This document shows, one piece after another, positions 1 through 64,000 of a DNA stretch of 64,000 bases. Position numbers and translations under genes: made by a program. This DNA comes from Limimaricola pyoseonensis (GTDB taxonomy: Bacteria > Pseudomonadota > Alphaproteobacteria > Rhodobacterales > Rhodobacteraceae). The notes under the pieces were generated by a model that did not search any database, had not been told where the DNA came from, and worked only from the letters and a program-made list of their open reading frames with translations. The stretch spans positions 246,443 to 310,442 of the forward strand of contig NZ_FNAT01000004.1 of the NCBI RefSeq assembly GCF_900102015.1. Reading direction: 5' to 3'. Each line of letters starts with the position of its first letter. Position 1 is the stretch's first letter.

Positions 1-191
1 CGGGTGATCTGCCCCTCGTCGGGCCGCTCGAGCCCGGCCATCATGTTGATCAGCGTCGTCTTGCCGGTGCCGTTCGGCGCCAGGATGCCGAGCGAGCGGC
101 CCGGCTCCAGCCGGAACGAGGCGCGGTCGAGGATCACCTTGCGCCTTGTGCCGGTCCAGTAGGATTTGCTGACATCGCTGAACTCGATCAT
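1..191 (-). CDS. ABC transporter ATP-binding protein, N-terminal part (cut by window edge)
   Basis: Sixty-three codons are visible, starting at ATG 191 and running off the left edge. The beginning (M-I-E-F-S-D-V-S-K-S-Y) is the usual first strand of an ABC ATPase, and a P-loop of the form APNGTGKTT follows near residue 45, so the first Gly of the Walker A consensus is Ala. The short N-terminus and the spacing resemble KpsT/CtrD-type polysaccharide-export ATPases. The family is secure; the export assignment is inference because the signature, Walker B and partner permease lie outside the window. Confidence 0.8.
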   Translation of the reverse strand, partial: MIEFSDVSKSYWTGTRRKVILDRASFRLEPGRSLGILAPNGTGKTTLINMMAGLERPDEGQIT

Positions 192-348
192 CGGCCCGTG
201 TCTTCGTGTGTTTCGGCCGTCTGCGCAAGCCGCCTTGCCCGGGAGATAGGCAGGCATTGTGGCGAAACCGCGCCGGAATCCTTGCCAAACTGCGGGAGTG
301 TTTCCCGGGTTTCAGGGCGCGGGCCCGCCGCCACGGCATGCGCCCCGT
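192..348. other. Intergenic region between ABC ATPase and nhaA
   Basis: This 157-bp stretch separates the start of the minus-strand ABC ATPase gene from the stop of nhaA. It must hold the ATPase promoter or be read through from nhaA. I see no clear sigma70 hexamers, tRNA or long inverted repeat. Confidence 0.4.
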
Positions 349-1632
349 TCATCCCGGCTGGCGGGCCACGCCGGTGGCCCAGCCCGCCGCCACCGAGAGC
401 GCGGCGGCGCCGAAGCTCAGCAGCGCGCCCATCTTGGCGGCGTCGCGCACCGGGATCTCGCCCAGCATCGCGTCGGGCGGGAAGGCGACCGAGGCGATGA
501 ACAGCGACACGGTGAAGCCGATCGCCGCGACGCAGCCGATCACGAAGAGGTCGACCACCCGCATGCCATGCGGAAGGCCCAGCCCCATCGGCCCCGCCGC
601 GATCCAGCCGAAGCCGAGGATGCCGAGCGGCTTGCCGACCAGGAGCCCCGCCAGAACCAGCCATGTCGGCGATCCGATCGAGGTGAACTCGACCCCGGCA
701 TTGGCGAGGCCGAAGAAGAACAGGATCACCTCCACCGGCAGCTTCAGCAGGTGCTCGATGTGGTTGAGCAGGTCGCGCAGGTGCCGCTCGGCGTCGGAAA
801 AGACGCCGAAGGCGCGGTCGGCATGGGGGATGGTGGGCACGATCGGCAGCAGCCCCAGCGCCGGGTGCAGCCCGGCCTGCTGGAAGCCGTACCAGCTGGC
901 CGCCCCGGCCAGCAGGTAGGGCCAGAAGGACAGCCGGTTGCGCATGAAGGTCGAGTTCGGGCGCAGCTCGCGGTGCCGGTCGAGCCGGCGCGGCAGCCAG
1001 TTGGCCAGCAGCCAGACCGCCACCGCCGCGCCCAGCGACAACAGCAGCCACACCGGCGCGAGGTCGCCCTGCGGGTAGAAGACCGCGAGGATCACCAGCC
1101 CCGCCGCGTCGTCGGCGATGGCCAGCAGCAGCAGGAAGCGCACCGCCGGGTGGCCGGCGCCGAACACCATCCGGCCCACGAGGTAGGAGAACGCGATGTC
1201 GGTCGCGGTCGGGATCGCCCAGCCGCGCGCCACGGCGTCGAAGGTGTCGGAGCCCAGAACCAGCGCCAGCCCGAGATAGACCGTCACCGGCCCGACCATG
1301 CCGCCCAGCGTCGCCACCAGCGGCGTCGCCGCCTTGCGGCCGCGCAGCGAGCCGCTGCGCAGGATCACCGCCTCCCAGACCTCCTTGGCGGCGATGGCGA
1401 AGAAGAAGGCCATGGCGACGTCGTTGACGAGGTAGTGCAGCGTCAGGCTGCGATGGGCGACCGCGCCGCTCGCGTCGTGATGCGCGTGCCCGATCGGGAA
1501 ATCATGCGCCAGTTCATAGTCGACGAAGGCGTGGTAGCTGCCTGGGTCGAGATTGGCCCAGACCAGCGCGATCGCCGCGCCGAGGACCAGCAGCAGCGAG
1601 TAGTTGGTGACGAAGCTCCAGACGCGGTACAT
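349..1632 (-). CDS. nhaA: Na+/H+ antiporter NhaA
   Basis: Predicted 427-residue inner-membrane antiporter exchanging cytoplasmic Na+ for protons, used in pH and salt homeostasis. The core NhaA motifs are visible: a WAIPTATDIAF segment with Asp145, and AIADDAAG with the adjacent Asp174-Asp175 pair that binds and transports the ion in E. coli NhaA (Asp163/164 there). About twelve hydrophobic segments are present and the length fits the family. I chose ATG 1632 because GGGGGAG precedes it and the protein then begins just before the first membrane helix; the open frame continues upstream without homologous sequence. It stands alone, divergent from a tiny plus-strand ORF. Confidence 0.95.
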   Translation of the reverse strand: MYRVWSFVTNYSLLLVLGAAIALVWANLDPGSYHAFVDYELAHDFPIGHAHHDASGAVAHRSLTLHYLVNDVAMAFFFAIAAKEVWEAVILRSGSLRGRKAATPLVATLGGMVGPVTVYLGLALVLGSDTFDAVARGWAIPTATDIAFSYLVGRMVFGAGHPAVRFLLLLAIADDAAGLVILAVFYPQGDLAPVWLLLSLGAAVAVWLLANWLPRRLDRHRELRPNSTFMRNRLSFWPYLLAGAASWYGFQQAGLHPALGLLPIVPTIPHADRAFGVFSDAERHLRDLLNHIEHLLKLPVEVILFFFGLANAGVEFTSIGSPTWLVLAGLLVGKPLGILGFGWIAAGPMGLGLPHGMRVVDLFVIGCVAAIGFTVSLFIASVAFPPDAMLGEIPVRDAAKMGALLSFGAAALSVAAGWATGVARQPG

Positions 1633-1789
1633 GCGGCTCCCCCGGACCGGCGGCCATCCTCGAAGGGTATCGCCGGCGCCGGGCTCCCGGCAACGGCGGT
1701 CGGCCGCCCAGCGGTGCCGGGCCTTGCGAACCCCATGCCGGCCTCGCGCGTTTCGCCCCCGGATACCCAAGCACGACGGGAGACACGCC

Positions 1790-1864
1790 ATGGGCAAGTT
1801 CATCAAGTATTTCGCGATCTGGAAGCTGGTCCGCAAGGTTCTGCGCCGCGGCCGGCGGGCCTGA
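1790..1864 (+). CDS. Putative 24-residue cationic miniprotein
   Basis: ATG 1790 to TGA 1864 encodes a 24-residue peptide with nine Lys/Arg and no Asp/Glu. It begins M-G-K-F-I-K-Y-F-A-I-W-K, alternating hydrophobic and basic residues as in an amphipathic helix, and ends in R-R-G-R-R-A. A GGGAG Shine-Dalgarno-like element lies 7 nt before the ATG. It sits in the gap between divergent nhaA and the glycosylase-like gene. A membrane-surface or regulatory peptide is plausible, but I know no characterised family and expression is unproven. Confidence 0.5.
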   Translation: MGKFIKYFAIWKLVRKVLRRGRRA

Positions 1865-1903
1865 GGCCTTGCGCGGGGGCGGATCGGCCATAGATGGCCG
1901 GCG

Positions 1904-2491
1904 ATGGACCAGCTGCGCGCCGATCTTTCCGCCTGCCGCCTCTGCGCCGACCGCTTCCGGGCCACCGCCACGCGGCACGAACCGCGCCCGGTGGTCTGGT
2001 TCAAGCCCGGCGCAAGGCTCCTGATCGCGAGCCAGGCGCCGGGCCTGCGCGTGCACGAGGCCGGCACCCCGTTCTGGGACCGCTCGGGCGCGCGTCTGCG
2101 CGACTGGCTCGGCATGGACGAGGAGACGTTCTACGACCGCTCGCGCGTGGCCATCGTGCCGATGGCCTTCTGCTTTCCCGGCTACGATGCCAAGGGCTCG
2201 GACCTGCCGCCGCCGGCGATCTGCGCGCGGGTCTGGCGCGACAAGGTCCTGTCCGAACTCACCGACATCCGCCTCACCGTGCTGATCGGCGGCGCGGCGA
2301 TGAACTGGCATCTCGGCAAGGGCCCCGGCGTCACCGAGCGGGTGCGACGCTGGCGCGAGTTCGGCCCGGACGTCTTTCCCTTGCCACATCCGTCGTGGCG
2401 CAATACCGCGTGGCTGAAGCGCAACCCGTGGTTCGGCGAGGAGGTCCTGCCCGCCCTGAAGGCCCGGGTGCGCGAGGTGATGGAGGCATGA
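1904..2491 (+). CDS. Uracil-DNA glycosylase family protein, probable 4Fe-4S type
   Basis: 195 residues. The IASQAPG segment (41-47) followed by T-P-F-W-D-R-S-G matches motif A of the uracil-DNA glycosylase superfamily, and LPHPSWRNTAW near the C-terminus matches the HPS motif. Cys11-X2-Cys14, Cys90 and Cys107 follow the C-X2-C ... C-X16-C pattern that binds a 4Fe-4S cluster in family 4/5 enzymes. Predicted role is base excision of uracil, or a related function. An ATG at 1894 is in another frame; 1904 is the start. The stop overlaps the next gene's start as ATGA, so the two are translationally coupled. Confidence 0.85.
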   Translation: MDQLRADLSACRLCADRFRATATRHEPRPVVWFKPGARLLIASQAPGLRVHEAGTPFWDRSGARLRDWLGMDEETFYDRSRVAIVPMAFCFPGYDAKGSDLPPPAICARVWRDKVLSELTDIRLTVLIGGAAMNWHLGKGPGVTERVRRWREFGPDVFPLPHPSWRNTAWLKRNPWFGEEVLPALKARVREVMEA

Positions 2492-3273
2492 GCATGGAGA
2501 CCGGTCTGGATCTGGCCGACGCGGCGATGGCGCGCGATCCCGAGGACGACGCGGCGCGGCTGCGCTATTACGGGCGGCTGGCGGATGCCGAGCTCTACAT
2601 GCTGCTCTCGGAAGAGGCGGGCGAGGACGACGTCACGCCGGTGCTGATCGAGGAGGCGGGCCAGTCCTACGCCGTGGCCTTCGACAGCGAGGAGCGGCTC
2701 TCGGACTACGCGGGCGGGCTGGCCTACCACGCCGCCGTGCCGGGCCGGGCGCTGGCGCAGATCCTCGCGGGGCAGGGGATCGGTCTCGCTCTCAACCCGC
2801 GCGTCGCGCCCTCGGCGCGGCTGCTGCCGCCCGAGGCGCTGGAGTGGCTGGCCGAGACGCTGACCCATGCGCCGCAGGAGGCGGCCGAGCGCCCGGTCGC
2901 GGTGAACCCGCCCAGGGACTTCCCCGAGGCCCTGCTCGCCGCGCTGGACGAGAAGCTCACCTCCGCGCGCGGTCTGGCGCGCGAGGCCTTCCTCGTGCGG
3001 GTCGAATATGCCAACGGTCGCGAGGCGCCGCTCCTGGCCTTCCTCGACCCCGCGCCCAATGCCGAGAAGGGCCTCGCCGTCGCGGTGGGCGAGGCGCTGA
3101 CCTTCTCGGGGCTGGAGGAGGAGGCGCTCGACGTGACCTTCCTGTCGGGCGATGCCGAGATCGCGCGCCGCATCGCCAAGGTGGGCCTGCGGCTCAAGCT
3201 GCCGCAGCCGCATGTCGCGCCCGGCCCCAAGGCGCCCGGCTCCGACCCCGAGAAGCCGCCGCGCCTGCACTGA
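2488..3273 (+). CDS. SseB family protein
   Basis: 261 residues, soluble and strongly acidic at the N-terminus (D-P-E-D-D, E-E-A-G-E-D-D). The arrangement of an N-terminal SseB domain (a strand-rich segment around residues 40-90, including Y-A-V-A-F-D-S-E-E-R-L) and a C-terminal half with L-L-A-F-L-D-P resembles SseB/DUF1444-like proteins seen across Rhodobacterales. No signal peptide or membrane helix. ATG 2488 overlaps the glycosylase stop by four bases (ATGA), so it is probably co-translated. The biochemical role of this family outside Salmonella is not known. Confidence 0.75.
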   Translation: MSMETGLDLADAAMARDPEDDAARLRYYGRLADAELYMLLSEEAGEDDVTPVLIEEAGQSYAVAFDSEERLSDYAGGLAYHAAVPGRALAQILAGQGIGLALNPRVAPSARLLPPEALEWLAETLTHAPQEAAERPVAVNPPRDFPEALLAALDEKLTSARGLAREAFLVRVEYANGREAPLLAFLDPAPNAEKGLAVAVGEALTFSGLEEEALDVTFLSGDAEIARRIAKVGLRLKLPQPHVAPGPKAPGSDPEKPPRLH

Positions 3274-3312
3274 GGCGGCGCAGGGCCTACTTTACTCCGC
3301 AAATACTCAAAC

Positions 3313-3334
3313 CCGGCCGCCGCCGCGCGGCCGG
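3313..3334. terminator. GC-rich hairpin between convergent genes, possible terminator
   Basis: Perfect 8-bp inverted repeat CCGGCCGC / GCGGCCGG with a 6-nt loop, lying in the 63-bp gap between the convergent sseB-like and dehydrogenase genes. On the minus strand it is followed by GGGTTTGAGTATTTG, which has a short T cluster but no true U-tract. A bidirectional terminator is plausible. Confidence 0.5.
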
Positions 3335-3336
3335 TC

Positions 3337-4266
3337 TCAGTAGCCGCGCCTGCGATCCACAAGATGCAGCAGCGGCTCGCCCGCCTCCGACCGCCTGACA
3401 TTCTCGGCGATCACCTTGGCGGCGGTCTCGGGCCGGGTCTCCGACGCCACGTGCGGCGTCACGGTGACGCGCGGATGCGCCCAGTAGGGATGGTCGTCGG
3501 GCAGCGGCTCGGTGCGGAACACGTCGAGCGTCGCGTGGCCGATCTGGCCGTCGTCGAGCGCCGCGAGCAGCGCGTCGTCGTCGATCAGCGCGCCGCGGCC
3601 GGGGTTGATCAGCGCAGCCCCGCGGGCGGGCAGGGCGAGGCGCTCGGCGTTCATCAGGTTCTCGGTCTCGGCGGTGAGCGGCAAGAGCGTCACCACGATC
3701 TCGGCGCCCGAGAGCGCCTCGCGCAGCCCCTCGGGCCCCGACAGGCAGCGCAGCCCGAGGATGTCGTGGCGCGAGCGGCTCCAGCCGGTCACCGGAAAGC
3801 CCAGATCGGCCAGCGCGATGGCGCAGGTCTCGCCCAGCGCGCCGAGCCCCAGCACCGTGACCGGCCGGTCGGAGGCCAGCGGCGGCGCGACCTGCCGCCA
3901 TTCGCGGCCCGGGTTCGCGATGTGCCGGTCCATGCCGAGATGATGCCGCAGCACGTGGCCCGCGACGTATTCGGTCATGCCGCGCTCCAGCCCGTCATCG
4001 ACCATGCGCGTCAGCGGCTGGGTCAGCGTCTCGTTGCCGACGATGGTCTCGACCCCGGCCCAGAGGCTGAGCACGGCGCGGGCGCGGGTGTAGGGGCGGA
4101 AATCGCGCAGGGCGTCGTTCGGCGCGAAGACGATGTAGTCCACCTCCTCTGGCGCGGCCTCGCGGGTGAGGCGGGCCTTGACCCCGGCCTCCTTCAGCGC
4201 GGCGGGCAGCACTTCGGCGTAGTCGGCCCAGCGGGCCTCGGGGGCGGAGAACAGGATCGTCGTCAT
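3337..4266 (-). CDS. ghrA: Glyoxylate/hydroxypyruvate reductase A-type D-2-hydroxyacid dehydrogenase
   Basis: 309 residues. The Rossmann motif VTVLGLGALG, then INPGRGAL (catalytic Arg), LDVFRTEPLP (Glu) and TPHVAS (His) mark an NAD(P)-dependent D-2-hydroxyacid dehydrogenase; the short N-terminus and overall pattern are those of the GhrA subgroup, which reduces glyoxylate to glycolate and hydroxypyruvate to D-glycerate. Cytosolic. ATG 4266 begins M-T-T-I-L-F-S-A. The start lies 7 bp beyond the rodA stop (4274) in the direction of transcription, so it can be read as the last gene of the cell-shape operon. Substrate preference is by family only. Confidence 0.85.
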   Translation of the reverse strand: MTTILFSAPEARWADYAEVLPAALKEAGVKARLTREAAPEEVDYIVFAPNDALRDFRPYTRARAVLSLWAGVETIVGNETLTQPLTRMVDDGLERGMTEYVAGHVLRHHLGMDRHIANPGREWRQVAPPLASDRPVTVLGLGALGETCAIALADLGFPVTGWSRSRHDILGLRCLSGPEGLREALSGAEIVVTLLPLTAETENLMNAERLALPARGAALINPGRGALIDDDALLAALDDGQIGHATLDVFRTEPLPDDHPYWAHPRVTVTPHVASETRPETAAKVIAENVRRSEAGEPLLHLVDRRRGY

Positions 4267-4273
4267 GGGCACC

Positions 4274-5413
4274 TCAGCGCGGCTTGTGGACATGGGCGCT
4301 CTGCACGATGCCGAAGGCCAGCAGCAGGACCAGCATCGCCGAACCGCCATAGCTGACCATGGGCAGCGGCACGCCGACAACCGGGGCGAGGCCCATCACC
4401 ATCGACATGTTGACCGCGAAGAACAGGAAGAAGGTCATCGCGATGCCCAGCGTCACCAGCGCGGCGAAGCGGTCGCGGTTGCCGATCGCCGAGACGAGGC
4501 AGAACAGGCAGATCAGCGCGTAGAGCCCGAGCAGGGTCGAGGCGCCGACGAAGCCGAACTCCTCGGCCAGCGTGGTGAAGATGAAGTCGGTGTGCTTCTC
4601 GGGCAGGAAGTTCAGCCGCGACTGCGTGCCCTGCATGAAGCCGCGCCCTGTCCAGCCGCCCGAGCCGAGCGCGATCTTGGCCTGGGTGATGTGGTAGCCC
4701 GCGCCCAGCGGGTCGTTCGAGGGGTCGATGAAGGTGTCGATGCGGCGGTACTGGTAGTCCTTCAGAAGCTGCCACGACGTGCCGCGCGAGGCGAAGACGG
4801 CGTAGACGGTGCCGACGCCGGCGGCGATCACGGTCAGGAAGTAGCCCCAGTGCACGCCGGCCGCGAACATCACCGTCGCGCCGCCGATCAGCAAGAGCAG
4901 CGCGGTGCCGAGATCGGGCTGGGCCAGCGTCAGCATGGTCGGCGCGACGATCAGACCGACCGGCAGCAGCACCCAGAAGGGATGCGAGGTCTTCCTGAGC
5001 GGCAGCCAGTCGTAATAGGCGGCCAAGAGCATCACCAGCGCCACCTTCATCAGCTCCGAGGGCTGCAGCCTGAGCGGGCCGAGATCGATCCAGCGCTGGG
5101 CGCCCATGCCGACCTCGCCCACGAGATCGACCGCGACCAAGAGCGCCAGCGAGCCGGCATAGCCCAGAAGCGCCATGTTGCGCCAGAACCAGATCGGCAC
5201 CATCGCCACGACGATCATCGCCACGAGGCCGACGCCGAAGCGCTTGATCTGCGGCATCATCCAGCGCGCGCTCTCGCCGCCGGCGACCGAGTAGAGCATC
5301 AGGAAGCCGAACCCCGCTACCGCGCAGAGCAGCACGATCACCGGCCAGTTCAGGTAGAGCAGCTTGCGCGGCCCGCTCGGCACGTATTTGGCGTTGGTCT
5401 CGAGATAGCTCAT
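4274..5413 (-). CDS. rodA: Rod-shape peptidoglycan polymerase RodA
   Basis: 379-residue SEDS-family membrane protein with about ten hydrophobic segments. It polymerises lipid II into glycan strands in the elongasome together with PBP2. The family signatures QRWIDLGPLRLQPSE and the C-terminal VGVPLPMVSYGGSAML loop are present. The ATG (5413) follows the mrdA stop after one base (TGACATG), so translation is coupled to the transpeptidase partner, as expected for the obligate RodA-PBP2 pair. Confidence 0.96.
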   Translation of the reverse strand: MSYLETNAKYVPSGPRKLLYLNWPVIVLLCAVAGFGFLMLYSVAGGESARWMMPQIKRFGVGLVAMIVVAMVPIWFWRNMALLGYAGSLALLVAVDLVGEVGMGAQRWIDLGPLRLQPSELMKVALVMLLAAYYDWLPLRKTSHPFWVLLPVGLIVAPTMLTLAQPDLGTALLLLIGGATVMFAAGVHWGYFLTVIAAGVGTVYAVFASRGTSWQLLKDYQYRRIDTFIDPSNDPLGAGYHITQAKIALGSGGWTGRGFMQGTQSRLNFLPEKHTDFIFTTLAEEFGFVGASTLLGLYALICLFCLVSAIGNRDRFAALVTLGIAMTFFLFFAVNMSMVMGLAPVVGVPLPMVSYGGSAMLVLLLAFGIVQSAHVHKPR

Positions 5414-5414
5414 G

Positions 5415-7355
5415 TCAGGCCCGGTCCGATCCGCCGGCATGGCGCGCGACGCGGTTCTCGATGCGCTTCTGCTGCTCGGCGATCTGGTCGCGCAGGTTCG
5501 AGGGGTAGGCCTCGAGCGGCGGCGGACCGCCATAGAGCGCCTGCAGCGTCACGTCGCGCGCGATCGGTGCGGCCACGGAAGAGCCGCCGCCGCCATGCTC
5601 GACCACCACCGCCACGGCGTAGCGCGGGTTCTCGGCGGGCGCGAAGTTGACCCACAGCGCGTGGTCGCGCCGTTCCCAGGGCAGGTCGGCGTTCGAGGTG
5701 ACGCCGCGGGCGCGCTCCTCGGCGGTGATGCGGCGCACCTGGCTGGTGCCCGACTTGCCGGACATCTGCATCCCCTCGGCGGTGATGCGCGCGCCGAAGC
5801 CGGTGCCGCGGGCCGCGTTCGAGACGTCGAACATGGCGGCGCGCACCCGGCGCAGGAAGTTCTCGTTCAGCCCCATCGGCTCGCCCGCGCCGGAGGGCTG
5901 GATCTCGCCGCCGATCGAATGCACCAGCCGCGGCCGCACGTCGCGCCCGGTGGCCAGCCGCGCCGTCATGACGGCGAGCTGCAGGGGCGTGGCCAGCACG
6001 TAGCCCTGGCCGATCGAGGCGTTGACCGTGTCGCCGATGCGCCAGGCCTCGTCGTAGCGGTCGCGCTTCCAGGCGCGGTCGGGGGCGACGCCGGCGCTGA
6101 CCGCCGACATCGGCACGTCGTGCTCGACCCCGATGCCGAGCCGGCGCGCCATCTCGGCGATGCGGTCGATGCCGATCTTCTGGCTGACCTCGTAGTAGTA
6201 GACGTCGCAGCTTTCCTGCAGCGAGCGGTGCATGTTGACGTTGCCGTGCCCGCCGCGCCGCCAGCAGTGGAAACGGGTGCCGCCGACCTCGGTGTAGCCG
6301 GGGCAGTACTCGGTGTCCTCGGGGCCGACGAGGCCCGATTCCAGCGCCGCCATCGCCACCACCATCTTGAAGGTCGAGCCGGGCGGGTAGGCGCCCTGCA
6401 CGGTCTTGGCCGAGAGCGGGCGGTACTTGTTCTCGTTGAGCGCGCGCCAGTCGCTGCTCGAGATGCCGCGCACGAAGAGGTTGGGGTCGAAGGTCGGGGC
6501 GGAGGCGACGGCGCGCAGGTCGCCGGTCTCGAGGTCGATCACCACCGCCGAGGCGCTCTCGCCCTCGAGCCGGGCCTCGGCATAGGCCTGCAGCGCGCTG
6601 TCGATGGTGAGCTGGATGTCGGCGCCGGACTTGCCCTCCTCGCGGTCGATCTCGCGCATCACCCGGCCGGCGGCGTTGACCTCGATCCGCTTGGTGCCGG
6701 CGCTGCCCCTCAGCGCCTCCTCGTATTTCGCCTCCACGCCGGTCTTGCCGATCTGGAAGCGCGGGATCTGCAAAAGCGGGTCGGGGTCGGTCATCTTCGA
6801 CAGGTCGTAGTCCGACACCGGGCCGACATAGCCCACCACATGCGCGGTGTCCGAGCCGCGCGGGTAGTGCCGCGACAGGCCGACCTCGGCGGTGATGCCG
6901 GGCAGGGCGGGGGTGTTGACCGTGACCTTGGCGACCTCCTCCCACGGCACGCGCTCGGCCACCGTCACCGGCACGAAGGCCGAGCGGCGGTACATCTCTT
7001 CCTTGACCCGCTCGATCGCGCCCTCGGGCAGGCGGATCAGCCGCGACAGCCGCTCGAGCGTGTCGTCGACGTCGCCGGCCTCCTCGCGGGTGATGACGAT
7101 GCGGTAGTTCTGCTCGTTCACCGCCAGCGGCACGCCGTTGCGGTCGAAGATCAGCCCGCGCCCCGGCGGGATCAGCCGCATGTTGATGCGGTTCTCCTCG
7201 GCGAGGTTGCGGTAGATCTCGCCCTCGTCGACCTGCATGGCGCGCATTCGCCAGCCCAGCACGCCGATCATGCCGAGCTGGGCCGCGCCCACGACCAGCG
7301 CGCGGCGACCGATCAGGCGGTTGCTTTCCTCGGTTTCCCTCGGCGGTCGTCTCAT
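5415..7355 (-). CDS. mrdA: Penicillin-binding protein 2 (elongation-specific transpeptidase)
   Basis: 646 residues with one N-terminal membrane anchor (about residues 15-35), a pedestal domain beginning with R-L-I-P-P-G-R-G-L-I-F-D-R-N-G, and a transpeptidase domain. The nucleophile is Ser327 in the SxxK motif S-T-F-K; the KTG box appears as K-S-G-T-S. It crosslinks peptidoglycan during side-wall growth. The ATG overlaps the mreD stop (ATGA at 7352-7355). Length and architecture are normal for alphaproteobacterial MrdA. Confidence 0.97.
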   Translation of the reverse strand: MRRPPRETEESNRLIGRRALVVGAAQLGMIGVLGWRMRAMQVDEGEIYRNLAEENRINMRLIPPGRGLIFDRNGVPLAVNEQNYRIVITREEAGDVDDTLERLSRLIRLPEGAIERVKEEMYRRSAFVPVTVAERVPWEEVAKVTVNTPALPGITAEVGLSRHYPRGSDTAHVVGYVGPVSDYDLSKMTDPDPLLQIPRFQIGKTGVEAKYEEALRGSAGTKRIEVNAAGRVMREIDREEGKSGADIQLTIDSALQAYAEARLEGESASAVVIDLETGDLRAVASAPTFDPNLFVRGISSSDWRALNENKYRPLSAKTVQGAYPPGSTFKMVVAMAALESGLVGPEDTEYCPGYTEVGGTRFHCWRRGGHGNVNMHRSLQESCDVYYYEVSQKIGIDRIAEMARRLGIGVEHDVPMSAVSAGVAPDRAWKRDRYDEAWRIGDTVNASIGQGYVLATPLQLAVMTARLATGRDVRPRLVHSIGGEIQPSGAGEPMGLNENFLRRVRAAMFDVSNAARGTGFGARITAEGMQMSGKSGTSQVRRITAEERARGVTSNADLPWERRDHALWVNFAPAENPRYAVAVVVEHGGGGSSVAAPIARDVTLQALYGGPPPLEAYPSNLRDQIAEQQKRIENRVARHAGGSDRA

Positions 7356-7885
7356 GCGCGGATCCTCCGTGTCTCGGGCCGGCCGGCGAAGCCGAGGCCG
7401 AACAGCCAGCGCGCGGCCAGCACGACGAGCGGGTAGGCCAGCACCGTCGCCGCGGCCTGGCTGGCCAGAAGCAGCGCCGGCGGCGGCGGCAGCAGCGTCA
7501 GCCACAGCACCGCCGCGACCCCGCCCAGCACCGCCACCGTGGCCAGCGCCGCGGCCAGCCACTCGGCCAGGAACCCGCCCGAGCGCAGCCGGGCGTGGCG
7601 GCGGCGCAGCGCCTCGGTGACCAGCACCACCAGCGCCGCCTCGAGCCCCGGCGGGCGCTGCAGCAGCATGTCGGCCAGAAGCTGCAGCCCGGCCACCAGC
7701 CAGACCGGCGCCAGCGCCGGGCGGCGGATGCACCAGGCCAGCGTCGCGGCCAGGAGCAGGTCGGGCCCGGCCCAGACCGGCGGCAGCGTGTCGAGCGGCA
7801 GGAGCCGCAACAGCATCAGCACCAGCGCGAGGCCCAGGAAACCGGCCCGGCCGATCCAGAGCGCGGCGCGGGTCTGGCTAGCCAT
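7352..7885 (-). CDS. mreD: Rod shape-determining protein MreD
   Basis: 177-residue hydrophobic protein with five or six predicted membrane helices, poorly conserved in sequence as MreD usually is, but fixed by its position between mreC and mrdA. I prefer ATG 7885 (M-A-S-Q-T-R), which overlaps the end of mreC by 8 nt; an upstream ATG at 7900 would add M-R-S-P-P. It links cytoplasmic MreB and periplasmic MreC to the RodA/PBP2 synthase. Confidence 0.9.
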   Translation of the reverse strand: MASQTRAALWIGRAGFLGLALVLMLLRLLPLDTLPPVWAGPDLLLAATLAWCIRRPALAPVWLVAGLQLLADMLLQRPPGLEAALVVLVTEALRRRHARLRSGGFLAEWLAAALATVAVLGGVAAVLWLTLLPPPPALLLASQAAATVLAYPLVVLAARWLFGLGFAGRPETRRIRA

Positions 7886-8819
7886 CGGCGGGCTCCGCAT
7901 CGGCGGTTTCGGCCGGCGGCTCGAGCGCCGGGGCGGGCGGGCCGAACAGCTCGCGCGGCTCGGGCACGATAAGCTTGCCCGGGTCGCTCACCGTCTCGGC
8001 CTCGTGGCTGCGCAGCACCCGCAGGAATTCCAGCCGCTCGTAATCTGCGGCGAGCCGGACCCTGAGCCGGCCATCGGTGCTCATCGTCACCTGGCCCACC
8101 AGCAGGTCGGCGGGGAACATGTTGCCGTCGCCGGACGACACCACCCGGTCGCCCGGCCGGACCACGTCGGGGTTCTCGAGGAAGTCGATCGGCGGGTAGA
8201 CGGTGTTGTCGCCGGTCAGGATCGCGCGCTGGCCCGAGGGCTGGATCGTCACCGGGATGCGGCTCGAGGTGTCGGTCAGCAGCAGCACCCGGCTGGTGGT
8301 GCGCCCGACGCCCGAGATCCGGCCGACGAGCCCCATCCCGTCCATCGCCGGCCAGCCATCGAGCACGCCGTCGCGGCGGCCGACATTGACCAGCACCGAC
8401 TGCCGGAAGGGCGAGCCGCTGTCGGCGGTGACGACGCCGGTGATGTAGGTCAGCCGCGGGTCGAGCCGGACGTTGTTGAGGTCGAGCAGCTTGGCGTTCT
8501 CCTGCTCGAGCTGCAGCGCCGCCTCGCGCCAGGCGCGCATCTGCTGCAGCTCGCGCCGGAGCTGGCGGTTCTGCTCGTGCAGCTGGCTGTAGCTCTGGAA
8601 GTTGGCGGCCATGGTGGCGATGCCGGTCATCGGCGCCATCGCCCAGTCGAGCGAGGGCACGACGCGGTCGATCACCTCGGCGCGCAGCCGCTCCACGCGC
8701 GGGCTGTCCTCGATCCGCCACAGCAGGAACACCGCCGCCATGACGAGCAGGATCAGCCCGACCAGCAACCTGCGGATCGGGCGGACATAGTCTTCGCCGG
8801 TGTGTCTGTCCCTGGCCAA
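7878..8819 (-). CDS. mreC: Rod shape-determining protein MreC, TTG start
   Basis: 313 residues: one N-terminal membrane helix (about 17-34), a coiled-coil segment rich in Gln, Arg and Glu (about 78-110), and two beta-rich domains typical of periplasmic MreC (SPFRQSVLVNVG and later DRVVSSGDGNMFP), then a Pro/Ala/Glu tail. No ATG or GTG fits: TTG 8819 gives M-A-R-D-R-H-T-G, immediately before the conserved R-P-I-R-R-L-L anchor, and AGGGG lies 10 nt upstream. It scaffolds the elongasome and activates PBP2. It overlaps mreD. Confidence 0.93.
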   Translation of the reverse strand: MARDRHTGEDYVRPIRRLLVGLILLVMAAVFLLWRIEDSPRVERLRAEVIDRVVPSLDWAMAPMTGIATMAANFQSYSQLHEQNRQLRRELQQMRAWREAALQLEQENAKLLDLNNVRLDPRLTYITGVVTADSGSPFRQSVLVNVGRRDGVLDGWPAMDGMGLVGRISGVGRTTSRVLLLTDTSSRIPVTIQPSGQRAILTGDNTVYPPIDFLENPDVVRPGDRVVSSGDGNMFPADLLVGQVTMSTDGRLRVRLAADYERLEFLRVLRSHEAETVSDPGKLIVPEPRELFGPPAPALEPPAETADAEPADG

Positions 8820-8850
8820 GGGCGTCGCACCCCTATTCGCGTGATGTGAG

Positions 8851-8889
8851 GGCCCCGAAGGGCCGGGGGCGCCGCGCGTAGGCGGCGCC
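8851..8889 (-). promoter_or_regulatory. Two hairpins in the mreB-mreC intercistronic gap
   Basis: The 73-bp gap contains two adjacent perfect stem-loops: GGCGCCGC / GCGGCGCC (8868-8875 with 8882-8889, 6-nt loop) starting 3 bp after the mreB stop codon, and GGCCC-CGAA-GGGCC (8851-8864). Neither has a U-tract on the minus strand. They could stabilise mreB mRNA or attenuate transcription into mreC, giving the large MreB excess over MreC seen in rod-shaped bacteria. Function is inference. Confidence 0.55.
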
Positions 8890-8892
8890 GTC

Positions 8893-10018
<1,126 letters not shown>

Positions 10019-10107
10019 GGGCGCGCGGGCCGCCGGTCAGCGCATTTTCGCCGTGTTTTCGTGGCCCGCGGAGGTTGCGTCACCGCCGCCCCCGCGGGCG
10101 GGCGGGC

Positions 10108-11679
10108 TCACTCGCCCGCGTCGAGATAGCCGACATTCTTGACGTCGGCGCCCGGCGCGGTCTTCTCGCGCCGCACCAGCAGGCGGTTGACCGCGTTGAT
10201 GTAGGCCTTGGCCGAGGCCACCACCGTGTCGGTGTCGGCGGCCTGGCCGGTGCCGATCCGGCCCTCCTCCTCGAGCCGCACCGAGACGGTGGCCTGCGCG
10301 TCGGTGCCCTCGGTCACCGCGTGCACCTGGTAGAGCTGCAGCCGCGCCTCGTGCGGGAAGAGCGCCTTGATCGCGTTGAAGGTGGCGTCGACGGGGCCGT
10401 CGCCGGTGGCGTCGATCGACTTCTCCTCGCCGTCGACCAGCAGCACCATCTCGGCGTGCTGCGGGCCTTCCGTGCCGCAGATCACCTTCAGCGATTTCAG
10501 CTTCAGCCGGTCGGAGACCGCGTCGTTCTGCTTGACCAGCGCGATCAGGTCCTCGTCATAGACCTCCTTCTTGCGGTCGGCGAGCTCCTTGAAGCGCACG
10601 AAGACGTCGTTGAGCTGGTTGTCGGCCAGCTCGAAGCCCAACTCCTTGAGCTTGGAGCGCAGCGCCGCGCGGCCCGAATGCTTGCCCATCACCAGGTTGG
10701 TGGCCGACAGGCCGACATCCTCGGGGCGCATGATCTCGAAGGTCTCGGCGTTCTTCAGCATCCCGTCCTGGTGGATGCCGCTTTCATGCGCGAAGGCGTT
10801 CTTGCCGACGATCGCCTTGTTGAACTGCACCGGGAAGCCCGAGACGGTGGCGACGCGGCGCGAGATGTTCATGATCTTGCGGCTGTCGACGCCGGTGTCG
10901 TAGGGCATGATGTCGTGGCGCACCTTGAGCGCCATCACCACCTCTTCCAGAGCGGTGTTGCCGGCGCGTTCGCCCAGGCCGTTGATCGTGCACTCGATCT
11001 GCCGCGCGCCGCCCTCGACCGCCGCCAGCGCGTTCGCCGTCGCCATGCCGAGGTCGTTGTGGCAGTGGGTCGCGAAGACGATCTCGTCGGCGCCCGGCAC
11101 ATCGGCGATCAGCCGGCGGATCAGGTCGGCGCTTTCCACCGGGGCGGTGTAGCCCACCGTGTCGGGGATGTTGATCGTGGTGGCGCCCGCCTTGATCGCG
11201 ATCTCGACGACGCGGCGCAGGTAGTCCCACTCGGTGCGGGTCGCGTCCATCGGCGACCACTGCACGTTGTCGCACAGGTTGCGGGCGTGGGTGACGGTGT
11301 CGTGGATCCGCTCGGCCATCTCGTCCTGGGTCAGGTTCGGGATGGCGCGGTGCAGCGGCGAGGTGCCGATGAAGGTGTGGATGCGCGGGGAACGCGCGTG
11401 CTTCACCGCCTCCCAGCAGCGGTCGATGTCCTTGAAGTTGGCGCGGGCGAGGCCGCAGATCGTGGCCTGCTTCGACTGGCGGGCGATCTCGGCCACCGCC
11501 TTGAAGTCGCCCTCCGAGGCGATCGGGAAGCCGGCCTCGATGATGTCCACGCCCATCTCGTCGAGCATCTCGGCGATCTCGAGCTTCTCGGCATGGGTCA
11601 TGGTCGCGCCGGGCGACTGCTCGCCGTCGCGCAGCGTGGTGTCGAAGATCAGGACGCGGTTTTCGGGGCGGTTGGTCAT
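10108..11679 (-). CDS. leuA: 2-isopropylmalate synthase
   Basis: 523 residues. Catalyses the first committed step of leucine biosynthesis: acetyl-CoA + 2-ketoisovalerate to 2-isopropylmalate. The catalytic TIM barrel begins with IFDTTLRDGEQSPG (residues 10-23; Arg and Asp catalytic/metal residues) and contains the metal-binding ATHCHNDLG; the C-terminal third is the LeuA allosteric domain (V-D-A-T-F-N-A-I, R-L-Q-L-Y-Q-V-H-A-V) that gives leucine feedback inhibition. ATG 11679 has AAGGA 8 nt upstream. It is monocistronic here and preceded by a leucine-rich leader ORF, so both attenuation and feedback control are expected. Confidence 0.97.
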   Translation of the reverse strand: MTNRPENRVLIFDTTLRDGEQSPGATMTHAEKLEIAEMLDEMGVDIIEAGFPIASEGDFKAVAEIARQSKQATICGLARANFKDIDRCWEAVKHARSPRIHTFIGTSPLHRAIPNLTQDEMAERIHDTVTHARNLCDNVQWSPMDATRTEWDYLRRVVEIAIKAGATTINIPDTVGYTAPVESADLIRRLIADVPGADEIVFATHCHNDLGMATANALAAVEGGARQIECTINGLGERAGNTALEEVVMALKVRHDIMPYDTGVDSRKIMNISRRVATVSGFPVQFNKAIVGKNAFAHESGIHQDGMLKNAETFEIMRPEDVGLSATNLVMGKHSGRAALRSKLKELGFELADNQLNDVFVRFKELADRKKEVYDEDLIALVKQNDAVSDRLKLKSLKVICGTEGPQHAEMVLLVDGEEKSIDATGDGPVDATFNAIKALFPHEARLQLYQVHAVTEGTDAQATVSVRLEEEGRIGTGQAADTDTVVASAKAYINAVNRLLVRREKTAPGADVKNVGYLDAGE

Positions 11680-11735
11680 GGGGTGGTCCTTCGTTGTCCT
11701 TTGGTCCGGGTGCTTGCTCCGGCGCGGTCGCGTGT

Positions 11736-11771
11736 CCTCTGAGCGCTCGCGCCGAATGGCACGCTCAGAGG
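11736..11771 (-). promoter_or_regulatory. leuA attenuator stem-loop
   Basis: Perfect 10-bp inverted repeat: CCTCTGAGCG in the mRNA (11762-11771) and CGCTCAGAGG (11736-11745), with a 16-nt loop. The first arm overlaps the last Leu codon and the stop codon of the leader ORF, so a translating ribosome would mask it. There is no U-tract after the stem, so it may act through Rho, RNA processing, or as the antiterminator partner of another fold. Confidence 0.75.
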
Positions 11772-11845
11772 CGCGTAAGGAGAAGAAGGGTCCGAAGCGC
11801 GGCTCGGGCCGCGGCGGACGATGCGGGCATGGTCATCCGGCTCAT
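11765..11845 (-). CDS. leuA leader peptide
   Basis: ATG 11845 to TGA 11765 encodes 26 residues ending A-A-L-R-T-L-L-L-L-T-R-L: six Leu codons, five of them in the last seven residues (CTT CTT CTC CTT, then CTC). CTT is expected to be scarce in so GC-rich a genome, so charged tRNA-Leu shortage should stall the ribosome here. It lies 85 bp upstream of leuA on the same strand with a hairpin over its stop. In-frame ATGs at codons 4 and 6 are alternative starts; the -10 placement suggests a leaderless mRNA beginning at or next to codon 1. Confidence 0.8.
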   Translation of the reverse strand: MSRMTMPASSAAARAALRTLLLLTRL

Positions 11846-11852
11846 GGGCGGG

Positions 11853-11881
11853 ACTATAACCGGCCGCTCGCGGATGGAAAG
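11853..11881 (-). promoter_or_regulatory. Candidate leuA leader promoter
   Basis: On the minus strand TATAGT (11853-11858) is a good -10 hexamer. Position 11846, the base before the leader ATG, is the predicted transcription start. A weak -35 (CTTTCC or TTTCCA) is 16-17 bp upstream. If correct, the leader ORF is translated from an mRNA with almost no 5' UTR. Confidence 0.5.
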
Positions 11882-12053
11882 CCCGGATCGGCGGGAATTT
11901 TCCGCGGCCCCGCCGCCCGTCTCCGCCAGCCCCCTCCGGGCTCCGCCGGACTTCGGGCCGGACACCGGACCGGGGCGCGGCATCGTGCCGCCGCCGGCGC
12001 GGTTTGACCGCCTTCGGGCCGCCTCTACCTCGCAGCGCATGGCAGATGATAGC

Positions 12054-12752
12054 ATGAGAGCGCTTGTCACGGGCGGCGCGAAGGGGATCGGGCGCGGGAT
12101 CGTGAAGCGGCTCGCGCAGGAAGGCTGGGACGTCGTCGCGATGGATCGCGACGCGGACGGCCTGTCGGGGCTGCCGCAGGGCGCGCGCGGCCTCACGGGC
12201 GACGTCTCCGACGAGGCCTCGGTGCGCCGCGCCGTGGCGGAGACCGGCTGGGACGGGCTCGACCTTCTGGTCAACAATGCCGGCCTCGCCGCGCCGTGGG
12301 TCGGGCCGGTCGAGGATCTGGCGCTCGAGGACTGGAACGCCTTCATCGGCACCAACCTCACAGGCGCCTTCCTGATGGCCAAGCACTGCGTGCCACTGCT
12401 GCGGGCGCGGCGCGGCGCCATCGTCAACGTCACCTCGTCGCGGGCGGTCCAGTCCGAGCCCGACACCGAGCCCTACGCCGCCGCCAAGGGCGGGCTGACG
12501 GCGCTGACCCACGCGCTCGCCGTCTCGCTCGGCCCCGAGATCCGCGTCAACGCCATCGCGCCGGGCTGGATCGTCACCGAAGGCTGGGACGATCTGCGCG
12601 GGATCGACCACGCGCAGCACCCGGCGGGCCGCGCCGGCCGGCCCGAGGACGTGGCCGAGGCGGTGCTCTGGCTGGCTAAAGCCGGCTTCATGACCGGCGA
12701 GAGCATCCTGCTCGACGGCGGAATGACGAAGAAGATGATCTATGCCGAGTGA
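12054..12752 (+). CDS. SDR family oxidoreductase
   Basis: 232-residue classical short-chain dehydrogenase. TGGAKGIG near the N-terminus binds NAD(P); LLVNNAGLA, a Ser in NVTSSRAV and Y-A-A-A-K complete the catalytic set; the C-terminal LLDGGMTKK is the usual SDR ending. Substrate unknown. ATG 12054 places the first strand (R-A-L-V-T-G-G) at residue 2; an in-frame ATG at 12039 would add M-A-D-D-S. It overlaps the next SDR by 11 nt, making a three-gene operon with the photolyase. Confidence 0.85.
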   Translation: MRALVTGGAKGIGRGIVKRLAQEGWDVVAMDRDADGLSGLPQGARGLTGDVSDEASVRRAVAETGWDGLDLLVNNAGLAAPWVGPVEDLALEDWNAFIGTNLTGAFLMAKHCVPLLRARRGAIVNVTSSRAVQSEPDTEPYAAAKGGLTALTHALAVSLGPEIRVNAIAPGWIVTEGWDDLRGIDHAQHPAGRAGRPEDVAEAVLWLAKAGFMTGESILLDGGMTKKMIYAE

Positions 12753-13428
12753 GACCCCCGAAGCCGCCCCCGCCACTGCGCTCGTGATCGGCGCCTCCGG
12801 CGGCATCGGCGCGGCGCTCGCCGCCGCACTGGAAGACCGCGGCACCGCCGTCACCCGGCTGTCGCGCCGCCAAGACGGCCTCGACGTGACTGACCCGGAC
12901 GCGGTCGCGCGCGTGCTCGGCGCGGTGGAGGGGCCGTTCGAGCTGATCCTCGTCGCCGTCGGCATCCTCGCGCCCAAGGGGCAGGGGCCGGAAAAGGCGC
13001 TCGACGCGATCGACGCCGATCACATGAACCGCGTCTTCGCGGTCAACGCCACCGGCCCGGCGCTGATGCTGCGGCACCTGCCGCGGCTCCTGGCGGACGG
13101 CGGGCGCTGCGGCGTGCTCTCGGCGCGGGTCGGCTCGATCGGCGACAACGGCATGGGCGGCTGGTATTCCTACCGCGCCTCCAAGGCCGCCCTGAACCAG
13201 ATCGTGCACGGCGCGGCGCTGGAGCTGAAGCGGCAGGACAAGGGCGCGGTGCTGGTCGCCCTGCATCCCGGCACGGTCGAGACCGAGTTCACCGCGGCCT
13301 ATGCCGGGCGGCACAAGATGGTCGCGCCCGAAGAGGCGGCCCAGAACCTCCTGCAGGTCATGGACAATCTCGACCCGGCGCAGTCGGGCGGCTTCTACGA
13401 CTGGCGCGGGGAGGCGGTGCCGTGGTGA
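12742..13428 (+). CDS. SDR family NAD(P)-dependent oxidoreductase, C-factor type
   Basis: 228 residues. ALVIGASGGIG is the nucleotide-binding motif and Y-R-A-S-K the catalytic Tyr/Lys pair; the NNAG motif is replaced by V-A-V-G-I-L-A-P, as in CsgA/C-factor-like SDRs such as YwfD. The ending G-G-F-Y-D-W-R-G-E-A-V-P-W also matches that subgroup. It overlaps the upstream SDR by 11 nt and the photolyase start by several nt, so all three are coupled. Substrate unknown. Confidence 0.85.
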   Translation: MPSETPEAAPATALVIGASGGIGAALAAALEDRGTAVTRLSRRQDGLDVTDPDAVARVLGAVEGPFELILVAVGILAPKGQGPEKALDAIDADHMNRVFAVNATGPALMLRHLPRLLADGGRCGVLSARVGSIGDNGMGGWYSYRASKAALNQIVHGAALELKRQDKGAVLVALHPGTVETEFTAAYAGRHKMVAPEEAAQNLLQVMDNLDPAQSGGFYDWRGEAVPW

Positions 13429-14948
13429 GGCTGGTCCTCGTCCTCGGCGACCAGCTCACGCAGACCCTCTCGGCGCTGCGCGAGGCCGACCGCGAAAACG
13501 ACGTCGTGGTGATGGCCGAGGTGGGCAGCGAGGCCACTTACGTGCCGCATCACCCCAAGAAGATCGCCTTCCTCTTCGCCGCCATGCGCAAGTTCGCCGC
13601 GCGGCTCGAAGGCGATGGCTGGACCGTCGCTTACACCAAGCTCGACGACCCCGAGAACGCGGGCTCGATCCCGGGCGAGCTGCTGCGCCGGGCCGAGGCG
13701 CACGGCGCGGAGGAAGTCATCGCCACCGAGCCGGGCGAATGGCGGCTGATCCACGCGCTGGAGGAACTGCCGATCCCGGTGCGGCAGCTCAGCGACGACC
13801 GCTTCCTCGCCAGCCACGCCGATTTCGAGGCCTGGGCCGAGGGCCGCAAGAGCCTCAGGATGGAGTATTTCTACCGCGAGATGCGCCGCCGCACCGGCCT
13901 CCTGATGGAGGGCGACGAGCCCGCCGGCGGCAAGTGGAACTTCGACCACGAGAACCGCAAGCCCGCCCCGGACGACGTCGATTTCTCGGGGCCGATGTCC
14001 TTCACTCCCGACGAGACGGTGGAGGAGGTGCTCGACCTCGTCGAGCGCCGCTTCGGCAACAATTTCGGGCGTCTGCGCCCCTTCGACTTCGCCACCGACG
14101 AGGGACAGGCGCGGCGGCAGCTGGCGCATTGGCTGAAGGGGGGCCTCGCGAAGTTCGGCGACTACCAGGACGCGATGCTGACCGACGAGCCCTATCTCTA
14201 TCACGGCCTCATCAGCTTCTACATGAACGCGGGGCTTCTCGACCCGCTCGAGGTCTGCCGCAAGGTGGAGCAGGCGTGGAAGGAGGGCCTCGCGCCGATC
14301 AACGCCGCCGAAGGTTTCATCCGCCAGATCATCGGCTGGCGCGAGTTCATGCGCGGCATCTACTTCCTGCAGGGCCCCGACTACACCTCGCGCAACATCC
14401 TGCGCCACGACCGCAGCCTGCCGGGGATGTACTGGGGCGACGAGACGAAGATGCACTGCATCGGCACCGCCGTCGCCAACACCCGCGACCACGCCTATGC
14501 CCACCACATCCAGCGGCTGATGATCACCGGCAACTTCGCCCTGATCGCGCAGGTCGACCCGGCCGAGGTGCACGAGTGGTACCTCGCGGTCTATGCCGAT
14601 GCCTATGAATGGGTCGAGGCGCCGAACGTGATCGGCATGAGCCAGTTCGCCGATGGCGGCATCGTCGGCTCCAAGCCCTATGTCAGCTCGGGCAGCTACA
14701 TCGACCGCATGTCGGACTACTGCAAGAGCTGCCATTACGACGTGAAGACCAAGACGGGCGAGGGGGCCTGCCCGTTCAACCTGCTCTACTGGCACTTCCT
14801 CGACCGCCACCGCCAGCGCTTCGAAGGCAACGGGCGGATGGCACAGATGTACCGGACCTGGGACCGGATGGATGCCGAGAAGCGCCGCACCGTGCTGCGC
14901 GAGGCGGAAGAGTTCCTCGACCGGATGGACAGGGGCGAGCGGGTCTAG
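13422..14948 (+). CDS. FeS-BCP family photolyase/cryptochrome
   Basis: 508 residues. Starts with L-V-L-V-L-G-D-Q-L-T, the signature of the deoxyribodipyrimidine photolyase-related (PhrB/CryB) branch. Cys346, Cys434, Cys437 and Cys450 have exactly the spacing of the four Cys that bind the 4Fe-4S cluster in Agrobacterium PhrB. Residues FIRQIIGWREFMRG and the following FAD-pocket segment are conserved. Predicted to repair (6-4) photoproducts with light and/or act as a blue-light regulator, as Rhodobacter CryB does. GTG 13422 or GTG 13425 is the start; the second gives a GTGA overlap with the upstream SDR. Confidence 0.93.
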   Translation: MVRLVLVLGDQLTQTLSALREADRENDVVVMAEVGSEATYVPHHPKKIAFLFAAMRKFAARLEGDGWTVAYTKLDDPENAGSIPGELLRRAEAHGAEEVIATEPGEWRLIHALEELPIPVRQLSDDRFLASHADFEAWAEGRKSLRMEYFYREMRRRTGLLMEGDEPAGGKWNFDHENRKPAPDDVDFSGPMSFTPDETVEEVLDLVERRFGNNFGRLRPFDFATDEGQARRQLAHWLKGGLAKFGDYQDAMLTDEPYLYHGLISFYMNAGLLDPLEVCRKVEQAWKEGLAPINAAEGFIRQIIGWREFMRGIYFLQGPDYTSRNILRHDRSLPGMYWGDETKMHCIGTAVANTRDHAYAHHIQRLMITGNFALIAQVDPAEVHEWYLAVYADAYEWVEAPNVIGMSQFADGGIVGSKPYVSSGSYIDRMSDYCKSCHYDVKTKTGEGACPFNLLYWHFLDRHRQRFEGNGRMAQMYRTWDRMDAEKRRTVLREAEEFLDRMDRGERV

Positions 14949-14960
14949 CGCCCGTCGCTC

Positions 14961-16544
14961 TCAGCTGTCCTCTTCGGCGGTCTCGCCCTCGGTCGCCGTC
15001 TCCGCGCCGGTCCCGGCCTCCGCCTCGGGCGCGGGCTCCGCTTCCGGCGCCTCGGGGGCCTCCGGGGTCTCGGCCGCCTCGCCCTCCGCCGCCCCGGCGT
15101 CCTCGCCGGTTCCGGTCGACTCCGCCGCCTCCGGCGTCTCGGTCGGCGCGTCGCCGACGAAGGCGCCGTCTCGCCAGCCGCCATCCTCGGTCTCGCCGGT
15201 GGCGTAGCGCATCACGCCCTGGCCCTGCCGCCGCCCGTCGCGGAAATTGCCCTCGTAGACGTCGCCATTGGCGTAGGTGGCGATGCCTTCGCCCTCGATC
15301 TCGCCATCCGACCAGTCGCCTTCATAGGTGAAGCCGTCGGGCATCGTGATCTTGCCCTGGCCGTGGCGCTGGCCGTCCTTGAAGCCGCCGACATAGACCG
15401 TGCCGTCGGCATAGGTCGCGGTGCCCTGGCCCTCGCGCTGGCCCTCGACCCATTCGCCCTCGTAGCTGTAGCCGTCGGCATAGGTCATCTTGCCGGTGCC
15501 GTGGTTCTGGGCGTTGCGGAACTCGCCCTCGTAGACCAGCCCGTTGGCATAGGTGGCGACGCCCTTGCCCTCGATCACCCCGTCGGTCCACTCGCCCTCG
15601 TAGGTCGAGCCGTCGGGATAGGTGATCTTGCCGGTGCCGTTGGCGAGGTCGCCCGCGAACTGGCCGACATAGACCGAGCCGTCGGGATAGGTCACCTCGC
15701 CCTGGCCCTCGATCCGGCCCTCGACCCAGGCGCCGACATACTCGTAGCCGTCGACCCCGGTGAAGCTGCCCTGGCCGTGGCGCAGGTCGTTCTTGAACGC
15801 ACCCTCGTAGACATCGCCATTGGCGTAGGTGACGCGGCCCTCGCCATGGCGCTGGCCGGCCAGCAGCGCGCCTTCGTAGACGTCGCCGTTGGGCTGGGTG
15901 AGCCGGCCCTCGCCCTCGATCCGGCCGTCGACCCACTGGCCCTCGTAGACCAGGCCGTCGGGCATGGTGAGCCGGCCCTCGCCCTCGCGCTCGCCGGCCG
16001 AGAGCCGGCCCTCGTAGACCGAGCCGTCGGGATAGGTGATCTTGCCCTCGCCCTCCTTGACGCCGTTCACCCACTGGCCCTCGTAGACGTAGCCGTCGGG
16101 GCTGGTGAGCGTGCCGGTGCCGTGGTGCATGGCGTTGCGGAACTCGCCCTCGTAGCGGGTGCCGTTGGCGTAGTCGGCGACGCCGCGGCCGGTGATCTTG
16201 CCGTCGGCCCATTCGCCCTCGTAGGTGCCGCCATCGGCGAAGGTGATCTTGCCCACGCCCTCGGGCTTGCCGCGCGCGAACTGGCCCTCGTAGACCGAGC
16301 CGTTGGGGAAGGTGGCCGTGCCCTCGCCGCGGATCTCGCCCTCGAACCACTCGCCGCGATACTCGTAGCCGTTGGGCAGCCGGTAGGTGCCCTGTCCGTG
16401 CTGGCGGCCGTTCAGGAACTGGCCCTCGTAGACGCCGCCATCCTCGTATTGCTTGACGGTGACGTCCTGCGCCGCGGAGGTCGAGGCCAGCGCGATGGCC
16501 GCCGCCGCCGCGAGTGTGAACGCGCGCACTTGTCCTGCCGGCAT
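14961..16544 (-). CDS. Secreted MORN-repeat protein with acidic tail
   Basis: 527 residues: signal peptide (1-25, cleavage after S-A-A), exactly eighteen 23-residue MORN repeats (38-451) of the form VYEGxWxxGxxxGxGxxTYxDGS, one degenerate repeat, and a 60-residue Glu/Ala/Pro-rich tail. ATG 16544 is chosen because the signal peptide follows directly; a TTG at 16562 lies upstream. Repeats 1-9 and 10-18 match in register, so the array is an internally duplicated block (see findings). Probably periplasmic or cell-surface; MORN repeats elsewhere bind lipids or proteins. It faces the photolyase gene with a 12-bp gap. Confidence 0.9.
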   Translation of the reverse strand: MPAGQVRAFTLAAAAAIALASTSAAQDVTVKQYEDGGVYEGQFLNGRQHGQGTYRLPNGYEYRGEWFEGEIRGEGTATFPNGSVYEGQFARGKPEGVGKITFADGGTYEGEWADGKITGRGVADYANGTRYEGEFRNAMHHGTGTLTSPDGYVYEGQWVNGVKEGEGKITYPDGSVYEGRLSAGEREGEGRLTMPDGLVYEGQWVDGRIEGEGRLTQPNGDVYEGALLAGQRHGEGRVTYANGDVYEGAFKNDLRHGQGSFTGVDGYEYVGAWVEGRIEGQGEVTYPDGSVYVGQFAGDLANGTGKITYPDGSTYEGEWTDGVIEGKGVATYANGLVYEGEFRNAQNHGTGKMTYADGYSYEGEWVEGQREGQGTATYADGTVYVGGFKDGQRHGQGKITMPDGFTYEGDWSDGEIEGEGIATYANGDVYEGNFRDGRRQGQGVMRYATGETEDGGWRDGAFVGDAPTETPEAAESTGTGEDAGAAEGEAAETPEAPEAPEAEPAPEAEAGTGAETATEGETAEEDS

Positions 16545-16649
16545 GGCCGCCTTTGCCCCCAATGCGATCGGCCCGGTTCGACCGGACCCGGTTTGAGCTT
16601 TCGCGTCAGACTAGCCGTGCCCCCGGAGCAAGACAACCGCTCCGGCGTC

Positions 16650-17153
16650 TCAGGCCGGAGTGGCGCGCGGCGGCCACAGCTCGGGAAAGGGCCCGCCGCC
16701 AAGGGGATGGCTGCGCGGCCGCGGCACCGCCGCGATCCGGTCGGCGAAGCGGCGCGGCGCCTCGGGGTCGGCGGCCTCGGTCTCGACCTGCGCCTGGCCC
16801 GGCGGGTAGGCGCCGAGCACCGCGAAGCCGTCGCGCGCCGACAGGCAGCGATGGCCGAACCCGGCCGGCAGCACCAGCGCGTCGCTGGCCGAGACCTCGA
16901 CCGGCGCACCCTCCGGCCCGCCCAGCTGCAGCCGGGCCGCGCCGGCCACGCACAAGAGCGCCTCATGCGCGTTCGGGTGGAAATGGTGGTGGTCGTACAC
17001 GCCCCAGCGCCAGATCCCGCCCCAGCCGGCGGCGCGCAGCAGCGCCTCGGCCTCGCCCGGCGCGAAGGCGCCGGGCAGCAGCAGCGCCGGCCAGTGCGGG
17101 TGGTTGGGGATGCCGCCATTGGCGGCCGCGCTCAGCGTGCGGATCTCTGTCAT
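16650..17153 (-). CDS. Cupin protein, YjlB type
   Basis: 167 residues. The sequence W-G-V-Y-D-H-H-H-F-H-P-N-A-H-E-A-L-L is a cupin motif 1 with a His cluster for a metal, followed by A-R-L-Q-L-G-G and a second barrel half with V-L-P-A-G-F-G-H. The order matches the uncharacterised YjlB cupins. ATG 17153. It is monocistronic, 105 bp after (downstream of) the MORN gene start in map order and divergent from wrbA. No substrate can be assigned. Confidence 0.8.
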   Translation of the reverse strand: MTEIRTLSAAANGGIPNHPHWPALLLPGAFAPGEAEALLRAAGWGGIWRWGVYDHHHFHPNAHEALLCVAGAARLQLGGPEGAPVEVSASDALVLPAGFGHRCLSARDGFAVLGAYPPGQAQVETEAADPEAPRRFADRIAAVPRPRSHPLGGGPFPELWPPRATPA

Positions 17154-17297
17154 GCGAGCGCAGCTAGGCATGCAGGCGCGGGTGGTCAATGCGCGCGGCG
17201 GTTGCGCACGGCGCCTGTTCGCCGGTGAGGGGGCGGCGACCCGCCCGCCGCGCCCTATGTCTCGGCCGGGAAGGCACTGAACAGGGAGGAGCCGCTC

Positions 17298-17888
17298 ATG
17301 GCCACCAAGATCGCCGTCATCTTCTATTCCACCTACGGCACCAATCACGGCGTCGCGCTCGAGGCGGCGCGCGCCGCCGAAGAAGCCGGCGCCGAGGTGC
17401 GGCTGCGCCGCTGCCGCGAGACCGCGCCGGAGGAGGTGGTGAACGGCCAGGACGCCTGGCGCGAACAGCTCGAGCGGATGAAGGACATCCCCGAGGCTGC
17501 GCTCGACGACATGGAATGGGCCGACGGCTACTTCATCGCCGTGCCGACCCGCTTCGGCACCCCGGCCAGCCAGTTCCGTGCCTTCGTCGACACGCTCGGC
17601 CCGCTGTGGCAGTCGGGCAAGCTCGCCAACAAGGCGCTGACCGCCACCACCTCGGCGCAGAACCCGCATGGCGGCCAGGAGACCACGATCCAGACGATCT
17701 ACGCCACCGCGATGCATTGGGGCTCGATCATCGTGGCGCCGGGCTATGCCGACCCGGTGAAGTTCGAGGATGGCGGCAACCCCTACGGCTTTTCCTGCCA
17801 GCCCGGCCCGCTCGACGAGACCGGCAAGAAATCCGTGGCCTACCAGGCCAGGCGGCTGGTCGAATACGCCGGCAGGATCGCCGGCTGA
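17298..17888 (+). CDS. wrbA: NAD(P)H:quinone oxidoreductase, WrbA type IV
   Basis: 196 residues, flavodoxin fold. The FMN phosphate loop appears as F-Y-S-T-Y-G-T-N-H, and [12 protein letters not shown] and [12 protein letters not shown] are the diagnostic WrbA segments. It reduces quinones by two electrons in the cytosol, protecting against semiquinone stress. Full family length; a GGAGG lies upstream of ATG 17298. Confidence 0.95.
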
Positions 17889-17963
17889 AGCCGCGGCGGG
17901 GCTTGCGGCAGGCCGCCCCGCCCGTAATCTCCCCCGGAGCCGCAGCCCCGGGGGAGAGCATCG

Positions 17964-18392
17964 ATGCCCGAGAACAAGACCCAGCCCACCGGCGAAAGCG
18001 TCGAGGCCTTCCTCGCCGCGGTCGAGCCCGCCCGCAGGCGCGAGGACGCGCACGAGCTCGACGCGCTGTTTCGCGAGGTGTCGGGCTTCGTGCCGGTGAT
18101 GTGGGGGCCCTCGATCATCGGCTACGGCGCCTACGACTACGTCTACGAGAGCGGCCGCTCGGGGCGCTTCCTCGCCACCGGCTTCTCGCCTCGAAAGGCG
18201 AACCTCGTGCTCTACATCATGCCCGGCTACGACGCGGCCAACCCGATCCTGCAACGGCTCGGCAAGCACCGGATGGGCAAGTCGTGCCTCTACATCAACA
18301 AGCTCGCCGACGTGGATCGCGGCGCGCTGGCGGAGCTGATCCGGCACGGGCTCGACCGGCTGGGCGGCTTCTGGCCGGTGCATCCGATCTGA
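17964..18392 (+). CDS. DUF1801 domain protein
   Basis: 142 residues. A helical N-terminal half (V-E-A-F-L-A-A-V-E-P-A-R-R-R-E-D-A) and the block MWGPSIIGYGAYDYVYESGRSG followed by K-A-N-L-V-L-Y-I match the DUF1801/YdhG-like fold. Soluble. Lies between wrbA and the MFS pump in the same orientation, with gaps of 75 and 22 bp, so it may be co-transcribed with the pump. Function unknown. Confidence 0.85.
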   Translation: MPENKTQPTGESVEAFLAAVEPARRREDAHELDALFREVSGFVPVMWGPSIIGYGAYDYVYESGRSGRFLATGFSPRKANLVLYIMPGYDAANPILQRLGKHRMGKSCLYINKLADVDRGALAELIRHGLDRLGGFWPVHPI

Positions 18393-18414
18393 GCCGGCGG
18401 CCACAAGGACCGAC

Positions 18415-19854
18415 ATGACCGAAGAGGACGAGCCCCGCCCGGGGCGCTGGATCGCCATGGCCGCGCTGCTGGTCGCGGGTTTCATGAACCTGATCGACGT
18501 GACCATCGTCAACGTGGCGATCCCGTCGCTGCAGGCGGCCTTCGCGGCCACCGACAGCCAGATCGAATGGGTCGTGGCGGCCTACATCCTGAGCTTCGCG
18601 CTCTGCCTGCTGCCCGCCGGGCGGCTCGGCGACGTGGTCGGGCGGCGGCGGATGTTCGTGATCGGGGTGGGCTGGTTCACCGTGGCCTCGGCGCTGTGCG
18701 GCCTCGCCCCTTCGGTCGAGGCGCTGGTCGGCGCGCGGGTGCTGCAGGGCATCGGCGGCGCGATGATGACGCCGCAGACGCTGGCGCTCGTCCCGGCGCT
18801 CTTCCCCCCGCGCGAACGCGGCGCGGCCTTCGCGCTGTTCGGCCTCTCGGCCGGTCTCGCCGCCGTCACCGGCCCGGTGCTGGGCGGCTTCCTGATCGGC
18901 GCCGACATCGCCGGTCTCGACTGGCGGCCCATCTTCCTCGTCAACGTGCCCGTGGGCGTGCTGGCGATCGCGGCGGCGATGCGCTTCGTGCCGAAGATCC
19001 CCGGCGCCGCCGATCTCAGGCTCGACTATGCCGGCGTCGCGCTGGCGGGCGTGGCGCTGATGCTGCTGCTCTTTCCGCTGATCGAGGGGCGCCAGCTCGG
19101 CTGGCCGATCTGGTGCTTCGCGATGATGGCCGGGGCGGTGCCGATGACGGCCGCCTTCGTGCTCTGGCAGCGCCGGCAGGCACGGCGCGGGGCGCCGCAG
19201 CTCGTCCCCGCGACGCTTCTGGCCAATGCCGACTACGTGGCGGGCTCGGCGCTGGCGACGATGCTGTTCGCGGGCGTGCCGGGTTTCTTCCTCGTCTTCG
19301 CGGTGTTCCTGCAGGTCGGCAACGGGCTGACGCCGCTCGAGTCGGGCGTCACCACCATGCCGTTCTCGCTCGGCGTGCTCGCGGCCTCGGTCCTGTCGGG
19401 CCGGCTCGGCACCCGCTGGCCGCGCCAGCGCATCGCCGCGGGGGCGGGCCTTCTGGTGCTGGGCATGACGCTGCTGCGCCTGCTTCTGCCGGGCGAGACC
19501 GAGCCGCTGTCGCGGCTGGTCTTCGTGCTGCCGCTGGGCCTTGCAGGCCTCGGCCTCGGCACCGCCGTCTCGCCGCTGTTCCAGACCGTGCTCGCCAATG
19601 TCGGCGACCGCGACACCGGCGTGGGCTCTGGCGTGCTGCAGAGCTTCCAGCAGGTCGGCGGCGCGCTGGGCGTGGCGGTGATGGGGCAGCTGTTCTTCGG
19701 CACGCTGCGCGTCACCGGCGGCGAGGGCTTCACCCAGGCGCTGACGGCCGCGCTGTGGTTCAACGCGGCCGCCTTCCTCGCCGTGGCGCTGCTGGTCTGG
19801 CGGCTGCCCGAGCCGCAGCTCGTGCCGAAGCCGCGCGCGACCCCGGCCGAGTGA
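18415..19854 (+). CDS. MFS transporter, DHA2 (EmrB/QacA) drug:H+ antiporter family
   Basis: 479 residues with about fourteen hydrophobic segments. The first helix contains N-L-I-D-V-T-I-V-N-V-A-I-P, a DHA2 motif D1 signature, and helix 5 the antiporter motif with G-P-V-L-G-G-F-L-I. The loop after helix 2 has G-R-L-G-D-V-V-G-R-R-R (motif A). Predicted to export drugs or other hydrophobic compounds using the proton gradient. No adjacent membrane-fusion protein or TetR regulator is visible, so the substrate is unknown. Confidence 0.92.
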   Translation: MTEEDEPRPGRWIAMAALLVAGFMNLIDVTIVNVAIPSLQAAFAATDSQIEWVVAAYILSFALCLLPAGRLGDVVGRRRMFVIGVGWFTVASALCGLAPSVEALVGARVLQGIGGAMMTPQTLALVPALFPPRERGAAFALFGLSAGLAAVTGPVLGGFLIGADIAGLDWRPIFLVNVPVGVLAIAAAMRFVPKIPGAADLRLDYAGVALAGVALMLLLFPLIEGRQLGWPIWCFAMMAGAVPMTAAFVLWQRRQARRGAPQLVPATLLANADYVAGSALATMLFAGVPGFFLVFAVFLQVGNGLTPLESGVTTMPFSLGVLAASVLSGRLGTRWPRQRIAAGAGLLVLGMTLLRLLLPGETEPLSRLVFVLPLGLAGLGLGTAVSPLFQTVLANVGDRDTGVGSGVLQSFQQVGGALGVAVMGQLFFGTLRVTGGEGFTQALTAALWFNAAAFLAVALLVWRLPEPQLVPKPRATPAE

Positions 19855-19857
19855 GGT

Positions 19858-20802
19858 TCACATGGTGAGCTGGTAGCTCTGCTGCACCCAGCGGAAGCCG
19901 TCCTCGCCGCGCTTCTGCACGAAGCCCATCCCCGGAAAGGGCATGTGGTAGCCGATCACCGGCATCCGGCTCTCGGCCGCCATGGTCAGCACGCGGCGGC
20001 GGCTCTTGGTCGCCATCTGCTTGTCCATGTCGAAGCTGACGTTCCAGTCGGGGTAGCCCACCGACCAGACGTAGTGGTTGGCGAGATCCGCCATCAGCAG
20101 CAGCCGCCGCTCGCCGCCCGCCAGCGTGAAGCACAGATGCCCCGGCGTGTGGCCGAAGGCCTCCATCGTCGTCAGCGGCCCGACCTCGTCGCCCTCGGCG
20201 AGAAAGTTCAGCTCGCCCTCGAGCGGCCGGACATTGGCCTCGTAGGCGTCGCTGGGGTTCTGCGACCAGTAATCGAACTCGACCTGCCCGGCATGCAGCG
20301 AGGCGTTCGGAAAGGTCTTCTCGCCGGCCTCGGTCATCAGCCCGCCGATATGGTCGGGATGCATGTGGGTGATCACCACATGGGTGATGTCGCCCGGCGC
20401 GTGGCCCGCCGATTCCAGCGCCGCGGTCATGCCGGCGGCGTCGGTGCCGGTGTCGACGAGGATCTTGTTCTCGCCCGCCTCGATCAGCACCGGGTTGAAG
20501 AAGAAGCGCGCCCGGTCGGCGGGGATGAAGTTCTCGCGGCTGACCTGCGCGAAGGTCTCGGTCTCGACGTTCAGCCCGAAGATCGACTGTGGGTCCGGCA
20601 CGACGCGGCTGGCCGCGAGCAGGGTGGTGACCCGGGTCTGGCCCATGCGGAACACCCGGTGCGTCGGCATCGGCACGTCCCTGGCCGCGGCGGCGGCGTG
20701 GCTCTCGGCGCGGGCGGGCGTGGCGATCTGGGTCGTGGCGGCGGCCAGCGGCAGCGCCGCCCCGGCCGCGAGCGCCGCGCGGCGGCTGATGGAATGGGAC
20801 AT
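19858..20802 (-). CDS. MBL-fold metallo-hydrolase with Tat-like signal
   Basis: 314 residues. The N-terminus M-S-H-S-I-S-R-R-A-A-L-A-A-G is a twin-arginine signal and cleavage is likely after A-R-A near residue 32. T-H-M-H-P-D-H-I-G-G is the zinc-binding HxHxDH motif, with G-H-T-P-G-H-L and M-A-D for the further ligands. It resembles periplasmic metallo-beta-lactamase-fold hydrolases (lactonase/AHL-lactonase-like group); substrate cannot be told. ATG 20802 sits after the SD AGGAGAC. It converges on the MFS gene with a 3-bp gap. Confidence 0.88.
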   Translation of the reverse strand: MSHSISRRAALAAGAALPLAAATTQIATPARAESHAAAAARDVPMPTHRVFRMGQTRVTTLLAASRVVPDPQSIFGLNVETETFAQVSRENFIPADRARFFFNPVLIEAGENKILVDTGTDAAGMTAALESAGHAPGDITHVVITHMHPDHIGGLMTEAGEKTFPNASLHAGQVEFDYWSQNPSDAYEANVRPLEGELNFLAEGDEVGPLTTMEAFGHTPGHLCFTLAGGERRLLLMADLANHYVWSVGYPDWNVSFDMDKQMATKSRRRVLTMAAESRMPVIGYHMPFPGMGFVQKRGEDGFRWVQQSYQLTM

Positions 20803-20888
20803 GCGTCGTCTCCTCCGGTTCTGACTGCACCAGAGGGTAGGGCGCGGAACCCCCGCGCATAGCGTGGAAATCGCGGAAAAACCGCGAC

Positions 20889-21308
20889 TCAAAGCCACCA
20901 CTGGTCGATCGCGGCGATGTCGTCGTCCGACCAGCCGAAGTGATGCGCGAACTCGTGCACCGTCACATGCGCCACCATCTCGGCGATGCTGACATCGCCG
21001 CGCTCGGCCCACTCGTCGAGGATCGGCCGGCGGAACAGCCAGACCACGTCCGGCCCCTGCGGCATGTCCCAGGTCGACTTCTCGGTCAGCGGGATGCCGT
21101 CATAGAGCCCGGTCAGCTCGAACGCCTCCATCTCCATCTGCGCCAGCATCTCGTCGGTGGCGAAGTCGAGTACCCGGATCGCCACGGCGCGCGCCGCTTC
21201 GCGGAAGCGCGGCGGCATGGTCTCGACCACGTGGCGGGCGATCTGCTCCATCTCGTCCGTGGAGGGGGCGAGGGGGCTGCTCTCGAAGGGGTCGGTGCTG
21301 CTGTCCAT
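20889..21308 (-). CDS. Zincin-like metallopeptidase family protein
   Basis: 139 residues. V-H-E-F-A-H-H-F-G-W-S-D-D-D-I gives HExxHxxGxxD, the zinc site of the small zincin-like family (formerly DUF1025) common in Actinobacteria and Alphaproteobacteria. No signal peptide. ATG 21308 starts M-D-S-S-T-D; the frame continues upstream without conserved sequence. It is divergent from gltX with a 61-bp gap. Proteolytic activity is inferred only from the motif. Confidence 0.88.
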   Translation of the reverse strand: MDSSTDPFESSPLAPSTDEMEQIARHVVETMPPRFREAARAVAIRVLDFATDEMLAQMEMEAFELTGLYDGIPLTEKSTWDMPQGPDVVWLFRRPILDEWAERGDVSIAEMVAHVTVHEFAHHFGWSDDDIAAIDQWWL

Positions 21309-21369
21309 GGCCCCGATATGGACAAAACCGCCCGCCTGTGAAAGAGCCGAACGCGAACAGGAGAGCCCC

Positions 21370-22689
21370 ATGACCACGACCCGTTTCGCCCCGTCCCCCA
21401 CCGGCTGGCTGCATATCGGCAACCTGCGCGCCGCGCTGTTCAACCACGCCATCGCGCGCCAGCAGGGCGGCGAGTTCATCCTGCGGATCGACGACACCGA
21501 CGCCGAGCGTTCGAAGCCGGAATACGTGGACGGCATCCTCGAGGCGCTGGACTGGCTGGGGCTGAAGCACGACCGGGTCGAGAAGCAGTCCGACCGGCTC
21601 GAGCGCTACGAGGCGGCCAAGGCCAAGCTCATTGCCGACGGCCGGCTCTACGAGTGCTTCGAGACCCCGACCGAGCTGGACCTCAAGCGCAAGAAGCAGC
21701 TCAACATGGGCAAGCCGCCGGTCTACGACCGCGCCGCGCTGGAGCTCTCCGAAGAGGAGAAGGACCGCCTGCGCGCCGAGCGCGGCAGCCACTGGCGCTT
21801 CAAGCTCGACCGCGAGCGGATCGAGTGGGAGGACGGCATCCTCGGCCCGATCTCGATCGACGCGGCTTCCGTCTCCGACCCGGTGCTGATCAAGGAAAGC
21901 GGGCAGGTGCTCTACACCTTCGCCTCCTCGGTCGACGACGCCGAGATGGGCATCACCGACGTGGTGCGCGGCTCGGACCACGTCACCAACACCGCGACGC
22001 AGATCCAGATCATCCGCGCGCTGGGCCATGAGCCGCCGCGCTTCGCGCATCACTCGCTGCTGACCGGCCCGCAGGGCGAGGCGCTGTCGAAGCGCCTCGG
22101 CACGCTGTCCCTGCGCGACCTCAAGGCCGCGGGCATCGAGCCGATGGCGATCCTGAGCCTGATGGCGCGTCTCGGCTCCTCGCAGCCCGTCGAGCTGCGC
22201 CAGACCCCCGAAGAGGTGGTCGAGGGCTTCGACATCGCCACCTTCGGCGCCGCGCCGACCAAGTTCGACCCCGCCGATCTCGAACCGCTGACCGCGCGCT
22301 ATCTCTCGACCCAGCCGCTTTCGGCCGTGGCCGACGACGTGCGCGCCGCCGGCGTGCCCGACGATCTGGCCGAGCCGTTCTGGGCCGTGGTGCGCGAGAA
22401 CCTCAAGACCCGCGCCACGATCGCCGAATGGTGGGCGGTGTTCCGCGACGGCAAGTCGGGCCACGCCGCGCCCGAGGATGCCGAGTTCGTCGCCACGGCG
22501 CTGGGCCTGCTGGGCGAGCCGCCCTACGGCCCCGAGACCTGGAAGCAGTGGACCGACGCGGTGAAGGCCGAGACCGGGCGCAAGGGCAAGGGGCTGTTCC
22601 TGCCGCTGCGCCGCGCCGTCACCGGTCTCGACAGCGGCCCCGAGATGGCCGACGTCATGGCGCTGATGCAGGTCCGGCCGCAGGTCTGA
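21370..22689 (+). CDS. gltX: Glutamyl-tRNA synthetase, short form
   Basis: 439 residues, class I synthetase charging tRNA-Glu (and in this lineage commonly tRNA-Gln, later amidated). R-F-A-P-S-P-T-G-W-L-H-I-G-N is the HIGH region. The KMSKS loop reads E-A-L-S-K-R-L-G-T, lacking the first Lys of the usual K-[LM]-S-K. The protein is about 30 residues shorter than E. coli GltX, as in one of the two GltX paralogues typical of alphaproteobacteria; whether this copy favours tRNA-Glu or tRNA-Gln cannot be read from sequence alone. GGAG precedes ATG 21370. Confidence 0.92.
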   Translation: MTTTRFAPSPTGWLHIGNLRAALFNHAIARQQGGEFILRIDDTDAERSKPEYVDGILEALDWLGLKHDRVEKQSDRLERYEAAKAKLIADGRLYECFETPTELDLKRKKQLNMGKPPVYDRAALELSEEEKDRLRAERGSHWRFKLDRERIEWEDGILGPISIDAASVSDPVLIKESGQVLYTFASSVDDAEMGITDVVRGSDHVTNTATQIQIIRALGHEPPRFAHHSLLTGPQGEALSKRLGTLSLRDLKAAGIEPMAILSLMARLGSSQPVELRQTPEEVVEGFDIATFGAAPTKFDPADLEPLTARYLSTQPLSAVADDVRAAGVPDDLAEPFWAVVRENLKTRATIAEWWAVFRDGKSGHAAPEDAEFVATALGLLGEPPYGPETWKQWTDAVKAETGRKGKGLFLPLRRAVTGLDSGPEMADVMALMQVRPQV

Positions 22690-22701
22690 GCCCCGCGACA
22701 C

Positions 22702-22740
22702 CGCGCCCCGCCCGGCCGCTCTGGACCGGGGCGGGGCGCG
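22702..22740 (+). terminator. Strong GC hairpin after gltX
   Basis: Perfect 12-bp inverted repeat CGCGCCCCGCCC (22702-22713) with GGGCGGGGCGCG (22729-22740), 15-nt loop, beginning 12 bp after the gltX stop. No U-tract follows. Likely a terminator of the U-less type or an mRNA 3' stabiliser. Confidence 0.55.
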
Positions 22741-22780
22741 CGATACCTCCCCCGCGTGACACCAGCGCGCGGAGGCTCCC

Positions 22781-23671
22781 TTGCAGGACTGCATCATCGT
22801 GGGCGGGGGGCCGGCCGGCCTGTCCGCCGGGATCTATCTCGGGCGCTTTCTGCGCCGCACCCGGCTCTACGCCGCGGGCCGCCCGCGCGCCGACCACATC
22901 CCGCGCAGCCGCAACCTCGCCGGCTGGCCCGACGGCGTGACCGGGCCCGAGCTTCTCGACAGCATGCGCCGCCAGCTCGGCCATTACGACGTCGAGATCC
23001 GCGACGAGCGGGTCACGGGGGCCACGCAGATCGATGGCGGCTTCCGGCTCGAGACCGAGGGCGGTCCGGTCGAGACGCGGATGCTGGTGCTCGCCACCGG
23101 CGTCACCAACCGCCCCCCGCGCATCCCCGAGGCGCTGCATGACGAAGGCGTGCAGCGCGGGCTGATCCGCTACTGTCCGATCTGTGACGCCTACGAGGTG
23201 CAGGGCAGGAAGGTCGCCATCCTCGGCTCCGGCCCCCATGCCGTGGCCGAGGGCCGCTTCGTCCGTCACTACGCCGAGGATGTCACCGTGGTCCGGCCCG
23301 AGCACGCGCCGCTCGACGATGACGGCGAGCGGGCACTGTCGGAGGCGGGGCTGAAGATCCTGCCCTCGCATCGCGAGGCGATCCGGCTCGAGGGCGAGAA
23401 GATCGTCGTCGACATGGCCGATGGCCGCTCGGAGGCCTTCGACACGCTCTACGTGGCGCTCGGCACCGACCCGCATTCCGACCTCGCCCGCGAGCTCGGC
23501 GCCGATCTAAGCGAGAGCGGCTGCATCCCGGTCGACGCGCATTGCGAGACCTCGGTGCCGGGCCTCTTCGCCATCGGCGACGTGATCGAGGGGCTCGACC
23601 AGATCGCCTACGGCATGGGCCATGCCGCCGTGGCCTGCACGGCGATCCACAACCGGCTGCTCGGGCGCTAG
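22781..23671 (+). CDS. FAD/NAD(P)-dependent thioredoxin reductase-like oxidoreductase, TTG start
   Basis: 296 residues. C-I-I-V-G-G-G-P-A-G-L-S-A-G is the FAD Rossmann motif, V-A-I-L-G-S-G-P-H-A the NAD(P) motif, and G-L-F-A-I-G-D-V the second FAD motif. The redox pair is Y-C-P-I-C-D-A-Y-E rather than CATC of true thioredoxin reductases, placing it in the CPIC subgroup of uncertain partner. Translation starts at TTG 22781: GGAGG is 5 nt upstream and no ATG or GTG precedes the Rossmann strand. Confidence 0.88.
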   Translation: MQDCIIVGGGPAGLSAGIYLGRFLRRTRLYAAGRPRADHIPRSRNLAGWPDGVTGPELLDSMRRQLGHYDVEIRDERVTGATQIDGGFRLETEGGPVETRMLVLATGVTNRPPRIPEALHDEGVQRGLIRYCPICDAYEVQGRKVAILGSGPHAVAEGRFVRHYAEDVTVVRPEHAPLDDDGERALSEAGLKILPSHREAIRLEGEKIVVDMADGRSEAFDTLYVALGTDPHSDLARELGADLSESGCIPVDAHCETSVPGLFAIGDVIEGLDQIAYGMGHAAVACTAIHNRLLGR

Positions 23672-23675
23672 GCCC

Positions 23676-26201
23676 TCAGTCCTGCGCCCGGAGCACCTGC
23701 GCCGGGCGCACCTTCAGGGGCCGCCACGCGAAGGCGAGACCGGCGAGCAGGCTCGCCAGCGCCCCGCCCGCGACGATGCCCACCGCCGAGGGCCAGATCA
23801 CCGAGAAGTCGGTCTCCATCACGAAGCGCGCCACCGCCCAGCCGCCGAGCAGCCCGGCGCCCAGCGCCACCAGACCAGCGGCCGCGCCCAGAAGCGCAGC
23901 GCGAAGCGCGAAGCTCGACAGGATGCGGCGGCGGCTCGCGCCCAGCGTCTTGAGGATCGCCGCCTCGTAGGTGCGCGACCGCTCGCCCGCCGCCGCCGCG
24001 CCGATCAGCACGAGGAAGCCGGTCAACAGCGTCGCCGCGGCGCCGTAGCGCGTGGCCGAGGCGATGCCCCCGATCACCCGCGTCACCTGGTCGATCGCGT
24101 CGCGCACGCTGATCGCGGTGATGTTGGGGTAGGCGTCCGACAGCTCGCGCAGGATCGCCGCCTCGGCCTCCTCCTCGGCATAGACGGTCGAGATCCAGCT
24201 GTGCGGCGCGCCGGCGAGCGCGCCGGGGTTCATCGACATGACGAAGGCGATGGCGGCGCTCTGGAAATCCACCCGCCGCAGATTGGCGATGGTCGCGGTC
24301 ACGTCGCGCCCGAGCACGTTGACGGTGATCTCGTCGCCGACATCGAGCCCGATCTCCAGCGCCTCCTCCTCGGCGAAGCTGACCAGCGGCGGGCCGTTAT
24401 AATCGGCCTCCCACCATTCGCCGCGCACGATCTCCTCGCCCTCGGGCGGGCTCTCGGAATAGGTCAGGCCGCGATCGCCATGCAGCACCCAGTGGTCGGC
24501 CACCTCGCGGGCGGGGCGGCCGTTGATGCCGGTGATGATGCCGCGCAGCATCGGCGCGGTGTCGATCCGCTCGACCTCCGGATCGTCCGAGAGCCGCTCG
24601 CGGAAGCCCGAGATCTGGTCGGGCTGGATGTCGACGAAGAAATAGGCGGGCGCGACGTCGGGCAGCTCCTCGGCGATGGCCTGCCGCAGATTGCCGTCGA
24701 TCTGGCCGACCGCAGCCAGCACCGACAGGCCGAGCCCCAGCGACAGCACCACCGAGCCGGTCTCGCCGCCGCGCTTGCCGATCGCGCCCAGCGCCAGCCG
24801 CAGCCCCGGCCGGCCCCTGAGGCCCCGCCCGAAGCGGCGCGACAGCGCCTGCACCGCGACGGCGGCGAGCGCCAGCAGCGCCAGCGCCCCGGCGATGCCG
24901 CCCGCGGTCGAGAGCGTCAGCTTCCACGTGCCCGAGAACAGCACGGCGGCCAGCAGCAGGAGGCCGACGAGCGCGAGCGTCGCGCTCAGGTAGCGCCGCC
25001 GGGGCAGGGTGCTGCCCGCGCCCATCGCGTCGCGAAACAGCGTCGCCGCGCGCACGTTCTCGGTCCGCGCCAGCGGCCAGAGCGTGAAGATCAGCGCCAC
25101 CAGCGCGCCGTAGAGCGCGGCCTCGAACAGCGGGCCCGGATAGACCCCGAACTCGGCCGGAACCGGCAGCCGCGCGGTGATCAGCGGCGCCAGCGCCAGC
25201 GGAATGGCCGTGCCCAGCACCAGCCCGAGCGCGAGGCCCAGAAGCGTCAGCGCGCCGATCTGCAGGAAGTAGGTCAGGAAGATGGTCGAGCGCACCGCGC
25301 CCAGGGTTCTCAGCGTCGCGATGGTCGCGGTCTTGCCCGCGAGATAGGCCCGGACCGCCGCCGAGATGCCGACACCGCCCACGGCGAGGCCCGACAGCCC
25401 GATCAGCACGAGAAACGAGCCCAGCCGGTCGATGAACACCTCCGTGCCGCCCGCGCCGCGCCGCGCGTCGCTCCAGCGCAACCCGCTGTCGGGGAAGCGC
25501 CGCTCGGCCTCGTCCTCCAGCGCCTGCAGGTCCGCGCCGGCGGGCAGGTCCATGCGGTAGAGCGTCGAGAAGAGGGTGCCCTCGGCCAAGAGGCCCGAGT
25601 CGGCCAGATCCTCGGCATAGACGATGCTGCGCGGCCCCAGCCCGAAGCCGCCCGCCGCCCCGTCGGGATAGCGGTCGATGATCGCCGAAAGCACGAAGTC
25701 CTGCGTGCCGAGCCTGAGCGTGTCGCCGGGCGCGACCGCCAGCCGGTCGGCCAGCGCGCCCTGCACCACGATGCCGGGCAGCGCGCCGTCGCCCGCCAGC
25801 GCCTCGGGCAGCGACATCTCGGGCTCGAGCTCCACTTCGCCCACCAGCGGGTAGGCGCTGTCGACCGCGCGGATCTGCGTCAGCCCGCGCTCGGTTTCGC
25901 CGCCGCGCTCGACCACCGCCATGGAGCGGAAATCGACCACCTCCGAGACGGTCTCGGAGACGCCTTCCATCCAGGCCAGCTCGTCCTCGCTGGCGTAGCG
26001 GTAGGTGAACTCGATCTCGGCATCGCCGCCGAGGATCGCGGCGCTCTCGCGCTCGAGCCCGGCCTGGATCGCCGAGCGCACGAGGCCGACCGCCGCGATG
26101 GCGGCGACGCCGAGCGTCAGGCAGGCGAGGAAGATGCGAAAGCCGCGCAGGCCGCCGCGCAGCTCGCGGCGGGCGAGGCGGGCCGCGGTCGCGAGGCTCA
26201 T
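23676..26201 (-). CDS. FtsX-like ABC transporter permease, YbbP type
   Basis: 841 residues with a helix near the N-terminus, large periplasmic domains, and paired FtsX blocks (around residues 255-390 and 710-835), the ten-helix layout of YbbP/LolC-type permeases. It is the membrane subunit for the adjacent ATPase, whose stop overlaps this start (ATGA). YbbAP-like systems move lipids or toxins or regulate periplasmic enzymes; the pair with a divergent TesA-type esterase is a widely conserved arrangement. Confidence 0.92.
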   Translation of the reverse strand: MSLATAARLARRELRGGLRGFRIFLACLTLGVAAIAAVGLVRSAIQAGLERESAAILGGDAEIEFTYRYASEDELAWMEGVSETVSEVVDFRSMAVVERGGETERGLTQIRAVDSAYPLVGEVELEPEMSLPEALAGDGALPGIVVQGALADRLAVAPGDTLRLGTQDFVLSAIIDRYPDGAAGGFGLGPRSIVYAEDLADSGLLAEGTLFSTLYRMDLPAGADLQALEDEAERRFPDSGLRWSDARRGAGGTEVFIDRLGSFLVLIGLSGLAVGGVGISAAVRAYLAGKTATIATLRTLGAVRSTIFLTYFLQIGALTLLGLALGLVLGTAIPLALAPLITARLPVPAEFGVYPGPLFEAALYGALVALIFTLWPLARTENVRAATLFRDAMGAGSTLPRRRYLSATLALVGLLLLAAVLFSGTWKLTLSTAGGIAGALALLALAAVAVQALSRRFGRGLRGRPGLRLALGAIGKRGGETGSVVLSLGLGLSVLAAVGQIDGNLRQAIAEELPDVAPAYFFVDIQPDQISGFRERLSDDPEVERIDTAPMLRGIITGINGRPAREVADHWVLHGDRGLTYSESPPEGEEIVRGEWWEADYNGPPLVSFAEEEALEIGLDVGDEITVNVLGRDVTATIANLRRVDFQSAAIAFVMSMNPGALAGAPHSWISTVYAEEEAEAAILRELSDAYPNITAISVRDAIDQVTRVIGGIASATRYGAAATLLTGFLVLIGAAAAGERSRTYEAAILKTLGASRRRILSSFALRAALLGAAAGLVALGAGLLGGWAVARFVMETDFSVIWPSAVGIVAGGALASLLAGLAFAWRPLKVRPAQVLRAQD

Positions 26202-26869
26202 GCCGCCACCCGGCCGTCGCTCAGCCGCACCACCCGGTCGCAGCGCTCGGCGAGCTCGGGCGCGTGCGTCACCATGATCAGCGTCGCGCCGTGCCGGTCG
26301 CGCAGGTCGAACAGGAGGTCCATGATCTGCCCGCCATTGGCGGCGTCGAGATTGCCGGTGGGCTCGTCGGCCAGAAGGATCTTCGGGTGCGGCGCGGTGG
26401 CCCGCGCCAGCGCCACGCGCTGCTGCTCGCCGCCCGAAAGCTGGCCGGGGTAGTGGCCCGAGCGATGGCCGAGCCCGACCGCCTCGAGCTGCGCTTCGGC
26501 GCGCTCATGCGCGTCCGCATGGCCGGCGAGTTCCAGCGGGATCGCGACGTTTTCCAGCGCCGTCATGGTCGGGATCAGGTGGAAGGACTGGAACACCACC
26601 CCCATATTGTCCCGGCGGAAGCGCGCCAGCGCGTCCTCGTCCAGCGCCGTCAGGTCGTGGCCCAGCGCCGCCACCGAGCCGCCGGTCGCGCGTTCGAGCC
26701 CGCCCATGAGCATGAGGAGAGACGACTTGCCAGAGCCACTCGGACCCACAAGACCCAGCGTCTCGCCCGGCGCCACGTCGAGCGTGATCCCGTGCAGGAT
26801 CTCCACCGGGCCGGCATTGCCCGAGAGCGTCAGCTCGGCGTCTTTCATCGACAGGACGGGATCGGTCAT
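26198..26869 (-). CDS. ABC transporter ATP-binding protein, YbbA/LolD type
   Basis: 223 residues. Walker A GPSGSGKSS (about 42-50), Q-loop V-F-Q-S-F-H-L-I-P, signature LSGGEQQRVA and Walker B I-L-L-A-D-E-P-T-G-N-L-D mark the MacB/LolD subfamily. Drives the YbbP-like permease encoded just downstream with a 4-nt overlap. ATG 26869 chosen at M-T-D-P-V-L-S; the frame extends upstream without family similarity. Confidence 0.94.
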   Translation of the reverse strand: MTDPVLSMKDAELTLSGNAGPVEILHGITLDVAPGETLGLVGPSGSGKSSLLMLMGGLERATGGSVAALGHDLTALDEDALARFRRDNMGVVFQSFHLIPTMTALENVAIPLELAGHADAHERAEAQLEAVGLGHRSGHYPGQLSGGEQQRVALARATAPHPKILLADEPTGNLDAANGGQIMDLLFDLRDRHGATLIMVTHAPELAERCDRVVRLSDGRVAA

Positions 26870-26921
26870 TCGTCGGGCTCTCCTTCGGGCACGCCCCGAC
26901 CGATATGGCGCGGCGGCGGTG

Positions 26922-27584
26922 ATGCGCAAGCTCGCGCTGCCGCTGCTTTTTGTCGCCGCGCCGCTGGCCGCGCAGGCCGAGGAGCTGGTGATCGCCGCGC
27001 TCGGCGACAGCCTGACCGCGGGCTACGGCCTGCCGCAGGAGGACGGGCTGGTGCCGCAGCTGCAGGGCTGGCTCGACGCCGAGGGCGCGGAGGTGCGGCT
27101 GATCAACGCGGGCGTGTCGGGGGACACCTCTGCGGGCGGGCTGTCGCGCATCGGCTGGACGCTGACCGAGGAGGTCGACGCGCTGATCGTGGCGCTGGGC
27201 GGCAACGACTACCTGCGCGGCCTGCCGCCCGAGGCGCTGAAGGACAATCTGGGCGGCATCCTCGAGGCGGCGGGCGAGGCCGGGGTCGAGGTGCTGCTGG
27301 TCGGCATCAGCGCCACCGCGAATTACGGCGCCGACTACCGCGACGCCTTCAACGCGGTCTACCCCGACCTCGCCGAGCAGTACGGGGCGCTGGTCTACCC
27401 GAACATCTTCGCAGCCCTGCAGGATGGTCGCGGCCTCGACGAGGCACGGCGCGCCTACATGCAGGCCGACGGCATCCACCCCAACGCCGAGGGGGTCGGG
27501 CTGATCGTCGAGGCGATCGGGCCCTCCGTGCTCGACCTCGCCGAGGCCGCGCGCGGCGATGACACGGAGGCGGCGGTCAGGTAA
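26922..27584 (+). CDS. tesA: TesA-type arylesterase / lysophospholipase (SGNH hydrolase)
   Basis: 220 residues. Signal peptide with cleavage after A-Q-A (residue 19). Block I A-L-G-D-S-L-T-A-G-Y-G-L carries the catalytic Ser, block III G-G-N-D the oxyanion Asn, and D-G-I-H-P-N the Asp/His pair, as in E. coli TesA. Periplasmic esterase/thioesterase/lysophospholipase. Divergent from the YbbA-like ATPase gene with a 52-bp gap, as in many Proteobacteria, which supports a shared role in envelope lipid handling. Confidence 0.92.
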   Translation: MRKLALPLLFVAAPLAAQAEELVIAALGDSLTAGYGLPQEDGLVPQLQGWLDAEGAEVRLINAGVSGDTSAGGLSRIGWTLTEEVDALIVALGGNDYLRGLPPEALKDNLGGILEAAGEAGVEVLLVGISATANYGADYRDAFNAVYPDLAEQYGALVYPNIFAALQDGRGLDEARRAYMQADGIHPNAEGVGLIVEAIGPSVLDLAEAARGDDTEAAVR

Positions 27585-27616
27585 CCTGTGTGACGTAGCG
27601 TCAGGGAGGGTTCGCC

Positions 27617-27820
27617 ATGTCCGTCGCGAAAGTCACAGAGATCATCGCCGCCTCGCCAGACAGCTTCGACGACGCCGTGAAGCAGGGCATCGCGCGGGCG
27701 TCGGAGACGCTGAAGGGCATCACCGGCGCCTGGGTGTCCGAGCAGAAGGTCACCTGCGAGAACGGCCGGGTCACCGAGTACCGGGTGGCGATGCGCGTCA
27801 CCTTCGTGCTGAACGACTGA
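27617..27820 (+). CDS. Dodecin
   Basis: 67 residues beginning M-S-V-A-K-V-T-E-I-I-A-A-S-P-D-S-F-D-D-A-V. The single helix plus three-stranded sheet pattern, the conserved Trp39 (G-A-W-V-S-E-Q-K-V) that stacks on flavin, and the length identify a dodecin, a dodecameric flavin-storage and buffering protein of the cytosol. GGGAGG precedes ATG 27617. Confidence 0.95.
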   Translation: MSVAKVTEIIAASPDSFDDAVKQGIARASETLKGITGAWVSEQKVTCENGRVTEYRVAMRVTFVLND

Positions 27821-27821
27821 A

Positions 27822-27837
27822 GGGCCGGGGGCGGCCC
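27822..27837 (+). terminator. Small hairpin directly after dodecin stop
   Basis: GGGCCG-GGGG-CGGCCC, a 6-bp stem with a 4-nt loop, begins 2 bp after the dodecin stop codon. No U-tract follows. Confidence 0.35.
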
Positions 27838-27888
27838 GCGCAGGGCGGCCGGCGAGAGAAGGCCCTTGAAGCGAGACCCGATACGAGA

Positions 27889-27914
27889 ACGGGCGCGGCC
27901 ATGGCCGCGCCCGT
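27889..27914. terminator. 26-bp perfect palindrome between convergent dodecin and cold-shock genes
   Basis: The sequence reads ACGGGCGCGGCC then ATGGCCGCGCCCGT, a perfect 26-bp palindrome, in the gap between dodecin and the cold-shock gene. The cold-shock transcript would meet it 44 nt after its stop, followed by TTCTCGTATC. Likely a bidirectional terminator or mRNA-end structure, though a protein-binding palindrome is possible. Confidence 0.6.
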
Positions 27915-27957
27915 CCGGAAATCCTGCGAAGGGGCCCGCGACGGGGCCGCCCGCGTC

Positions 27958-28164
27958 TTACATCGGCTTGAGGTTCACCGCCGACTCGCGGCCGTCACGG
28001 CCGGCTTCGATGTCGAAGCTGATCTTCTGGTTGTCGGCGAGGCCGGTCAGGCCCGAACGCTCAACGGCGGAAATGTGGACGAACACGTCCTTCTTGCCGC
28101 CATCGGGAGCGATGAAGCCGTAGCCTTTGGTGGTGTTGAACCATTTCACGGTGCCGGTAGCCAT
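27958..28164 (-). CDS. Cold-shock-domain protein, CspA family
   Basis: 68 residues: [18 protein letters not shown] then D-V-F-V-H-I-S-A-V, i.e. intact RNP1 (KGYGFI) and RNP2 (VFVHIS). Single-stranded nucleic-acid chaperone. The 28165-28330 leader is long for the gene size, as with temperature-responsive csp mRNAs, and AAGGA lies 8 nt upstream of the ATG. Confidence 0.96.
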
Positions 28165-28427
28165 CGTGCTGTCTTCCTTAACAAGTGTCCGCCTGCGGAA
28201 TTGCAGCGGTTTCGGCTCTGTCAGTGCTGATCGAGGGACTGAGGCCGTGAAGGAGACAGTGGTCGATAGAGGTAACGTCGCCTTGTCCAGTTAACCCGAA
28301 TCGGCCAGAAACGCAATTCTCATTCGGGCCCGCGCCGGCGGGGTCGGCGGGTCTTCGCCCGCGCGCGCGACAGGCGCGCAACGGGTGCGCGACGTGTGCG
28401 CGGGACCGCGCGGGGCAGGGGGCGAGG
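28165..28427 (-). promoter_or_regulatory. Upstream region and probable long 5' leader of the cold-shock gene
   Basis: This 263-bp gap is less GC-rich than its surroundings, as csp leaders often are. A weak promoter candidate is TTGCGT-17 bp-TAACTG (around 28285-28313, minus strand), which would give a leader of about 115 nt. Placement is tentative. The distal part must also carry the start region of the plus-strand TolB-like gene. Confidence 0.4.
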
Positions 28428-29249
28428 ATGGAGAGCGAGATCTGCATCTGGCACGCGGCCGGGGCATCGGTCGAGCCGGTGCTGCGGGTTCCGGGGCGGG
28501 TCGAGGCCCCGAACTGGCACCCCGAGGGCCATCTTCTCGTCAATGCCGAGGGCCGGCTGTGGCGGGTGCCGCTCGCCGCGCCGCGGCTCGAGCCGGTCGA
28601 GACCGGCTTCGCGCGAAGGTTGAACAACGATCACGCCCCGTCGCCGGACGGCGCGCGGATCGCGCTCTCCGACAAGACCGAGACCGGCCGCTCCTGCATC
28701 TACCAGATGCCCGCCGCCGGCGGCACGCCCGAACGGCTGAGCCGCAACACGCCCTCGTGGCTGCATGGCTGGAGCCCGGACGGCCGCTTCGTCGTCCATG
28801 CCGGCGCGCGCGACGGCGGGCCGGTCGGGATCTACCTCACCGAGGTCGCGAGCGGCGCGGAGCGCTGCGTGACCGCCGCCTTCGACCATGCCGACGGGCC
28901 GGACTTCTCGGCCGATGGCGGCTGGATCTGGTTCAACGGCGAGCGCGACGGCGCGGTCGACATCTGGCGCATCCGCCCCGATGGCCGCGAACTTCAGCGC
29001 ATGACCGACGGCCCCGGCGTCGACTGGTTCCCGCATCCCTCGCCCTGCGGGGCGCATGTCGTGCACCTGCGCTACCCGCCTGGCACCACGGGCCATCCCG
29101 CCGATCTCGACGTGGCCCTTTGGCTGATGCCGCAGCAGGGCGGGCCAGGACGCGAGATCGCCCGCTTCCGCGGCGGGCAGGGCAGCCTCAACGTGCCGTC
29201 ATGGGCCCCGGGCGGCGCGGCCTTCGCCTTCATCCGGTACCCGGCATGA
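28428..29249 (+). CDS. TolB-like WD40/PD40 beta-propeller protein
   Basis: 273 residues, no signal peptide. Repeated S-P-D-G-x-R/x-I-A-L and W-S-P-D-G-R-F-V-V motifs (at roughly residues 35, 75, 118, 165, 210) are PD40 blades as in TolB, but here in a cytosolic protein annotated elsewhere only as a biopolymer-transport or TolB-related protein. It shares an ATGA overlap with nadD. Role unknown. Confidence 0.82.
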
Positions 29250-29872
29250 GGGCGGGTCTGCCGGTGGCGCGGGCCGGGCAGGCGGTGGGGCTCCTGGGCG
29301 GGTCGTTCGACCCGGCGCATGAGGGGCATCTCGCGATCAGCCATGCCGCGCTCACCCGGCTCGGGCTCGACGCGCTGTGGTGGCTGGTCAGCCCCGGCAA
29401 CCCGCTCAAGGCCCGCGGCCCGGCGCCGATGCCGGCGCGGCTGGCGCATGCGCGCGCGGTCGCGCGGCACCCGAGGATCACCGTCACCGGCATCGAGGCG
29501 CATCTGGGCACCCGCCACACCGCCGAGACGCTGCGCGGGCTGCAGCGGCTTTACCCCGGCGTGCGCTTCGTCTGGCTGATGGGGGCCGACAACCTCGTGC
29601 AGCTGCATCGCTGGCACGACTGGCGCGGCATCGTGGAGACGGTGCCGATGGCGGTCTTCGCCCGGCCCGGCGACCGGCTCGCCGCGAAGCTCTCGCGCGC
29701 CGCGCGGATCTACCGGCCCGCCCGGCTGCCGGCGCGGGCGGCGCCGCTGCTGGCCCGCCGGCCGGCCCCGGCCTGGTGCTTTCTCGACCTGCCGATGTCG
29801 GACCTGTCCTCGACCGGGCTGCGCGCCGCCGGCGGCTGGCCGCGCATGGCCGCCGCCATGTCCGAAGCGTGA
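29246..29872 (+). CDS. nadD: Nicotinate-nucleotide adenylyltransferase
   Basis: 208 residues. [15 protein letters not shown] is the nucleotidyltransferase GxFxPxHxGH motif and [10 protein letters not shown] the C-terminal ISSTxIR-like motif. Converts nicotinate mononucleotide and ATP to deamido-NAD in NAD biosynthesis. ATG 29246 overlaps the previous stop by four bases; the first ten residues ([10 protein letters not shown]) are an extension, common in alphaproteobacterial NadD. Confidence 0.93.
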
Positions 29873-29919
29873 GCGCGACCCCGTTGCCGCGGACGCCTCG
29901 CGCACTCTATCTACCGGGT

Positions 29920-31488
29920 ATGATAGCACGAGCGATCCGATACGGGCTGCTGGTCTGCGGCCTCCTGAGCGCCACCGCCACGCTGGCGGAGGCTCCGCAG
30001 CGCGCGCTGCGCCCCGAAGCGCGGCCCGTCGCCGTCGGCAGCGTCAGCACCTCCGGCACGGCCGCCATCGCGCAGGAGGCGGCCCCGAAGCCCTCCGGCC
30101 TGCGGCCGCGCTCGCGCGAGGCCACCGACATCTTCGTCGAGGATGCGCGTCTGGGCGGGCGCACCTCCTTCGTGGCGCTCGACGCGGGCTCGGGCGAGAT
30201 CCTCGACCGCCACGAGGCCTTCACCCGGATGCCGCCGGCCTCCGTCGCCAAGTCGGTGACCGCGCTCTACGCGCTCGACGCGCTCGGCCCCGATCACCGC
30301 TTCGAGACGACGCTGGTCGCCACCGGCCCGGTGGTCGAGGGCACGCTGCAGGGCGACCTCGTTCTGGCCGGCACCGGCGATCCGACGCTCGACACCGACG
30401 CGCTGTCGGAGATGGTCGCCGCGCTCGACCTCGCCGGGGTGCGCCGGGTGGCGGGCGGCTTCTCGGTCTGGGGCGGGGCGCTGCCGCAGCAGGACCGGAT
30501 CGACCCGGTGCAGCTGCCGCATCTGGGCTACAACCCGGCCGTCGGCGGTCTGAACCTGAACTACAACCGCATCTACTTCTCGTGGGAGCGCCAGTCCGGC
30601 GGCGACTACGCGCTGTCGCTCGACGCGCGCGGCACCAGCGCCCGGCCCGAGGTCGAGATCGCCACCATCGAGGCGGTGGATCGCGGCTCGCCGGTCTACG
30701 ACTACGAGCAGCGCAACGGGGTCGACGTCTGGACCGTGGGCCGGCGCTATCTCGGCGACAGCGGCGGCCGCTGGCTGCCGGTGCGCCGGCCGGCGCTCTA
30801 TGCCGGGCAGGTCTTCGCGGCGCTGGCCGAGGCGCGCGGGATCGAGCTCGGCCCGGTCTCCGAGGCCGCCGAGGCGCCTGTGGGCGAGGTGCTGGCCCGC
30901 CACGAGAGCGCGGATCTCGAGACGCTCGTGCGCGAGATGCTGAAATACTCGACCAACCTCACCGCCGAGCAGCTCGGCCTCGCCGCCACCGCCGCGCGCG
31001 GGATCGAGGCCGACGGCCTCGTGGCCTCGGCGCGGGCGATGTCGGACTGGGTCGAGGCGCGGTTCGGCGTGGCGCCGGACTTCATCGACCATTCCGGGCT
31101 GGGCGGCGCCTCGCGGATCAGCGCCATGCAGATGGCCAAGATCCTGACCGACCCCTTCGCCCGCGAGGAGCTGCGCCCGCTTCTGAAGTCGATCCGGCTC
31201 TACGGGCCGCGCGGCGAGGCGCTCGACCGCGCGCCGGGCGTGGTGGTGGCCAAGACCGGCACGCTGAACTTCGTCAGCGCGCTGGCGGGCTACGAGCGCA
31301 CGATCGGCGGCCGCGACATCGCCTTCGCGATCTTCTCGGGCGACGTGGCGCGGCGGATCGACTCGCAGGACGAGGAGGCCGAGCGCCCCGAGGGCGCGCG
31401 CTCCTACAACGGCCGCGCCAAGTGGCTGCAGCAGCGGCTGCTGCAGCGCTGGGGCATCGCCTACTCGGCCGAGGAGGCGACCAACTAG
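29920..31488 (+). CDS. dacB: D-alanyl-D-alanine carboxypeptidase/endopeptidase, PBP4 (DacB) type
   Basis: 522 residues. Signal peptide (1-23), then a class C PBP domain: SxxK at Ser108-Val-Ala-Lys111, SxN in Y-S-T-N-L-T-A-E, and K-T-G-T-L-N near the C-terminus. Length and the long insert between SxxK and SxN match PBP4. Periplasmic; removes terminal D-Ala or cleaves crosslinks during wall remodelling. It follows nadD by 47 bp in the same direction. ATG 29920 lies just before a standard signal peptide. Confidence 0.94.
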   Translation: MIARAIRYGLLVCGLLSATATLAEAPQRALRPEARPVAVGSVSTSGTAAIAQEAAPKPSGLRPRSREATDIFVEDARLGGRTSFVALDAGSGEILDRHEAFTRMPPASVAKSVTALYALDALGPDHRFETTLVATGPVVEGTLQGDLVLAGTGDPTLDTDALSEMVAALDLAGVRRVAGGFSVWGGALPQQDRIDPVQLPHLGYNPAVGGLNLNYNRIYFSWERQSGGDYALSLDARGTSARPEVEIATIEAVDRGSPVYDYEQRNGVDVWTVGRRYLGDSGGRWLPVRRPALYAGQVFAALAEARGIELGPVSEAAEAPVGEVLARHESADLETLVREMLKYSTNLTAEQLGLAATAARGIEADGLVASARAMSDWVEARFGVAPDFIDHSGLGGASRISAMQMAKILTDPFAREELRPLLKSIRLYGPRGEALDRAPGVVVAKTGTLNFVSALAGYERTIGGRDIAFAIFSGDVARRIDSQDEEAERPEGARSYNGRAKWLQQRLLQRWGIAYSAEEATN

Positions 31489-31519
31489 GCCGCTGCCGGA
31501 CCCGGCAGCGGTTTCTGGA

Positions 31520-31699
31520 TTAGATCCGGGCGCCGCGGCCGCGCGGGCCCCAGACATACCAGGCGATCAGACCCAGTAGCGGCAGGATCAGGATGCCCAG
31601 CGTCCAGAGCACCTTCTTGCCGGTGCTGGCCGACGAGGTGATGACGTTCCAGATCGCGTAGAGGTCGAGCAGGAAGACGATGAAACCGAGGATGCGCAT
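31520..31699 (-). CDS. PLDc_N-domain membrane miniprotein
   Basis: 59 residues, ATG 31699 to TAA 31520: M-R-I-L-G-F-I-V-F-L-L-D-L-Y-A-I-W-N-V, a polar link S-A-S-T-G-K-K-V-L-W, a second helix with L-P-L-L-G-L-I-A-W-Y-V-W-G-P-R, and an Arg-rich end. Two helices plus the W-x(4)-Y/W-x-x-W-G-P-R ending is the phospholipase-D-nuclease N-terminal (PLDc_N) domain found before cardiolipin-synthase catalytic domains, here free-standing. AAAGGGCC precedes the ATG. Confidence 0.82.
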   Translation of the reverse strand: MRILGFIVFLLDLYAIWNVITSSASTGKKVLWTLGILILPLLGLIAWYVWGPRGRGARI

Positions 31700-31767
31700 G
31701 GCTTGGCCCTTTCACGGCTGTTGCCCGTGAAACGCCGTCGCCCCGCGCCGGGGTCCGCGACCTCGTC

Positions 31768-32184
31768 TCAGACCGTCATGTGCCGCGCCCGCGCGCCGCG
31801 CTCGATCGCGGCGGCGTGCAGCCGGTCGATGCGCAGCTCGTAGCGGATCTCCTCGAGCATCCGCCCCTCGCCCTCGGTGACGTTGCCGTCGGCGGCGGCG
31901 ACGTCGCAGGCCAGCGCGTAGGCGGTCTCGTAGAGCCGCTCGGGCAGGGCATCGCGGATCAGCCCGAACAGCGCGTCGAGCCCGTCCTCCTGCTCGAGCA
32001 GGTCGAACACGGTGCTGGCCATGCCCGACAGGTCGTCGCCATATTCGGCGAAGACCGGCAAGTGGTTGACCATGTTCGAGATCTTCACGAGCTCGGAGGT
32101 GCGGATGTTCTCGTCGGAGGCCGAGACGGCGATCATCAGCGCCACCAGCGCGTCCTGCGCGGTCAGGGAAGGGGTGTCGCTCAT
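31768..32184 (-). CDS. TerB-family (tellurite resistance-like) protein
   Basis: 138 residues, all-helical. [21 protein letters not shown] and [17 protein letters not shown] are two copies of the D-x-N/x-x-x-x-x-E metal-binding-like TerB helix pair. Cytosolic. No other ter genes are present, so tellurite resistance should not be assumed. It shares a strand with the PLDc_N gene 68 bp downstream. Confidence 0.88.
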
Positions 32185-32276
32185 GGTCGGTCTCCTTGCA
32201 TTCACGGGGCAATTTATTGACGCGGCCCACCCCCCGCAATAGGAGAGCCGGGTTCATTCCCCGACGAGGTGATACG

Positions 32277-33860
32277 ATGTCCGAACTGCGCGACGTGGCG
32301 ATGCAGAGCAAGGCCTGGCCCTTCGAGGAGGCGCGCGCGCTGCTCAAACGCTTCGGCGGCAAGGACCCGGCCAAGGGTCACGTGCTGTTCGAGACCGGCT
32401 ACGGGCCCTCGGGCCTGCCGCATATCGGCACCTTCGGCGAGGTGCTGCGCACCACGATGATCCGCCGCGCCTTCGAGCTGATCTCCGACATCCCGACCCG
32501 GCTGGTCTGCTTCTCGGACGATCTCGACGGCATGCGCAAGGTGCCCGAGAACGTGCCGCAGCAGGAGATGATGCGCGAGAACCTGCAGCGGCCGCTGACC
32601 AGCGTGCCCGACCCCTTCGGCACGCATGACAGCTTCGGCGGGCACAACAACGCCATGCTGCGCCGCTTCCTCGACACCTTCGGCTTCGAGTACGAGTTCG
32701 TCTCGGCCACCGAGTTCTACCGCTCGGGCCAGTTCGACGACACGCTGCGCATGGCGGCCGAGCGCTACGACGACATCATGGCGATCATGCTGAAGAGCCT
32801 GCGCGAGGAGCGCCAGCAGAGCTATTCCTGCTTCCTGCCGATCCACCCCGAGACCGGCCGCGTACTCTACGTGCCGATGAAGCACGTGGACGCGAAAGAG
32901 CACACCATCACCTTCGACGACGAGGACGGGCGCGAATGGACGCTGCCCGTCACCGGGGGCAACGTGAAGCTGCAGTGGAAGCCCGATTTCGGCGCCCGCT
33001 GGGCCGCGCTCGGCGTCGATTTCGAGATGTACGGCAAGGACCACTCGACCAACACGCCGATCTATGACGGCATCTGCAAGGTGCTGGGCGGCCGCGCGCC
33101 GAACCACTTCACCTACGAGCTGTTCCTCGACGATGCCGGGCAGAAGATCTCGAAGTCGAAGGGCAACGGCCTGACCATCGACGAGTGGCTGAGCTACGCC
33201 GCGACCGACTCTTTGAGCTACTTCATGTATCTCAAGCCCAAGACCGCCAAGCGGCTGCATTTCGACGTGATCCCGAAGATGGTGGACGAGTATCACCAGC
33301 AGCTGCGCGCCTATCCCGGGCAGGACCTGAAGGCGCAGCTCGCCAACCCGGTCTACCACATCCACCAAGGCGAGGTGCCCGCTTCGGACATGGTGGTGCC
33401 GTTCCAGATGCTTCTGAACCTCGTCTCGGTCTCCGGCGCCGAGGACAAGGAGACGCTCTGGGGCTTCATTCGCCGCTACGCGCCGGAGGCCAGCCCCGAG
33501 AGCCATCCGGGCCTCGACGCCGCGGCGGGCTTCGCGATCCGCTACTACGAGGACCGGGTGCGTCCGACCAAGACCTTCCGCGCGCCGACCGAGACCGAGC
33601 GCGCCGCGATGCAGGACCTGCGCGACCGCCTCGCCGCATGGGACGGCGGCGCCGATGCCGAGGCGCTGCAGTCGGAGGTCTTCGCGGTCGGCAAGGCGCA
33701 TGGCTTCGAGCCGCTGCGCGACTGGTTCAAGGCGCTCTACGAGGTGCTCTTGGGCGCCTCCGAAGGCCCGCGCTTCGGCGGCTTCGTCGCGCTCTACGGC
33801 GTCGAGAACACCGTGGCGCTGATCGACAAGGGCCTCGCGGGCGAGCTGGCCGCGGCCTAA
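32277..33860 (+). CDS. lysS: Lysyl-tRNA synthetase, class I
   Basis: 527 residues. [16 protein letters not shown] is the HIGH motif and [10 protein letters not shown] the KMSKS motif, so this is the class I (LysK) enzyme shared by archaea, spirochaetes and alphaproteobacteria, not the class II E. coli type. Charges tRNA-Lys. ATG 32277 is followed by M-S-E-L-R-D-V-A. Its TAA overlaps the stop of the convergent CHAD gene. Confidence 0.96.
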
Positions 33861-34777
33861 TCCGCCCTGCTGGCGGCGGTCTCGCGCCGCCAGAGCTTCC
33901 ACAGTCGCGCGGCCTCCTTCGCCTGCCGCTTCGCCCCGCCGCCGAACAGGCGGCGGGCGATCGGCATCGCCTCTTCCGCGATCTCGGCCTGCCGCCTTGC
34001 GGCCAGCGCCTGCAACGCCTGCCGCGCCTCGATGTCGCGGGGCAGGGCGCGCGCCTCGGTGTATTCGCACAGCGCATCGAGGTCGTGGTGGTCGCCCAAC
34101 AGGTCGCCGAGCCGCTTCGCCGCCTTCTCCCGCGCGCGCACCGCCTTGGGCCAGAGCGGGCGCATGAGCTTCATCTGCGCGCGGTGGTCCTTGGCGCGCT
34201 TGCGCAGCTCGTGCAGCGCCTCGCCGCCACCACTGCCGCCACCATCGGCCTCCGCCGCCTCCAGCGCCGCCGCGCCTCGCCTGAGCGACCGCTTCAGCCC
34301 CGCGCGCAGCACCTTGCGGCTCTTGGCCTCCAGCTTGAAGCCCGCCGCCCGGCGCGAATGGCTCTCGATCGCCTCGGCGAGCGCCGACAGCTCGCGCCCG
34401 GCCTCGGCTCCCGCCGCCTTCTCGGCGTCGCGCGACAGCGCCCGGCGCAGCGGCGTCAGGCTGCGGCGGTCGATCTCCCTGGCGTAGCGTCCGCTCAGCC
34501 CGGTGAAGCAATCGAGCCGCACCGCCGCGTCGCGCCGCCCCGACAGCGCCCGCGCCGCGTCGCGCAGCGCCCGGTTCTCGGCCTTGAACTCCGGCAGCCC
34601 CGGCCGCGCCAGCCGCAACAGCGCGCGCAGCGCCTTCACGTCCTTGCGCAGCTCGTGGATCGCCTCGTCCTGCGGCAGCTCCTGCGAGCGCATCCGCGCG
34701 GTGGCGCCGCGCTCGGCCGCGATCCGGCGCAGCGCCGCGGCGAGCGAGCGGTCGTCGGCCTCGATCCGGAACCCCAT
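33857..34777 (-). CDS. CHAD-domain protein
   Basis: 306 residues, very rich in Ala, Arg and Lys and almost wholly helical. [13 protein letters not shown] and later [15 protein letters not shown] are the paired HxxRK helices of CHAD domains, whose conserved basic residues bind polyphosphate. ATG 34777 has AAAAGGAG upstream. Likely associated with polyphosphate granules or phosphate metabolism. It ends inside the lysS stop codon (shared bases 33857-33860). Confidence 0.88.
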
Positions 34778-34914
34778 CGGCTCTCCTTTTCGTGAACATG
34801 GCAAAACGCGTGACATCCCCGTGGGTTCCACGCCGCGCGCCGCGGCTGCGGCGAGACGCCGCGAAACCCGGCGGCCGGCATGGCCGTAGCTTGGTCAGAA
34901 CAGGAGGACCGACC

Positions 34915-35316
34915 ATGAGACTTGCCGCCATCGCGCTCGCCGCCGCGCTCGCCCTGCCTGCCGCCGCGCAACAGGAGGGGGACGAGATCGCCGGGGTGAT
35001 CGGCGACCAGCTGTCGAACTTCACCGCCCGCGACGTCACGGCCGCCTTCGACCATGCCAGCCCCGGCATCAAGCGGCTGTTCGGCAGCCCCGAGAATTTC
35101 GGCCGCATGGTCGCGCAGGGCTACCCGATGGTCTGGGACAACGCCGAGGCGCGCTATCTCGACCTGCGCGAGACCGGCGGCGTCTGGTGGCAGACGGTGC
35201 TGATCCGCGACGCGCGCGGCGTGCCGCACCTGCTGGAATACAAGATGATCGAGACGGCGCAGGGCTGGCGCATCGACGGGGTGCGCCTGCTCGACCCGCC
35301 CGCCGTCGGGGCCTGA
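34915..35316 (+). CDS. Periplasmic DUF4864 protein
   Basis: 133 residues: signal peptide cleaved after A-A-A (about residue 18), then a small alpha+beta domain with [27 protein letters not shown] and the ending M-I-E-T-A-Q-G-W-R-I-D-G-V, the pattern of DUF4864 (NTF2-like). Strong SD AGGAGG before ATG 34915. Single gene, divergent from CHAD. Function unknown. Confidence 0.85.
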   Translation: MRLAAIALAAALALPAAAQQEGDEIAGVIGDQLSNFTARDVTAAFDHASPGIKRLFGSPENFGRMVAQGYPMVWDNAEARYLDLRETGGVWWQTVLIRDARGVPHLLEYKMIETAQGWRIDGVRLLDPPAVGA

Positions 35317-35472
35317 GGCCCCGCGCAACGCGCGCCCCGCTCGCACGGCCTTCATCCCGGCCGCCTATACCTTCCGCTTGCCCCGATCTGGGCGGGGCGC
35401 GACCGGCGGACGGGGGCGGGCGGCAGGCGGGGCCGCGCCGCGCCCCGTCCGCCACCGAGCGGGAGGGACGCC

Positions 35473-37749
35473 ATGCCGATCACCACGGGACTGATGCCGA
35501 CACGCTTCGCCGACGGGCTGGAGGTCTGGTCGAGCGGCGATGGCACGCCGGGCTCCGACACCTACGCGGAATCGGGCGGCGGGGTCTTCGTGCCCGCCGA
35601 CCAGGATTTCGGCGGCGCGCTGGAGATCCTCAAGACCGCCCCGGTGCAGAAGCTGCGCTACATGGGGCAGACGCCGGTCCGGCCGGGGCTGGTGCTGCGG
35701 ATCACCGCGCGGGTCAAGGCGGTGTCTGGGCCACTGCCCTCGGTCCGCATCGCCGGCTGGGCGGGTCGCGCGGATGGCTCCCATGCGGACGGGCTGGTCG
35801 AGGCGGGGCCTGAGGTCGCGCTCACCGAGTACGGAAGGGTGGTCGAGGTCTCGGCGATCCTCGCGCCGGGGCGGCGGGCGGCGGCCGACCTCGTCTGGAC
35901 CGGCGCCGATCACGGCCATCTCGGGCTCGACCTGACCGGGGCGAACGGCGGCGTGGTGCGCGTCGACGACATCGGGATCGAGGACGTCACCCATCTCTTC
36001 GCGGCCGAGAGCCTCGGCTACGCCGACGTGCGCGACTACGGCGCGCTGGGCGACGGCGTGGCCGACGATTCGGCCGCCTTCGAGGCTGCCGACGCCGATG
36101 CGGGCGGGCGCGAGGTGCTGGTGCCCGAGGGGACATGGCGCATCGCGCGCGACGTCACCTTTCGCTCGAAGGTGCGCTTCGTCGGCCGCGTCGTGCCCGA
36201 GGGCGCGACCAAGCTGATCCTGCAGCGCGATTTCCGCTTTGGCGCCTATCTCGATGCGCTCGGCGACGAGGCGCTGGCCTTCGCCAAGGCGTTCCAGGCG
36301 CTGCTGAGCTTCTCCGACCACGAATCGCTCGATCTCGAGGGGCGGCGGATCGGCCTGCCCGCGCCGCTCGACATGGCCGCCGCCGTGCCGGACCGGCCGA
36401 CCTTCGCCATCCGCCGGGTGGTGCGCAACGGCCAGTTCCAGCCGATCGACGGGCCGGCTTGGACGCCGGGCGTGACGACGGCGCAGGCGCGCTACGCGGC
36501 CGCCGACCCGCTGCGCCTGACGGAGGTGGAGAACCCGGCCGCGATCGCGCCGGGCAGCCTCGTGACCGGGGCCGGGGTGGGGCGTGAGGTCTATGTCCGC
36601 GCGGTCGACGTGGCCAACCGGCGGATCACGCTGAGCCAGCCGCTCTACGACGCGGAAGGGCTGCAGAGCTTCACCTTCACGCGGTTTCGCTACCTGCTCG
36701 ACTTCTCGGGCTTCGACGACCTGAGCAAGCTGCAATTCGACGAGATCGAGTTCCAGTGCGAGGGCCGCGCCTCGGGCGTGCTGCTGCCGCCCGCGGGGCT
36801 GGCGCTGGCGTTTCGCGACTGCTTCTTCACCAAGCCGCGCGACCGCGGCCTGACCTCGCATGGCGGCGGCTGCCAGGGGCTGATGATCGACCGCTGCCAG
36901 TTTCTGTCGAACGAGCAGGGGCTGCCGGTCGGGAGCCGCCGCACGCTCTGCCTCAACGCCAACGCCAACGACGTGAAGATCCGCGACAGCCGGATCGTGC
37001 TGTTCGAGCATTTCTGCGTGCTGGCCGGCACCGGCAACATCATCGCCAACAACCACTGGTTCCATGGCGACGGCGTCTCGGACGGGGTGCGCAAGGGCGG
37101 CATCGTCTTCACCAGGCCCAACGTCGCCTCGACCGTCACCGGCAACTACATCGACAACAACTTCATCGAGTGGACCAACGAGCACGACGCCACGCCGGCG
37201 CTGGGCCAGCAGTTCAGCTTCGGCGGGCTCACCGTCACCGGCAACATCTTCATCGCATCGGACGTGGCGCGCTGGTTCAACTGGATCGTGGTCAAGCCCT
37301 ACGGGCCGGGCCACTTCATCCACGGGCTGCACGTGACCGGCAACGTGTTCCGCACCTTCGACGGCAACATCGACCGGATCGAGCGGGTCGACACCGCCTT
37401 CGCCGATCTCGACTACGGCCGGATGCGCGACATCAGCTTCGCCGCCAACACCTTCAACGGCATCAACCAGCCGGTGCGCAACCCCGCGAGCCTGACCCAT
37501 GACGCGGCCGCGCCCGAGCGGGTCTGGGTGGTGCCGACGGCGCCGCACCTGCCGTTCTCGGGCCGGGCGCGGGTGGTCGAGGCGGCGGTGGCCGAGGGCA
37601 AGCTGGCGCGCGCCGATGGGCAGGCGGTGCACGAGGCGCCCTGGATCGACCCCGAGCACGGGGCCGACCGCCGCGCCTTCCGGCTGATCTTCGCGACGCC
37701 GGTGAGCGGGCGGATGCGCTGCCTCGTGCGGATGGACAACCCCGCGTGA
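35473..37749 (+). CDS. Right-handed beta-helix protein, pectate lyase/GH28-like superfamily
   Basis: 758 residues. After a 170-residue beta-sandwich-like N-terminal domain (C-terminal part D-L-T-G-A-N-G-G-V-V-R-V-D-D), V-R-D-Y-G-A-L-G-D-G-V-A-D-D-S-A-A-F opens the pectate-lyase superfamily beta-helix (PF12708-like), with many N-x-F and G-N-x-F turns such as V-T-G-N-I-F-I-A and H-V-T-G-N-V-F-R-T-F. No N-terminal signal peptide is visible, so export would need another route, or it acts as a tailspike-like or capsular-glycan enzyme. Orphan gene; substrate not deducible. Confidence 0.8.
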   Translation: MPITTGLMPTRFADGLEVWSSGDGTPGSDTYAESGGGVFVPADQDFGGALEILKTAPVQKLRYMGQTPVRPGLVLRITARVKAVSGPLPSVRIAGWAGRADGSHADGLVEAGPEVALTEYGRVVEVSAILAPGRRAAADLVWTGADHGHLGLDLTGANGGVVRVDDIGIEDVTHLFAAESLGYADVRDYGALGDGVADDSAAFEAADADAGGREVLVPEGTWRIARDVTFRSKVRFVGRVVPEGATKLILQRDFRFGAYLDALGDEALAFAKAFQALLSFSDHESLDLEGRRIGLPAPLDMAAAVPDRPTFAIRRVVRNGQFQPIDGPAWTPGVTTAQARYAAADPLRLTEVENPAAIAPGSLVTGAGVGREVYVRAVDVANRRITLSQPLYDAEGLQSFTFTRFRYLLDFSGFDDLSKLQFDEIEFQCEGRASGVLLPPAGLALAFRDCFFTKPRDRGLTSHGGGCQGLMIDRCQFLSNEQGLPVGSRRTLCLNANANDVKIRDSRIVLFEHFCVLAGTGNIIANNHWFHGDGVSDGVRKGGIVFTRPNVASTVTGNYIDNNFIEWTNEHDATPALGQQFSFGGLTVTGNIFIASDVARWFNWIVVKPYGPGHFIHGLHVTGNVFRTFDGNIDRIERVDTAFADLDYGRMRDISFAANTFNGINQPVRNPASLTHDAAAPERVWVVPTAPHLPFSGRARVVEAAVAEGKLARADGQAVHEAPWIDPEHGADRRAFRLIFATPVSGRMRCLVRMDNPA

Positions 37750-37824
37750 CCGGGCGGGCCGCGCGGGAACCGCGGCGCGCTTTGGCGCGTCTGTCGAGGA
37801 TGGCCGCCCGCGGCGGGCGGCGCC

Positions 37825-38157
37825 ATGACGGAGCCCGCGATGCCCCCCCATGCCACGCCCCTCGATCTCTACCGCACCACGCTGGCCTATTGGAGCCTGA
37901 TGGCCGAGGCCCAGGCCGTGATCGGCTACAGGATGCTAGGCATGGCCGGCCTGTGGGCGGTGACCGGCTCCGAGACCGACCGCATGCTGGCCGAGAAGGC
38001 GCCGGCCTTCGCCGAGGCGATGCGCCATGGCGGCCGGGCGATGATCGAGGGCCGGCGGCCCGACCAGATCGCGCTGGCGGCGATGCAGCCGCTGGGCCGC
38101 AAGGCGGCGGCGAACCGGCGCCGGCTGGCGCGTCGCGGCCCGAAACTGGGGTTCTAG
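37825..38157 (+). CDS. Phasin-like small hypothetical protein
   Basis: 110 residues, mostly helical: Y-R-T-T-L-A-Y-W-S-L-M-A-E-A-Q-A-V-I-G-Y-R-M-L-G-M-A-G-L-W then E-K-A-P-A-F-A-E-A-M and a basic C-terminus. This resembles short Rhodobacterales proteins, often misnamed antifreeze proteins, that have phasin-like helices. No catalytic motif. The link to polyhydroxyalkanoate is inference only. ATG 37834 (M-P-P-H-A) is an alternative start. Confidence 0.6.
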   Translation: MTEPAMPPHATPLDLYRTTLAYWSLMAEAQAVIGYRMLGMAGLWAVTGSETDRMLAEKAPAFAEAMRHGGRAMIEGRRPDQIALAAMQPLGRKAAANRRRLARRGPKLGF

Positions 38158-38201
38158 CCGGGGGCGGGGCGCCTCGGATCAGCGATGGTCTGGGAGGGAT
38201 C

Positions 38202-38277
<76 letters not shown>

Positions 38278-38326
38278 ACTGGCGGCGTATCTGGACTGTC
38301 GCGCCGGCAGTGTCAAGCGGGGCGTT

Positions 38327-38797
38327 TCAGTTTTCCAGGTCCCTCGGCGTCAGCCGGTGGGCGCGGCCGAAGCCGCCATTGAGAAAGCCCGCCACGCAGC
38401 GCAGCCGCAGCAGGTGGAAATCGGCGAAATCGTAGTAGAGCGCGGATTTCGGATGCGCGGCGAGCCAGCCCGCGCGCCGGGCGGCCTTGTCCTCGGGGGC
38501 GTCGGGCGAGGCGCGCAGCTGCAGCGTCAGCCGCGGATGGGCCAGCGGATCGCCGCGTCCCGGCTCGCCCAGAAGCAGCGAACAGTCCGGCCGCGCCACG
38601 AGCGCGGCCCAGTGCTGCGCCAGCGTGGAGACCAGCACCAGCGCGTCGGCGCCGTCGCGTAGCACCGCCACCCGGCTGACGAAGGGCGCGCCGGTCTCGG
38701 GGTCGATCACCCCGAGCGCGCCGTGGCGCGCCGCGTCGAAGATCTCGCTCGCAAGCGCGCGGGCGGCGGCGTCGGTGGGGCGGATCGGGTCGGTCAT
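38327..38797 (-). CDS. Pyridoxamine 5'-phosphate oxidase-like (HugZ-type) flavin-binding protein
   Basis: 156 residues, split-barrel fold: [21 protein letters not shown] then [10 protein letters not shown] and L-T-L-Q-L-R-A-S, with [11 protein letters not shown] near the end. The pattern is the HugZ/PNPOx-like domain (haem-oxygenase-type or FMN reductase relatives), lacking PdxH-specific residues. ATG 38797 (M-T-D-P-I-R-P). Substrate unknown; PLP synthesis is not implied. Confidence 0.85.
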
Positions 38798-38845
38798 GGC
38801 GCCAGCCTCGCCCGCGAGCGGGGGGCCGCGCAAGCGCCCTTGCGA

Positions 38846-39337
38846 TCAGCGGTGGCGGTCCTGCGGGCCGCGCAGCCGCCACCAGTAGGCGGCGCAGGCC
38901 GGGATCTCGCGCAGCGCGAGGCGCAGCTGGGCCCCGAGCCGCGCGCCGCCGCGCGGGGCCGAGCCCGTGGCCTTAAGCCCGAGGCGGCGGGCCGTGAGCA
39001 GGGCGCGGGGCAGGTGCGGCAGGTCGGTCACCACCACCACCTCGCGCGTGCCGATGGCGCCGAGCAGCGGCAGGGCGAAGCGGATGTTCTCGAGCGTGGT
39101 GGTGGAGCGGTCCTCGGGGTGGATCGCTTCCTCCGGCACGCCCTCGGCCAAAAGCAGCGCCCGCATCGCGCGGGCCTCGGCCGGCGGGTGGCGGCCGAGC
39201 CCGCCGCAGGGCACGAGATGCGCGACGTGGCCCTCGTGCCAGAGCCGCGCGGCGTGCAGCGTGCGCCGGCGCAGCGTCGGCGAGGGGCCGTCGGGCCAGA
39301 CCGCCGCCCCGAGGATCAGCGCCGCCGATTTCGTCAT
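38846..39337 (-). CDS. YdcF-family (DUF218) protein
   Basis: 163 residues. [13 protein letters not shown] at the N-terminus, L-V-P-C-G-G-L-G (the S/C-G-G loop) and [13 protein letters not shown] form the DUF218 Rossmann-like site, as in E. coli YdcF and the cytoplasmic part of ElyC. Without a membrane helix this is the soluble version. Function unknown in detail. Confidence 0.88.
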
Positions 39338-39399
39338 GCCGCTCTCCCTTTCCGAAGCGCGCGGGCCGGCTAGCTCAGCCCCACGGGAAGGGAGGTGCG

Positions 39400-39672
39400 A
39401 TGATGGAAGAGCTGTTGCAAGGGCTGGGGGTGACGCTTCTGGTGGTGCTGGCGCTGGTCGGGCTCGCGGCGGGCTGGCTGGCGGGCGTGGTGTTCGGCGG
39501 AAGGCGGGCGCTCTACATGGTCGCCGGCGCGCTGGGCGCGGTGGCCGCGCCCTTCCTGCTGGCCGCGCTGGGGGTGACGATCCTCGCCGCGGGCGGGCTC
39601 TTGCTGGCGGTGGTGGTGGCTCTGATCGGCGCGGCGCTGGTGGTGGCGCTGGTGCGGGCGATCGCGAAGTAG
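39400..39672 (+). CDS. Small membrane protein, unknown
   Basis: 90 residues with three hydrophobic segments: about 8-30 ([11 protein letters not shown]), 40-60 and 63-87, connected by G-G-R-R-A-L-Y. The composition is like small inner-membrane proteins of the GlsB/DUF-type, but I cannot place a family. GGGAGG is 4 nt before the first of two adjacent ATGs (39400, 39403); the second has better spacing. Confidence 0.7.
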
Positions 39673-39674
39673 AA

Positions 39675-39698
39675 GGGCCCGGCGCGGCGGCCGGGCCC
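39675..39698. terminator. Hairpin between convergent membrane-protein gene and uvrB
   Basis: Perfect 9-bp stem GGGCCCGGC / GCCGGGCCC with a 6-nt loop, located 3 bp after the upstream stop and 10 bp after the uvrB stop. On the minus strand it is followed by TTCTACTT. Probable bidirectional terminator. Confidence 0.55.
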
Positions 39699-39707
39699 CT
39701 TGCCGGC

Positions 39708-41915
<2,208 letters not shown>

Positions 41916-42080
41916 CGGCGGCCTCCTTCGGACCGAACCAATCTGGTCGCTTTTCGTTCCTGTGCAAGAGGGGCGTGGCGCGGCTCACCGTCGCTGGCCC
42001 CTTGCCGGCCTGCGGCGAGCTTGCCGCTTGCATGGCGGGGCGGTTTTGCCGATAAGCCCGACAGATCGAAAGGGACCCTG

Positions 42081-42392
42081 ATGCGCGCACGGATCTACAG
42101 ACCCGCCCGAGCTGCCACGCAGTCCGGCACCGCCAAGACCGAAGCCTGGATTCTCGAATTCGCCCCGGCCTCGAAGCGCGAGGTCGATCCGCTGATGGGC
42201 TGGACCAGCTCGTCGGACACCCAGAGCCAGGTGAAGATGTATTTCGACAGCCGCGAGGCGGCGGTGGCCTATGCCGAGAAGCACGGGCTCGAGGCGACCG
42301 TGCAGGAGCCGCATGTGCGCAAGCACAACATCCGGCCCGGCGGCTACGGCGAGAACTTCTCGACCACCCGGCGCGGGGCCTGGACGCACTGA
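42081..42392 (+). CDS. Complex I accessory subunit, NDUFS4/ETC conserved-region family
   Basis: 103 residues. [16 protein letters not shown], then W-I-L-E-F and [12 protein letters not shown], then R-P-G-G-Y-G-E-N-F are the conserved NDUFS4 core seen in mitochondria and alphaproteobacteria. It is a peripheral subunit stabilising NADH:quinone oxidoreductase. It is encoded away from a nuo operon, as is usual in this group. Soluble, matrix-side equivalent. Confidence 0.93.
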
Positions 42393-42507
42393 AGCGGTCC
42401 GGGCGCTTACGAGGGCGCCCGACCCCGCGAGACCGGCGCCGGGCAGGCGCCACGATTCTTCCGATGGGCGGCCGGATGGCCGCCCGTTTCGTTTTGAGGC
42501 AGCAGCG

Positions 42508-43434
42508 ATGACCATCACCCATCTCGTCACCCATTCGGGCGGCTTCCACGCCGACGAACTCCTGTCCTCGGTCGTGCTGACCCGGCTCTATCCCGAGGCC
42601 GAGATCGTGCGCAGCCGCGACAAGGCGTGGATCACCCCGGGCGAGGGGCGGATCATCTACGACGTGGGCGGCCAGTTCGACGCCGGGGCGCGGATCTTCG
42701 ATCACCACCAGAAGCCCAACCCGCTGCGCGAGGACGGCCAGCCCTACAGCTCCTTCGGGCTGGTCTGGGCCGCGTACGGGCGCGACTACCTGCGCGCGCT
42801 GGGCGTGCCCGGGGGCGATGTCGAGGCCGTCCATGCCGGGTTCGACCGCGGCTTCGTGCTGCCCGTCGACCTCATGGACAACGGCGCGGTGGATGCGGGG
42901 GCGGCGGGGCCGCTGTTTTCCGGGCTGACGCTGCCGGTGCTGCTCGAGAGCCTGAAGCCGGTCTTCGACGACCGCGCGGCGGGGGCGGACGACCGCGCCT
43001 TCGCCGAGGCCGTGCCGATCGCGCGCGCCTTCGTCGAGGCTCGCATCCGCCGCGCGGCGGCGAAGCTGCGGGCCGAGGGGATCGTGCGCGAGGCGATCGC
43101 GGCGGCGGGCGCGGGGCGGGTGCTGGAGCTGCCGATGGGCATGCCGTTCCGCGCCGGCATCGAGGCGGCGGGGGCCGATCAGCTGCTCTTCGTCGTGCAT
43201 CCGCGCGGCGACGACTGGGCGCTGACCACGATCCGCACCGGCGAGGACACCTTCGAGACCCGCGCCGACCTGCCGGCCGCATGGGCCGGGCTGACCGACG
43301 CGGCGTTGGAGGCGGCGTCCGGGGTGACGGGCGCGAAGTTCTGCCACAACGGCCGCTTCATCGCCGTAGCCGACAGCCGCGAGGCGATCCTGGCGATGGC
43401 GGAGCTGGCCGTGGCCGAGGCCGCGCAGGCCTAG
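42508..43434 (+). CDS. MYG1-family protein (DHH-like phosphoesterase fold)
   Basis: 308 residues. T-H-S-G-G-F-H-A-D-E-L-L (residues 8-19) has the His and Asp metal ligands of MYG1/UPF0160, and I-F-D-H-H-Q-K-P provides the DHH motif. Eukaryotic MYG1 is a 3'-5' RNA exonuclease; bacterial relatives are uncharacterised. ATG 42508. Complete length for bacterial members. Confidence 0.9.
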   Translation: MTITHLVTHSGGFHADELLSSVVLTRLYPEAEIVRSRDKAWITPGEGRIIYDVGGQFDAGARIFDHHQKPNPLREDGQPYSSFGLVWAAYGRDYLRALGVPGGDVEAVHAGFDRGFVLPVDLMDNGAVDAGAAGPLFSGLTLPVLLESLKPVFDDRAAGADDRAFAEAVPIARAFVEARIRRAAAKLRAEGIVREAIAAAGAGRVLELPMGMPFRAGIEAAGADQLLFVVHPRGDDWALTTIRTGEDTFETRADLPAAWAGLTDAALEAASGVTGAKFCHNGRFIAVADSREAILAMAELAVAEAAQA

Positions 43435-43790
43435 AACGGCATGGCGGCGGGGCCGGGCGACGCATAGGTCGCCCGGGGCGCCGATCCCTTCCGCCGCCTG
43501 ACCCGGCCGGCGCAGCGCCGCTGTGCCGGCCGTCGGGCCTGTGGCGGTACGTAGCCGCCCCGGACCCTGTCGTCGCAGAGCACCACGACACCGCCTGCTG
43601 TCGGCCACGGGCCCACGGGCTGATCCGGCGCGCGGGCAAGAAGGGCCCGCGCGGCCCGCCGCGCGCCGCCGAAGCGTCAGCATGTCGATTTGGTGATATC
43701 AGCCGTCGAGCCTCTGGCCGCCGCTTGGCGCGGGAGTTGCTAGGTTCCGGGAGACCCGCGACAGGCGGGCGCAGATCCCGGAAACGAGCC
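43435..43790 (+). other. 356-bp intergenic region upstream of the catabolic operon
   Basis: No credible gene is seen. It holds a perfect 9-bp hairpin (CGCGCGGGC 43629-43637 with GCCCGCGCG 43645-43653) that may end the MYG1 transcript, and then an AT-richer segment with the putative operator at 43684-43702. I cannot point to a convincing -35/-10 pair; TAGGTT at 43741 is a poor -10 candidate. Confidence 0.5.
43684..43702 (+). promoter_or_regulatory. Putative operator, copy 1
   Basis: GTCGATTTGGTGATATCAG, containing the 8-bp palindrome TGATATCA, lies 88 bp before the amidohydrolase ATG. It matches the element at 55809-55827 at 15 of 19 positions in the same orientation relative to its operon. 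GCGTCA also precedes both copies by 4 or 5 bp. The obvious candidate regulator is the AraC/GlxA-type protein encoded at 48853. Binding is untested. Confidence 0.6.
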
Positions 43791-44690
43791 ATGATTGACG
43801 CGCATGTCCATTTCTACACGGCCCGGGACCTGGCCCGTGTCGCGGGGGGGCTGCCCTACGCGTTGCCGCAGCCGCACCCGCTCACCGGCTACCTCGACCG
43901 GTTGATCGATGCCGGCAGAAAGCCGCGACTGATCAACAACGTGCATCTCAGCATCCTGCCGGATTCGGAGAACGTCTTCGCCGGTTTCGATGAGCTGGCG
44001 GCGCTGCAGGCGCGCGACCCGGCGCGCTATGGCGGCATCGCCGGCATCGGCACGATCCTCGCCGATCCGGCCTACGCGACAGCGGCGCGGCTGGCGCATC
44101 CGCAGGTCAAGGGCATCCGCATGGTGCTGCATGACCGCGCGCCGGAAAGCGTCGGCGCCGGGGCCTATTCGGGCGCGGCGTGGCGGGAGCTTTATGCCCG
44201 GCTCCGGCCCGACCAGCACCTGCATGTCTACGCGCAGGACCCGGCCACCACGCTCGAGGTCATGGCGCAGCTGCCAGAGGAGGTGCCGCTGGTGATCGAC
44301 CATCTGGGCACCTGCCGGCCCGAGCGCGGCACCGACGACCCGGCCTTCCTCAAGCTGCTCGCGACCGCGAAGGCGCGGGGCAACACGTGGTTCAAGGGGC
44401 CGGGCTACCGGACCTCGACCGACGCGGCCGTCGTCGCGGCCTTTGCCGGGCGCATCATCGACACGCTCGGCCCCGGGCGGCTGGTGCTCGGGGCCAGCGA
44501 TGCCCCGCATGTCGGCGCCGACCATGACGGGCGGCCCTTCGCGGAGAGCTACACGCCCCTCGGGGCGCTCGATTTCGCGGCGGATGTCGCCGCGCGGGTG
44601 GCGCGCGCCACCGGAATTGCGGCCGAGACGCTCCTGAGCGGCGCGGCGGCGGAGATGTTCGACCCTTCAGCAACGAGAGCGTACCAATGA
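43791..44690 (+). CDS. Amidohydrolase-2 family metal-dependent hydrolase
   Basis: 299 residues. M-I-D-A-H-V-H-F provides the HxH metal ligands of strand 1; V-I-D-H-L-G-T-C supplies a later His, and V-L-G-A-S-D-A-P-H the strand-8 Asp. The TIM-barrel arrangement is that of PF04909, including 2-pyrone-4,6-dicarboxylate lactonase, 4-sulfomuconolactonase and related ring- or lactone-opening enzymes. No signal peptide. First gene of a four-gene operon; its TGA overlaps the next ATG. Substrate unknown. Confidence 0.85.
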   Translation: MIDAHVHFYTARDLARVAGGLPYALPQPHPLTGYLDRLIDAGRKPRLINNVHLSILPDSENVFAGFDELAALQARDPARYGGIAGIGTILADPAYATAARLAHPQVKGIRMVLHDRAPESVGAGAYSGAAWRELYARLRPDQHLHVYAQDPATTLEVMAQLPEEVPLVIDHLGTCRPERGTDDPAFLKLLATAKARGNTWFKGPGYRTSTDAAVVAAFAGRIIDTLGPGRLVLGASDAPHVGADHDGRPFAESYTPLGALDFAADVAARVARATGIAAETLLSGAAAEMFDPSATRAYQ

Positions 44691-45667
44691 CCGACGTGAC
44701 CCAGGCGGAGTTCACCTTCCCCGTTACCTATGCCGAGGGCACCCAGACCCTGCGCGGCACCATCTACCGGCCGGCCAGCTCGGTCGCGGGCGCCGAGGCG
44801 CTGCCGCCCGTCGTCTTCAACTCGGGCTTCACCGGCGGCGTGTCGATGTACGGCCAGCTGATGGGCCGCGCGCTGGCCGAGCGGGGCTATACCGTCACCA
44901 CCTACGACGTGACCGGCTTCTTCACCAACAAGGCGGTGCGCAACACCTATCGCGACGGCGACCTGACGGTCACCAATGTCAGCCTCGAGGACCAGACGAC
45001 CGAGCTTCTGGCGCTGATCGCCTGGACCCGCGCCGAATGCGGCCGCATGCCGGCCGTCGCGTCCTGGGCGATGGGCTCGGTCGCCAGCCTCGCGGCGATC
45101 ACCGAGCTGGCCCGGTCGGGCGGCGAGCAGGTCGCCTTCTACGTGCCGATGAACTACACCCGGCTTTCGGCGCTGCAGGGGCTGCGCGCCGATCCGGCCG
45201 CGGCCGACGCCGCGCTGGCGGCGCTGGCCGACGACGCCGCGATCCCGCCCTTCGACACCGGCACCGAGGCGACGCGGCTGGGCTACTACCCGCTCGACCC
45301 GGCGACGCAGGCCTATGTCGACGACCAGCTCGGCAGCTACACCGATGCCGGCGGCGCCGACCGCTGGCCGGGCTGCACCCATGTCAGTGCCAAGTCCTAC
45401 AAGAGCTACGTCGCCTTCGACCCCGAGGCGGGCCTCGCGGCGGCCGGGGCGGGCTTCCCGCCGGCGCTGATCATCCACGGCGCCGAGAACACGCTGCACA
45501 TGCCGGCGGAATCGGTGCGCCTGCACGAGGCCTATCCGGGCGAGAAGGGCGACGCGGCGCTGATCCTGGACGGCATGGCCCATGGCCAGACGATGCAGCC
45601 CGACAGCCCGGTCTTCCAGCAGATGATCGCCGCGATCGACGGCAAGATCCGCGCCCGCTGCGCCTGA
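44687..45667 (+). CDS. Alpha/beta-hydrolase-fold protein lacking the catalytic Ser
   Basis: 326 residues, fold of the dienelactone-hydrolase/X-Pro-peptidase-like group: P-V-V-F-N-S-G-F-T-G-G (oxyanion strand), Y-T-V-T-T-Y-D-V-T-G-F, and I-I-H-G-A-E-N before M-A-H-G-Q (His). The nucleophile elbow, normally G-x-S-x-G, reads S-W-A-M-G, with Ala where Ser should be. Either another residue acts, or the protein is a non-hydrolytic binder. ATG 44687 overlaps the amidohydrolase stop by four bases. Confidence 0.82.
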   Translation: MTDVTQAEFTFPVTYAEGTQTLRGTIYRPASSVAGAEALPPVVFNSGFTGGVSMYGQLMGRALAERGYTVTTYDVTGFFTNKAVRNTYRDGDLTVTNVSLEDQTTELLALIAWTRAECGRMPAVASWAMGSVASLAAITELARSGGEQVAFYVPMNYTRLSALQGLRADPAAADAALAALADDAAIPPFDTGTEATRLGYYPLDPATQAYVDDQLGSYTDAGGADRWPGCTHVSAKSYKSYVAFDPEAGLAAAGAGFPPALIIHGAENTLHMPAESVRLHEAYPGEKGDAALILDGMAHGQTMQPDSPVFQQMIAAIDGKIRARCA

Positions 45668-45740
45668 TCGCGACACCACCTGCGTGGTCCGGCCCCCCGC
45701 CTCGGCGGGCCGGGCCACGCCGCAAGACACGGGCAGGCCG

Positions 45741-48700
45741 ATGATCCCGAGACTGAGCACCGACGCGGCCGTGCTGCCGCTCTACGCCGAGTTCTGCGCC
45801 GAGCTGCGCGCGCGCGGCTTTTCGGGCGAGCTGTCTCAGACCGCGGCCGACCGGACGGTGCTGGCGACCGACAACTCGATCTACGAGATCCGGCCGCAGG
45901 CCATCGCCTTTCCGCGCGGCACCGACGACCTCGTGCGTATCGCGCGGCTGCTGGCCGAGCCGGCCTTCAGCGAGGTGCATGTCGCCGCGCGCGGCGGCGG
46001 CACCGGCACCAACGGCCAGTCGCTCGGCGCCGGTCTCGTGGTCGACCTGTCGCGCCACATGACCCGCATCCTCGAGATCGACGTGGCGGCGCGCCGGGTC
46101 CGGGTGCAGGCCGGCGTGGTCAAGGACCAGCTGAACGCGGCGCTGGCGCCGCACGGGCTGTTCTTCGCGCCGGAGCTGTCGACCTCGAACCGCGCCACCA
46201 TCGGCGGCATGATCTCCACCGATGCCTGCGGGCAGGGCTCGTGCCTCTACGGCAAGACCCGCGACCACGTGCTGGGGCTGACCACAGTGCTGGCCGACGG
46301 CGCGGTGCTGCACTCGGCGCCCCTCGAGGCGGAGGCGCTCGAGGCGGCCAAGGGCGCGCCGGGATCGGCGGGGCGGCTGCACCGCGAGATCGACGCGCTG
46401 CAGCGCGAGACCGCCGGTCTCGTGGCCGAGCGGTTCCCGAAGCTGAACCGCTGCCTGACCGGCTACGACCTCGCGCATCTGCGCGACGGGCAGGGGCGGT
46501 TCGACCTGAACGCCGTGCTCTGCGGCTCTGAAGGTACGCTCGGCTTCATCGCCGAGGCGACGCTGAACCTGATGCCGCTGCCGGGCCATGCCGCGCTGGT
46601 GAACCTGCGCTACGACAGCTTCGACGCGGCGCTGCGCGACGCGCGGCGGCTGATGGCGCTCGGGCCCGCCTCGATCGAGACGATCGACGAGAAGGTGCTG
46701 GGGCTCGCGCGCGAGGACATCGTCTGGGCCGAGATCGCCGAGCATTTCCCCGATGACGGCCACGGCCCCTTCGCGGGCGTCAACATCGTCGAGTTCGTCG
46801 GGCAGAGCCGGGCCGAGATCGACGCCGCGCTCGCGCGGTTTTCGCGCGATCTCGCTCCGGCGCCGGGGCGGCGCGGCCATACCGTGGCGCGCGAGCCCGA
46901 GGCCATCGCCCGGATCTGGAACATGCGCAAGAAGGCCGTCGGGCTCCTGGGCGCGACGCCGGGCGAGAAGCGGCCCATCGCCTTCGTCGAGGACACGGCG
47001 GTGCCGCCAGAGGCGCTCGCAGACTACATCGCCGAGTTCCGCGCCATCCTCGACCGGCGCGGGCTCGATTACGGGATGTTCGGCCATGTCGATGCCGGCG
47101 TGCTGCATGTGCGCCCGGCGCTCGACATGAAGGCCCCCGGCGCCGAGGCGCTGATCCGCGACATCACCGAGGAGGTGGCGGCGCTGACGCAGCGCCATGG
47201 CGGGCTCTTGTGGGGCGAGCACGGCAAGGGTGTGCGCTCGGAGTTTTCGCCGCAGGTCTTCGGGCCGCTCTACCCGGCGATCCGCCGGGTGAAGGCGGCC
47301 TTCGACCCGCGCAACCAGTTCAACCCCGGCAAGATCGCCGCGCCCGAGGGCGCCGCGCTTTTGACCGTGGACGGGGTCGCGACCAAGGGGCAGGGCGACC
47401 GCCGCATTCCGGAGACGACCCGCGCCTACGCGGGCAACGCGCTGCATTGCAACGGCAATGGCAGCTGCTTCGACTGGGATCCCGACGAGGCGATGTGCCC
47501 GTCGTGGAAGGCCACGCGCGAGCGCCGCCATTCGCCGAAGGGCCGGGCGCAGCTGATGCGCGACTGGCTGCGCCGCCTGTCCGAGCAGGGCATCGACCCG
47601 CGGGCCGAGGCCGCGCGGCTGCGCGCGGGCGGTGCGCTGCGGCGCTTTCCGGCGCGGCTGCTGGCGACGCTGACCCGCCGCCGCGAGGACGCCTCGCACG
47701 CGCTGCACGAGGCGATGTCGGGCTGCCTCGCCTGCAAGTCCTGCACCGGCAAATGCCCGGTGAAGGTGGACGTGCCGGGCTTTCGCGCGCGGTTTCTCGA
47801 GCTCTACCACGGCCGCTACCTGCGCCCGCCGCGCCACCACCTCGTCGGCCGGCTCGAGACGCTGCTGCCGCTGATGGCGCGGATGCCGCGGCTGGCCAAC
47901 CTCGCCGCCGCCGCGCCGCTGACCCGGCTGGTGGGGCTGGTCGCGACGCCGCGCCTGTCGGGCGTCGATCTCGGCCGCGAGCTGTCGCGCCGCGGCGTCC
48001 GCACCGCCACGCCCGAGGCGCTGGAGCGGATTCCGGCGCAGTCGCGCGGCGCGCATGTGGTGATCGTGCCCGACGCCTTCACCATGTTCTACGACACCGC
48101 CGTGCTGCTCGACGCGCTCGACCTGCTGCTGGGGCTGGGGGTGCAGCCCTGGATCGCGCCCTATCTGCCGAACGGCAAGCCCCTGCACGTGCATGGCTTC
48201 CTGGGCGCCTTCGAGAAGGTGGCCCGGCGCGGCGCCCGCGTGCTCGGCGCGCTGGAAAAAACCGGCGTGGCGCTGGTCGGGCTCGACCCGTCGATGACGC
48301 TCACCTACCGCTCCGAGTACCGCGCGGCGCTGCCAGAGGGCGCGGCGCCCGAGGTGCAGCTCTTGCAGGACTGGCTGGCCCGCCGGCTCGACGGCCGGCC
48401 GCCGCGCGACGTGGCCGGTGCGCGGCAGACCTATTACCTGCTGCCGCACTGCACCGAGCGGGCGATCGGCCCGGAGGGGATCGCCGCGTGGCGGCGGCTC
48501 TTCGCGCAGGCCGGGCTCGAGCTCGAGGTGCTGCGCGCCGGCTGCTGCGGCATGGCGGGCACCTTCGGTCACGAGACCGAGCACCGGGAGATGTCGGAGC
48601 GGATCTACGCGATGAGCTGGGCCGGGCATGTCGCGGCGCCGGACCGGGCCGGGCGCCTGCTGGCCGACGGCTATTCCTGCCGCGCGCAGGCCCGGCTGAT

Positions 48701-48770
48701 TGATGATGCGCCGCTGCGCCACCCGCTGCAGGTGCTCAAGTCGGTGTTGGCGCCGCCGCCGGGAATGTGA
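45741..48770 (+). CDS. FAD-binding and [Fe-S] D-2-hydroxyacid dehydrogenase, YdiJ type
   Basis: 1009 residues, a fusion of a GlcD-like FAD domain and a GlpC-like Fe-S domain. The FAD part (about 45-450) contains A-A-R-G-G-G-T-G-T-N-G-Q-S-L-G-A-G. The Fe-S part has L-H-C-N-G-N-G-S-C-F-D-W-D, C-L-A-C-K-S-C-T-G-K-C-P (CxxCxxCxxxCP) and a final C-C-G-M-A-G-T-F-G-H-E motif. E. coli YdiJ of the same size oxidises D-2-hydroxyglutarate. In this operon it probably oxidises a D-2-hydroxy acid made from the imported compound, passing electrons to quinone or ETF. Confidence 0.9.
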   Translation: MIPRLSTDAAVLPLYAEFCAELRARGFSGELSQTAADRTVLATDNSIYEIRPQAIAFPRGTDDLVRIARLLAEPAFSEVHVAARGGGTGTNGQSLGAGLVVDLSRHMTRILEIDVAARRVRVQAGVVKDQLNAALAPHGLFFAPELSTSNRATIGGMISTDACGQGSCLYGKTRDHVLGLTTVLADGAVLHSAPLEAEALEAAKGAPGSAGRLHREIDALQRETAGLVAERFPKLNRCLTGYDLAHLRDGQGRFDLNAVLCGSEGTLGFIAEATLNLMPLPGHAALVNLRYDSFDAALRDARRLMALGPASIETIDEKVLGLAREDIVWAEIAEHFPDDGHGPFAGVNIVEFVGQSRAEIDAALARFSRDLAPAPGRRGHTVAREPEAIARIWNMRKKAVGLLGATPGEKRPIAFVEDTAVPPEALADYIAEFRAILDRRGLDYGMFGHVDAGVLHVRPALDMKAPGAEALIRDITEEVAALTQRHGGLLWGEHGKGVRSEFSPQVFGPLYPAIRRVKAAFDPRNQFNPGKIAAPEGAALLTVDGVATKGQGDRRIPETTRAYAGNALHCNGNGSCFDWDPDEAMCPSWKATRERRHSPKGRAQLMRDWLRRLSEQGIDPRAEAARLRAGGALRRFPARLLATLTRRREDASHALHEAMSGCLACKSCTGKCPVKVDVPGFRARFLELYHGRYLRPPRHHLVGRLETLLPLMARMPRLANLAAAAPLTRLVGLVATPRLSGVDLGRELSRRGVRTATPEALERIPAQSRGAHVVIVPDAFTMFYDTAVLLDALDLLLGLGVQPWIAPYLPNGKPLHVHGFLGAFEKVARRGARVLGALEKTGVALVGLDPSMTLTYRSEYRAALPEGAAPEVQLLQDWLARRLDGRPPRDVAGARQTYYLLPHCTERAIGPEGIAAWRRLFAQAGLELEVLRAGCCGMAGTFGHETEHREMSERIYAMSWAGHVAAPDRAGRLLADGYSCRAQARLIDDAPLRHPLQVLKSVLAPPPGM

Positions 48771-48852
48771 TCAATCTGGAACCGGCCGGACCCACCCGGC
48801 GCGGACGCGCGCCTCGGGGCGTTCCGGCCGGGGGATTGCAACGGGCTTGTGC

Positions 48853-49821
48853 ATGCCGGGATCACGCGTGTCATCGACGGCGGCGCCGACGCGGATCGGC
48901 TTTCTGGTCTTTCCCGAGTTCTCGATGATGGCGCTCGCCTCGGCGAGCGAGCCGCTGCGGGCGGCCAATCGGCTGCGCGGCGAGGCCTGCTACGACTGGA
49001 CGCTGCTGTCCTCGTCGGGCGGGCCGGTCAGCTCCAGCAGCGGCTTCATGCTCGACACCACCGCCGTGGCGCAGGCGCCGGCGCTCGACCGGCTCTTCGT
49101 GGTGGCCTCGCTCAACATCGCCGGGATGCGCGACGCCGAGGTGGTGCGCTATCTCAAGCGGCTGGCGGTGTCGGGCGTGACGCTGGGCGCGCTCAGCAAT
49201 GGCAGCTTCATGCTGGCGCGCGCCGGCGTGCTTTCGGGCCATCGCTGCACGCTGCACTGGGAAAGCCTGCGCGAGTTCTCCGAGGAGTTCCCCACGATCC
49301 AGGTCTGCCGCGAGATCTACGTACGCGATCGCAACCGCTGGACCTGCGCGGGCGGCACGGCGGCGATGGACCTGATGCTCGAGCAGGTGTCGGAGGATTG
49401 CGACGGCCAGCTCGCCGCCGACATCGCCGAGCAGTTCCTGCATGGCCGGATCCGGCAGCCGCAGGAGACGCAGCGCATGCAGATCCAGTGGCGCTACGGC
49501 ATCGCCGACAAGCGGGTGAACGCGGCGATCCTGCTGATGGAGGAGCATCTCGAGACGCCGCTCGAGATCCAGGAGATCGCCGCCCGCTGCCACCTGTCGC
49601 AGCGCCACATGGAGCGGCTCTGGCACCAGCATTTCGACATGGCGCCGCAGCGCTTCTACGTCTCGGTGCGGCTGAAGGAGGCGCAGCGGCTTCTGAAGGA
49701 AAGCACCGAGTCGCTGGCCTCGATCGCGATGCGCTGCGGCTTCGCCTCGCCCTCGCATCTGGGCAGCAGCTACCGCCGCGCCTTCGGGCGCAGCCCCGGC
49801 GAGGAGCGGCGCCTGAAGTGA
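48853..49821 (+). CDS. GlxA-family AraC-type transcriptional regulator (GATase1-like N-domain)
   Basis: 322 residues. N-terminal DJ-1/PfpI-like domain (about 14-190: I-G-F-L-V-F-P-E-F-S-M-M-A-L-A-S, V-A-S-L-N-I-A, L-S-N-G-S-F-M-L-A-R-A-G), then two AraC HTH units (about 225-318: E-I-Q-E-I-A-A-R-C-H-L-S-Q-R-H-M and S-I-A-M-R-C-G-F-A-S-P-S-H-L). This is the layout of GbdR, CdhR and ArgR, which sense glycine betaine/dimethylglycine, carnitine and arginine. The Cys of the DJ-1 site is replaced by Asn. Probable activator of both converging operons. Confidence 0.9.
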   Translation: MPGSRVSSTAAPTRIGFLVFPEFSMMALASASEPLRAANRLRGEACYDWTLLSSSGGPVSSSSGFMLDTTAVAQAPALDRLFVVASLNIAGMRDAEVVRYLKRLAVSGVTLGALSNGSFMLARAGVLSGHRCTLHWESLREFSEEFPTIQVCREIYVRDRNRWTCAGGTAAMDLMLEQVSEDCDGQLAADIAEQFLHGRIRQPQETQRMQIQWRYGIADKRVNAAILLMEEHLETPLEIQEIAARCHLSQRHMERLWHQHFDMAPQRFYVSVRLKEAQRLLKESTESLASIAMRCGFASPSHLGSSYRRAFGRSPGEERRLK

Positions 49822-49828
49822 GGCGGGG

Positions 49829-51175
49829 CTAGGGGCCGGGGGAGACCGGCGACAGGATCAGCCCGAACAGCGCCGCCATGTCGCGATCGGGCCCGAGCGC
49901 GTCGATCTCGGCCTCGATGGCGTCGGCCCGGTCGCGGCCCAGCACCGGGTCGGCATAGGCGTGGAATTTGGCGCGGACCTCGTCCATCGGCGCGGGGGCC
50001 TCGGGGTCGCCGCTGGCCTCGGTCGGGCCCGAGCGCAGGCGGCGGCCGTCCTTCAGGACGATCGTCACCTCGGCGAAGCGGCGGGCGGGGAAGGCGGCGT
50101 TGAAGGCCTCGCTCTCGGTGAAGACGATCCGGTCCGCCATGCGGTTGATGGCGGCGTCGTCCAGCGCCTCGGGCGCCACCTCCTGCGGGCCGACGCGGCC
50201 GCGCACCAGCATGGCGGCGACGGGGTAGGCGGTGGAGTACTGCGCCTCCTCCGTGGTCTTCGGATGGCGCACCGCGAGCCGGATCGCCTGGTGGAAGGTG
50301 CCGATCTCGATGCTCTCGATCGCGTCGGGCGCGAGGGCGTGCCGCTCGCGCAGCGTCCGCGTCGCCTGCACCGAGGGCTGGGCCCAGCGGCAGACCGGGT
50401 AGGGCTTGTAGTACTGCTCGAACAGGCACCAGCGCTGGCCGAGATCGGCCCAGAGCGGCGCGACCTCCGCGCCCGTGACCAAGAGCGCCGGCGCGCCGGT
50501 GAAGCCGTCGGCGGCGAGATAGGCGGCCGAAAGGCCGGCCATGGCGCCCCAGCCCGAGCCGTCCTTGACCATGGTGGGGTGGTCGATGCAGCGCATCATC
50601 TGGCTGCGCGGCCCGTGATACTCGGCGATGCCCAGAGCCTCGTGGGTGCGCGCGGCGTCGAGCCCGAGCCCGCGCGCCCCGAGCGCCGCGGCCGCGACCG
50701 CGACCCAGGCCCCGGAGGTGTGGTAGTCGCAGGCCGTCCGGTGCAGCGCGATGCCGGCGCGGGTGCCGATCTCGTAGCCGAGCACCAGCGCCGTCAGGAA
50801 CTCCGCCCCGTCGGGCGCGCCGCAAGGCGCCGCGTCGCTCACCGCGAGCAGCGCGGGCAGCACGCCGCAGCCGACATGGCCCTTGGTCAGCTTGTGGCCG
50901 TCATGCGCGTCGAGCGCGTCGATGGTCATGCCTCCGGCCAGCGCCGCCCCGGCCGGGCTGACGCCGCGCCCGTCGAACAGCATCCGCGCCGCGGCGCCGC
51001 CGGCGCCGAACTGCGCGGCGGCATGGGCCCGGACGATCCGCGACAGCGCGGTGCCGGTGGCCGCCGCGGCGACGCCCGCGAGGTCGAGCAGCCAGCGGCG
51101 CGCGAACTCGCGGACCTCGGGCGGCAGCTCGTCCCAGTGCAGGTCGTGGATGAAGTCGGTGACGGGTCGAGCCAT
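49829..51175 (-). CDS. MmgE/PrpD family protein
   Basis: 448 residues. The N-terminal helical domain with R-R-W-L-L-D-L-A-G-V-A-A-A-A-T-G, the G-M-T-I-D-A-L-D-A-H-D-G-H core, the active-site-like segment K-D-G-S-G-W-G-A-M-A-G, and Y-Y-K-P-Y-P-V-C-R-W place it in MmgE/PrpD, which includes 2-methylcitrate dehydratase, cis-aconitate decarboxylase and iminodisuccinate epimerase. The Asp/His pair in D-A-H-D-G-H-K is present. Reaction here unknown; a dehydratase or epimerase on a C4-C7 dicarboxylate is likely. Last gene of the minus operon. Confidence 0.85.
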   Translation of the reverse strand: MARPVTDFIHDLHWDELPPEVREFARRWLLDLAGVAAAATGTALSRIVRAHAAAQFGAGGAAARMLFDGRGVSPAGAALAGGMTIDALDAHDGHKLTKGHVGCGVLPALLAVSDAAPCGAPDGAEFLTALVLGYEIGTRAGIALHRTACDYHTSGAWVAVAAAALGARGLGLDAARTHEALGIAEYHGPRSQMMRCIDHPTMVKDGSGWGAMAGLSAAYLAADGFTGAPALLVTGAEVAPLWADLGQRWCLFEQYYKPYPVCRWAQPSVQATRTLRERHALAPDAIESIEIGTFHQAIRLAVRHPKTTEEAQYSTAYPVAAMLVRGRVGPQEVAPEALDDAAINRMADRIVFTESEAFNAAFPARRFAEVTIVLKDGRRLRSGPTEASGDPEAPAPMDEVRAKFHAYADPVLGRDRADAIEAEIDALGPDRDMAALFGLILSPVSPGP

Positions 51176-51237
51176 CGGGTCGGGCCTTCTCTTGGGCAGG
51201 CTGTTGCGGGGTCGGGGCGGGGCCGGGGGAAAAGGGG

Positions 51238-52116
51238 TCAGGGATCGGTGCGGACGATGTCGGGGACGCCGATCTTCTCGAACAGGCGGGTGGTCTCGCG
51301 CAGCACCAGCGCCATGTTGCTGTCGCGCACCGTGGGCAGCATGTGCCGGGCGCGGCGCACCTCGTCGAAGTCGAGCGTCGCGGTGATCAGCTCCTCGCCG
51401 GTGCCGGCGACCGCCAGCTCGCGGCCGAACGGATCGAGGATGCGCGAGCCGCCCCAGAAGGTCAGGTCGCGCTCGGTGCCGGTGCGGTTCACCATGATCG
51501 TCGGCGCGGCGTACATCATCGAGTAGAAGCGCATGGTCAGCGCCCAGCCGCCGGGGTTGTCGAAGTCGATGCCGACCGCCTCGACGCCCGAGCTGACCGG
51601 GCCGATCATCAGCGTCGCGCCGTGCAGGAAGGCGAGATGGGTGAGGGCGGGGTTCCACAGGTCGGCGCAGATCAGCAGCCCGGCGCACCAGTCGTCGTCG
51701 AGGTTGTGGGTCTCGACGAAGCGCCCGGTGGCGTAGTGCTTGCCTTCCTCGAGCTTGCCGTAATTGGGCAGGTTGACCTTGCGGTGCATGTGCACGAGCC
51801 GGCCGCCGCGCAGCATCGCGGCGGTGTTGTAGAACTGCGCCGCCGCGCCTTCCTCGATGAAGCCGACCGTCACCGCCATCTCGCCGGCCGCCTCGGCCAG
51901 TTGCAGAAGTCGCGGGTCGCTGCGCTTCATCGCCGCGGTCAGCAGCTTTTCGGGGCCGTAATGGCCGGTGAGCGACAGCTCGGGCATGACCAGAAGGTCG
52001 AGCCCGGCGGCGCGGCCGCGGGCGATCCAGTCGAGATGCCGGTCGATGTTGGCGTCGACATCGCCGATCTCGCTGGCGAACTGGGCGGCGCCGACCTTGA
52101 GCTTGCGATGGGACAT
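51238..52116 (-). CDS. Nitrilase-superfamily carbon-nitrogen hydrolase
   Basis: 292 residues. The Glu-Lys-Cys triad is visible: L-L-V-M-P-E-L-S-L-T (Glu45), M-H-R-K-V-N-L-P-N-Y-G (Lys) and G-L-L-I-C-A-D-L-W-N-P (Cys). N-carbamoyl-amino-acid hydrolases, omega-amidases and aliphatic amidases share this layout. It should cleave an amide, N-carbamoyl or nitrile bond in the cytosol. It lies between the transporter binding-protein gene and the PrpD-like gene in one operon, so its substrate is probably the imported compound or an early product. Confidence 0.9.
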   Translation of the reverse strand: MSHRKLKVGAAQFASEIGDVDANIDRHLDWIARGRAAGLDLLVMPELSLTGHYGPEKLLTAAMKRSDPRLLQLAEAAGEMAVTVGFIEEGAAAQFYNTAAMLRGGRLVHMHRKVNLPNYGKLEEGKHYATGRFVETHNLDDDWCAGLLICADLWNPALTHLAFLHGATLMIGPVSSGVEAVGIDFDNPGGWALTMRFYSMMYAAPTIMVNRTGTERDLTFWGGSRILDPFGRELAVAGTGEELITATLDFDEVRRARHMLPTVRDSNMALVLRETTRLFEKIGVPDIVRTDP

Positions 52117-52137
52117 GGATCACCTCGTGGATTGGGT

Positions 52138-52161
52138 GGCGGGGCGGCGCACCGCCCCGCC
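52138..52161 (-). promoter_or_regulatory. Intercistronic hairpin after the binding-protein gene
   Basis: Perfect 10-bp stem GGCGGGGCGG / CCGCCCCGCC around a CGCA tetraloop, 9 bp after the binding-protein stop and 21 bp before the nitrilase-like ATG. No U-tract follows on the minus strand. Like the malE-malF hairpin it may protect the upstream mRNA so that the binding protein is made in excess. Confidence 0.6.
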
Positions 52162-52170
52162 GGGTCGGGC

Positions 52171-53055
52171 CTAGATGAGGCCGCTTTCCTTCAGGAAGTC
52201 GGCCGCGACGTTCTCGATCGAGACCTGCTCGACATCGACCCGCGCGTTGAGCTGCGCCATCACCGCGTCGTCGAGCTTGGCGGCGACCGCGTTCATCAGC
52301 TCGCCGATCTCGGGATGGGCGGCGAGGATCTCGTCGCGCACCACCGGGGCCAGGGCGTAGGCGGGGAAGTAGGCCTGGTCGTCCTGCAGCACCACGAAGT
52401 CGAAGGCCGGGATGCGGCCGTCGGTGGCGAAGACCAGGCCGACATCGACCTGCGCGTCGCGCAGCGCCTGGAACACCAGGCCCGAGTCCATCCGCTTGAC
52501 GTTGGCGCGGCCGAACTCGAAGGCATAGGCCGCCTCGAGCGGCTTCAGCCCGTCGGGCCGGGCGTAGAACTCGGCGTTCGAGCCGAAGGTGATGGTCTCG
52601 CCCGCGTTCACCTTGGCGGCGAGGTCGGACAGGGTGGCGATGCCGCGCGCCTGCGCGTCCTCGGCCCGCATCGCGAGACCGTAGGTGTTGTTGGCCTGCG
52701 AGGCGTCGAGCCAGACGATGCCCTTCTCGGCGTCGAGTTCCTTGACCCGCTCGTAGGTGGCGGCGGCGTCGAGGCGCTCCTCGATCTTGTTGTAGGTGAT
52801 GAGCGAGGTGCCGGTGTATTCCCAGTAGACGTCGACCTGGCCGCTCTCCATGGCCTGGCGCACCACCGCCGAGCCCATGCCGGCGCGGTTGTCGACCTCG
52901 AAGCCGTTGGCCTCGAGCAGCTGCTCGGTGATCGAGGCCATCAGCTGCTGTTCGGTGAAGTTCTTGCCGCCGACGACGATCTCGTCGGCCTGGGCGGTGG
53001 CGGCCGCCGCGATCAGCGCGAGGCTGGCGAGGGTGCGCTTGACGGGGTGGAACAT
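52171..53055 (-). CDS. Betaine-type ABC transporter substrate-binding protein (OsmF/ProX-like)
   Basis: 294 residues. Signal peptide cleaved after A-Q-A (about residue 22). Mature protein starts E-I-V-V-G-G-K-N-F-T-E-Q-Q, the OpuAC/OsmF family signature, with G-Q-V-D-V-Y-W-E-Y-T-G-T-S and D-V-G-L-V-F-A-T-D. Periplasmic receptor of the importer. Family members bind glycine betaine, choline or related quaternary amines, but ligand choice cannot be read from this sequence. Encoded after both permeases and the ATPase. Confidence 0.92.
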   Translation of the reverse strand: MFHPVKRTLASLALIAAAATAQADEIVVGGKNFTEQQLMASITEQLLEANGFEVDNRAGMGSAVVRQAMESGQVDVYWEYTGTSLITYNKIEERLDAAATYERVKELDAEKGIVWLDASQANNTYGLAMRAEDAQARGIATLSDLAAKVNAGETITFGSNAEFYARPDGLKPLEAAYAFEFGRANVKRMDSGLVFQALRDAQVDVGLVFATDGRIPAFDFVVLQDDQAYFPAYALAPVVRDEILAAHPEIGELMNAVAAKLDDAVMAQLNARVDVEQVSIENVAADFLKESGLI

Positions 53056-53102
53056 TGGGACTCCTCCTGTTGATCTGGCTGTTGGTCTTGTCAGGGCGGC
53101 GC

Positions 53103-53849
53103 TCAGCGCAGCGGGTTCACGCCCTTGGGAACGAGGGTGAGCTGGGCCTGCGCCATCGCGAAATCGACGAGCACGGCGAGCATGGCGGTGGGGACGGCGC
53201 CGGCCAGCAGCATGCCGGTGTCCATCAGGTCGATGCCGGTGAAGATCAGCTCGCCCAAGCCGCCGCCGCCGATCAGGAAGGCGAGCGGCGTTGTGCCGAC
53301 ATTGATGGCGAGCGCGGTGCGCACGCCCGAGAAGATGACGTAGAGCGCGTTGGGCAGCTCGACCCGCCACAGGATCTGGCGCGGCGTCATGCCCATGCCG
53401 GTGGCCGCCTCCTTGAGATGGGCCGGCACGGCGAGCAGGCCGGTATAGGTGTTGCGCACGATCGGCAGCAGCGAGGCGACGAACAGCCCGAAGAAGGCGG
53501 GCGCGAAGCCGATGCCCAGAAGCGTCATCGACAGGGCGATGACCGCGAGCGTCGGGATCGTGGTGCCGATGTTGAAGACCTGCATCACCGTCTCGGCATG
53601 GCGCGCCATGCCGGGGCGCGACAGCCAGACCCCGATCGGGATGCCGGCGAGGATCGCCGCGCCGCCAGAGGCCGCCACCAGAACCACATGCTGCCGCGTC
53701 AGGTAGAGGATGTCCTCCCAGTAGGGGCTGATCTGCTCGTCGAGGCCGGTCCAAAGGACCAGCGCCACGACCGCGGCCAGCGCCAACAGGCGCCACGCGA
53801 CCTGCGCCCCGAGGCCCGAGGCCGTGGCCATCGCCACCGCGCGGGTCAT
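53103..53849 (-). CDS. Betaine-type ABC transporter permease, second subunit
   Basis: 248 residues with about six helices. E-A-A-T-G-M-G-M-T-P-R-Q-I-L-W-R-V-E-L-P-N-A is the EAA loop that docks on the ATPase, and G-G-G-G-L-G-E-L-I-F the following helix. OpuB/YehY-like. ATG 53849 overlaps the ATPase stop (ATGA). It pairs with the other permease (55061-55705) to form a heterodimer. Confidence 0.92.
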   Translation of the reverse strand: MTRAVAMATASGLGAQVAWRLLALAAVVALVLWTGLDEQISPYWEDILYLTRQHVVLVAASGGAAILAGIPIGVWLSRPGMARHAETVMQVFNIGTTIPTLAVIALSMTLLGIGFAPAFFGLFVASLLPIVRNTYTGLLAVPAHLKEAATGMGMTPRQILWRVELPNALYVIFSGVRTALAINVGTTPLAFLIGGGGLGELIFTGIDLMDTGMLLAGAVPTAMLAVLVDFAMAQAQLTLVPKGVNPLR

Positions 53850-54970
53850 TGGGCGGCCACGGCGGGGGCCGCCTCCGACAGGGCCGCGGTCACGGCGCGC
53901 TGCGTGACGATCCCGGCGAAGCGGCCTTCCGCGTCGGTGCAGGCCAGCCACCTCATGTCATGCGTGAACATCTCGGAGACGACGGCGCGCAGGTCGCATT
54001 GCGCGGGCATCGTCACCGGCATCGGTTGCGCCAGCCCCGACAGCGTGCCGCGCGCGCCGGCCAGCGCCTCGGCCGGCACGTAGCCCACGGGGCGCCGCGC
54101 GGCGTCGACCACCACCACCACCGGCGCGCCCGCGGCCAGCGCCAGGCGCGCGGCCTCCTGCGGGGCGGTCTCGGCCGGAAGCGCCGGGGCGTCCTGCGCG
54201 ACCTGCCGCGCATCGATCAGCCGCAGCCGCTTCAGCGTGCGGTCGGCGCCGACGAAATTGGCGACGAAGTCGTTGGCGGGGCGGGCGAGGATCCGGTCCG
54301 GCGTGTCGTACTGCTCGATCCGGCCGCCGCGGAAGATGGCGATCTTGTCGGCCATCTTGACCGCCTCGTCGATGTCGTGGCTGACGAACATGATGGTCTT
54401 CTTCAGCTCGGCCTGCATCTTCAGGAACTCGTTCTGGATGATCTCCCGGTTGATCGGGTCGATCGCGCCGAACGGCTCGTCCATCAGCATCACCGGCGGG
54501 TCGGCGGCGAGCGCGCGGATCACGCCGATCCGCTGCTGCTGGCCGCCCGAAAGCTCCTTGGGATAGCGGCGCAGGAACTGGTGCGGGTCGAGCCCGACGA
54601 GGTCGATCAGCTCGGCGGCGCGGGCCTTGGCGCGCCCGGCGTCCCAGCCCAGCATGCGCGGCACCACGCAGATGTTCTCCTCGACCGTCATGTTGGGAAA
54701 CAGGCCGATCTGCTGGATCACGTAGCCGATCTGCCGGCGCAGCGCGATGTCGTCGAGCCCGGAGGTGTCCTCGCCGTTGATCAGGATGCGGCCGCTGGTC
54801 GGGCGGACCAGCCGGTTGACCATCTTCAGCGTCGTGGTCTTGCCGCAGCCCGAGGGCCCGAGCAGCACGCAGATCTCGCCGCTGGGGACCGTCATGTTGA
54901 TCCGGTCGGCGGCCACCACGAGCCGGTTCGCGGCGCCGAAGGTCTTGGTGAGGTCTTCAAGCTGTATCAT
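53846..54970 (-). CDS. Betaine-type ABC transporter ATP-binding protein with CBS domains
   Basis: 374 residues. Walker A L-L-G-P-S-G-C-G-K-T-T-T, Q-loop, signature L-S-G-G-Q-Q-Q-R-I and Walker B M-L-M-D-E-P-F-G-A-I-D in the first 230 residues; the C-terminal third (about 255-365, V-V-V-V-D-A-A-R-R-P-V-G-Y-V and R-W-L-A-C-T-D-A-E-G-R-F-A-G-I-V) is a tandem CBS pair, which in OpuA-type importers senses ionic strength or nucleotides. ATG 54970. Confidence 0.95.
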   Translation of the reverse strand: MIQLEDLTKTFGAANRLVVAADRINMTVPSGEICVLLGPSGCGKTTTLKMVNRLVRPTSGRILINGEDTSGLDDIALRRQIGYVIQQIGLFPNMTVEENICVVPRMLGWDAGRAKARAAELIDLVGLDPHQFLRRYPKELSGGQQQRIGVIRALAADPPVMLMDEPFGAIDPINREIIQNEFLKMQAELKKTIMFVSHDIDEAVKMADKIAIFRGGRIEQYDTPDRILARPANDFVANFVGADRTLKRLRLIDARQVAQDAPALPAETAPQEAARLALAAGAPVVVVVDAARRPVGYVPAEALAGARGTLSGLAQPMPVTMPAQCDLRAVVSEMFTHDMRWLACTDAEGRFAGIVTQRAVTAALSEAAPAVAAQ

Positions 54971-55060
54971 CGTGGAGGTTCCCCCTGGATTGCGGTGCGG
55001 CGGCGCGCGGGCGCGGTCGGTGAGTGGGGCGGCCGGGCGCGGCGCGCCCGGGCCGGCGGA

Positions 55061-55705
55061 TCAGAGCCCGGCGGGTGTCAGCAGTTTCTGGACCCGGTAG
55101 AGCGCCCGGTCGGCGACGATCGCCAGCAGCGACACGGCGAGCGCGCCGATGATCAGCTGGCGCGGATCGGTCTGGCTGATGCCGCGCGAGATCAGCACGC
55201 CGAGGCCACCGGCGCCGATATAGGCGGCGATGGCGGCGACGCCGATGTTCATCACCACCGCGGTGCGCACGCCGGCCATGATCACCGGCACGGCGATCGG
55301 CAGCTCGACCCGCCACATGCGCTGCAGCGGCGTCATGCCCATGCCGCGCGCCGCCTCGCGCAGCGCCGGGTCGACATTGGTGATGGCGGTGTAGGTGTTG
55401 CGCACGATCGGCAGCTGCGAATAGAGCAGGATCGCGATCACCGCCGGCAGCCAGCCGATGCCGTGGCCGATGGTCGACAGGATCGGGATCATCAGGCCGA
55501 ACAGCGCGATCGAGGGTACCGTGACGATGATCGAGGCGGCGTAGAGCACGACGTCGGCGATGCGCCGGTTCTGGGTGATCGCGATGCCCAGCGGCACGCC
55601 CGTCAGGATCGCGAGCCCGACGGCGACACCCACGATCGTGATGTGTTCGAGCGCCATGCCGGCAATCGCGTCCCTGTTGCCGACCGCGAACCAGATCAGC
55701 TCCAT
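55061..55705 (-). CDS. Betaine-type ABC transporter permease, first subunit
   Basis: 214 residues, about five helices. E-A-A-R-G-M-G-M-T-P-L-Q-R-M-W-R-V-E-L-P-I is the EAA loop; the C-terminal G-A-G-G-L-G-V-L-I-S-R-G matches the partner permease. Shorter than its partner by 34 residues at the N-terminus. ATG 55705 (M-E-L-I-W-F-A-V-G-N) has GGGGGGAG upstream. First gene of the minus operon: permease, ATPase, permease, binding protein, nitrilase-like, PrpD-like. Confidence 0.92.
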   Translation of the reverse strand: MELIWFAVGNRDAIAGMALEHITIVGVAVGLAILTGVPLGIAITQNRRIADVVLYAASIIVTVPSIALFGLMIPILSTIGHGIGWLPAVIAILLYSQLPIVRNTYTAITNVDPALREAARGMGMTPLQRMWRVELPIAVPVIMAGVRTAVVMNIGVAAIAAYIGAGGLGVLISRGISQTDPRQLIIGALAVSLLAIVADRALYRVQKLLTPAGL

Positions 55706-56109
55706 CCCGCTCCCCCCTGTTTTGCGTGATGCCGCCCGCATCCCCTTTGCGACGGCATGGCGGCAATCTACAGGAGGCGGGGGTCGCGGAGCATCAAAGG
55801 AACGCCACCCGATATCATGAAACCGACCAGATTGACGCTGCGGCGGGCGGGGCCGGAGCGGCGGCGCCGGGCCTGCCGCGGGCCGGCCCCGAGGGGCCGC
55901 CGCGTGGCCCCCGGGCGGATTTTTCGCGCGCGGCGCGCGGTTTTCGCCCGATCGCCACTTCGAACTTCGCGCGTTATCGCCTACAACCCCGGTCGGGGCC
56001 CGGCAGAGGCCGCGTGAAGCTTCGGGCAAGACCTTGATTTCGAAGGCCGGTTCCCGCAGCGTCGCGCCGGTTCGAGTCGGCCCTGCGACCTGCCCGTCAC
56101 GGGCCGGAC
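55706..56109. other. 404-bp region between the ABC operon and tRNA-Arg
   Basis: No credible coding sequence. The half next to the operon holds a weak minus-strand promoter (TTGATG 55792-55797, TGTAGA 55767-55772, spacing 19 bp) and the putative operator at 55809-55827. The rest is GC-rich with the tRNA promoter presumably near 56060-56105, where I see no clear hexamers. Confidence 0.45.
55809..55827 (-). promoter_or_regulatory. Putative operator, copy 2
   Basis: On the minus strand GTCGGTTTCATGATATCGG, matching 15 of 19 bases of the element at 43684-43702. It lies 103 bp before the first permease ATG and about 11 bp upstream of a weak -35 (TTGATG), a position suited to an activator. GCGTCA precedes it as in copy 1. 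Confidence 0.6.
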
Positions 56110-56186
56110 GGTCCCATAGCTCAACTGGATAGAGCAGCCGACTTCTAATCGGCAGGTTGGGGGTTCGAGTCCTCCTGGGATCGCCA
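56110..56186 (+). tRNA. tRNA-Arg (TCT anticodon)
   Basis: 77 nt with encoded CCA. Acceptor GGTCCCA/TGGGATC with a G2-U71 wobble, D-arm GCTC/GAGC, anticodon stem GCCGA/TCGGC with loop CTTCTAA (anticodon TCT, reading AGA), T-arm GGGGG-TTCGAGT-CCTCC, discriminator G. Complete. Confidence 0.96.
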
Positions 56187-56370
56187 TTTCCTCGCCAGCC
56201 CTGCCGTCACCATGCCGCCCGGAAGGCGGCCTCCATCGCGCGCCGTCACACCGGCTGCGGATCGGCTCCGCCCGGAGACCGCGACGAGGCGACAGAGCAT
56301 GTCCCCGGCGGACGGTTGCTCCCTTGAGGCTGAACCGGCGTCGTGCCGATGCCCTTCCGGGGTGCCCGTC

Positions 56371-57195
56371 TCAGCCGAATCGGGCGCGGGCCGCCGCGAC
56401 CAGCCGGTCGCAGAGGCGCTCGACCGCCGCCTCGGACAGGGCGGGCGCCGCCTCGGTCATCGACCGGGCGCGGGCGTGGAGCGCCGCCGGATCGGGCCGG
56501 GGCGCGGCCTCGAACTCCGGGCGCCCGGCGCCGAGGCAGTAGTCGCGGTACTTGAAGTCGCCGCCGACGATGCGGTCGGAGAAGCGGACGCGCAGGCAGG
56601 GGATCTGCAGTGCGTCGGCGACGATCAGCCCGTGCAGGCTGCTCGAGACGATGCTGCGGCAGCCGTTGATGCGGTCGATCACCTCGCGCGGGGGCGCCTC
56701 GACATCGATCAGCGCGACGCCGGGCAGGGCGGCCAGTTCGCGCAGCTCGGGCCGGTCCTTGTCGACGTAATGCGCGACCACGCCGATGTCGTGGCGCCTG
56801 GCGCCGGTGCCGGCCATCCGCCGGGCGAGCAGGCCCGGATCGCCGGTCGGCACGCCGGGCACCGAGCCCAAGGCCTCGGCCGTGAGCGGACCGCGCAGGG
56901 CCAGAAGGTCGAACCCGGCGCGGGGCAGGGTGCGCGGCTTCACCAGACCCGAGCCCCAGACCGCGACCGGCCGCCCGGCCAGCCGGCGCAGCCCGAGCGC
57001 GAGCCGGGCCGGGCCCTTGGCCGCGATCTGCAGGATGCTGCCGATGCCCATCGCCTCGCAGCGGCCGAGCGCGGCGTGGCGGACGCCGCGGCCGGTGGCC
57101 AGCTCGAGCACCAGCGGCGACAGGTCGTCGCCGAAATTCGGCCGGTGGTCGGGCCGCCTGTACCAGAACAGGCCGATGTCCTTCGCCATGCGCAT
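56371..57195 (-). CDS. Polysaccharide pyruvyl transferase family protein
   Basis: 274 residues. F-W-Y-R-R-P-D-H-R-P-N-F-G-D-D-L-S-P near the N-terminus, A-V-W-G-S-G-L-V and S-S-S-L-H-G-L-I-V-A-D-A-L near the C-terminus are the usual PF04230 motifs, including the SxHG nucleotide-sugar site. It adds pyruvyl ketals to surface glycans such as exopolysaccharide. ATG 57195 follows GGGAGA; ATG 57189 is possible. It is an isolated gene beside tRNA-Arg with no other glycan genes, so its substrate is unknown. Confidence 0.88.
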   Translation of the reverse strand: MRMAKDIGLFWYRRPDHRPNFGDDLSPLVLELATGRGVRHAALGRCEAMGIGSILQIAAKGPARLALGLRRLAGRPVAVWGSGLVKPRTLPRAGFDLLALRGPLTAEALGSVPGVPTGDPGLLARRMAGTGARRHDIGVVAHYVDKDRPELRELAALPGVALIDVEAPPREVIDRINGCRSIVSSSLHGLIVADALQIPCLRVRFSDRIVGGDFKYRDYCLGAGRPEFEAAPRPDPAALHARARSMTEAAPALSEAAVERLCDRLVAAARARFG

Positions 57196-57277
57196 GTCTC
57201 CCGGGCGGATCCGTCGCGGGCCGTCATGACAGACCCGGCGCGGCGGGAGAAGGTCTCGGTGGGAGGAAACGCCGTTC

Positions 57278-57306
57278 GTCCCGGCCCCGGGATGCGGGGC
57301 CGGGAC
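57278..57306 (-). terminator. Hairpin after the small 57.5-kb gene
   Basis: Perfect 11-bp stem GTCCCGGCCCC / GGGGCCGGGAC with a 7-nt loop, 10 bp after the stop of the 57317-57535 gene. No U-tract on the minus strand. Probably a terminator or 3' stabiliser. Confidence 0.55.
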
Positions 57307-57316
57307 GGGCGGGGGC

Positions 57317-57535
57317 TCAGCCCTCCGGCTTGCCGCGGTCGAGGCGGGCGGCGCGCAGGGCCGCGGTCTTGGCGCGGCGCAGCTCGGCCTCGGCGTCGAT
57401 GATGGCGCGGGCGGCGCGGGTCGTGAGGTCGCCCTTGCTTTCGGGGCGCGGGGCGGCGGGCAGGTCGGGATGGGAGAGCCGGCGTGACAGGCCGCGCTTC
57501 TCGAGATTGGCGAGAGTCGCTTCAAGGGCGTTCAT
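57317..57535 (-). CDS. Small helical hypothetical protein
   Basis: 72 residues, soluble and predicted helical at both ends: M-N-A-L-E-A-T-L-A-N-L-E-K-R-G-L-S-R-R-L, a Pro-rich linker, and A-A-R-A-I-I-D-A-E-A-E-L-R-R-A-K-T-A-A-L-R-A-A-R. Basic, with repeated Ala. The codon use matches neighbours, and AAGGACCAAGC lies before ATG 57535. I recognise no family; it looks like a real, probably lineage-specific gene. Confidence 0.65.
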   Translation of the reverse strand: MNALEATLANLEKRGLSRRLSHPDLPAAPRPESKGDLTTRAARAIIDAEAELRRAKTAALRAARLDRGKPEG

Positions 57536-57744
57536 GCTTGGTCCTTCGGATCGCCCGGGGGCGCGCCGGGCCGGCTTGGCCCATCGGTCCCCCGCTGTCT
57601 CATAGGTATGGCGTCGCCGTGGCCCGGCAAGGCCGCAGCGCGCGGGCCACGACCGCGCGCATGGCGCAGAATCGGGCTGTGGCGACGCCGCGGGCCGGTG
57701 TAGAGATCGAACGAACACCATGGCGGCAGACCGGGGACAGTGAG

Positions 57745-58494
57745 ATGACGGGCAAGAACACGGGCAAGAACACGGGCAAGATCACGCGGACGATCGGATG
57801 GGCGGCGGCGCTGGCTGTCCTGTCTGGGCTGGCGGGCGCGGCGCAGGCGCAGCAGCTTGCGGGCGGCCGGCTCGAGATCGAGACGGCGGCCTTCGTCGAG
57901 GCGGCGGAGCTGGGCTTCACCACCTATTCGGGCGGGCTGCAGTTCGATGTCGGCGCCGGCTTCGGGGCGCAGATCGACCTCGCCTCCTACGGCTTCATGG
58001 GCTTCGGCTCGGACGGCACCAACGCCACGGTGCACGGCCTTTACGACCTCGGCGGCGCGACGGTGGGCCTGTTCGCCGGGCGCGACGGCTACGAGGAGGG
58101 CGACGCCACGATCTACGGCATCGAGGGCGAGACCTACTTCTACGGCGGCGAGGTCGAGGCCTATCTCGCCCGGCATGACGGCGAGATCGGCGAGATCACC
58201 GTGGCCGGCCTGTCGGGGCGGATGGAGGTCGCGCCGCGCATCGCCGCGCATGGCGAGCTGGGCTTTGCCGATTCGGCGCGCGAGGGGCACCTGCTGCGCG
58301 CCGCGCTGGGCGGCGGCTACGCCTTCGACGAGGGCTTCGACCTGTGGGGCGAGATCGGCCGGGTCGAGAGCGACGACGACGCCTTCGGCGAGGACGAGAC
58401 CTTCATCTCGGTCGGCGCGACGATCGGCTTCGGCCTGCGCTCGGGCACCAGCTTCGGCAACCGCAGCCTGTTCGACGTGGTGCCGGGCTTCTGA
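57745..58494 (+). CDS. Outer-membrane beta-barrel (porin-like) protein
   Basis: 249 residues. Signal peptide cleaved after A-Q-A (about residue 35), then alternating strand segments with Gly/Asp/Tyr turns (F-G-A-Q-I-D-L-A-S-Y, V-G-L-F-A-G-R-D-G-Y-E-E-G) and a C-terminal Phe, the mark recognised by the BAM complex. About eight strands, i.e. OmpW/OmpX-sized rather than a trimeric porin. Codons 2-13 are a 12-bp tandem repeat encoding T-G-K-N twice, then T-G-K-I. Function unknown. Confidence 0.75.
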   Translation: MTGKNTGKNTGKITRTIGWAAALAVLSGLAGAAQAQQLAGGRLEIETAAFVEAAELGFTTYSGGLQFDVGAGFGAQIDLASYGFMGFGSDGTNATVHGLYDLGGATVGLFAGRDGYEEGDATIYGIEGETYFYGGEVEAYLARHDGEIGEITVAGLSGRMEVAPRIAAHGELGFADSAREGHLLRAALGGGYAFDEGFDLWGEIGRVESDDDAFGEDETFISVGATIGFGLRSGTSFGNRSLFDVVPGF

Positions 58495-58513
58495 AGACCC
58501 CCGCCTGCGCGCC

Positions 58514-59311
58514 TCAGCCCGTGTGGCCGATGGCGCGCAGGAACTCCGAGACCGGGGCGGCCCAGTCGGCGGGCCGCTCCAGCGGCGGCAGGTGGCCGGC
58601 GCGGCGGACGATCTCGAAGCGCGAGCCGGGCACCAGGTCGATCGTCTCGCGCACGAGATCGGGCGGGGTGGAGCGGTCCTCGGAGCCGGCGAGGCCCAGC
58701 AGCGGCAGCCTCAGCCCCGAGACCGGCGTGTAGAGATCGGTGCCCGAGACGGCGGCGCAGCAGCCGGCATAGCCCTCGACATCGGTGCCGGTGAGCACGC
58801 GGCGGGCGCGGGCGGCGGCGGGGCCCATGCGCGATCTCGGCCCGAACCAGCGCTCGATCACCGCGTCGGCCTGCGGCGCCAGCCCGCTCTGGCGCACGGC
58901 GGCGATGCGCTCGTCCCAGAGCTTGGGCGTGCCGATCTTGGCCGCGGTGTTCGACAGCACCAGCGCGCGCACGAGGTCGAGCCGCTTCACCGCCAGCGCC
59001 TGCGCCACCATGCCGCCGAGCGAGATGCCCGCGAAGACCACCTCGCGCAGGTCGTGCGCCTCGATCACCGCCTCGGCGTCCGAGACCAGCGTGCCCATGG
59101 CGTAGGGGGCGGCCGGCACGTCGGAGCCGCCATGGCCGCGCATGTCCCAGCGCAGCACGCGCAGCCCCTCGGGCAGAAGCGGGATCGCCTCGTCCCAGAG
59201 CGTCATGTCGGTGCCGAGTGCATGGGCCAGCACCAGCGCGGGGCCGTTCTCAGGCCCCGCGATCCGGGTGGCGAGGCGGGTGCCGTCGCGGGCCTCGACC
59301 ATGCGCCTCAT
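58514..59311 (-). CDS. Alpha/beta hydrolase, 3-oxoadipate enol-lactonase-like
   Basis: 265 residues. L-R-W-D-M-R-G-H-G-G-S-D, G-I-S-L-G-G-M-V-A-Q-A-L (nucleophile Ser), S-E-D-R-S-T-P-P and A-G-H-L-P-P-L-E-R-P complete the triad; overall pattern resembles PcaD. No other protocatechuate genes are nearby, so a different lactone or ester is possible. ATG 59311 overlaps the dehydratase stop (ATGA); ATG 59302 (M-V-E-A-R-D-G) is alternative. Confidence 0.85.
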   Translation of the reverse strand: MRRMVEARDGTRLATRIAGPENGPALVLAHALGTDMTLWDEAIPLLPEGLRVLRWDMRGHGGSDVPAAPYAMGTLVSDAEAVIEAHDLREVVFAGISLGGMVAQALAVKRLDLVRALVLSNTAAKIGTPKLWDERIAAVRQSGLAPQADAVIERWFGPRSRMGPAAARARRVLTGTDVEGYAGCCAAVSGTDLYTPVSGLRLPLLGLAGSEDRSTPPDLVRETIDLVPGSRFEIVRRAGHLPPLERPADWAAPVSEFLRAIGHTG

Positions 59312-60282
59312 GACGCGAAGCGCTCCAGCGCGTCGGCATAGAGCGCGGCATCGACATTGCCGCCCGAGGCGACCGCGATCACCGCGCTGCCCGAGATCGC
59401 CTCGGGGCGGAACAGCGCGGCGGCGAGCGCGACCGCGCCGCCCGGCTCGATCACCACGCGCAGGTGGCGGAAGGCCAGCGCCATGGCGCGCATCGCCTCC
59501 TCGTCGGAGACGGCGAGGCCGGGGCCGCAGAGGCGGTGCATGATCGGGAAAGTGAGATCGCCCGGCTGCGGCGTGACGATGGCGTCGCAGATCGAGCCGC
59601 CCAGCCGGTCGTTGCGGCGGATCTCGCCGGTTTCGAGGCTGCGCTTCACGTCGTCGAAGCCCTCGGGCTCGACCGTGCGCGCGCGCATCATCGGGGCCTC
59701 GGCCTCGAGCGCCATGGCGATGCCGGAGGTCAGGCCGCCGCCGCCGCAGCAGACCAGCACCTCGGCCTCGCGCACGCCCGCCTCTGCCGCCTGCTCGGCG
59801 ATCTCGAGACCGGTGGTGCCCTGACCGGCGATCACCTGCGGCTCGTCGAAGGGCTTGATCAGGGTCAGGCCGCGCTCCTCGGCCAGGGCCGCGCCGAGCG
59901 CGTCGCGGTCGTCGGTCTCGCGGTCGAACAGCACCACCTCGGCCCCCAGCGCGCGGGTGTTGTCGACCTTGGCCCTGGGCGCGTCCTTGGGCATCAGGAT
60001 CACCGCCGGCACGCCGTGCATCTTCGCGGCATGGGCCACGCCCTGCGCGTGGTTGCCCGAGGAAAAGGCGATGACGCCGCGCCGGCGGGTGTCTTCGGGG
60101 ATCGCCGAGACCGCCGACCAGCCGCCGCGCGCCTTGAAGCTGCCGGTGACCTGCAGGCATTCGGCCTTCAGGAGCACCCGCCGCCCGGCGATGGCGTCGA
60201 GCGCCGGGTTCGACAGGAGCGGCGTGCGCCGCAGGTTGGTGCCGATGCGCTCGCGCGCGGCGCGGATCATCTCGATGTTCAA
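59308..60282 (-). CDS. PLP-dependent threonine/serine dehydratase-like protein, TTG start
   Basis: 324 residues, fold type II. T-G-S-F-K-A-R-G-G carries the PLP Lys, S-S-G-N-H-A-Q-G the substrate loop and C-C-G-G-G-G-L-T-S-G the PLP phosphate loop. No C-terminal ACT domain, so it is of the catabolic or serine-racemase/hydroxyaspartate-type rather than the isoleucine-regulated IlvA. TTG 60282 overlaps the upstream stop as TTGA and has GGGAGG 8 nt upstream; ATG 60270 lacks an SD. Confidence 0.88.
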   Translation of the reverse strand: MNIEMIRAARERIGTNLRRTPLLSNPALDAIAGRRVLLKAECLQVTGSFKARGGWSAVSAIPEDTRRRGVIAFSSGNHAQGVAHAAKMHGVPAVILMPKDAPRAKVDNTRALGAEVVLFDRETDDRDALGAALAEERGLTLIKPFDEPQVIAGQGTTGLEIAEQAAEAGVREAEVLVCCGGGGLTSGIAMALEAEAPMMRARTVEPEGFDDVKRSLETGEIRRNDRLGGSICDAIVTPQPGDLTFPIMHRLCGPGLAVSDEEAMRAMALAFRHLRVVIEPGGAVALAAALFRPEAISGSAVIAVASGGNVDAALYADALERFAS

Positions 60283-61121
60283 GTCGTCTCTCCCTCCCGG
60301 GCGCGGCAGCGCGCCAGCCAGTCGTTCAATGCGCCCAGCGCCTCGGCCTCGTCAAGGAAGGGGACGTGGCCGCGGCCCGGCACCTCCGCGAAGGCCATGT
60401 CGGGGCGGCGGCGGCGCATCTCGGCGGCGGTGGCGGGCGAGAGCAGCTCGGAGTTCGCGCCGCGGATCAGCGCCAGCGGCAGCCCCGCGAGCGCGTCGAA
60501 GAGCGGCCAGAGGTCGGGGGCGGGCTGCACCGCGCCGCCCAGCACCGCCTCGCGCAACCGCGGGTCGTAGCGCAGCTCGAGCCCTTCGGGCGTCTCCTCG
60601 TAATGGCCGCGCACCTCCGCGAGCCAGCGCTCATGCGGGACGCCTTCGAAGCCGGTCCAGCTTTCGGCGCGGAAACGGGCGGCCTCGTCAAAGGTCTTCT
60701 GCGCCGGGCGGCGGCCGAGATAGCCCTCGATCACCTTAAGCCCTTCGGGCGCGATCTCGGGGCCGATGTCGTTGAGCGCGACGCCCGTGAGCCGCTCCTT
60801 CGCGGTGGTGGCGATCACCATGGCGATCAGCCCGCCGCGCGAGGTGCCGAGGATCGCGGCCCGCGCGATCCCCAGATGGTCGAGCAGGCGCAGCGCGTCG
60901 CGCGCCTCCTGCGCGACGGTGTAGCTTGCCGGGTCGCCGTGATCCGAGCGGCCCCGGCCGCGATAATCGGGCCGGATCAGCCGCACGCCGGAAAGATGCG
61001 GCGCGACATGGTCGAAATCGGCGGCGTTGCGGGTCAGCCCGGCGAGGCAGAGCACCGGCAGGCCCTCTCCCTCGTCGTGGTAATGCAGCCTGAGCCCGTC
61101 CTCGCTGTCGAAGGCCGGCAT
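60279..61121 (-). CDS. Alpha/beta hydrolase
   Basis: 280 residues. G-L-T-R-N-A-A-D-F, D-Y-R-G-R-G-R-S-D, G-T-S-R-G-G-L-I-A-M (nucleophile Ser) and G-R-G-H-V-P-F-L-D mark an esterase/lactonase-type alpha/beta hydrolase. ATG 61121 follows the dehalogenase stop with a one-base overlap (TGATG). Substrate unknown; second gene of the four-gene operon. Confidence 0.88.
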   Translation of the reverse strand: MPAFDSEDGLRLHYHDEGEGLPVLCLAGLTRNAADFDHVAPHLSGVRLIRPDYRGRGRSDHGDPASYTVAQEARDALRLLDHLGIARAAILGTSRGGLIAMVIATTAKERLTGVALNDIGPEIAPEGLKVIEGYLGRRPAQKTFDEAARFRAESWTGFEGVPHERWLAEVRGHYEETPEGLELRYDPRLREAVLGGAVQPAPDLWPLFDALAGLPLALIRGANSELLSPATAAEMRRRRPDMAFAEVPGRGHVPFLDEAEALGALNDWLARCRAREGETT

Positions 61122-61795
61122 CAGGCGAGATCCACGATGCCGGTCAGGTTCGGCAGCGCATGCGTCGGGCGCGACCACAGCCGATCGCGCGCCGCGCCGT
61201 CGCGGTTCACCCAGGCGGTGATGAAGCCGTAGCCGGTGGCGCCGGCGGCGTCCCAGAAGTTCGAGGTGACGAAGAGCACCTCTTCCTTGTCGCAGCCGAA
61301 GCGCTGTCCGACGAGGTCGTAGACCCGCGCGTCGGGCTTGTAGACGCCGACCTCCTCCACCGAGAGCACCGCGTCGAGATGCTTGCCGATGCCGGCCGAT
61401 CCGACCGCCTTTTCGAGCATCCCGGGCGTGCCGTTCGACAGGATCGCCACCTTGTGGCCCTTGTCCTTCAGCGCCGAGAGCACCTCGCGCACCTCCGGGT
61501 AGGCGGGCAGCTCGTCATAGAGCGCGAGCAGCCGGGCGCGCAGGTTCGGGTCGTCGATGCCGTTGGCCTCCATCGCCCAGGTCAGCGCGTCGGCGGTGAC
61601 ATGGCCGAAATCGACGTGCTGGCCGGTGATCGCGCGCAGCCAGGTGTAGTGCAGCTGCCGGTCGCGCCAGTCGGCCGAGAGCTTCTCCCAGCCGCGGGCG
61701 AAGGCGTCGCCCGACTCCCGCGCCGCCATGCGGGCCGCGCCGTTCACGTCGAACAGGGTGCCGTAGGCGTCGAAGACGATTGTGCTGATGGTCAT
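61121..61795 (-). CDS. Type II haloacid dehalogenase (HAD superfamily)
   Basis: 224 residues. F-D-A-Y-G-T-L-F-D gives the nucleophile Asp8 and the L-2-haloacid-dehalogenase signature, with I-L-S-N-G-T-P (motif II), K-P-D-A-R-V-Y (motif III) and V-T-S-N-F-W-D-A (motif IV). Hydrolyses (S)-2-haloacids to (R)-2-hydroxyacids, with inversion; physiological substrate here unknown. First gene of the overlapping four-gene operon, divergent from the FKBP gene. Confidence 0.9.
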   Translation of the reverse strand: MTISTIVFDAYGTLFDVNGAARMAARESGDAFARGWEKLSADWRDRQLHYTWLRAITGQHVDFGHVTADALTWAMEANGIDDPNLRARLLALYDELPAYPEVREVLSALKDKGHKVAILSNGTPGMLEKAVGSAGIGKHLDAVLSVEEVGVYKPDARVYDLVGQRFGCDKEEVLFVTSNFWDAAGATGYGFITAWVNRDGAARDRLWSRPTHALPNLTGIVDLA

Positions 61796-61973
61796 GCAAT
61801 TCCCCCTCTGGATGCGAGGCTGACATGCCCCGCGCCTAGGGGAAAGGCTTTCGGGGGCGATCGGGTTGCGAAGCGCGGGGCCAGTCCCTACCTAGGGGTC
61901 GAACACGAGGAGCACCCGCCAGCCGCGGCCTCCAGCCATTCACCCGCCAGATCGACCGAACAAGGAGAAGCTC
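61796..61973. promoter_or_regulatory. Divergent promoter region
   Basis: 178 bp between the HAD operon (minus) and FKBP gene (plus). It must carry both promoters. AAGGAG lies 6 nt before the FKBP ATG. I do not see unambiguous -35/-10 hexamers in either direction. Confidence 0.4.
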
Positions 61974-62408
61974 ATGACGCAAGTCAAGCAGGGCGACACC
62001 GTGCGCATCCACTACACCGGCACTCTGAACGACGGCCAGACCTTCGATTCGAGCGAAGGCCGCGAGCCGCTCGAGTTCCAGGTCGGCTCGGGCCAGATCA
62101 TCCCCGGCCTCGACCAGGCGATGCCCGGCATGGAAGTCGGCGAGACCAAGACCGTCGAGGTGGCCTGCGAGAACGCCTACGGCCAGCCCGACCCGAACGC
62201 CCGCCAGTCGGTGCCGCGCGACTCGATCCCCGACAACATCCCGACCGATCCGGGCACCCGCCTGCAGATGCAGACCCCGCAGGGCCAGGTCGTGCCGGTC
62301 ACCGTGATCGAGGCCGATGCCGAGCAGGTGACGCTCGACGCGAACCACCCGCTGGCCGGTCAGGACCTAACCTTCAAGGTCGAGCTCGTGGGCGTCGACC
62401 CGGCCTGA
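61974..62408 (+). CDS. FKBP-type peptidyl-prolyl isomerase, SlyD-like
   Basis: 144 residues. V-R-I-H-Y-T-G-T-L-N-D-G-Q-T-F-D-S-S opens the FKBP domain and an insert-in-flap region follows (about 70-120, R-D-S-I-P-D-N-I). The His-rich nickel-binding tail of E. coli SlyD is absent. Cytosolic folding catalyst/chaperone. Strong SD AAGGAG and a classical terminator just downstream suggest a well-expressed single gene. Confidence 0.95.
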   Translation: MTQVKQGDTVRIHYTGTLNDGQTFDSSEGREPLEFQVGSGQIIPGLDQAMPGMEVGETKTVEVACENAYGQPDPNARQSVPRDSIPDNIPTDPGTRLQMQTPQGQVVPVTVIEADAEQVTLDANHPLAGQDLTFKVELVGVDPA

Positions 62409-62427
62409 GCCGCGACAGCCTTTTCGG

Positions 62428-62464
62428 AAAAGGCCCCGGCAGCACCCGCTGCCGGGGCCTTTTT
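62428..62464 (+). terminator. Intrinsic terminator of the FKBP gene
   Basis: Twelve-bp GC stem (GGCCCCGGCAGC / GCTGCCGGGGCC) with an ACCC loop, preceded by AAAA and followed by TTTTT, 20 bp after the FKBP stop. The clearest rho-independent terminator in the window. Confidence 0.95.
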
Positions 62465-62502
62465 CATGTGAACACGGCCGCCCGATGGCCTAGGAGGGGG
62501 CC

Positions 62503-62826
62503 ATGCCTGCCCTGATCGTCTACCTCACCGCGGCCCTGTTCGAGATCGCCGGCTGCTTCGCGGTCTGGGCGTGGTGGCGGGCCGGGGCCTCGGCCTGGTG
62601 GCTGGCGCCCGGCGCCGCGGCGCTGGCGGGCTTCGCGGGCCTGCTCGCGCTCAGCCCCGCCGCCTTCGCGGGGCGCGCCTTCGCGGCCTATGGCGGGGTC
62701 TACATCGCGGCGTCGCTGGGCTGGCTGTGGGTCGTGGAGGGGCAGCGCCCCGACCGGTTCGACGCGGCCGGGGGGCTGGTCTGCCTGCTGGGCGCGGCGC
62801 TGATCCTGTGGGGACCGCGCGGCTAG
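62503..62826 (+). CDS. YnfA/UPF0060 family membrane protein
   Basis: 107 residues, four helices. [26 protein letters not shown] and [15 protein letters not shown] are the YnfA signature blocks. A small SMR-like membrane protein of uncertain transport function. Overlaps the stop of the convergent VOC gene by four bases (62823-62826). Confidence 0.93.
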
Positions 62827-63251
62827 CCCTTTTGCGCGGCCATCGCGGCCTGCATCTTCTCCATGTCCATCCAGCCGGTCTCGAGCACGTTGCCGTCGGG
62901 GTCGCGGATGGTGCGGCCATACATGAAGTCGCCATGCTCGACCTTCTTGCCGGTGTCGGAGCCGCCATGCGCGAGCGCGGCCTCGACGATGGCATCGACC
63001 GCCGCGCGGCTGTCGCGCGGGATCGCCACCAGCACGCCGGTGGCCTCGCGCGGGTCGGCGACGGGGCCGGGCGAGAAGCCCGCGAAGGTGTCGCGGTCGA
63101 GCAGCATCAGGCAGACGCCGTCGGTGACGCGCATGCAGGCGGTGTGATCGCCGGAGAACTGCGCCACCACCGAGAAGCCGAGGCCCTCGTAGAAGGCGCG
63201 GGCGCGCGCGGCGCTCTCGACCGGCAGGTTGACGTAGACGGGCTGTGACAT
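62823..63251 (-). CDS. VOC-family protein (glyoxalase/bleomycin-resistance-like)
   Basis: 142 residues. [22 protein letters not shown] opens the vicinal-oxygen-chelate fold; later [13 protein letters not shown] is its C-terminal signature. The two betaalphabetabetabeta modules are complete. Metal use and substrate cannot be told. ATG 63251 (M-S-Q-P-V-Y); the frame extends five codons upstream to M-R-G-F-A. Confidence 0.9.
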
Positions 63252-63312
63252 GGCGAAACCTCGCAACGGGGAACAGGTGCCCCGAAGCTAGACCGTCGCC
63301 GGGCGAGTCGTC

Positions 63313-64000
63313 TCAGAGATTCTCGCTCTGGGGCATGCCGAGCACGTGGTAGCCGCCATCGACATGCACGATCTCGCCGGTGGTGCAGGCGGCCGCGTCC
63401 GAGCAGAGGTAGAGCGCGGTGCCGCCGACCGCCTCGAGCGTGGCGTTGGCGCGCATCGGCGCGTTGGCGTCGGTGTGCTTGAAGGTCTTGCGCGCGCCGC
63501 CGATCGCCGCGCCCGCCAGCGTCTTCATCGGGCCGGGCGAGACCGCGTTGACGCGGATGCCCTCGGGGCCGAGATCGTTGGCGAGGTAGCGCACGGAGGC
63601 CTCGAGCGCCGCCTTGGCGACGCCCATCACGTTGTAGAACGGCGTCACCTTGTTCGAGCCCTGGTAGGTCAGGGTGACGATCGAGCCGCCCGCGCTCATC
63701 AGCGGATGGGCGCGGCGCGCCACGTCGATCAGCGAGTAGCAGGAGATGGTGAGCGAGTTGCGGAAGTTCTCGCGCGAGGTGTTGATGAAGCGGCCGGCCA
63801 GCTCGTCCTTGTTGGAATAGGCGATGGCGTGGACGAGGAAGTCGAGCCGGCCCCAGCGGTCCTCGATCTTCTTGAAGGCCGCGTCGAGCGAGGCGTCGTC
63901 GGTGACGTCGACATCGAGCAGGAAGTCCGAATCGAGCTGCGCCACCAGCGGCGCGACGCGCCGCCCGAAGGTCTCGCCCTGATAGGAGAAGGCCAGCTCG
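63313..64000 (-). CDS. fabI: Enoyl-[acyl-carrier-protein] reductase FabI, partial (start beyond window)
   Basis: At least 229 C-terminal residues, truncated at the right edge. The FabI-specific Y-N-V-M-G-V-A-K (Tyr-x6-Lys), E-G-I-R-V-N-A-V-S-P-G-P-M-K-T-L-A, and the short-chain fold are present. NADH-dependent last step of fatty-acid elongation, cytosolic. The first residues, including the nucleotide-binding loop, lie outside the window. Confidence 0.94.
   Translation of the reverse strand, partial: ELAFSYQGETFGRRVAPLVAQLDSDFLLDVDVTDDASLDAAFKKIEDRWGRLDFLVHAIAYSNKDELAGRFINTSRENFRNSLTISCYSLIDVARRAHPLMSAGGSIVTLTYQGSNKVTPFYNVMGVAKAALEASVRYLANDLGPEGIRVNAVSPGPMKTLAGAAIGGARKTFKHTDANAPMRANATLEAVGGTALYLCSDAAACTTGEIVHVDGGYHVLGMPQSENL

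Follow-up and report, generated by a model that had tools for sequence, protein, structure and literature searches.

Two convergent operons of Limimaricola pyoseonensis are preceded by similar predicted tandem operators, A and B, and in all likelihood the regulator encoded at 48853–49821 (the 48853 protein) activates both of them, its own gene included, so that a betaine-like compound can be taken up and broken down. The operons lie in a 64,000-nt stretch of DNA (the window; GCF_900102015.1, NZ_FNAT01000004.1, 246,443–310,442 of the forward strand), and very probably constitute one on-demand nutrient-use system, since the same switch stands before both of them and a like switch is found in some other bacteria. 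A single regulon under this protein had been proposed in the initial annotation, and the proposal is supported by a tandem layout of the kind used by GATase-1-type AraC regulators (GATRs), by related clusters, by a fixed distance to a –10-like hexamer, and by the confinement of the full element to two places in the genome.

The genes and sites are listed in Table 1. As annotated initially, the convergent operons end 7 bp apart (49821 and 49829), with the regulator gene situated there. The product of the third gene of operon A contains FAD domains and gives a weak Fe-S match. Operon B carries a predicted Opu/Osm-type osmoprotectant ABC importer, comprising an OpuAC binding protein, a ProV-type ATPase, and two permeases. 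At E 1e-40, relatives of the amidohydrolase were found in one of 385 genomes of the class, namely the genome of L. pyoseonensis itself, and a GATR match near PrpD was present at two (L109 and L111) of 18 PrpD loci from 17 genomes within the stretches fetched. The cluster adjoins a tRNA gene in L. pyoseonensis, and related clusters are located on large plasmids.

Table 1. Genes, predicted operators, and putative –10 hexamers of the two convergent operons (window coordinates).
Feature	Coordinates	Strand	Remarks
Operator A, predicted tandem operator	43683..43719	+	distal box TGTCGATTTGGTGATA 43683-43698, 5 bp, proximal box CGTCGAGCCTCTGGCC 43704-43719
Putative –10 hexamer TAGGTT, operon A	43741..43746	+	58 bp from operator start
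Amidohydro_2 family amidohydrolase, operon A gene 1	43791..44690	+	Pfam 6.1e-14
Alpha/beta hydrolase, operon A gene 2	44687..45667	+	weak Pfam match below cut-off; relatives carry this annotation
YdiJ-type D-2-hydroxyglutarate dehydrogenase, operon A gene 3	45684..48770	+	NCBIfam NF049975 1435.8 bits, cut-off 1350
GATase-1-like (DJ-1/PfpI domain) AraC-family regulator, operon A gene 4, proposed activator	48853..49821	+	domain and model matches
MmgE/PrpD family protein, operon B last gene	49829..51175	-	
Carbon-nitrogen hydrolase (nitrilase superfamily), operon B	51238..52116	-	
OpuAC/OsmF-type substrate-binding protein, operon B	52171..53055	-	start inferred from translation
ABC permease 2, operon B	53103..53849	-	
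ProV-type ABC ATPase, operon B	53846..54970	-	TIGR01186 337 bits, cut-off 326.6
ABC permease 1, operon B gene 1	55061..55705	-	
Putative –10 hexamer TAGATT, operon B	55765..55770	-	58 bp from operator start
Operator B, predicted tandem operator	55792..55828	-	distal box GGTCGGTTTCATGATA 55828-55813, 5 bp, proximal box TGGCGTTCCTTTGATG 55807-55792

The 48853 protein has the architecture of a GATR, with an N-terminal DJ-1/PfpI-like domain (Pfam, 1.9e-9) followed by a C-terminal AraC helix-turn-helix domain (HTH_18, 1e-20). The best-scoring named model for it is that of the choline/glycine betaine regulator GbdR (NF052371), with which it also shares a quaternary amine context, but its score of 299.6 bits is below the equivalog cut-off of 480 bits, and the protein is therefore not GbdR itself. 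Three further full-length GATRs are encoded in the same genome, four in total. L069 (69%), the nearest relative of the 48853 protein among the genome contigs searched, has different neighbors, and a tandem of the A/B type was not found at that locus.

The two 19-mers that drew attention to these regions are present at 43684–43702 (plus strand) and 55809–55827 (minus strand), agree on recounting at 15 of 19 positions, and are located 88 and 103 bp, respectively, from the first ATG (43791 and 55705). The block common to A and B is longer than 19 bases, extending from GTCG through CCTYTG and including two half-sites with a 21-bp period, TGTCGATTTGGTGATA-N5-CGTCGA in A and GGTCGGTTTCATGATA-N5-TGGCGT in B. 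The 19-mers, the part noticed in the initial annotation, would each cover the larger portion of the distal half-site, as well as four bases of the spacer, in a two-box operator bound by the 48853 regulator. The heptamer TGATATC is indeed unbroken in both elements, but as a rare core it does not stand, with three matches in the window (the palindrome at A being counted twice) against 1.74 expected; on the best-supported reading, it would contain the second contact box of the half-site. Likewise, GCGTCA does precede the 19-mers, by 4 bp in A and 5 bp in B, but similar GCGTC(A) sequences noticed by eye before the Shinella perm1 and Caballeronia sites are at other distances, so that the hexamer is not in fixed phase and was rejected as a component of the site.

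Two head-to-tail half-sites with a 21-bp period, the proximal one at the –35 element, are also the arrangement of araI1–I2 recognized by AraC, and the predicted operators resemble it in these respects, although the ligand domain and the sequence of the site are unrelated. The layout agrees with that of GATR operators, in which a [TG]GTCG-like half-site is directly repeated after a 15-bp spacer; in B the second half reads TGGCG. The operator of caiX in Pseudomonas aeruginosa, bound by the GATR CdhR, is described as a direct repeat of GGTCGC half-sites with a 15-bp spacer and a 34-bp footprint, very similar to the sites of GbdR, SouR, and ArgR (PMC5806209). Control of quaternary amine breakdown is a further feature that CdhR shares with the proposed system. 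However, CdhR is divergent from its own operon and is termed a class I activator (PMC5806209), whereas the 48853 regulator is encoded by the last gene of the operon that it would activate, its site abuts the expected –35 element, and its half-site includes TGATA as a second box. The ArgR box of Pseudomonas, TGTCGCN6GNAA, likewise occurs as a tandem whose two copies are separated by 5 bp (21-bp period), the second repeat being weaker (PMC10963909). The distal boxes match its fixed positions at 7/9 (A) and 6/9 (B), and compared with the published tandem A and B score 12/18 and 11/18, respectively, 12 being the top score among intergenic positions in the window, reached by six of them including A. 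Differences from the ArgR box lie in the second contact box (GNTA in A and B, GNAA in ArgR), as well as in the regulator and the genes. Two further papers (PMC8151288 and PMC3900636) have other AraC regulators as their subject.

In both A and B a –10-like TAGRTT is located exactly 57 bp from GTCG. Among 13 promoters from the window and the related clusters (G051 excluded), nine have TANNNT 58–59 bp from the start of the site, whereas none of 5000 shuffles of those nine placed it there in more than 4 of them; in the six less related promoters it was found in 6/6, against at most three in shuffles. In the four Paracoccus promoters, the –10 position reads CTAT; the final T is missing, and no TANNNT is present. 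The proximal half-site is predicted to abut the expected –35 element, as in AraC-type promoters, and this position, together with the fixed distance to the –10-like hexamer, fits activation. No consensus sigma-70 promoter was found in 43500–56050, which says little, since shuffles yield 0.6 on average.

The initial annotation named absence of the element upstream of orthologous clusters as grounds for rejection, but ahead of the corresponding first genes a like tandem is present in plasmid-borne clusters, both of Shinella, Mesorhizobium, and Rhizobium, with regulators 64–68% identical to the 48853 protein, and of Paraburkholderia and Caballeronia (49–53% identical). When 16 upstream regions of 260 bp each were scanned, the two of the window included, the best or joint-best plus-strand tandem was located 89–128 bp before the start used in ten (two each from the window, Shinella, and Caballeronia, three from Rhizobium with starts estimated by tblastn, and one from Paraburkholderia). 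It was found at 113 in all four Paracoccus regions, at 79 in G051, and at 47 in Mesorhizobium, whose annotated start probably lies too far upstream. An equal score was also reached elsewhere in the regions of A, B, Shinella perm1, and Rhizobium CB3060. A matrix built from A and B only, evaluated against 1000 shuffles per region, pointed to the same places as the tandem in Rhizobium (equaled in 0, 0, and 1 shuffles), Shinella (1 and 19), Mesorhizobium (15), Paraburkholderia (3), and Caballeronia NK8 (14). In C. insecticola the best matrix match was away from the tandem (4 of 1000), and nothing convincing was found by the matrix in G051 (155) or in any of the four promoters from Paracoccus (92 and 2 elsewhere, 46 and 72 at the tandem), the Paracoccus regulators being ~39% identical to the 48853 protein. 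Shinella and Rhizobium NXC24 share the 26-bp site without a single difference, whereas their other aligned columns agree at 107/266. A 21.9-bit match in Rhizobium was rejected as a site, being situated inside an ORF.

Frequent occurrence elsewhere in the genome, the other ground for rejection, was not observed, as the full element stands at two places only. The 19-mer matches exactly at A and B, the next best place having two mismatches, and a 25-mer spanning both half-sites gives A and B with no mismatches and four others with three, of which three seem to be coding by our own reading and the fourth is L127. Among the matches listed, the pattern with three mismatches was present in 59 of 61 genomes, mostly above the backward control, a result that is given no weight here. 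In 41 GATR-linked regions, the 21-bp period is distinctive only under the strictest scoring, being found in four at a score of at least 15, compared with 0 or 1 at 18 other spacings; it tied with 19, 23, and 25 at a score of at least 13. The box at L071 (14/16, expected 0.05) was chosen after an earlier sighting, making the test post hoc.

Since the genome encodes four full-length GATRs, and CdhR and GbdR share one of the overlapping GATR sites of Pseudomonas (PMC5806209), A and B could be real GATR sites governed mainly by one of the other three proteins, or by several of them. We consider this unlikely, as the 48853 gene is located within the regulon, a like tandem recurs in clusters carrying its relatives, and the genome contains no other exact match to the operator. 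Somewhat less likely still is that the main action of the 48853 protein is repression, or looping across the 12 kb that separate the operators, rather than activation at –35. CdhR without its ligand does repress its own basal expression, and looping has been proposed for it (PMC5806209), but the distance from the site to the –10-like hexamer is fixed, the proximal box abuts the expected –35 element, and in some related clusters the stretch read contained a single site.

Taken alone, the similarity of A and B is weak evidence. Two GC-rich upstream regions of 250 bp commonly reach an identity of at least 15/19, as 865 of 2000 dinucleotide shuffles do, and the raw count was set aside. The best ungapped match, weighted by base composition, scores 23.2 bits, which is equaled in 6 of 5000 shuffles. 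However, among the 1176 real pairings of upstream regions from the window, 13 reach it too, with the A–B pair counted; many of these regions overlap coding DNA by our reading. A loose direct-repeat pattern gave 21 matches in the window against 2.6 in shuffles, mostly inside called genes or the cluster, and is therefore uninformative. Despite the ease with which shuffles reach such identity, chance similarity in GC-rich DNA is scarcely credible, as the tandem recurs, with the fixed –10-like distance, in clusters of two classes.

With activation by the 48853 protein as the preferred reading, a regulator dimer would, by analogy with the family, occupy two head-to-tail half-sites, each of about 16 bp and repeating every 21 bp. 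In each half-site, one helix-turn-helix would contact [TG]G[TG]CG and a second one the TGATA box some 10 bp further on. The second half-site would abut an expected –35 element that is poor, so that transcription would depend on the activator. In the presence of the ligand, the regulator would switch on operon A, yielding three catabolic enzymes and more of itself in a positive feedback loop, as well as operon B, yielding the Opu/OsmF-type importer, the carbon-nitrogen hydrolase, and the PrpD-family enzyme. Acting together, the two operons would take up and degrade a single compound, for which a betaine-like or other methylated nitrogen compound, perhaps an amide or ester, is the most likely candidate.

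Titles and abstract openings, mostly from outside subscription journals, yielded no paper on this gene set. We can speculate, as a possible rather than a probable extension, that soil- and plant-associated alpha- and betaproteobacteria share a previously undescribed GATR regulon for sensing and degrading an unrecognized betaine conjugate (amide, ester, or lactam) of plant or osmolyte origin, with the second contact box of the operator (GATA, GACA, GCAA) changing along with the regulator. The set of related sites suggests how the GATR operator varies with its regulator. A regulator, its pair of operators, and a promoter arrangement found repeatedly in two bacterial classes can now be named, so that a single reporter exposed to various betaines and amides could show what an uncharacterized set of importer and enzymes acts on.

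The two 19-bp elements placed by the initial annotation ahead of the convergent operons were found where described, with the distances and neighbours assigned to them. The arguments first built on them fared less well, as TGATATC gave three matches versus 1.74 expected, and two 250-bp upstream regions reach an identity of at least 15/19 in 865 of 2000 dinucleotide shuffles. The best ungapped match between the upstream regions of operons A and B amounts to 23.2 composition-weighted bits, equalled in 6 of 5000 shuffles and in 13 of 1176 pairs of real upstream regions (the A–B pair itself included); thus, the pair by itself is evidence of middling weight. In both operators, a second half-site follows exactly 21 bp onward, and a TAGRTT hexamer is found at exactly 57 bp from GTCG.

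Coordinates of features in the window and in comparison loci
Feature	Record	Position	Strand	Remarks
Operon A	window	43791–49821	+	Amidohydro_2 protein, alpha/beta hydrolase, YdiJ-type D-2-hydroxyglutarate dehydrogenase, DJ-1/PfpI + AraC regulator
Operon B	window	55705–49829	−	two permeases, ProV-type ATPase, OpuAC-type binding protein, C-N hydrolase, MmgE/PrpD protein
19-mer, operator A	window	43684–43702	+
19-mer, operator B	window	55809–55827	−
Regulator gene	window	48853–49821	+	last of operon A
tRNA-Arg gene	window	56110–56186
Regulator, Shinella HZN7	L140	9971–10944
YdiJ-like gene, Shinella HZN7	L140	6786–9853		absent from gene table
Regulator region, Mesorhizobium MAG	L069	8123–10934
Three GlxA-family regulators in a row, Mesorhizobium plasmid	L141	9950–13389		adjoining MmgE/PrpD gene
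Amidohydrolase, Mesorhizobium plasmid	L141	4774		annotated start; predicted −10 ~4785, similarity from 4840

The regulator is assigned by sequence to the GATase-1-type AraC group, its best named model being GbdR (299.6 bits, with the cut-off of 480 not reached), and its own genome encodes three further full-length members. One study (PMC5806209) describes CdhR of this group as binding direct repeats, in which GGTCGC half-sites are separated by 15 bp and contact extends over 34 bp, closely resembling the sites of GbdR, SouR and ArgR. In another (PMC10963909), the box for ArgR is TGTCGCN6GNAA, present as tandem copies 5 bp apart, with variable spacing in P. alloputida. Both layouts correspond to a period of 21 bp, as do operators A and B. 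With this box as the sole scorer, operator A reaches 12/18 and operator B 11/18, scores equalled or exceeded at 57 and 277 of 127928 window positions, respectively; the top score at 14268 intergenic positions is 12, reached by six, operator A among them. In 41 regions linked to regulators of the group, tandems scoring at least 15 have a period of 21 in four and each of 18 other periods in none or one, a separation less clear at lower thresholds. Beside a regulator 44% identical (locus L071), a box spotted before testing agrees with that of the window at 14/16 positions (expected, 0.05).

Relatives of the regulator are few. Identity exceeds 45% at one of 14 confirmed loci among genome contigs, and the best match in each of seven same-genus genomes is 34–36%. 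Among plasmids, 5 of 22 records (Mesorhizobium 131-2-5, three Rhizobium strains and Shinella HZN7) carry a regulator at 60–80%; by eye, the recognition helices of the window, Mesorhizobium, Rhizobium and Shinella proteins are closely alike. In the stretches read, amidohydrolase, alpha/beta hydrolase and regulator genes are present in Rhizobium, joined by YdiJ and PrpD in Mesorhizobium, and by YdiJ, transporter and C-N hydrolase, all together, in Shinella. Caballeronia and Paraburkholderia have the transporter, C-N hydrolase and a 49–53% regulator, with PrpD added in Caballeronia. The Shinella regulator is spread over two reading frames and the YdiJ-like gene is matched as two overlapping parts; this cluster may be decaying. 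In the Mesorhizobium MAG, a 69% identical regulator diverges near its C terminus, and the next ORF is transposase-like (both by eye). Four Paracoccus plasmids (L148–L151) carry transporter and C-N hydrolase genes ~78% identical, and in three of them PrpD comes next, convergent with a GlxA-family gene, like in the window. Since these genes are related but the regulator is only ~39% identical and the upstream tandem has GCAA replacing GATA, it is possible that the regulator was exchanged and the operator changed to match.

Sixteen 260-bp upstream regions were scanned on the plus strand with the ArgR box. The best or joint-best tandem lies 89–128 bp before the start used in the window (two), Shinella (two), Rhizobium (three, with starts estimated by tblastn), Paraburkholderia and Caballeronia (two), at 113 bp in all four Paracoccus, at 79 bp in comparison locus G051, and at 47 bp in Mesorhizobium, where the annotated start is probably too early; the score is tied at another place in window A, window B, the first Shinella permease gene and Rhizobium CB3060. 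A matrix built from operators A and B alone recovers the tandem place (counts per 1000 shuffles) in Shinella (1 and 19), Rhizobium (0, 0 and 1), Mesorhizobium (15), Paraburkholderia (3) and Caballeronia NK8 (14), and more weakly in the Paracoccus promoters Palc and Pver (46 and 72). Its best match lies elsewhere in C. insecticola (4) and in Paracoccus Pden and PMA (92 and 2), and the tandem place is not recovered in G051 (155). Between Shinella and Rhizobium NXC24, the site is identical at 26/26 bases, versus 107/266 agreeing columns outside it. In the 20.9-kb Shinella locus, a matrix including the Shinella and Mesorhizobium sites exceeds 15 bits at two positions, one ahead of each operon.

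Most of the promoters share a further element, a TANNNT hexamer 58 or 59 bp past the operator start in 9/13 (window, Shinella and Caballeronia, two each; Mesorhizobium, Rhizobium NXC24 and Paraburkholderia), a count leaving out G051 and two near-identical Rhizobium copies, in which TATCTT is seen by eye at 59. In all four Paracoccus promoters, the −10 place reads CTAT and lacks the final T. For the nine, offset pairs not touching 58 or 59 give at most two, and the best pair in 5000 shuffles never exceeds 4/9; six less related promoters give 6/6 versus a shuffle maximum of 3. With an assumed 17-bp spacer, the −35 would start 35 bp past the operator start, and the proximal box would therefore touch it. 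This predicted geometry is that of an activator beside −35, the same as at araI1–I2. A consensus promoter was not found at the operons, which carries little weight because shuffles average 0.6. The Mesorhizobium amidohydrolase probably starts near 4837, since its annotated start precedes both the predicted −10 and the start of similarity.

Across the 3.91 Mb genome, the 19-mer is matched exactly at two places, the next best having two mismatches; a 25-mer spanning both half-sites likewise has two exact matches, followed by four with three mismatches (none for the backward control). The tandems at related clusters, the fixed hexamer distance and the two genome sites support, and make more precise, the original proposal of a single regulon, with predicted binding of its regulator at both operators.

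The tRNA-Arg gene lies ~280 bp outside operator B and no close regulator relative occurs in the seven same-genus genomes, so the cluster may have been inserted there. PrpD-family and regulator genes at two comparison loci (L109 and L111) are near ORFs that by eye look MttB-like (methyltransferase) and FAD oxidase, with an additional DMGDH-like (dimethylglycine dehydrogenase-like) ORF in L111; the Paracoccus clusters adjoin a ring-hydroxylating dioxygenase and FAD oxidoreductases, and the Shinella cluster ectoine genes. Together with the importer type and the group of the regulator, these methylated-amine genes near related clusters suggest that the compound may be betaine-like, and the hydrolases of the cluster suggest that it would have the form of an amide, ester or lactam.
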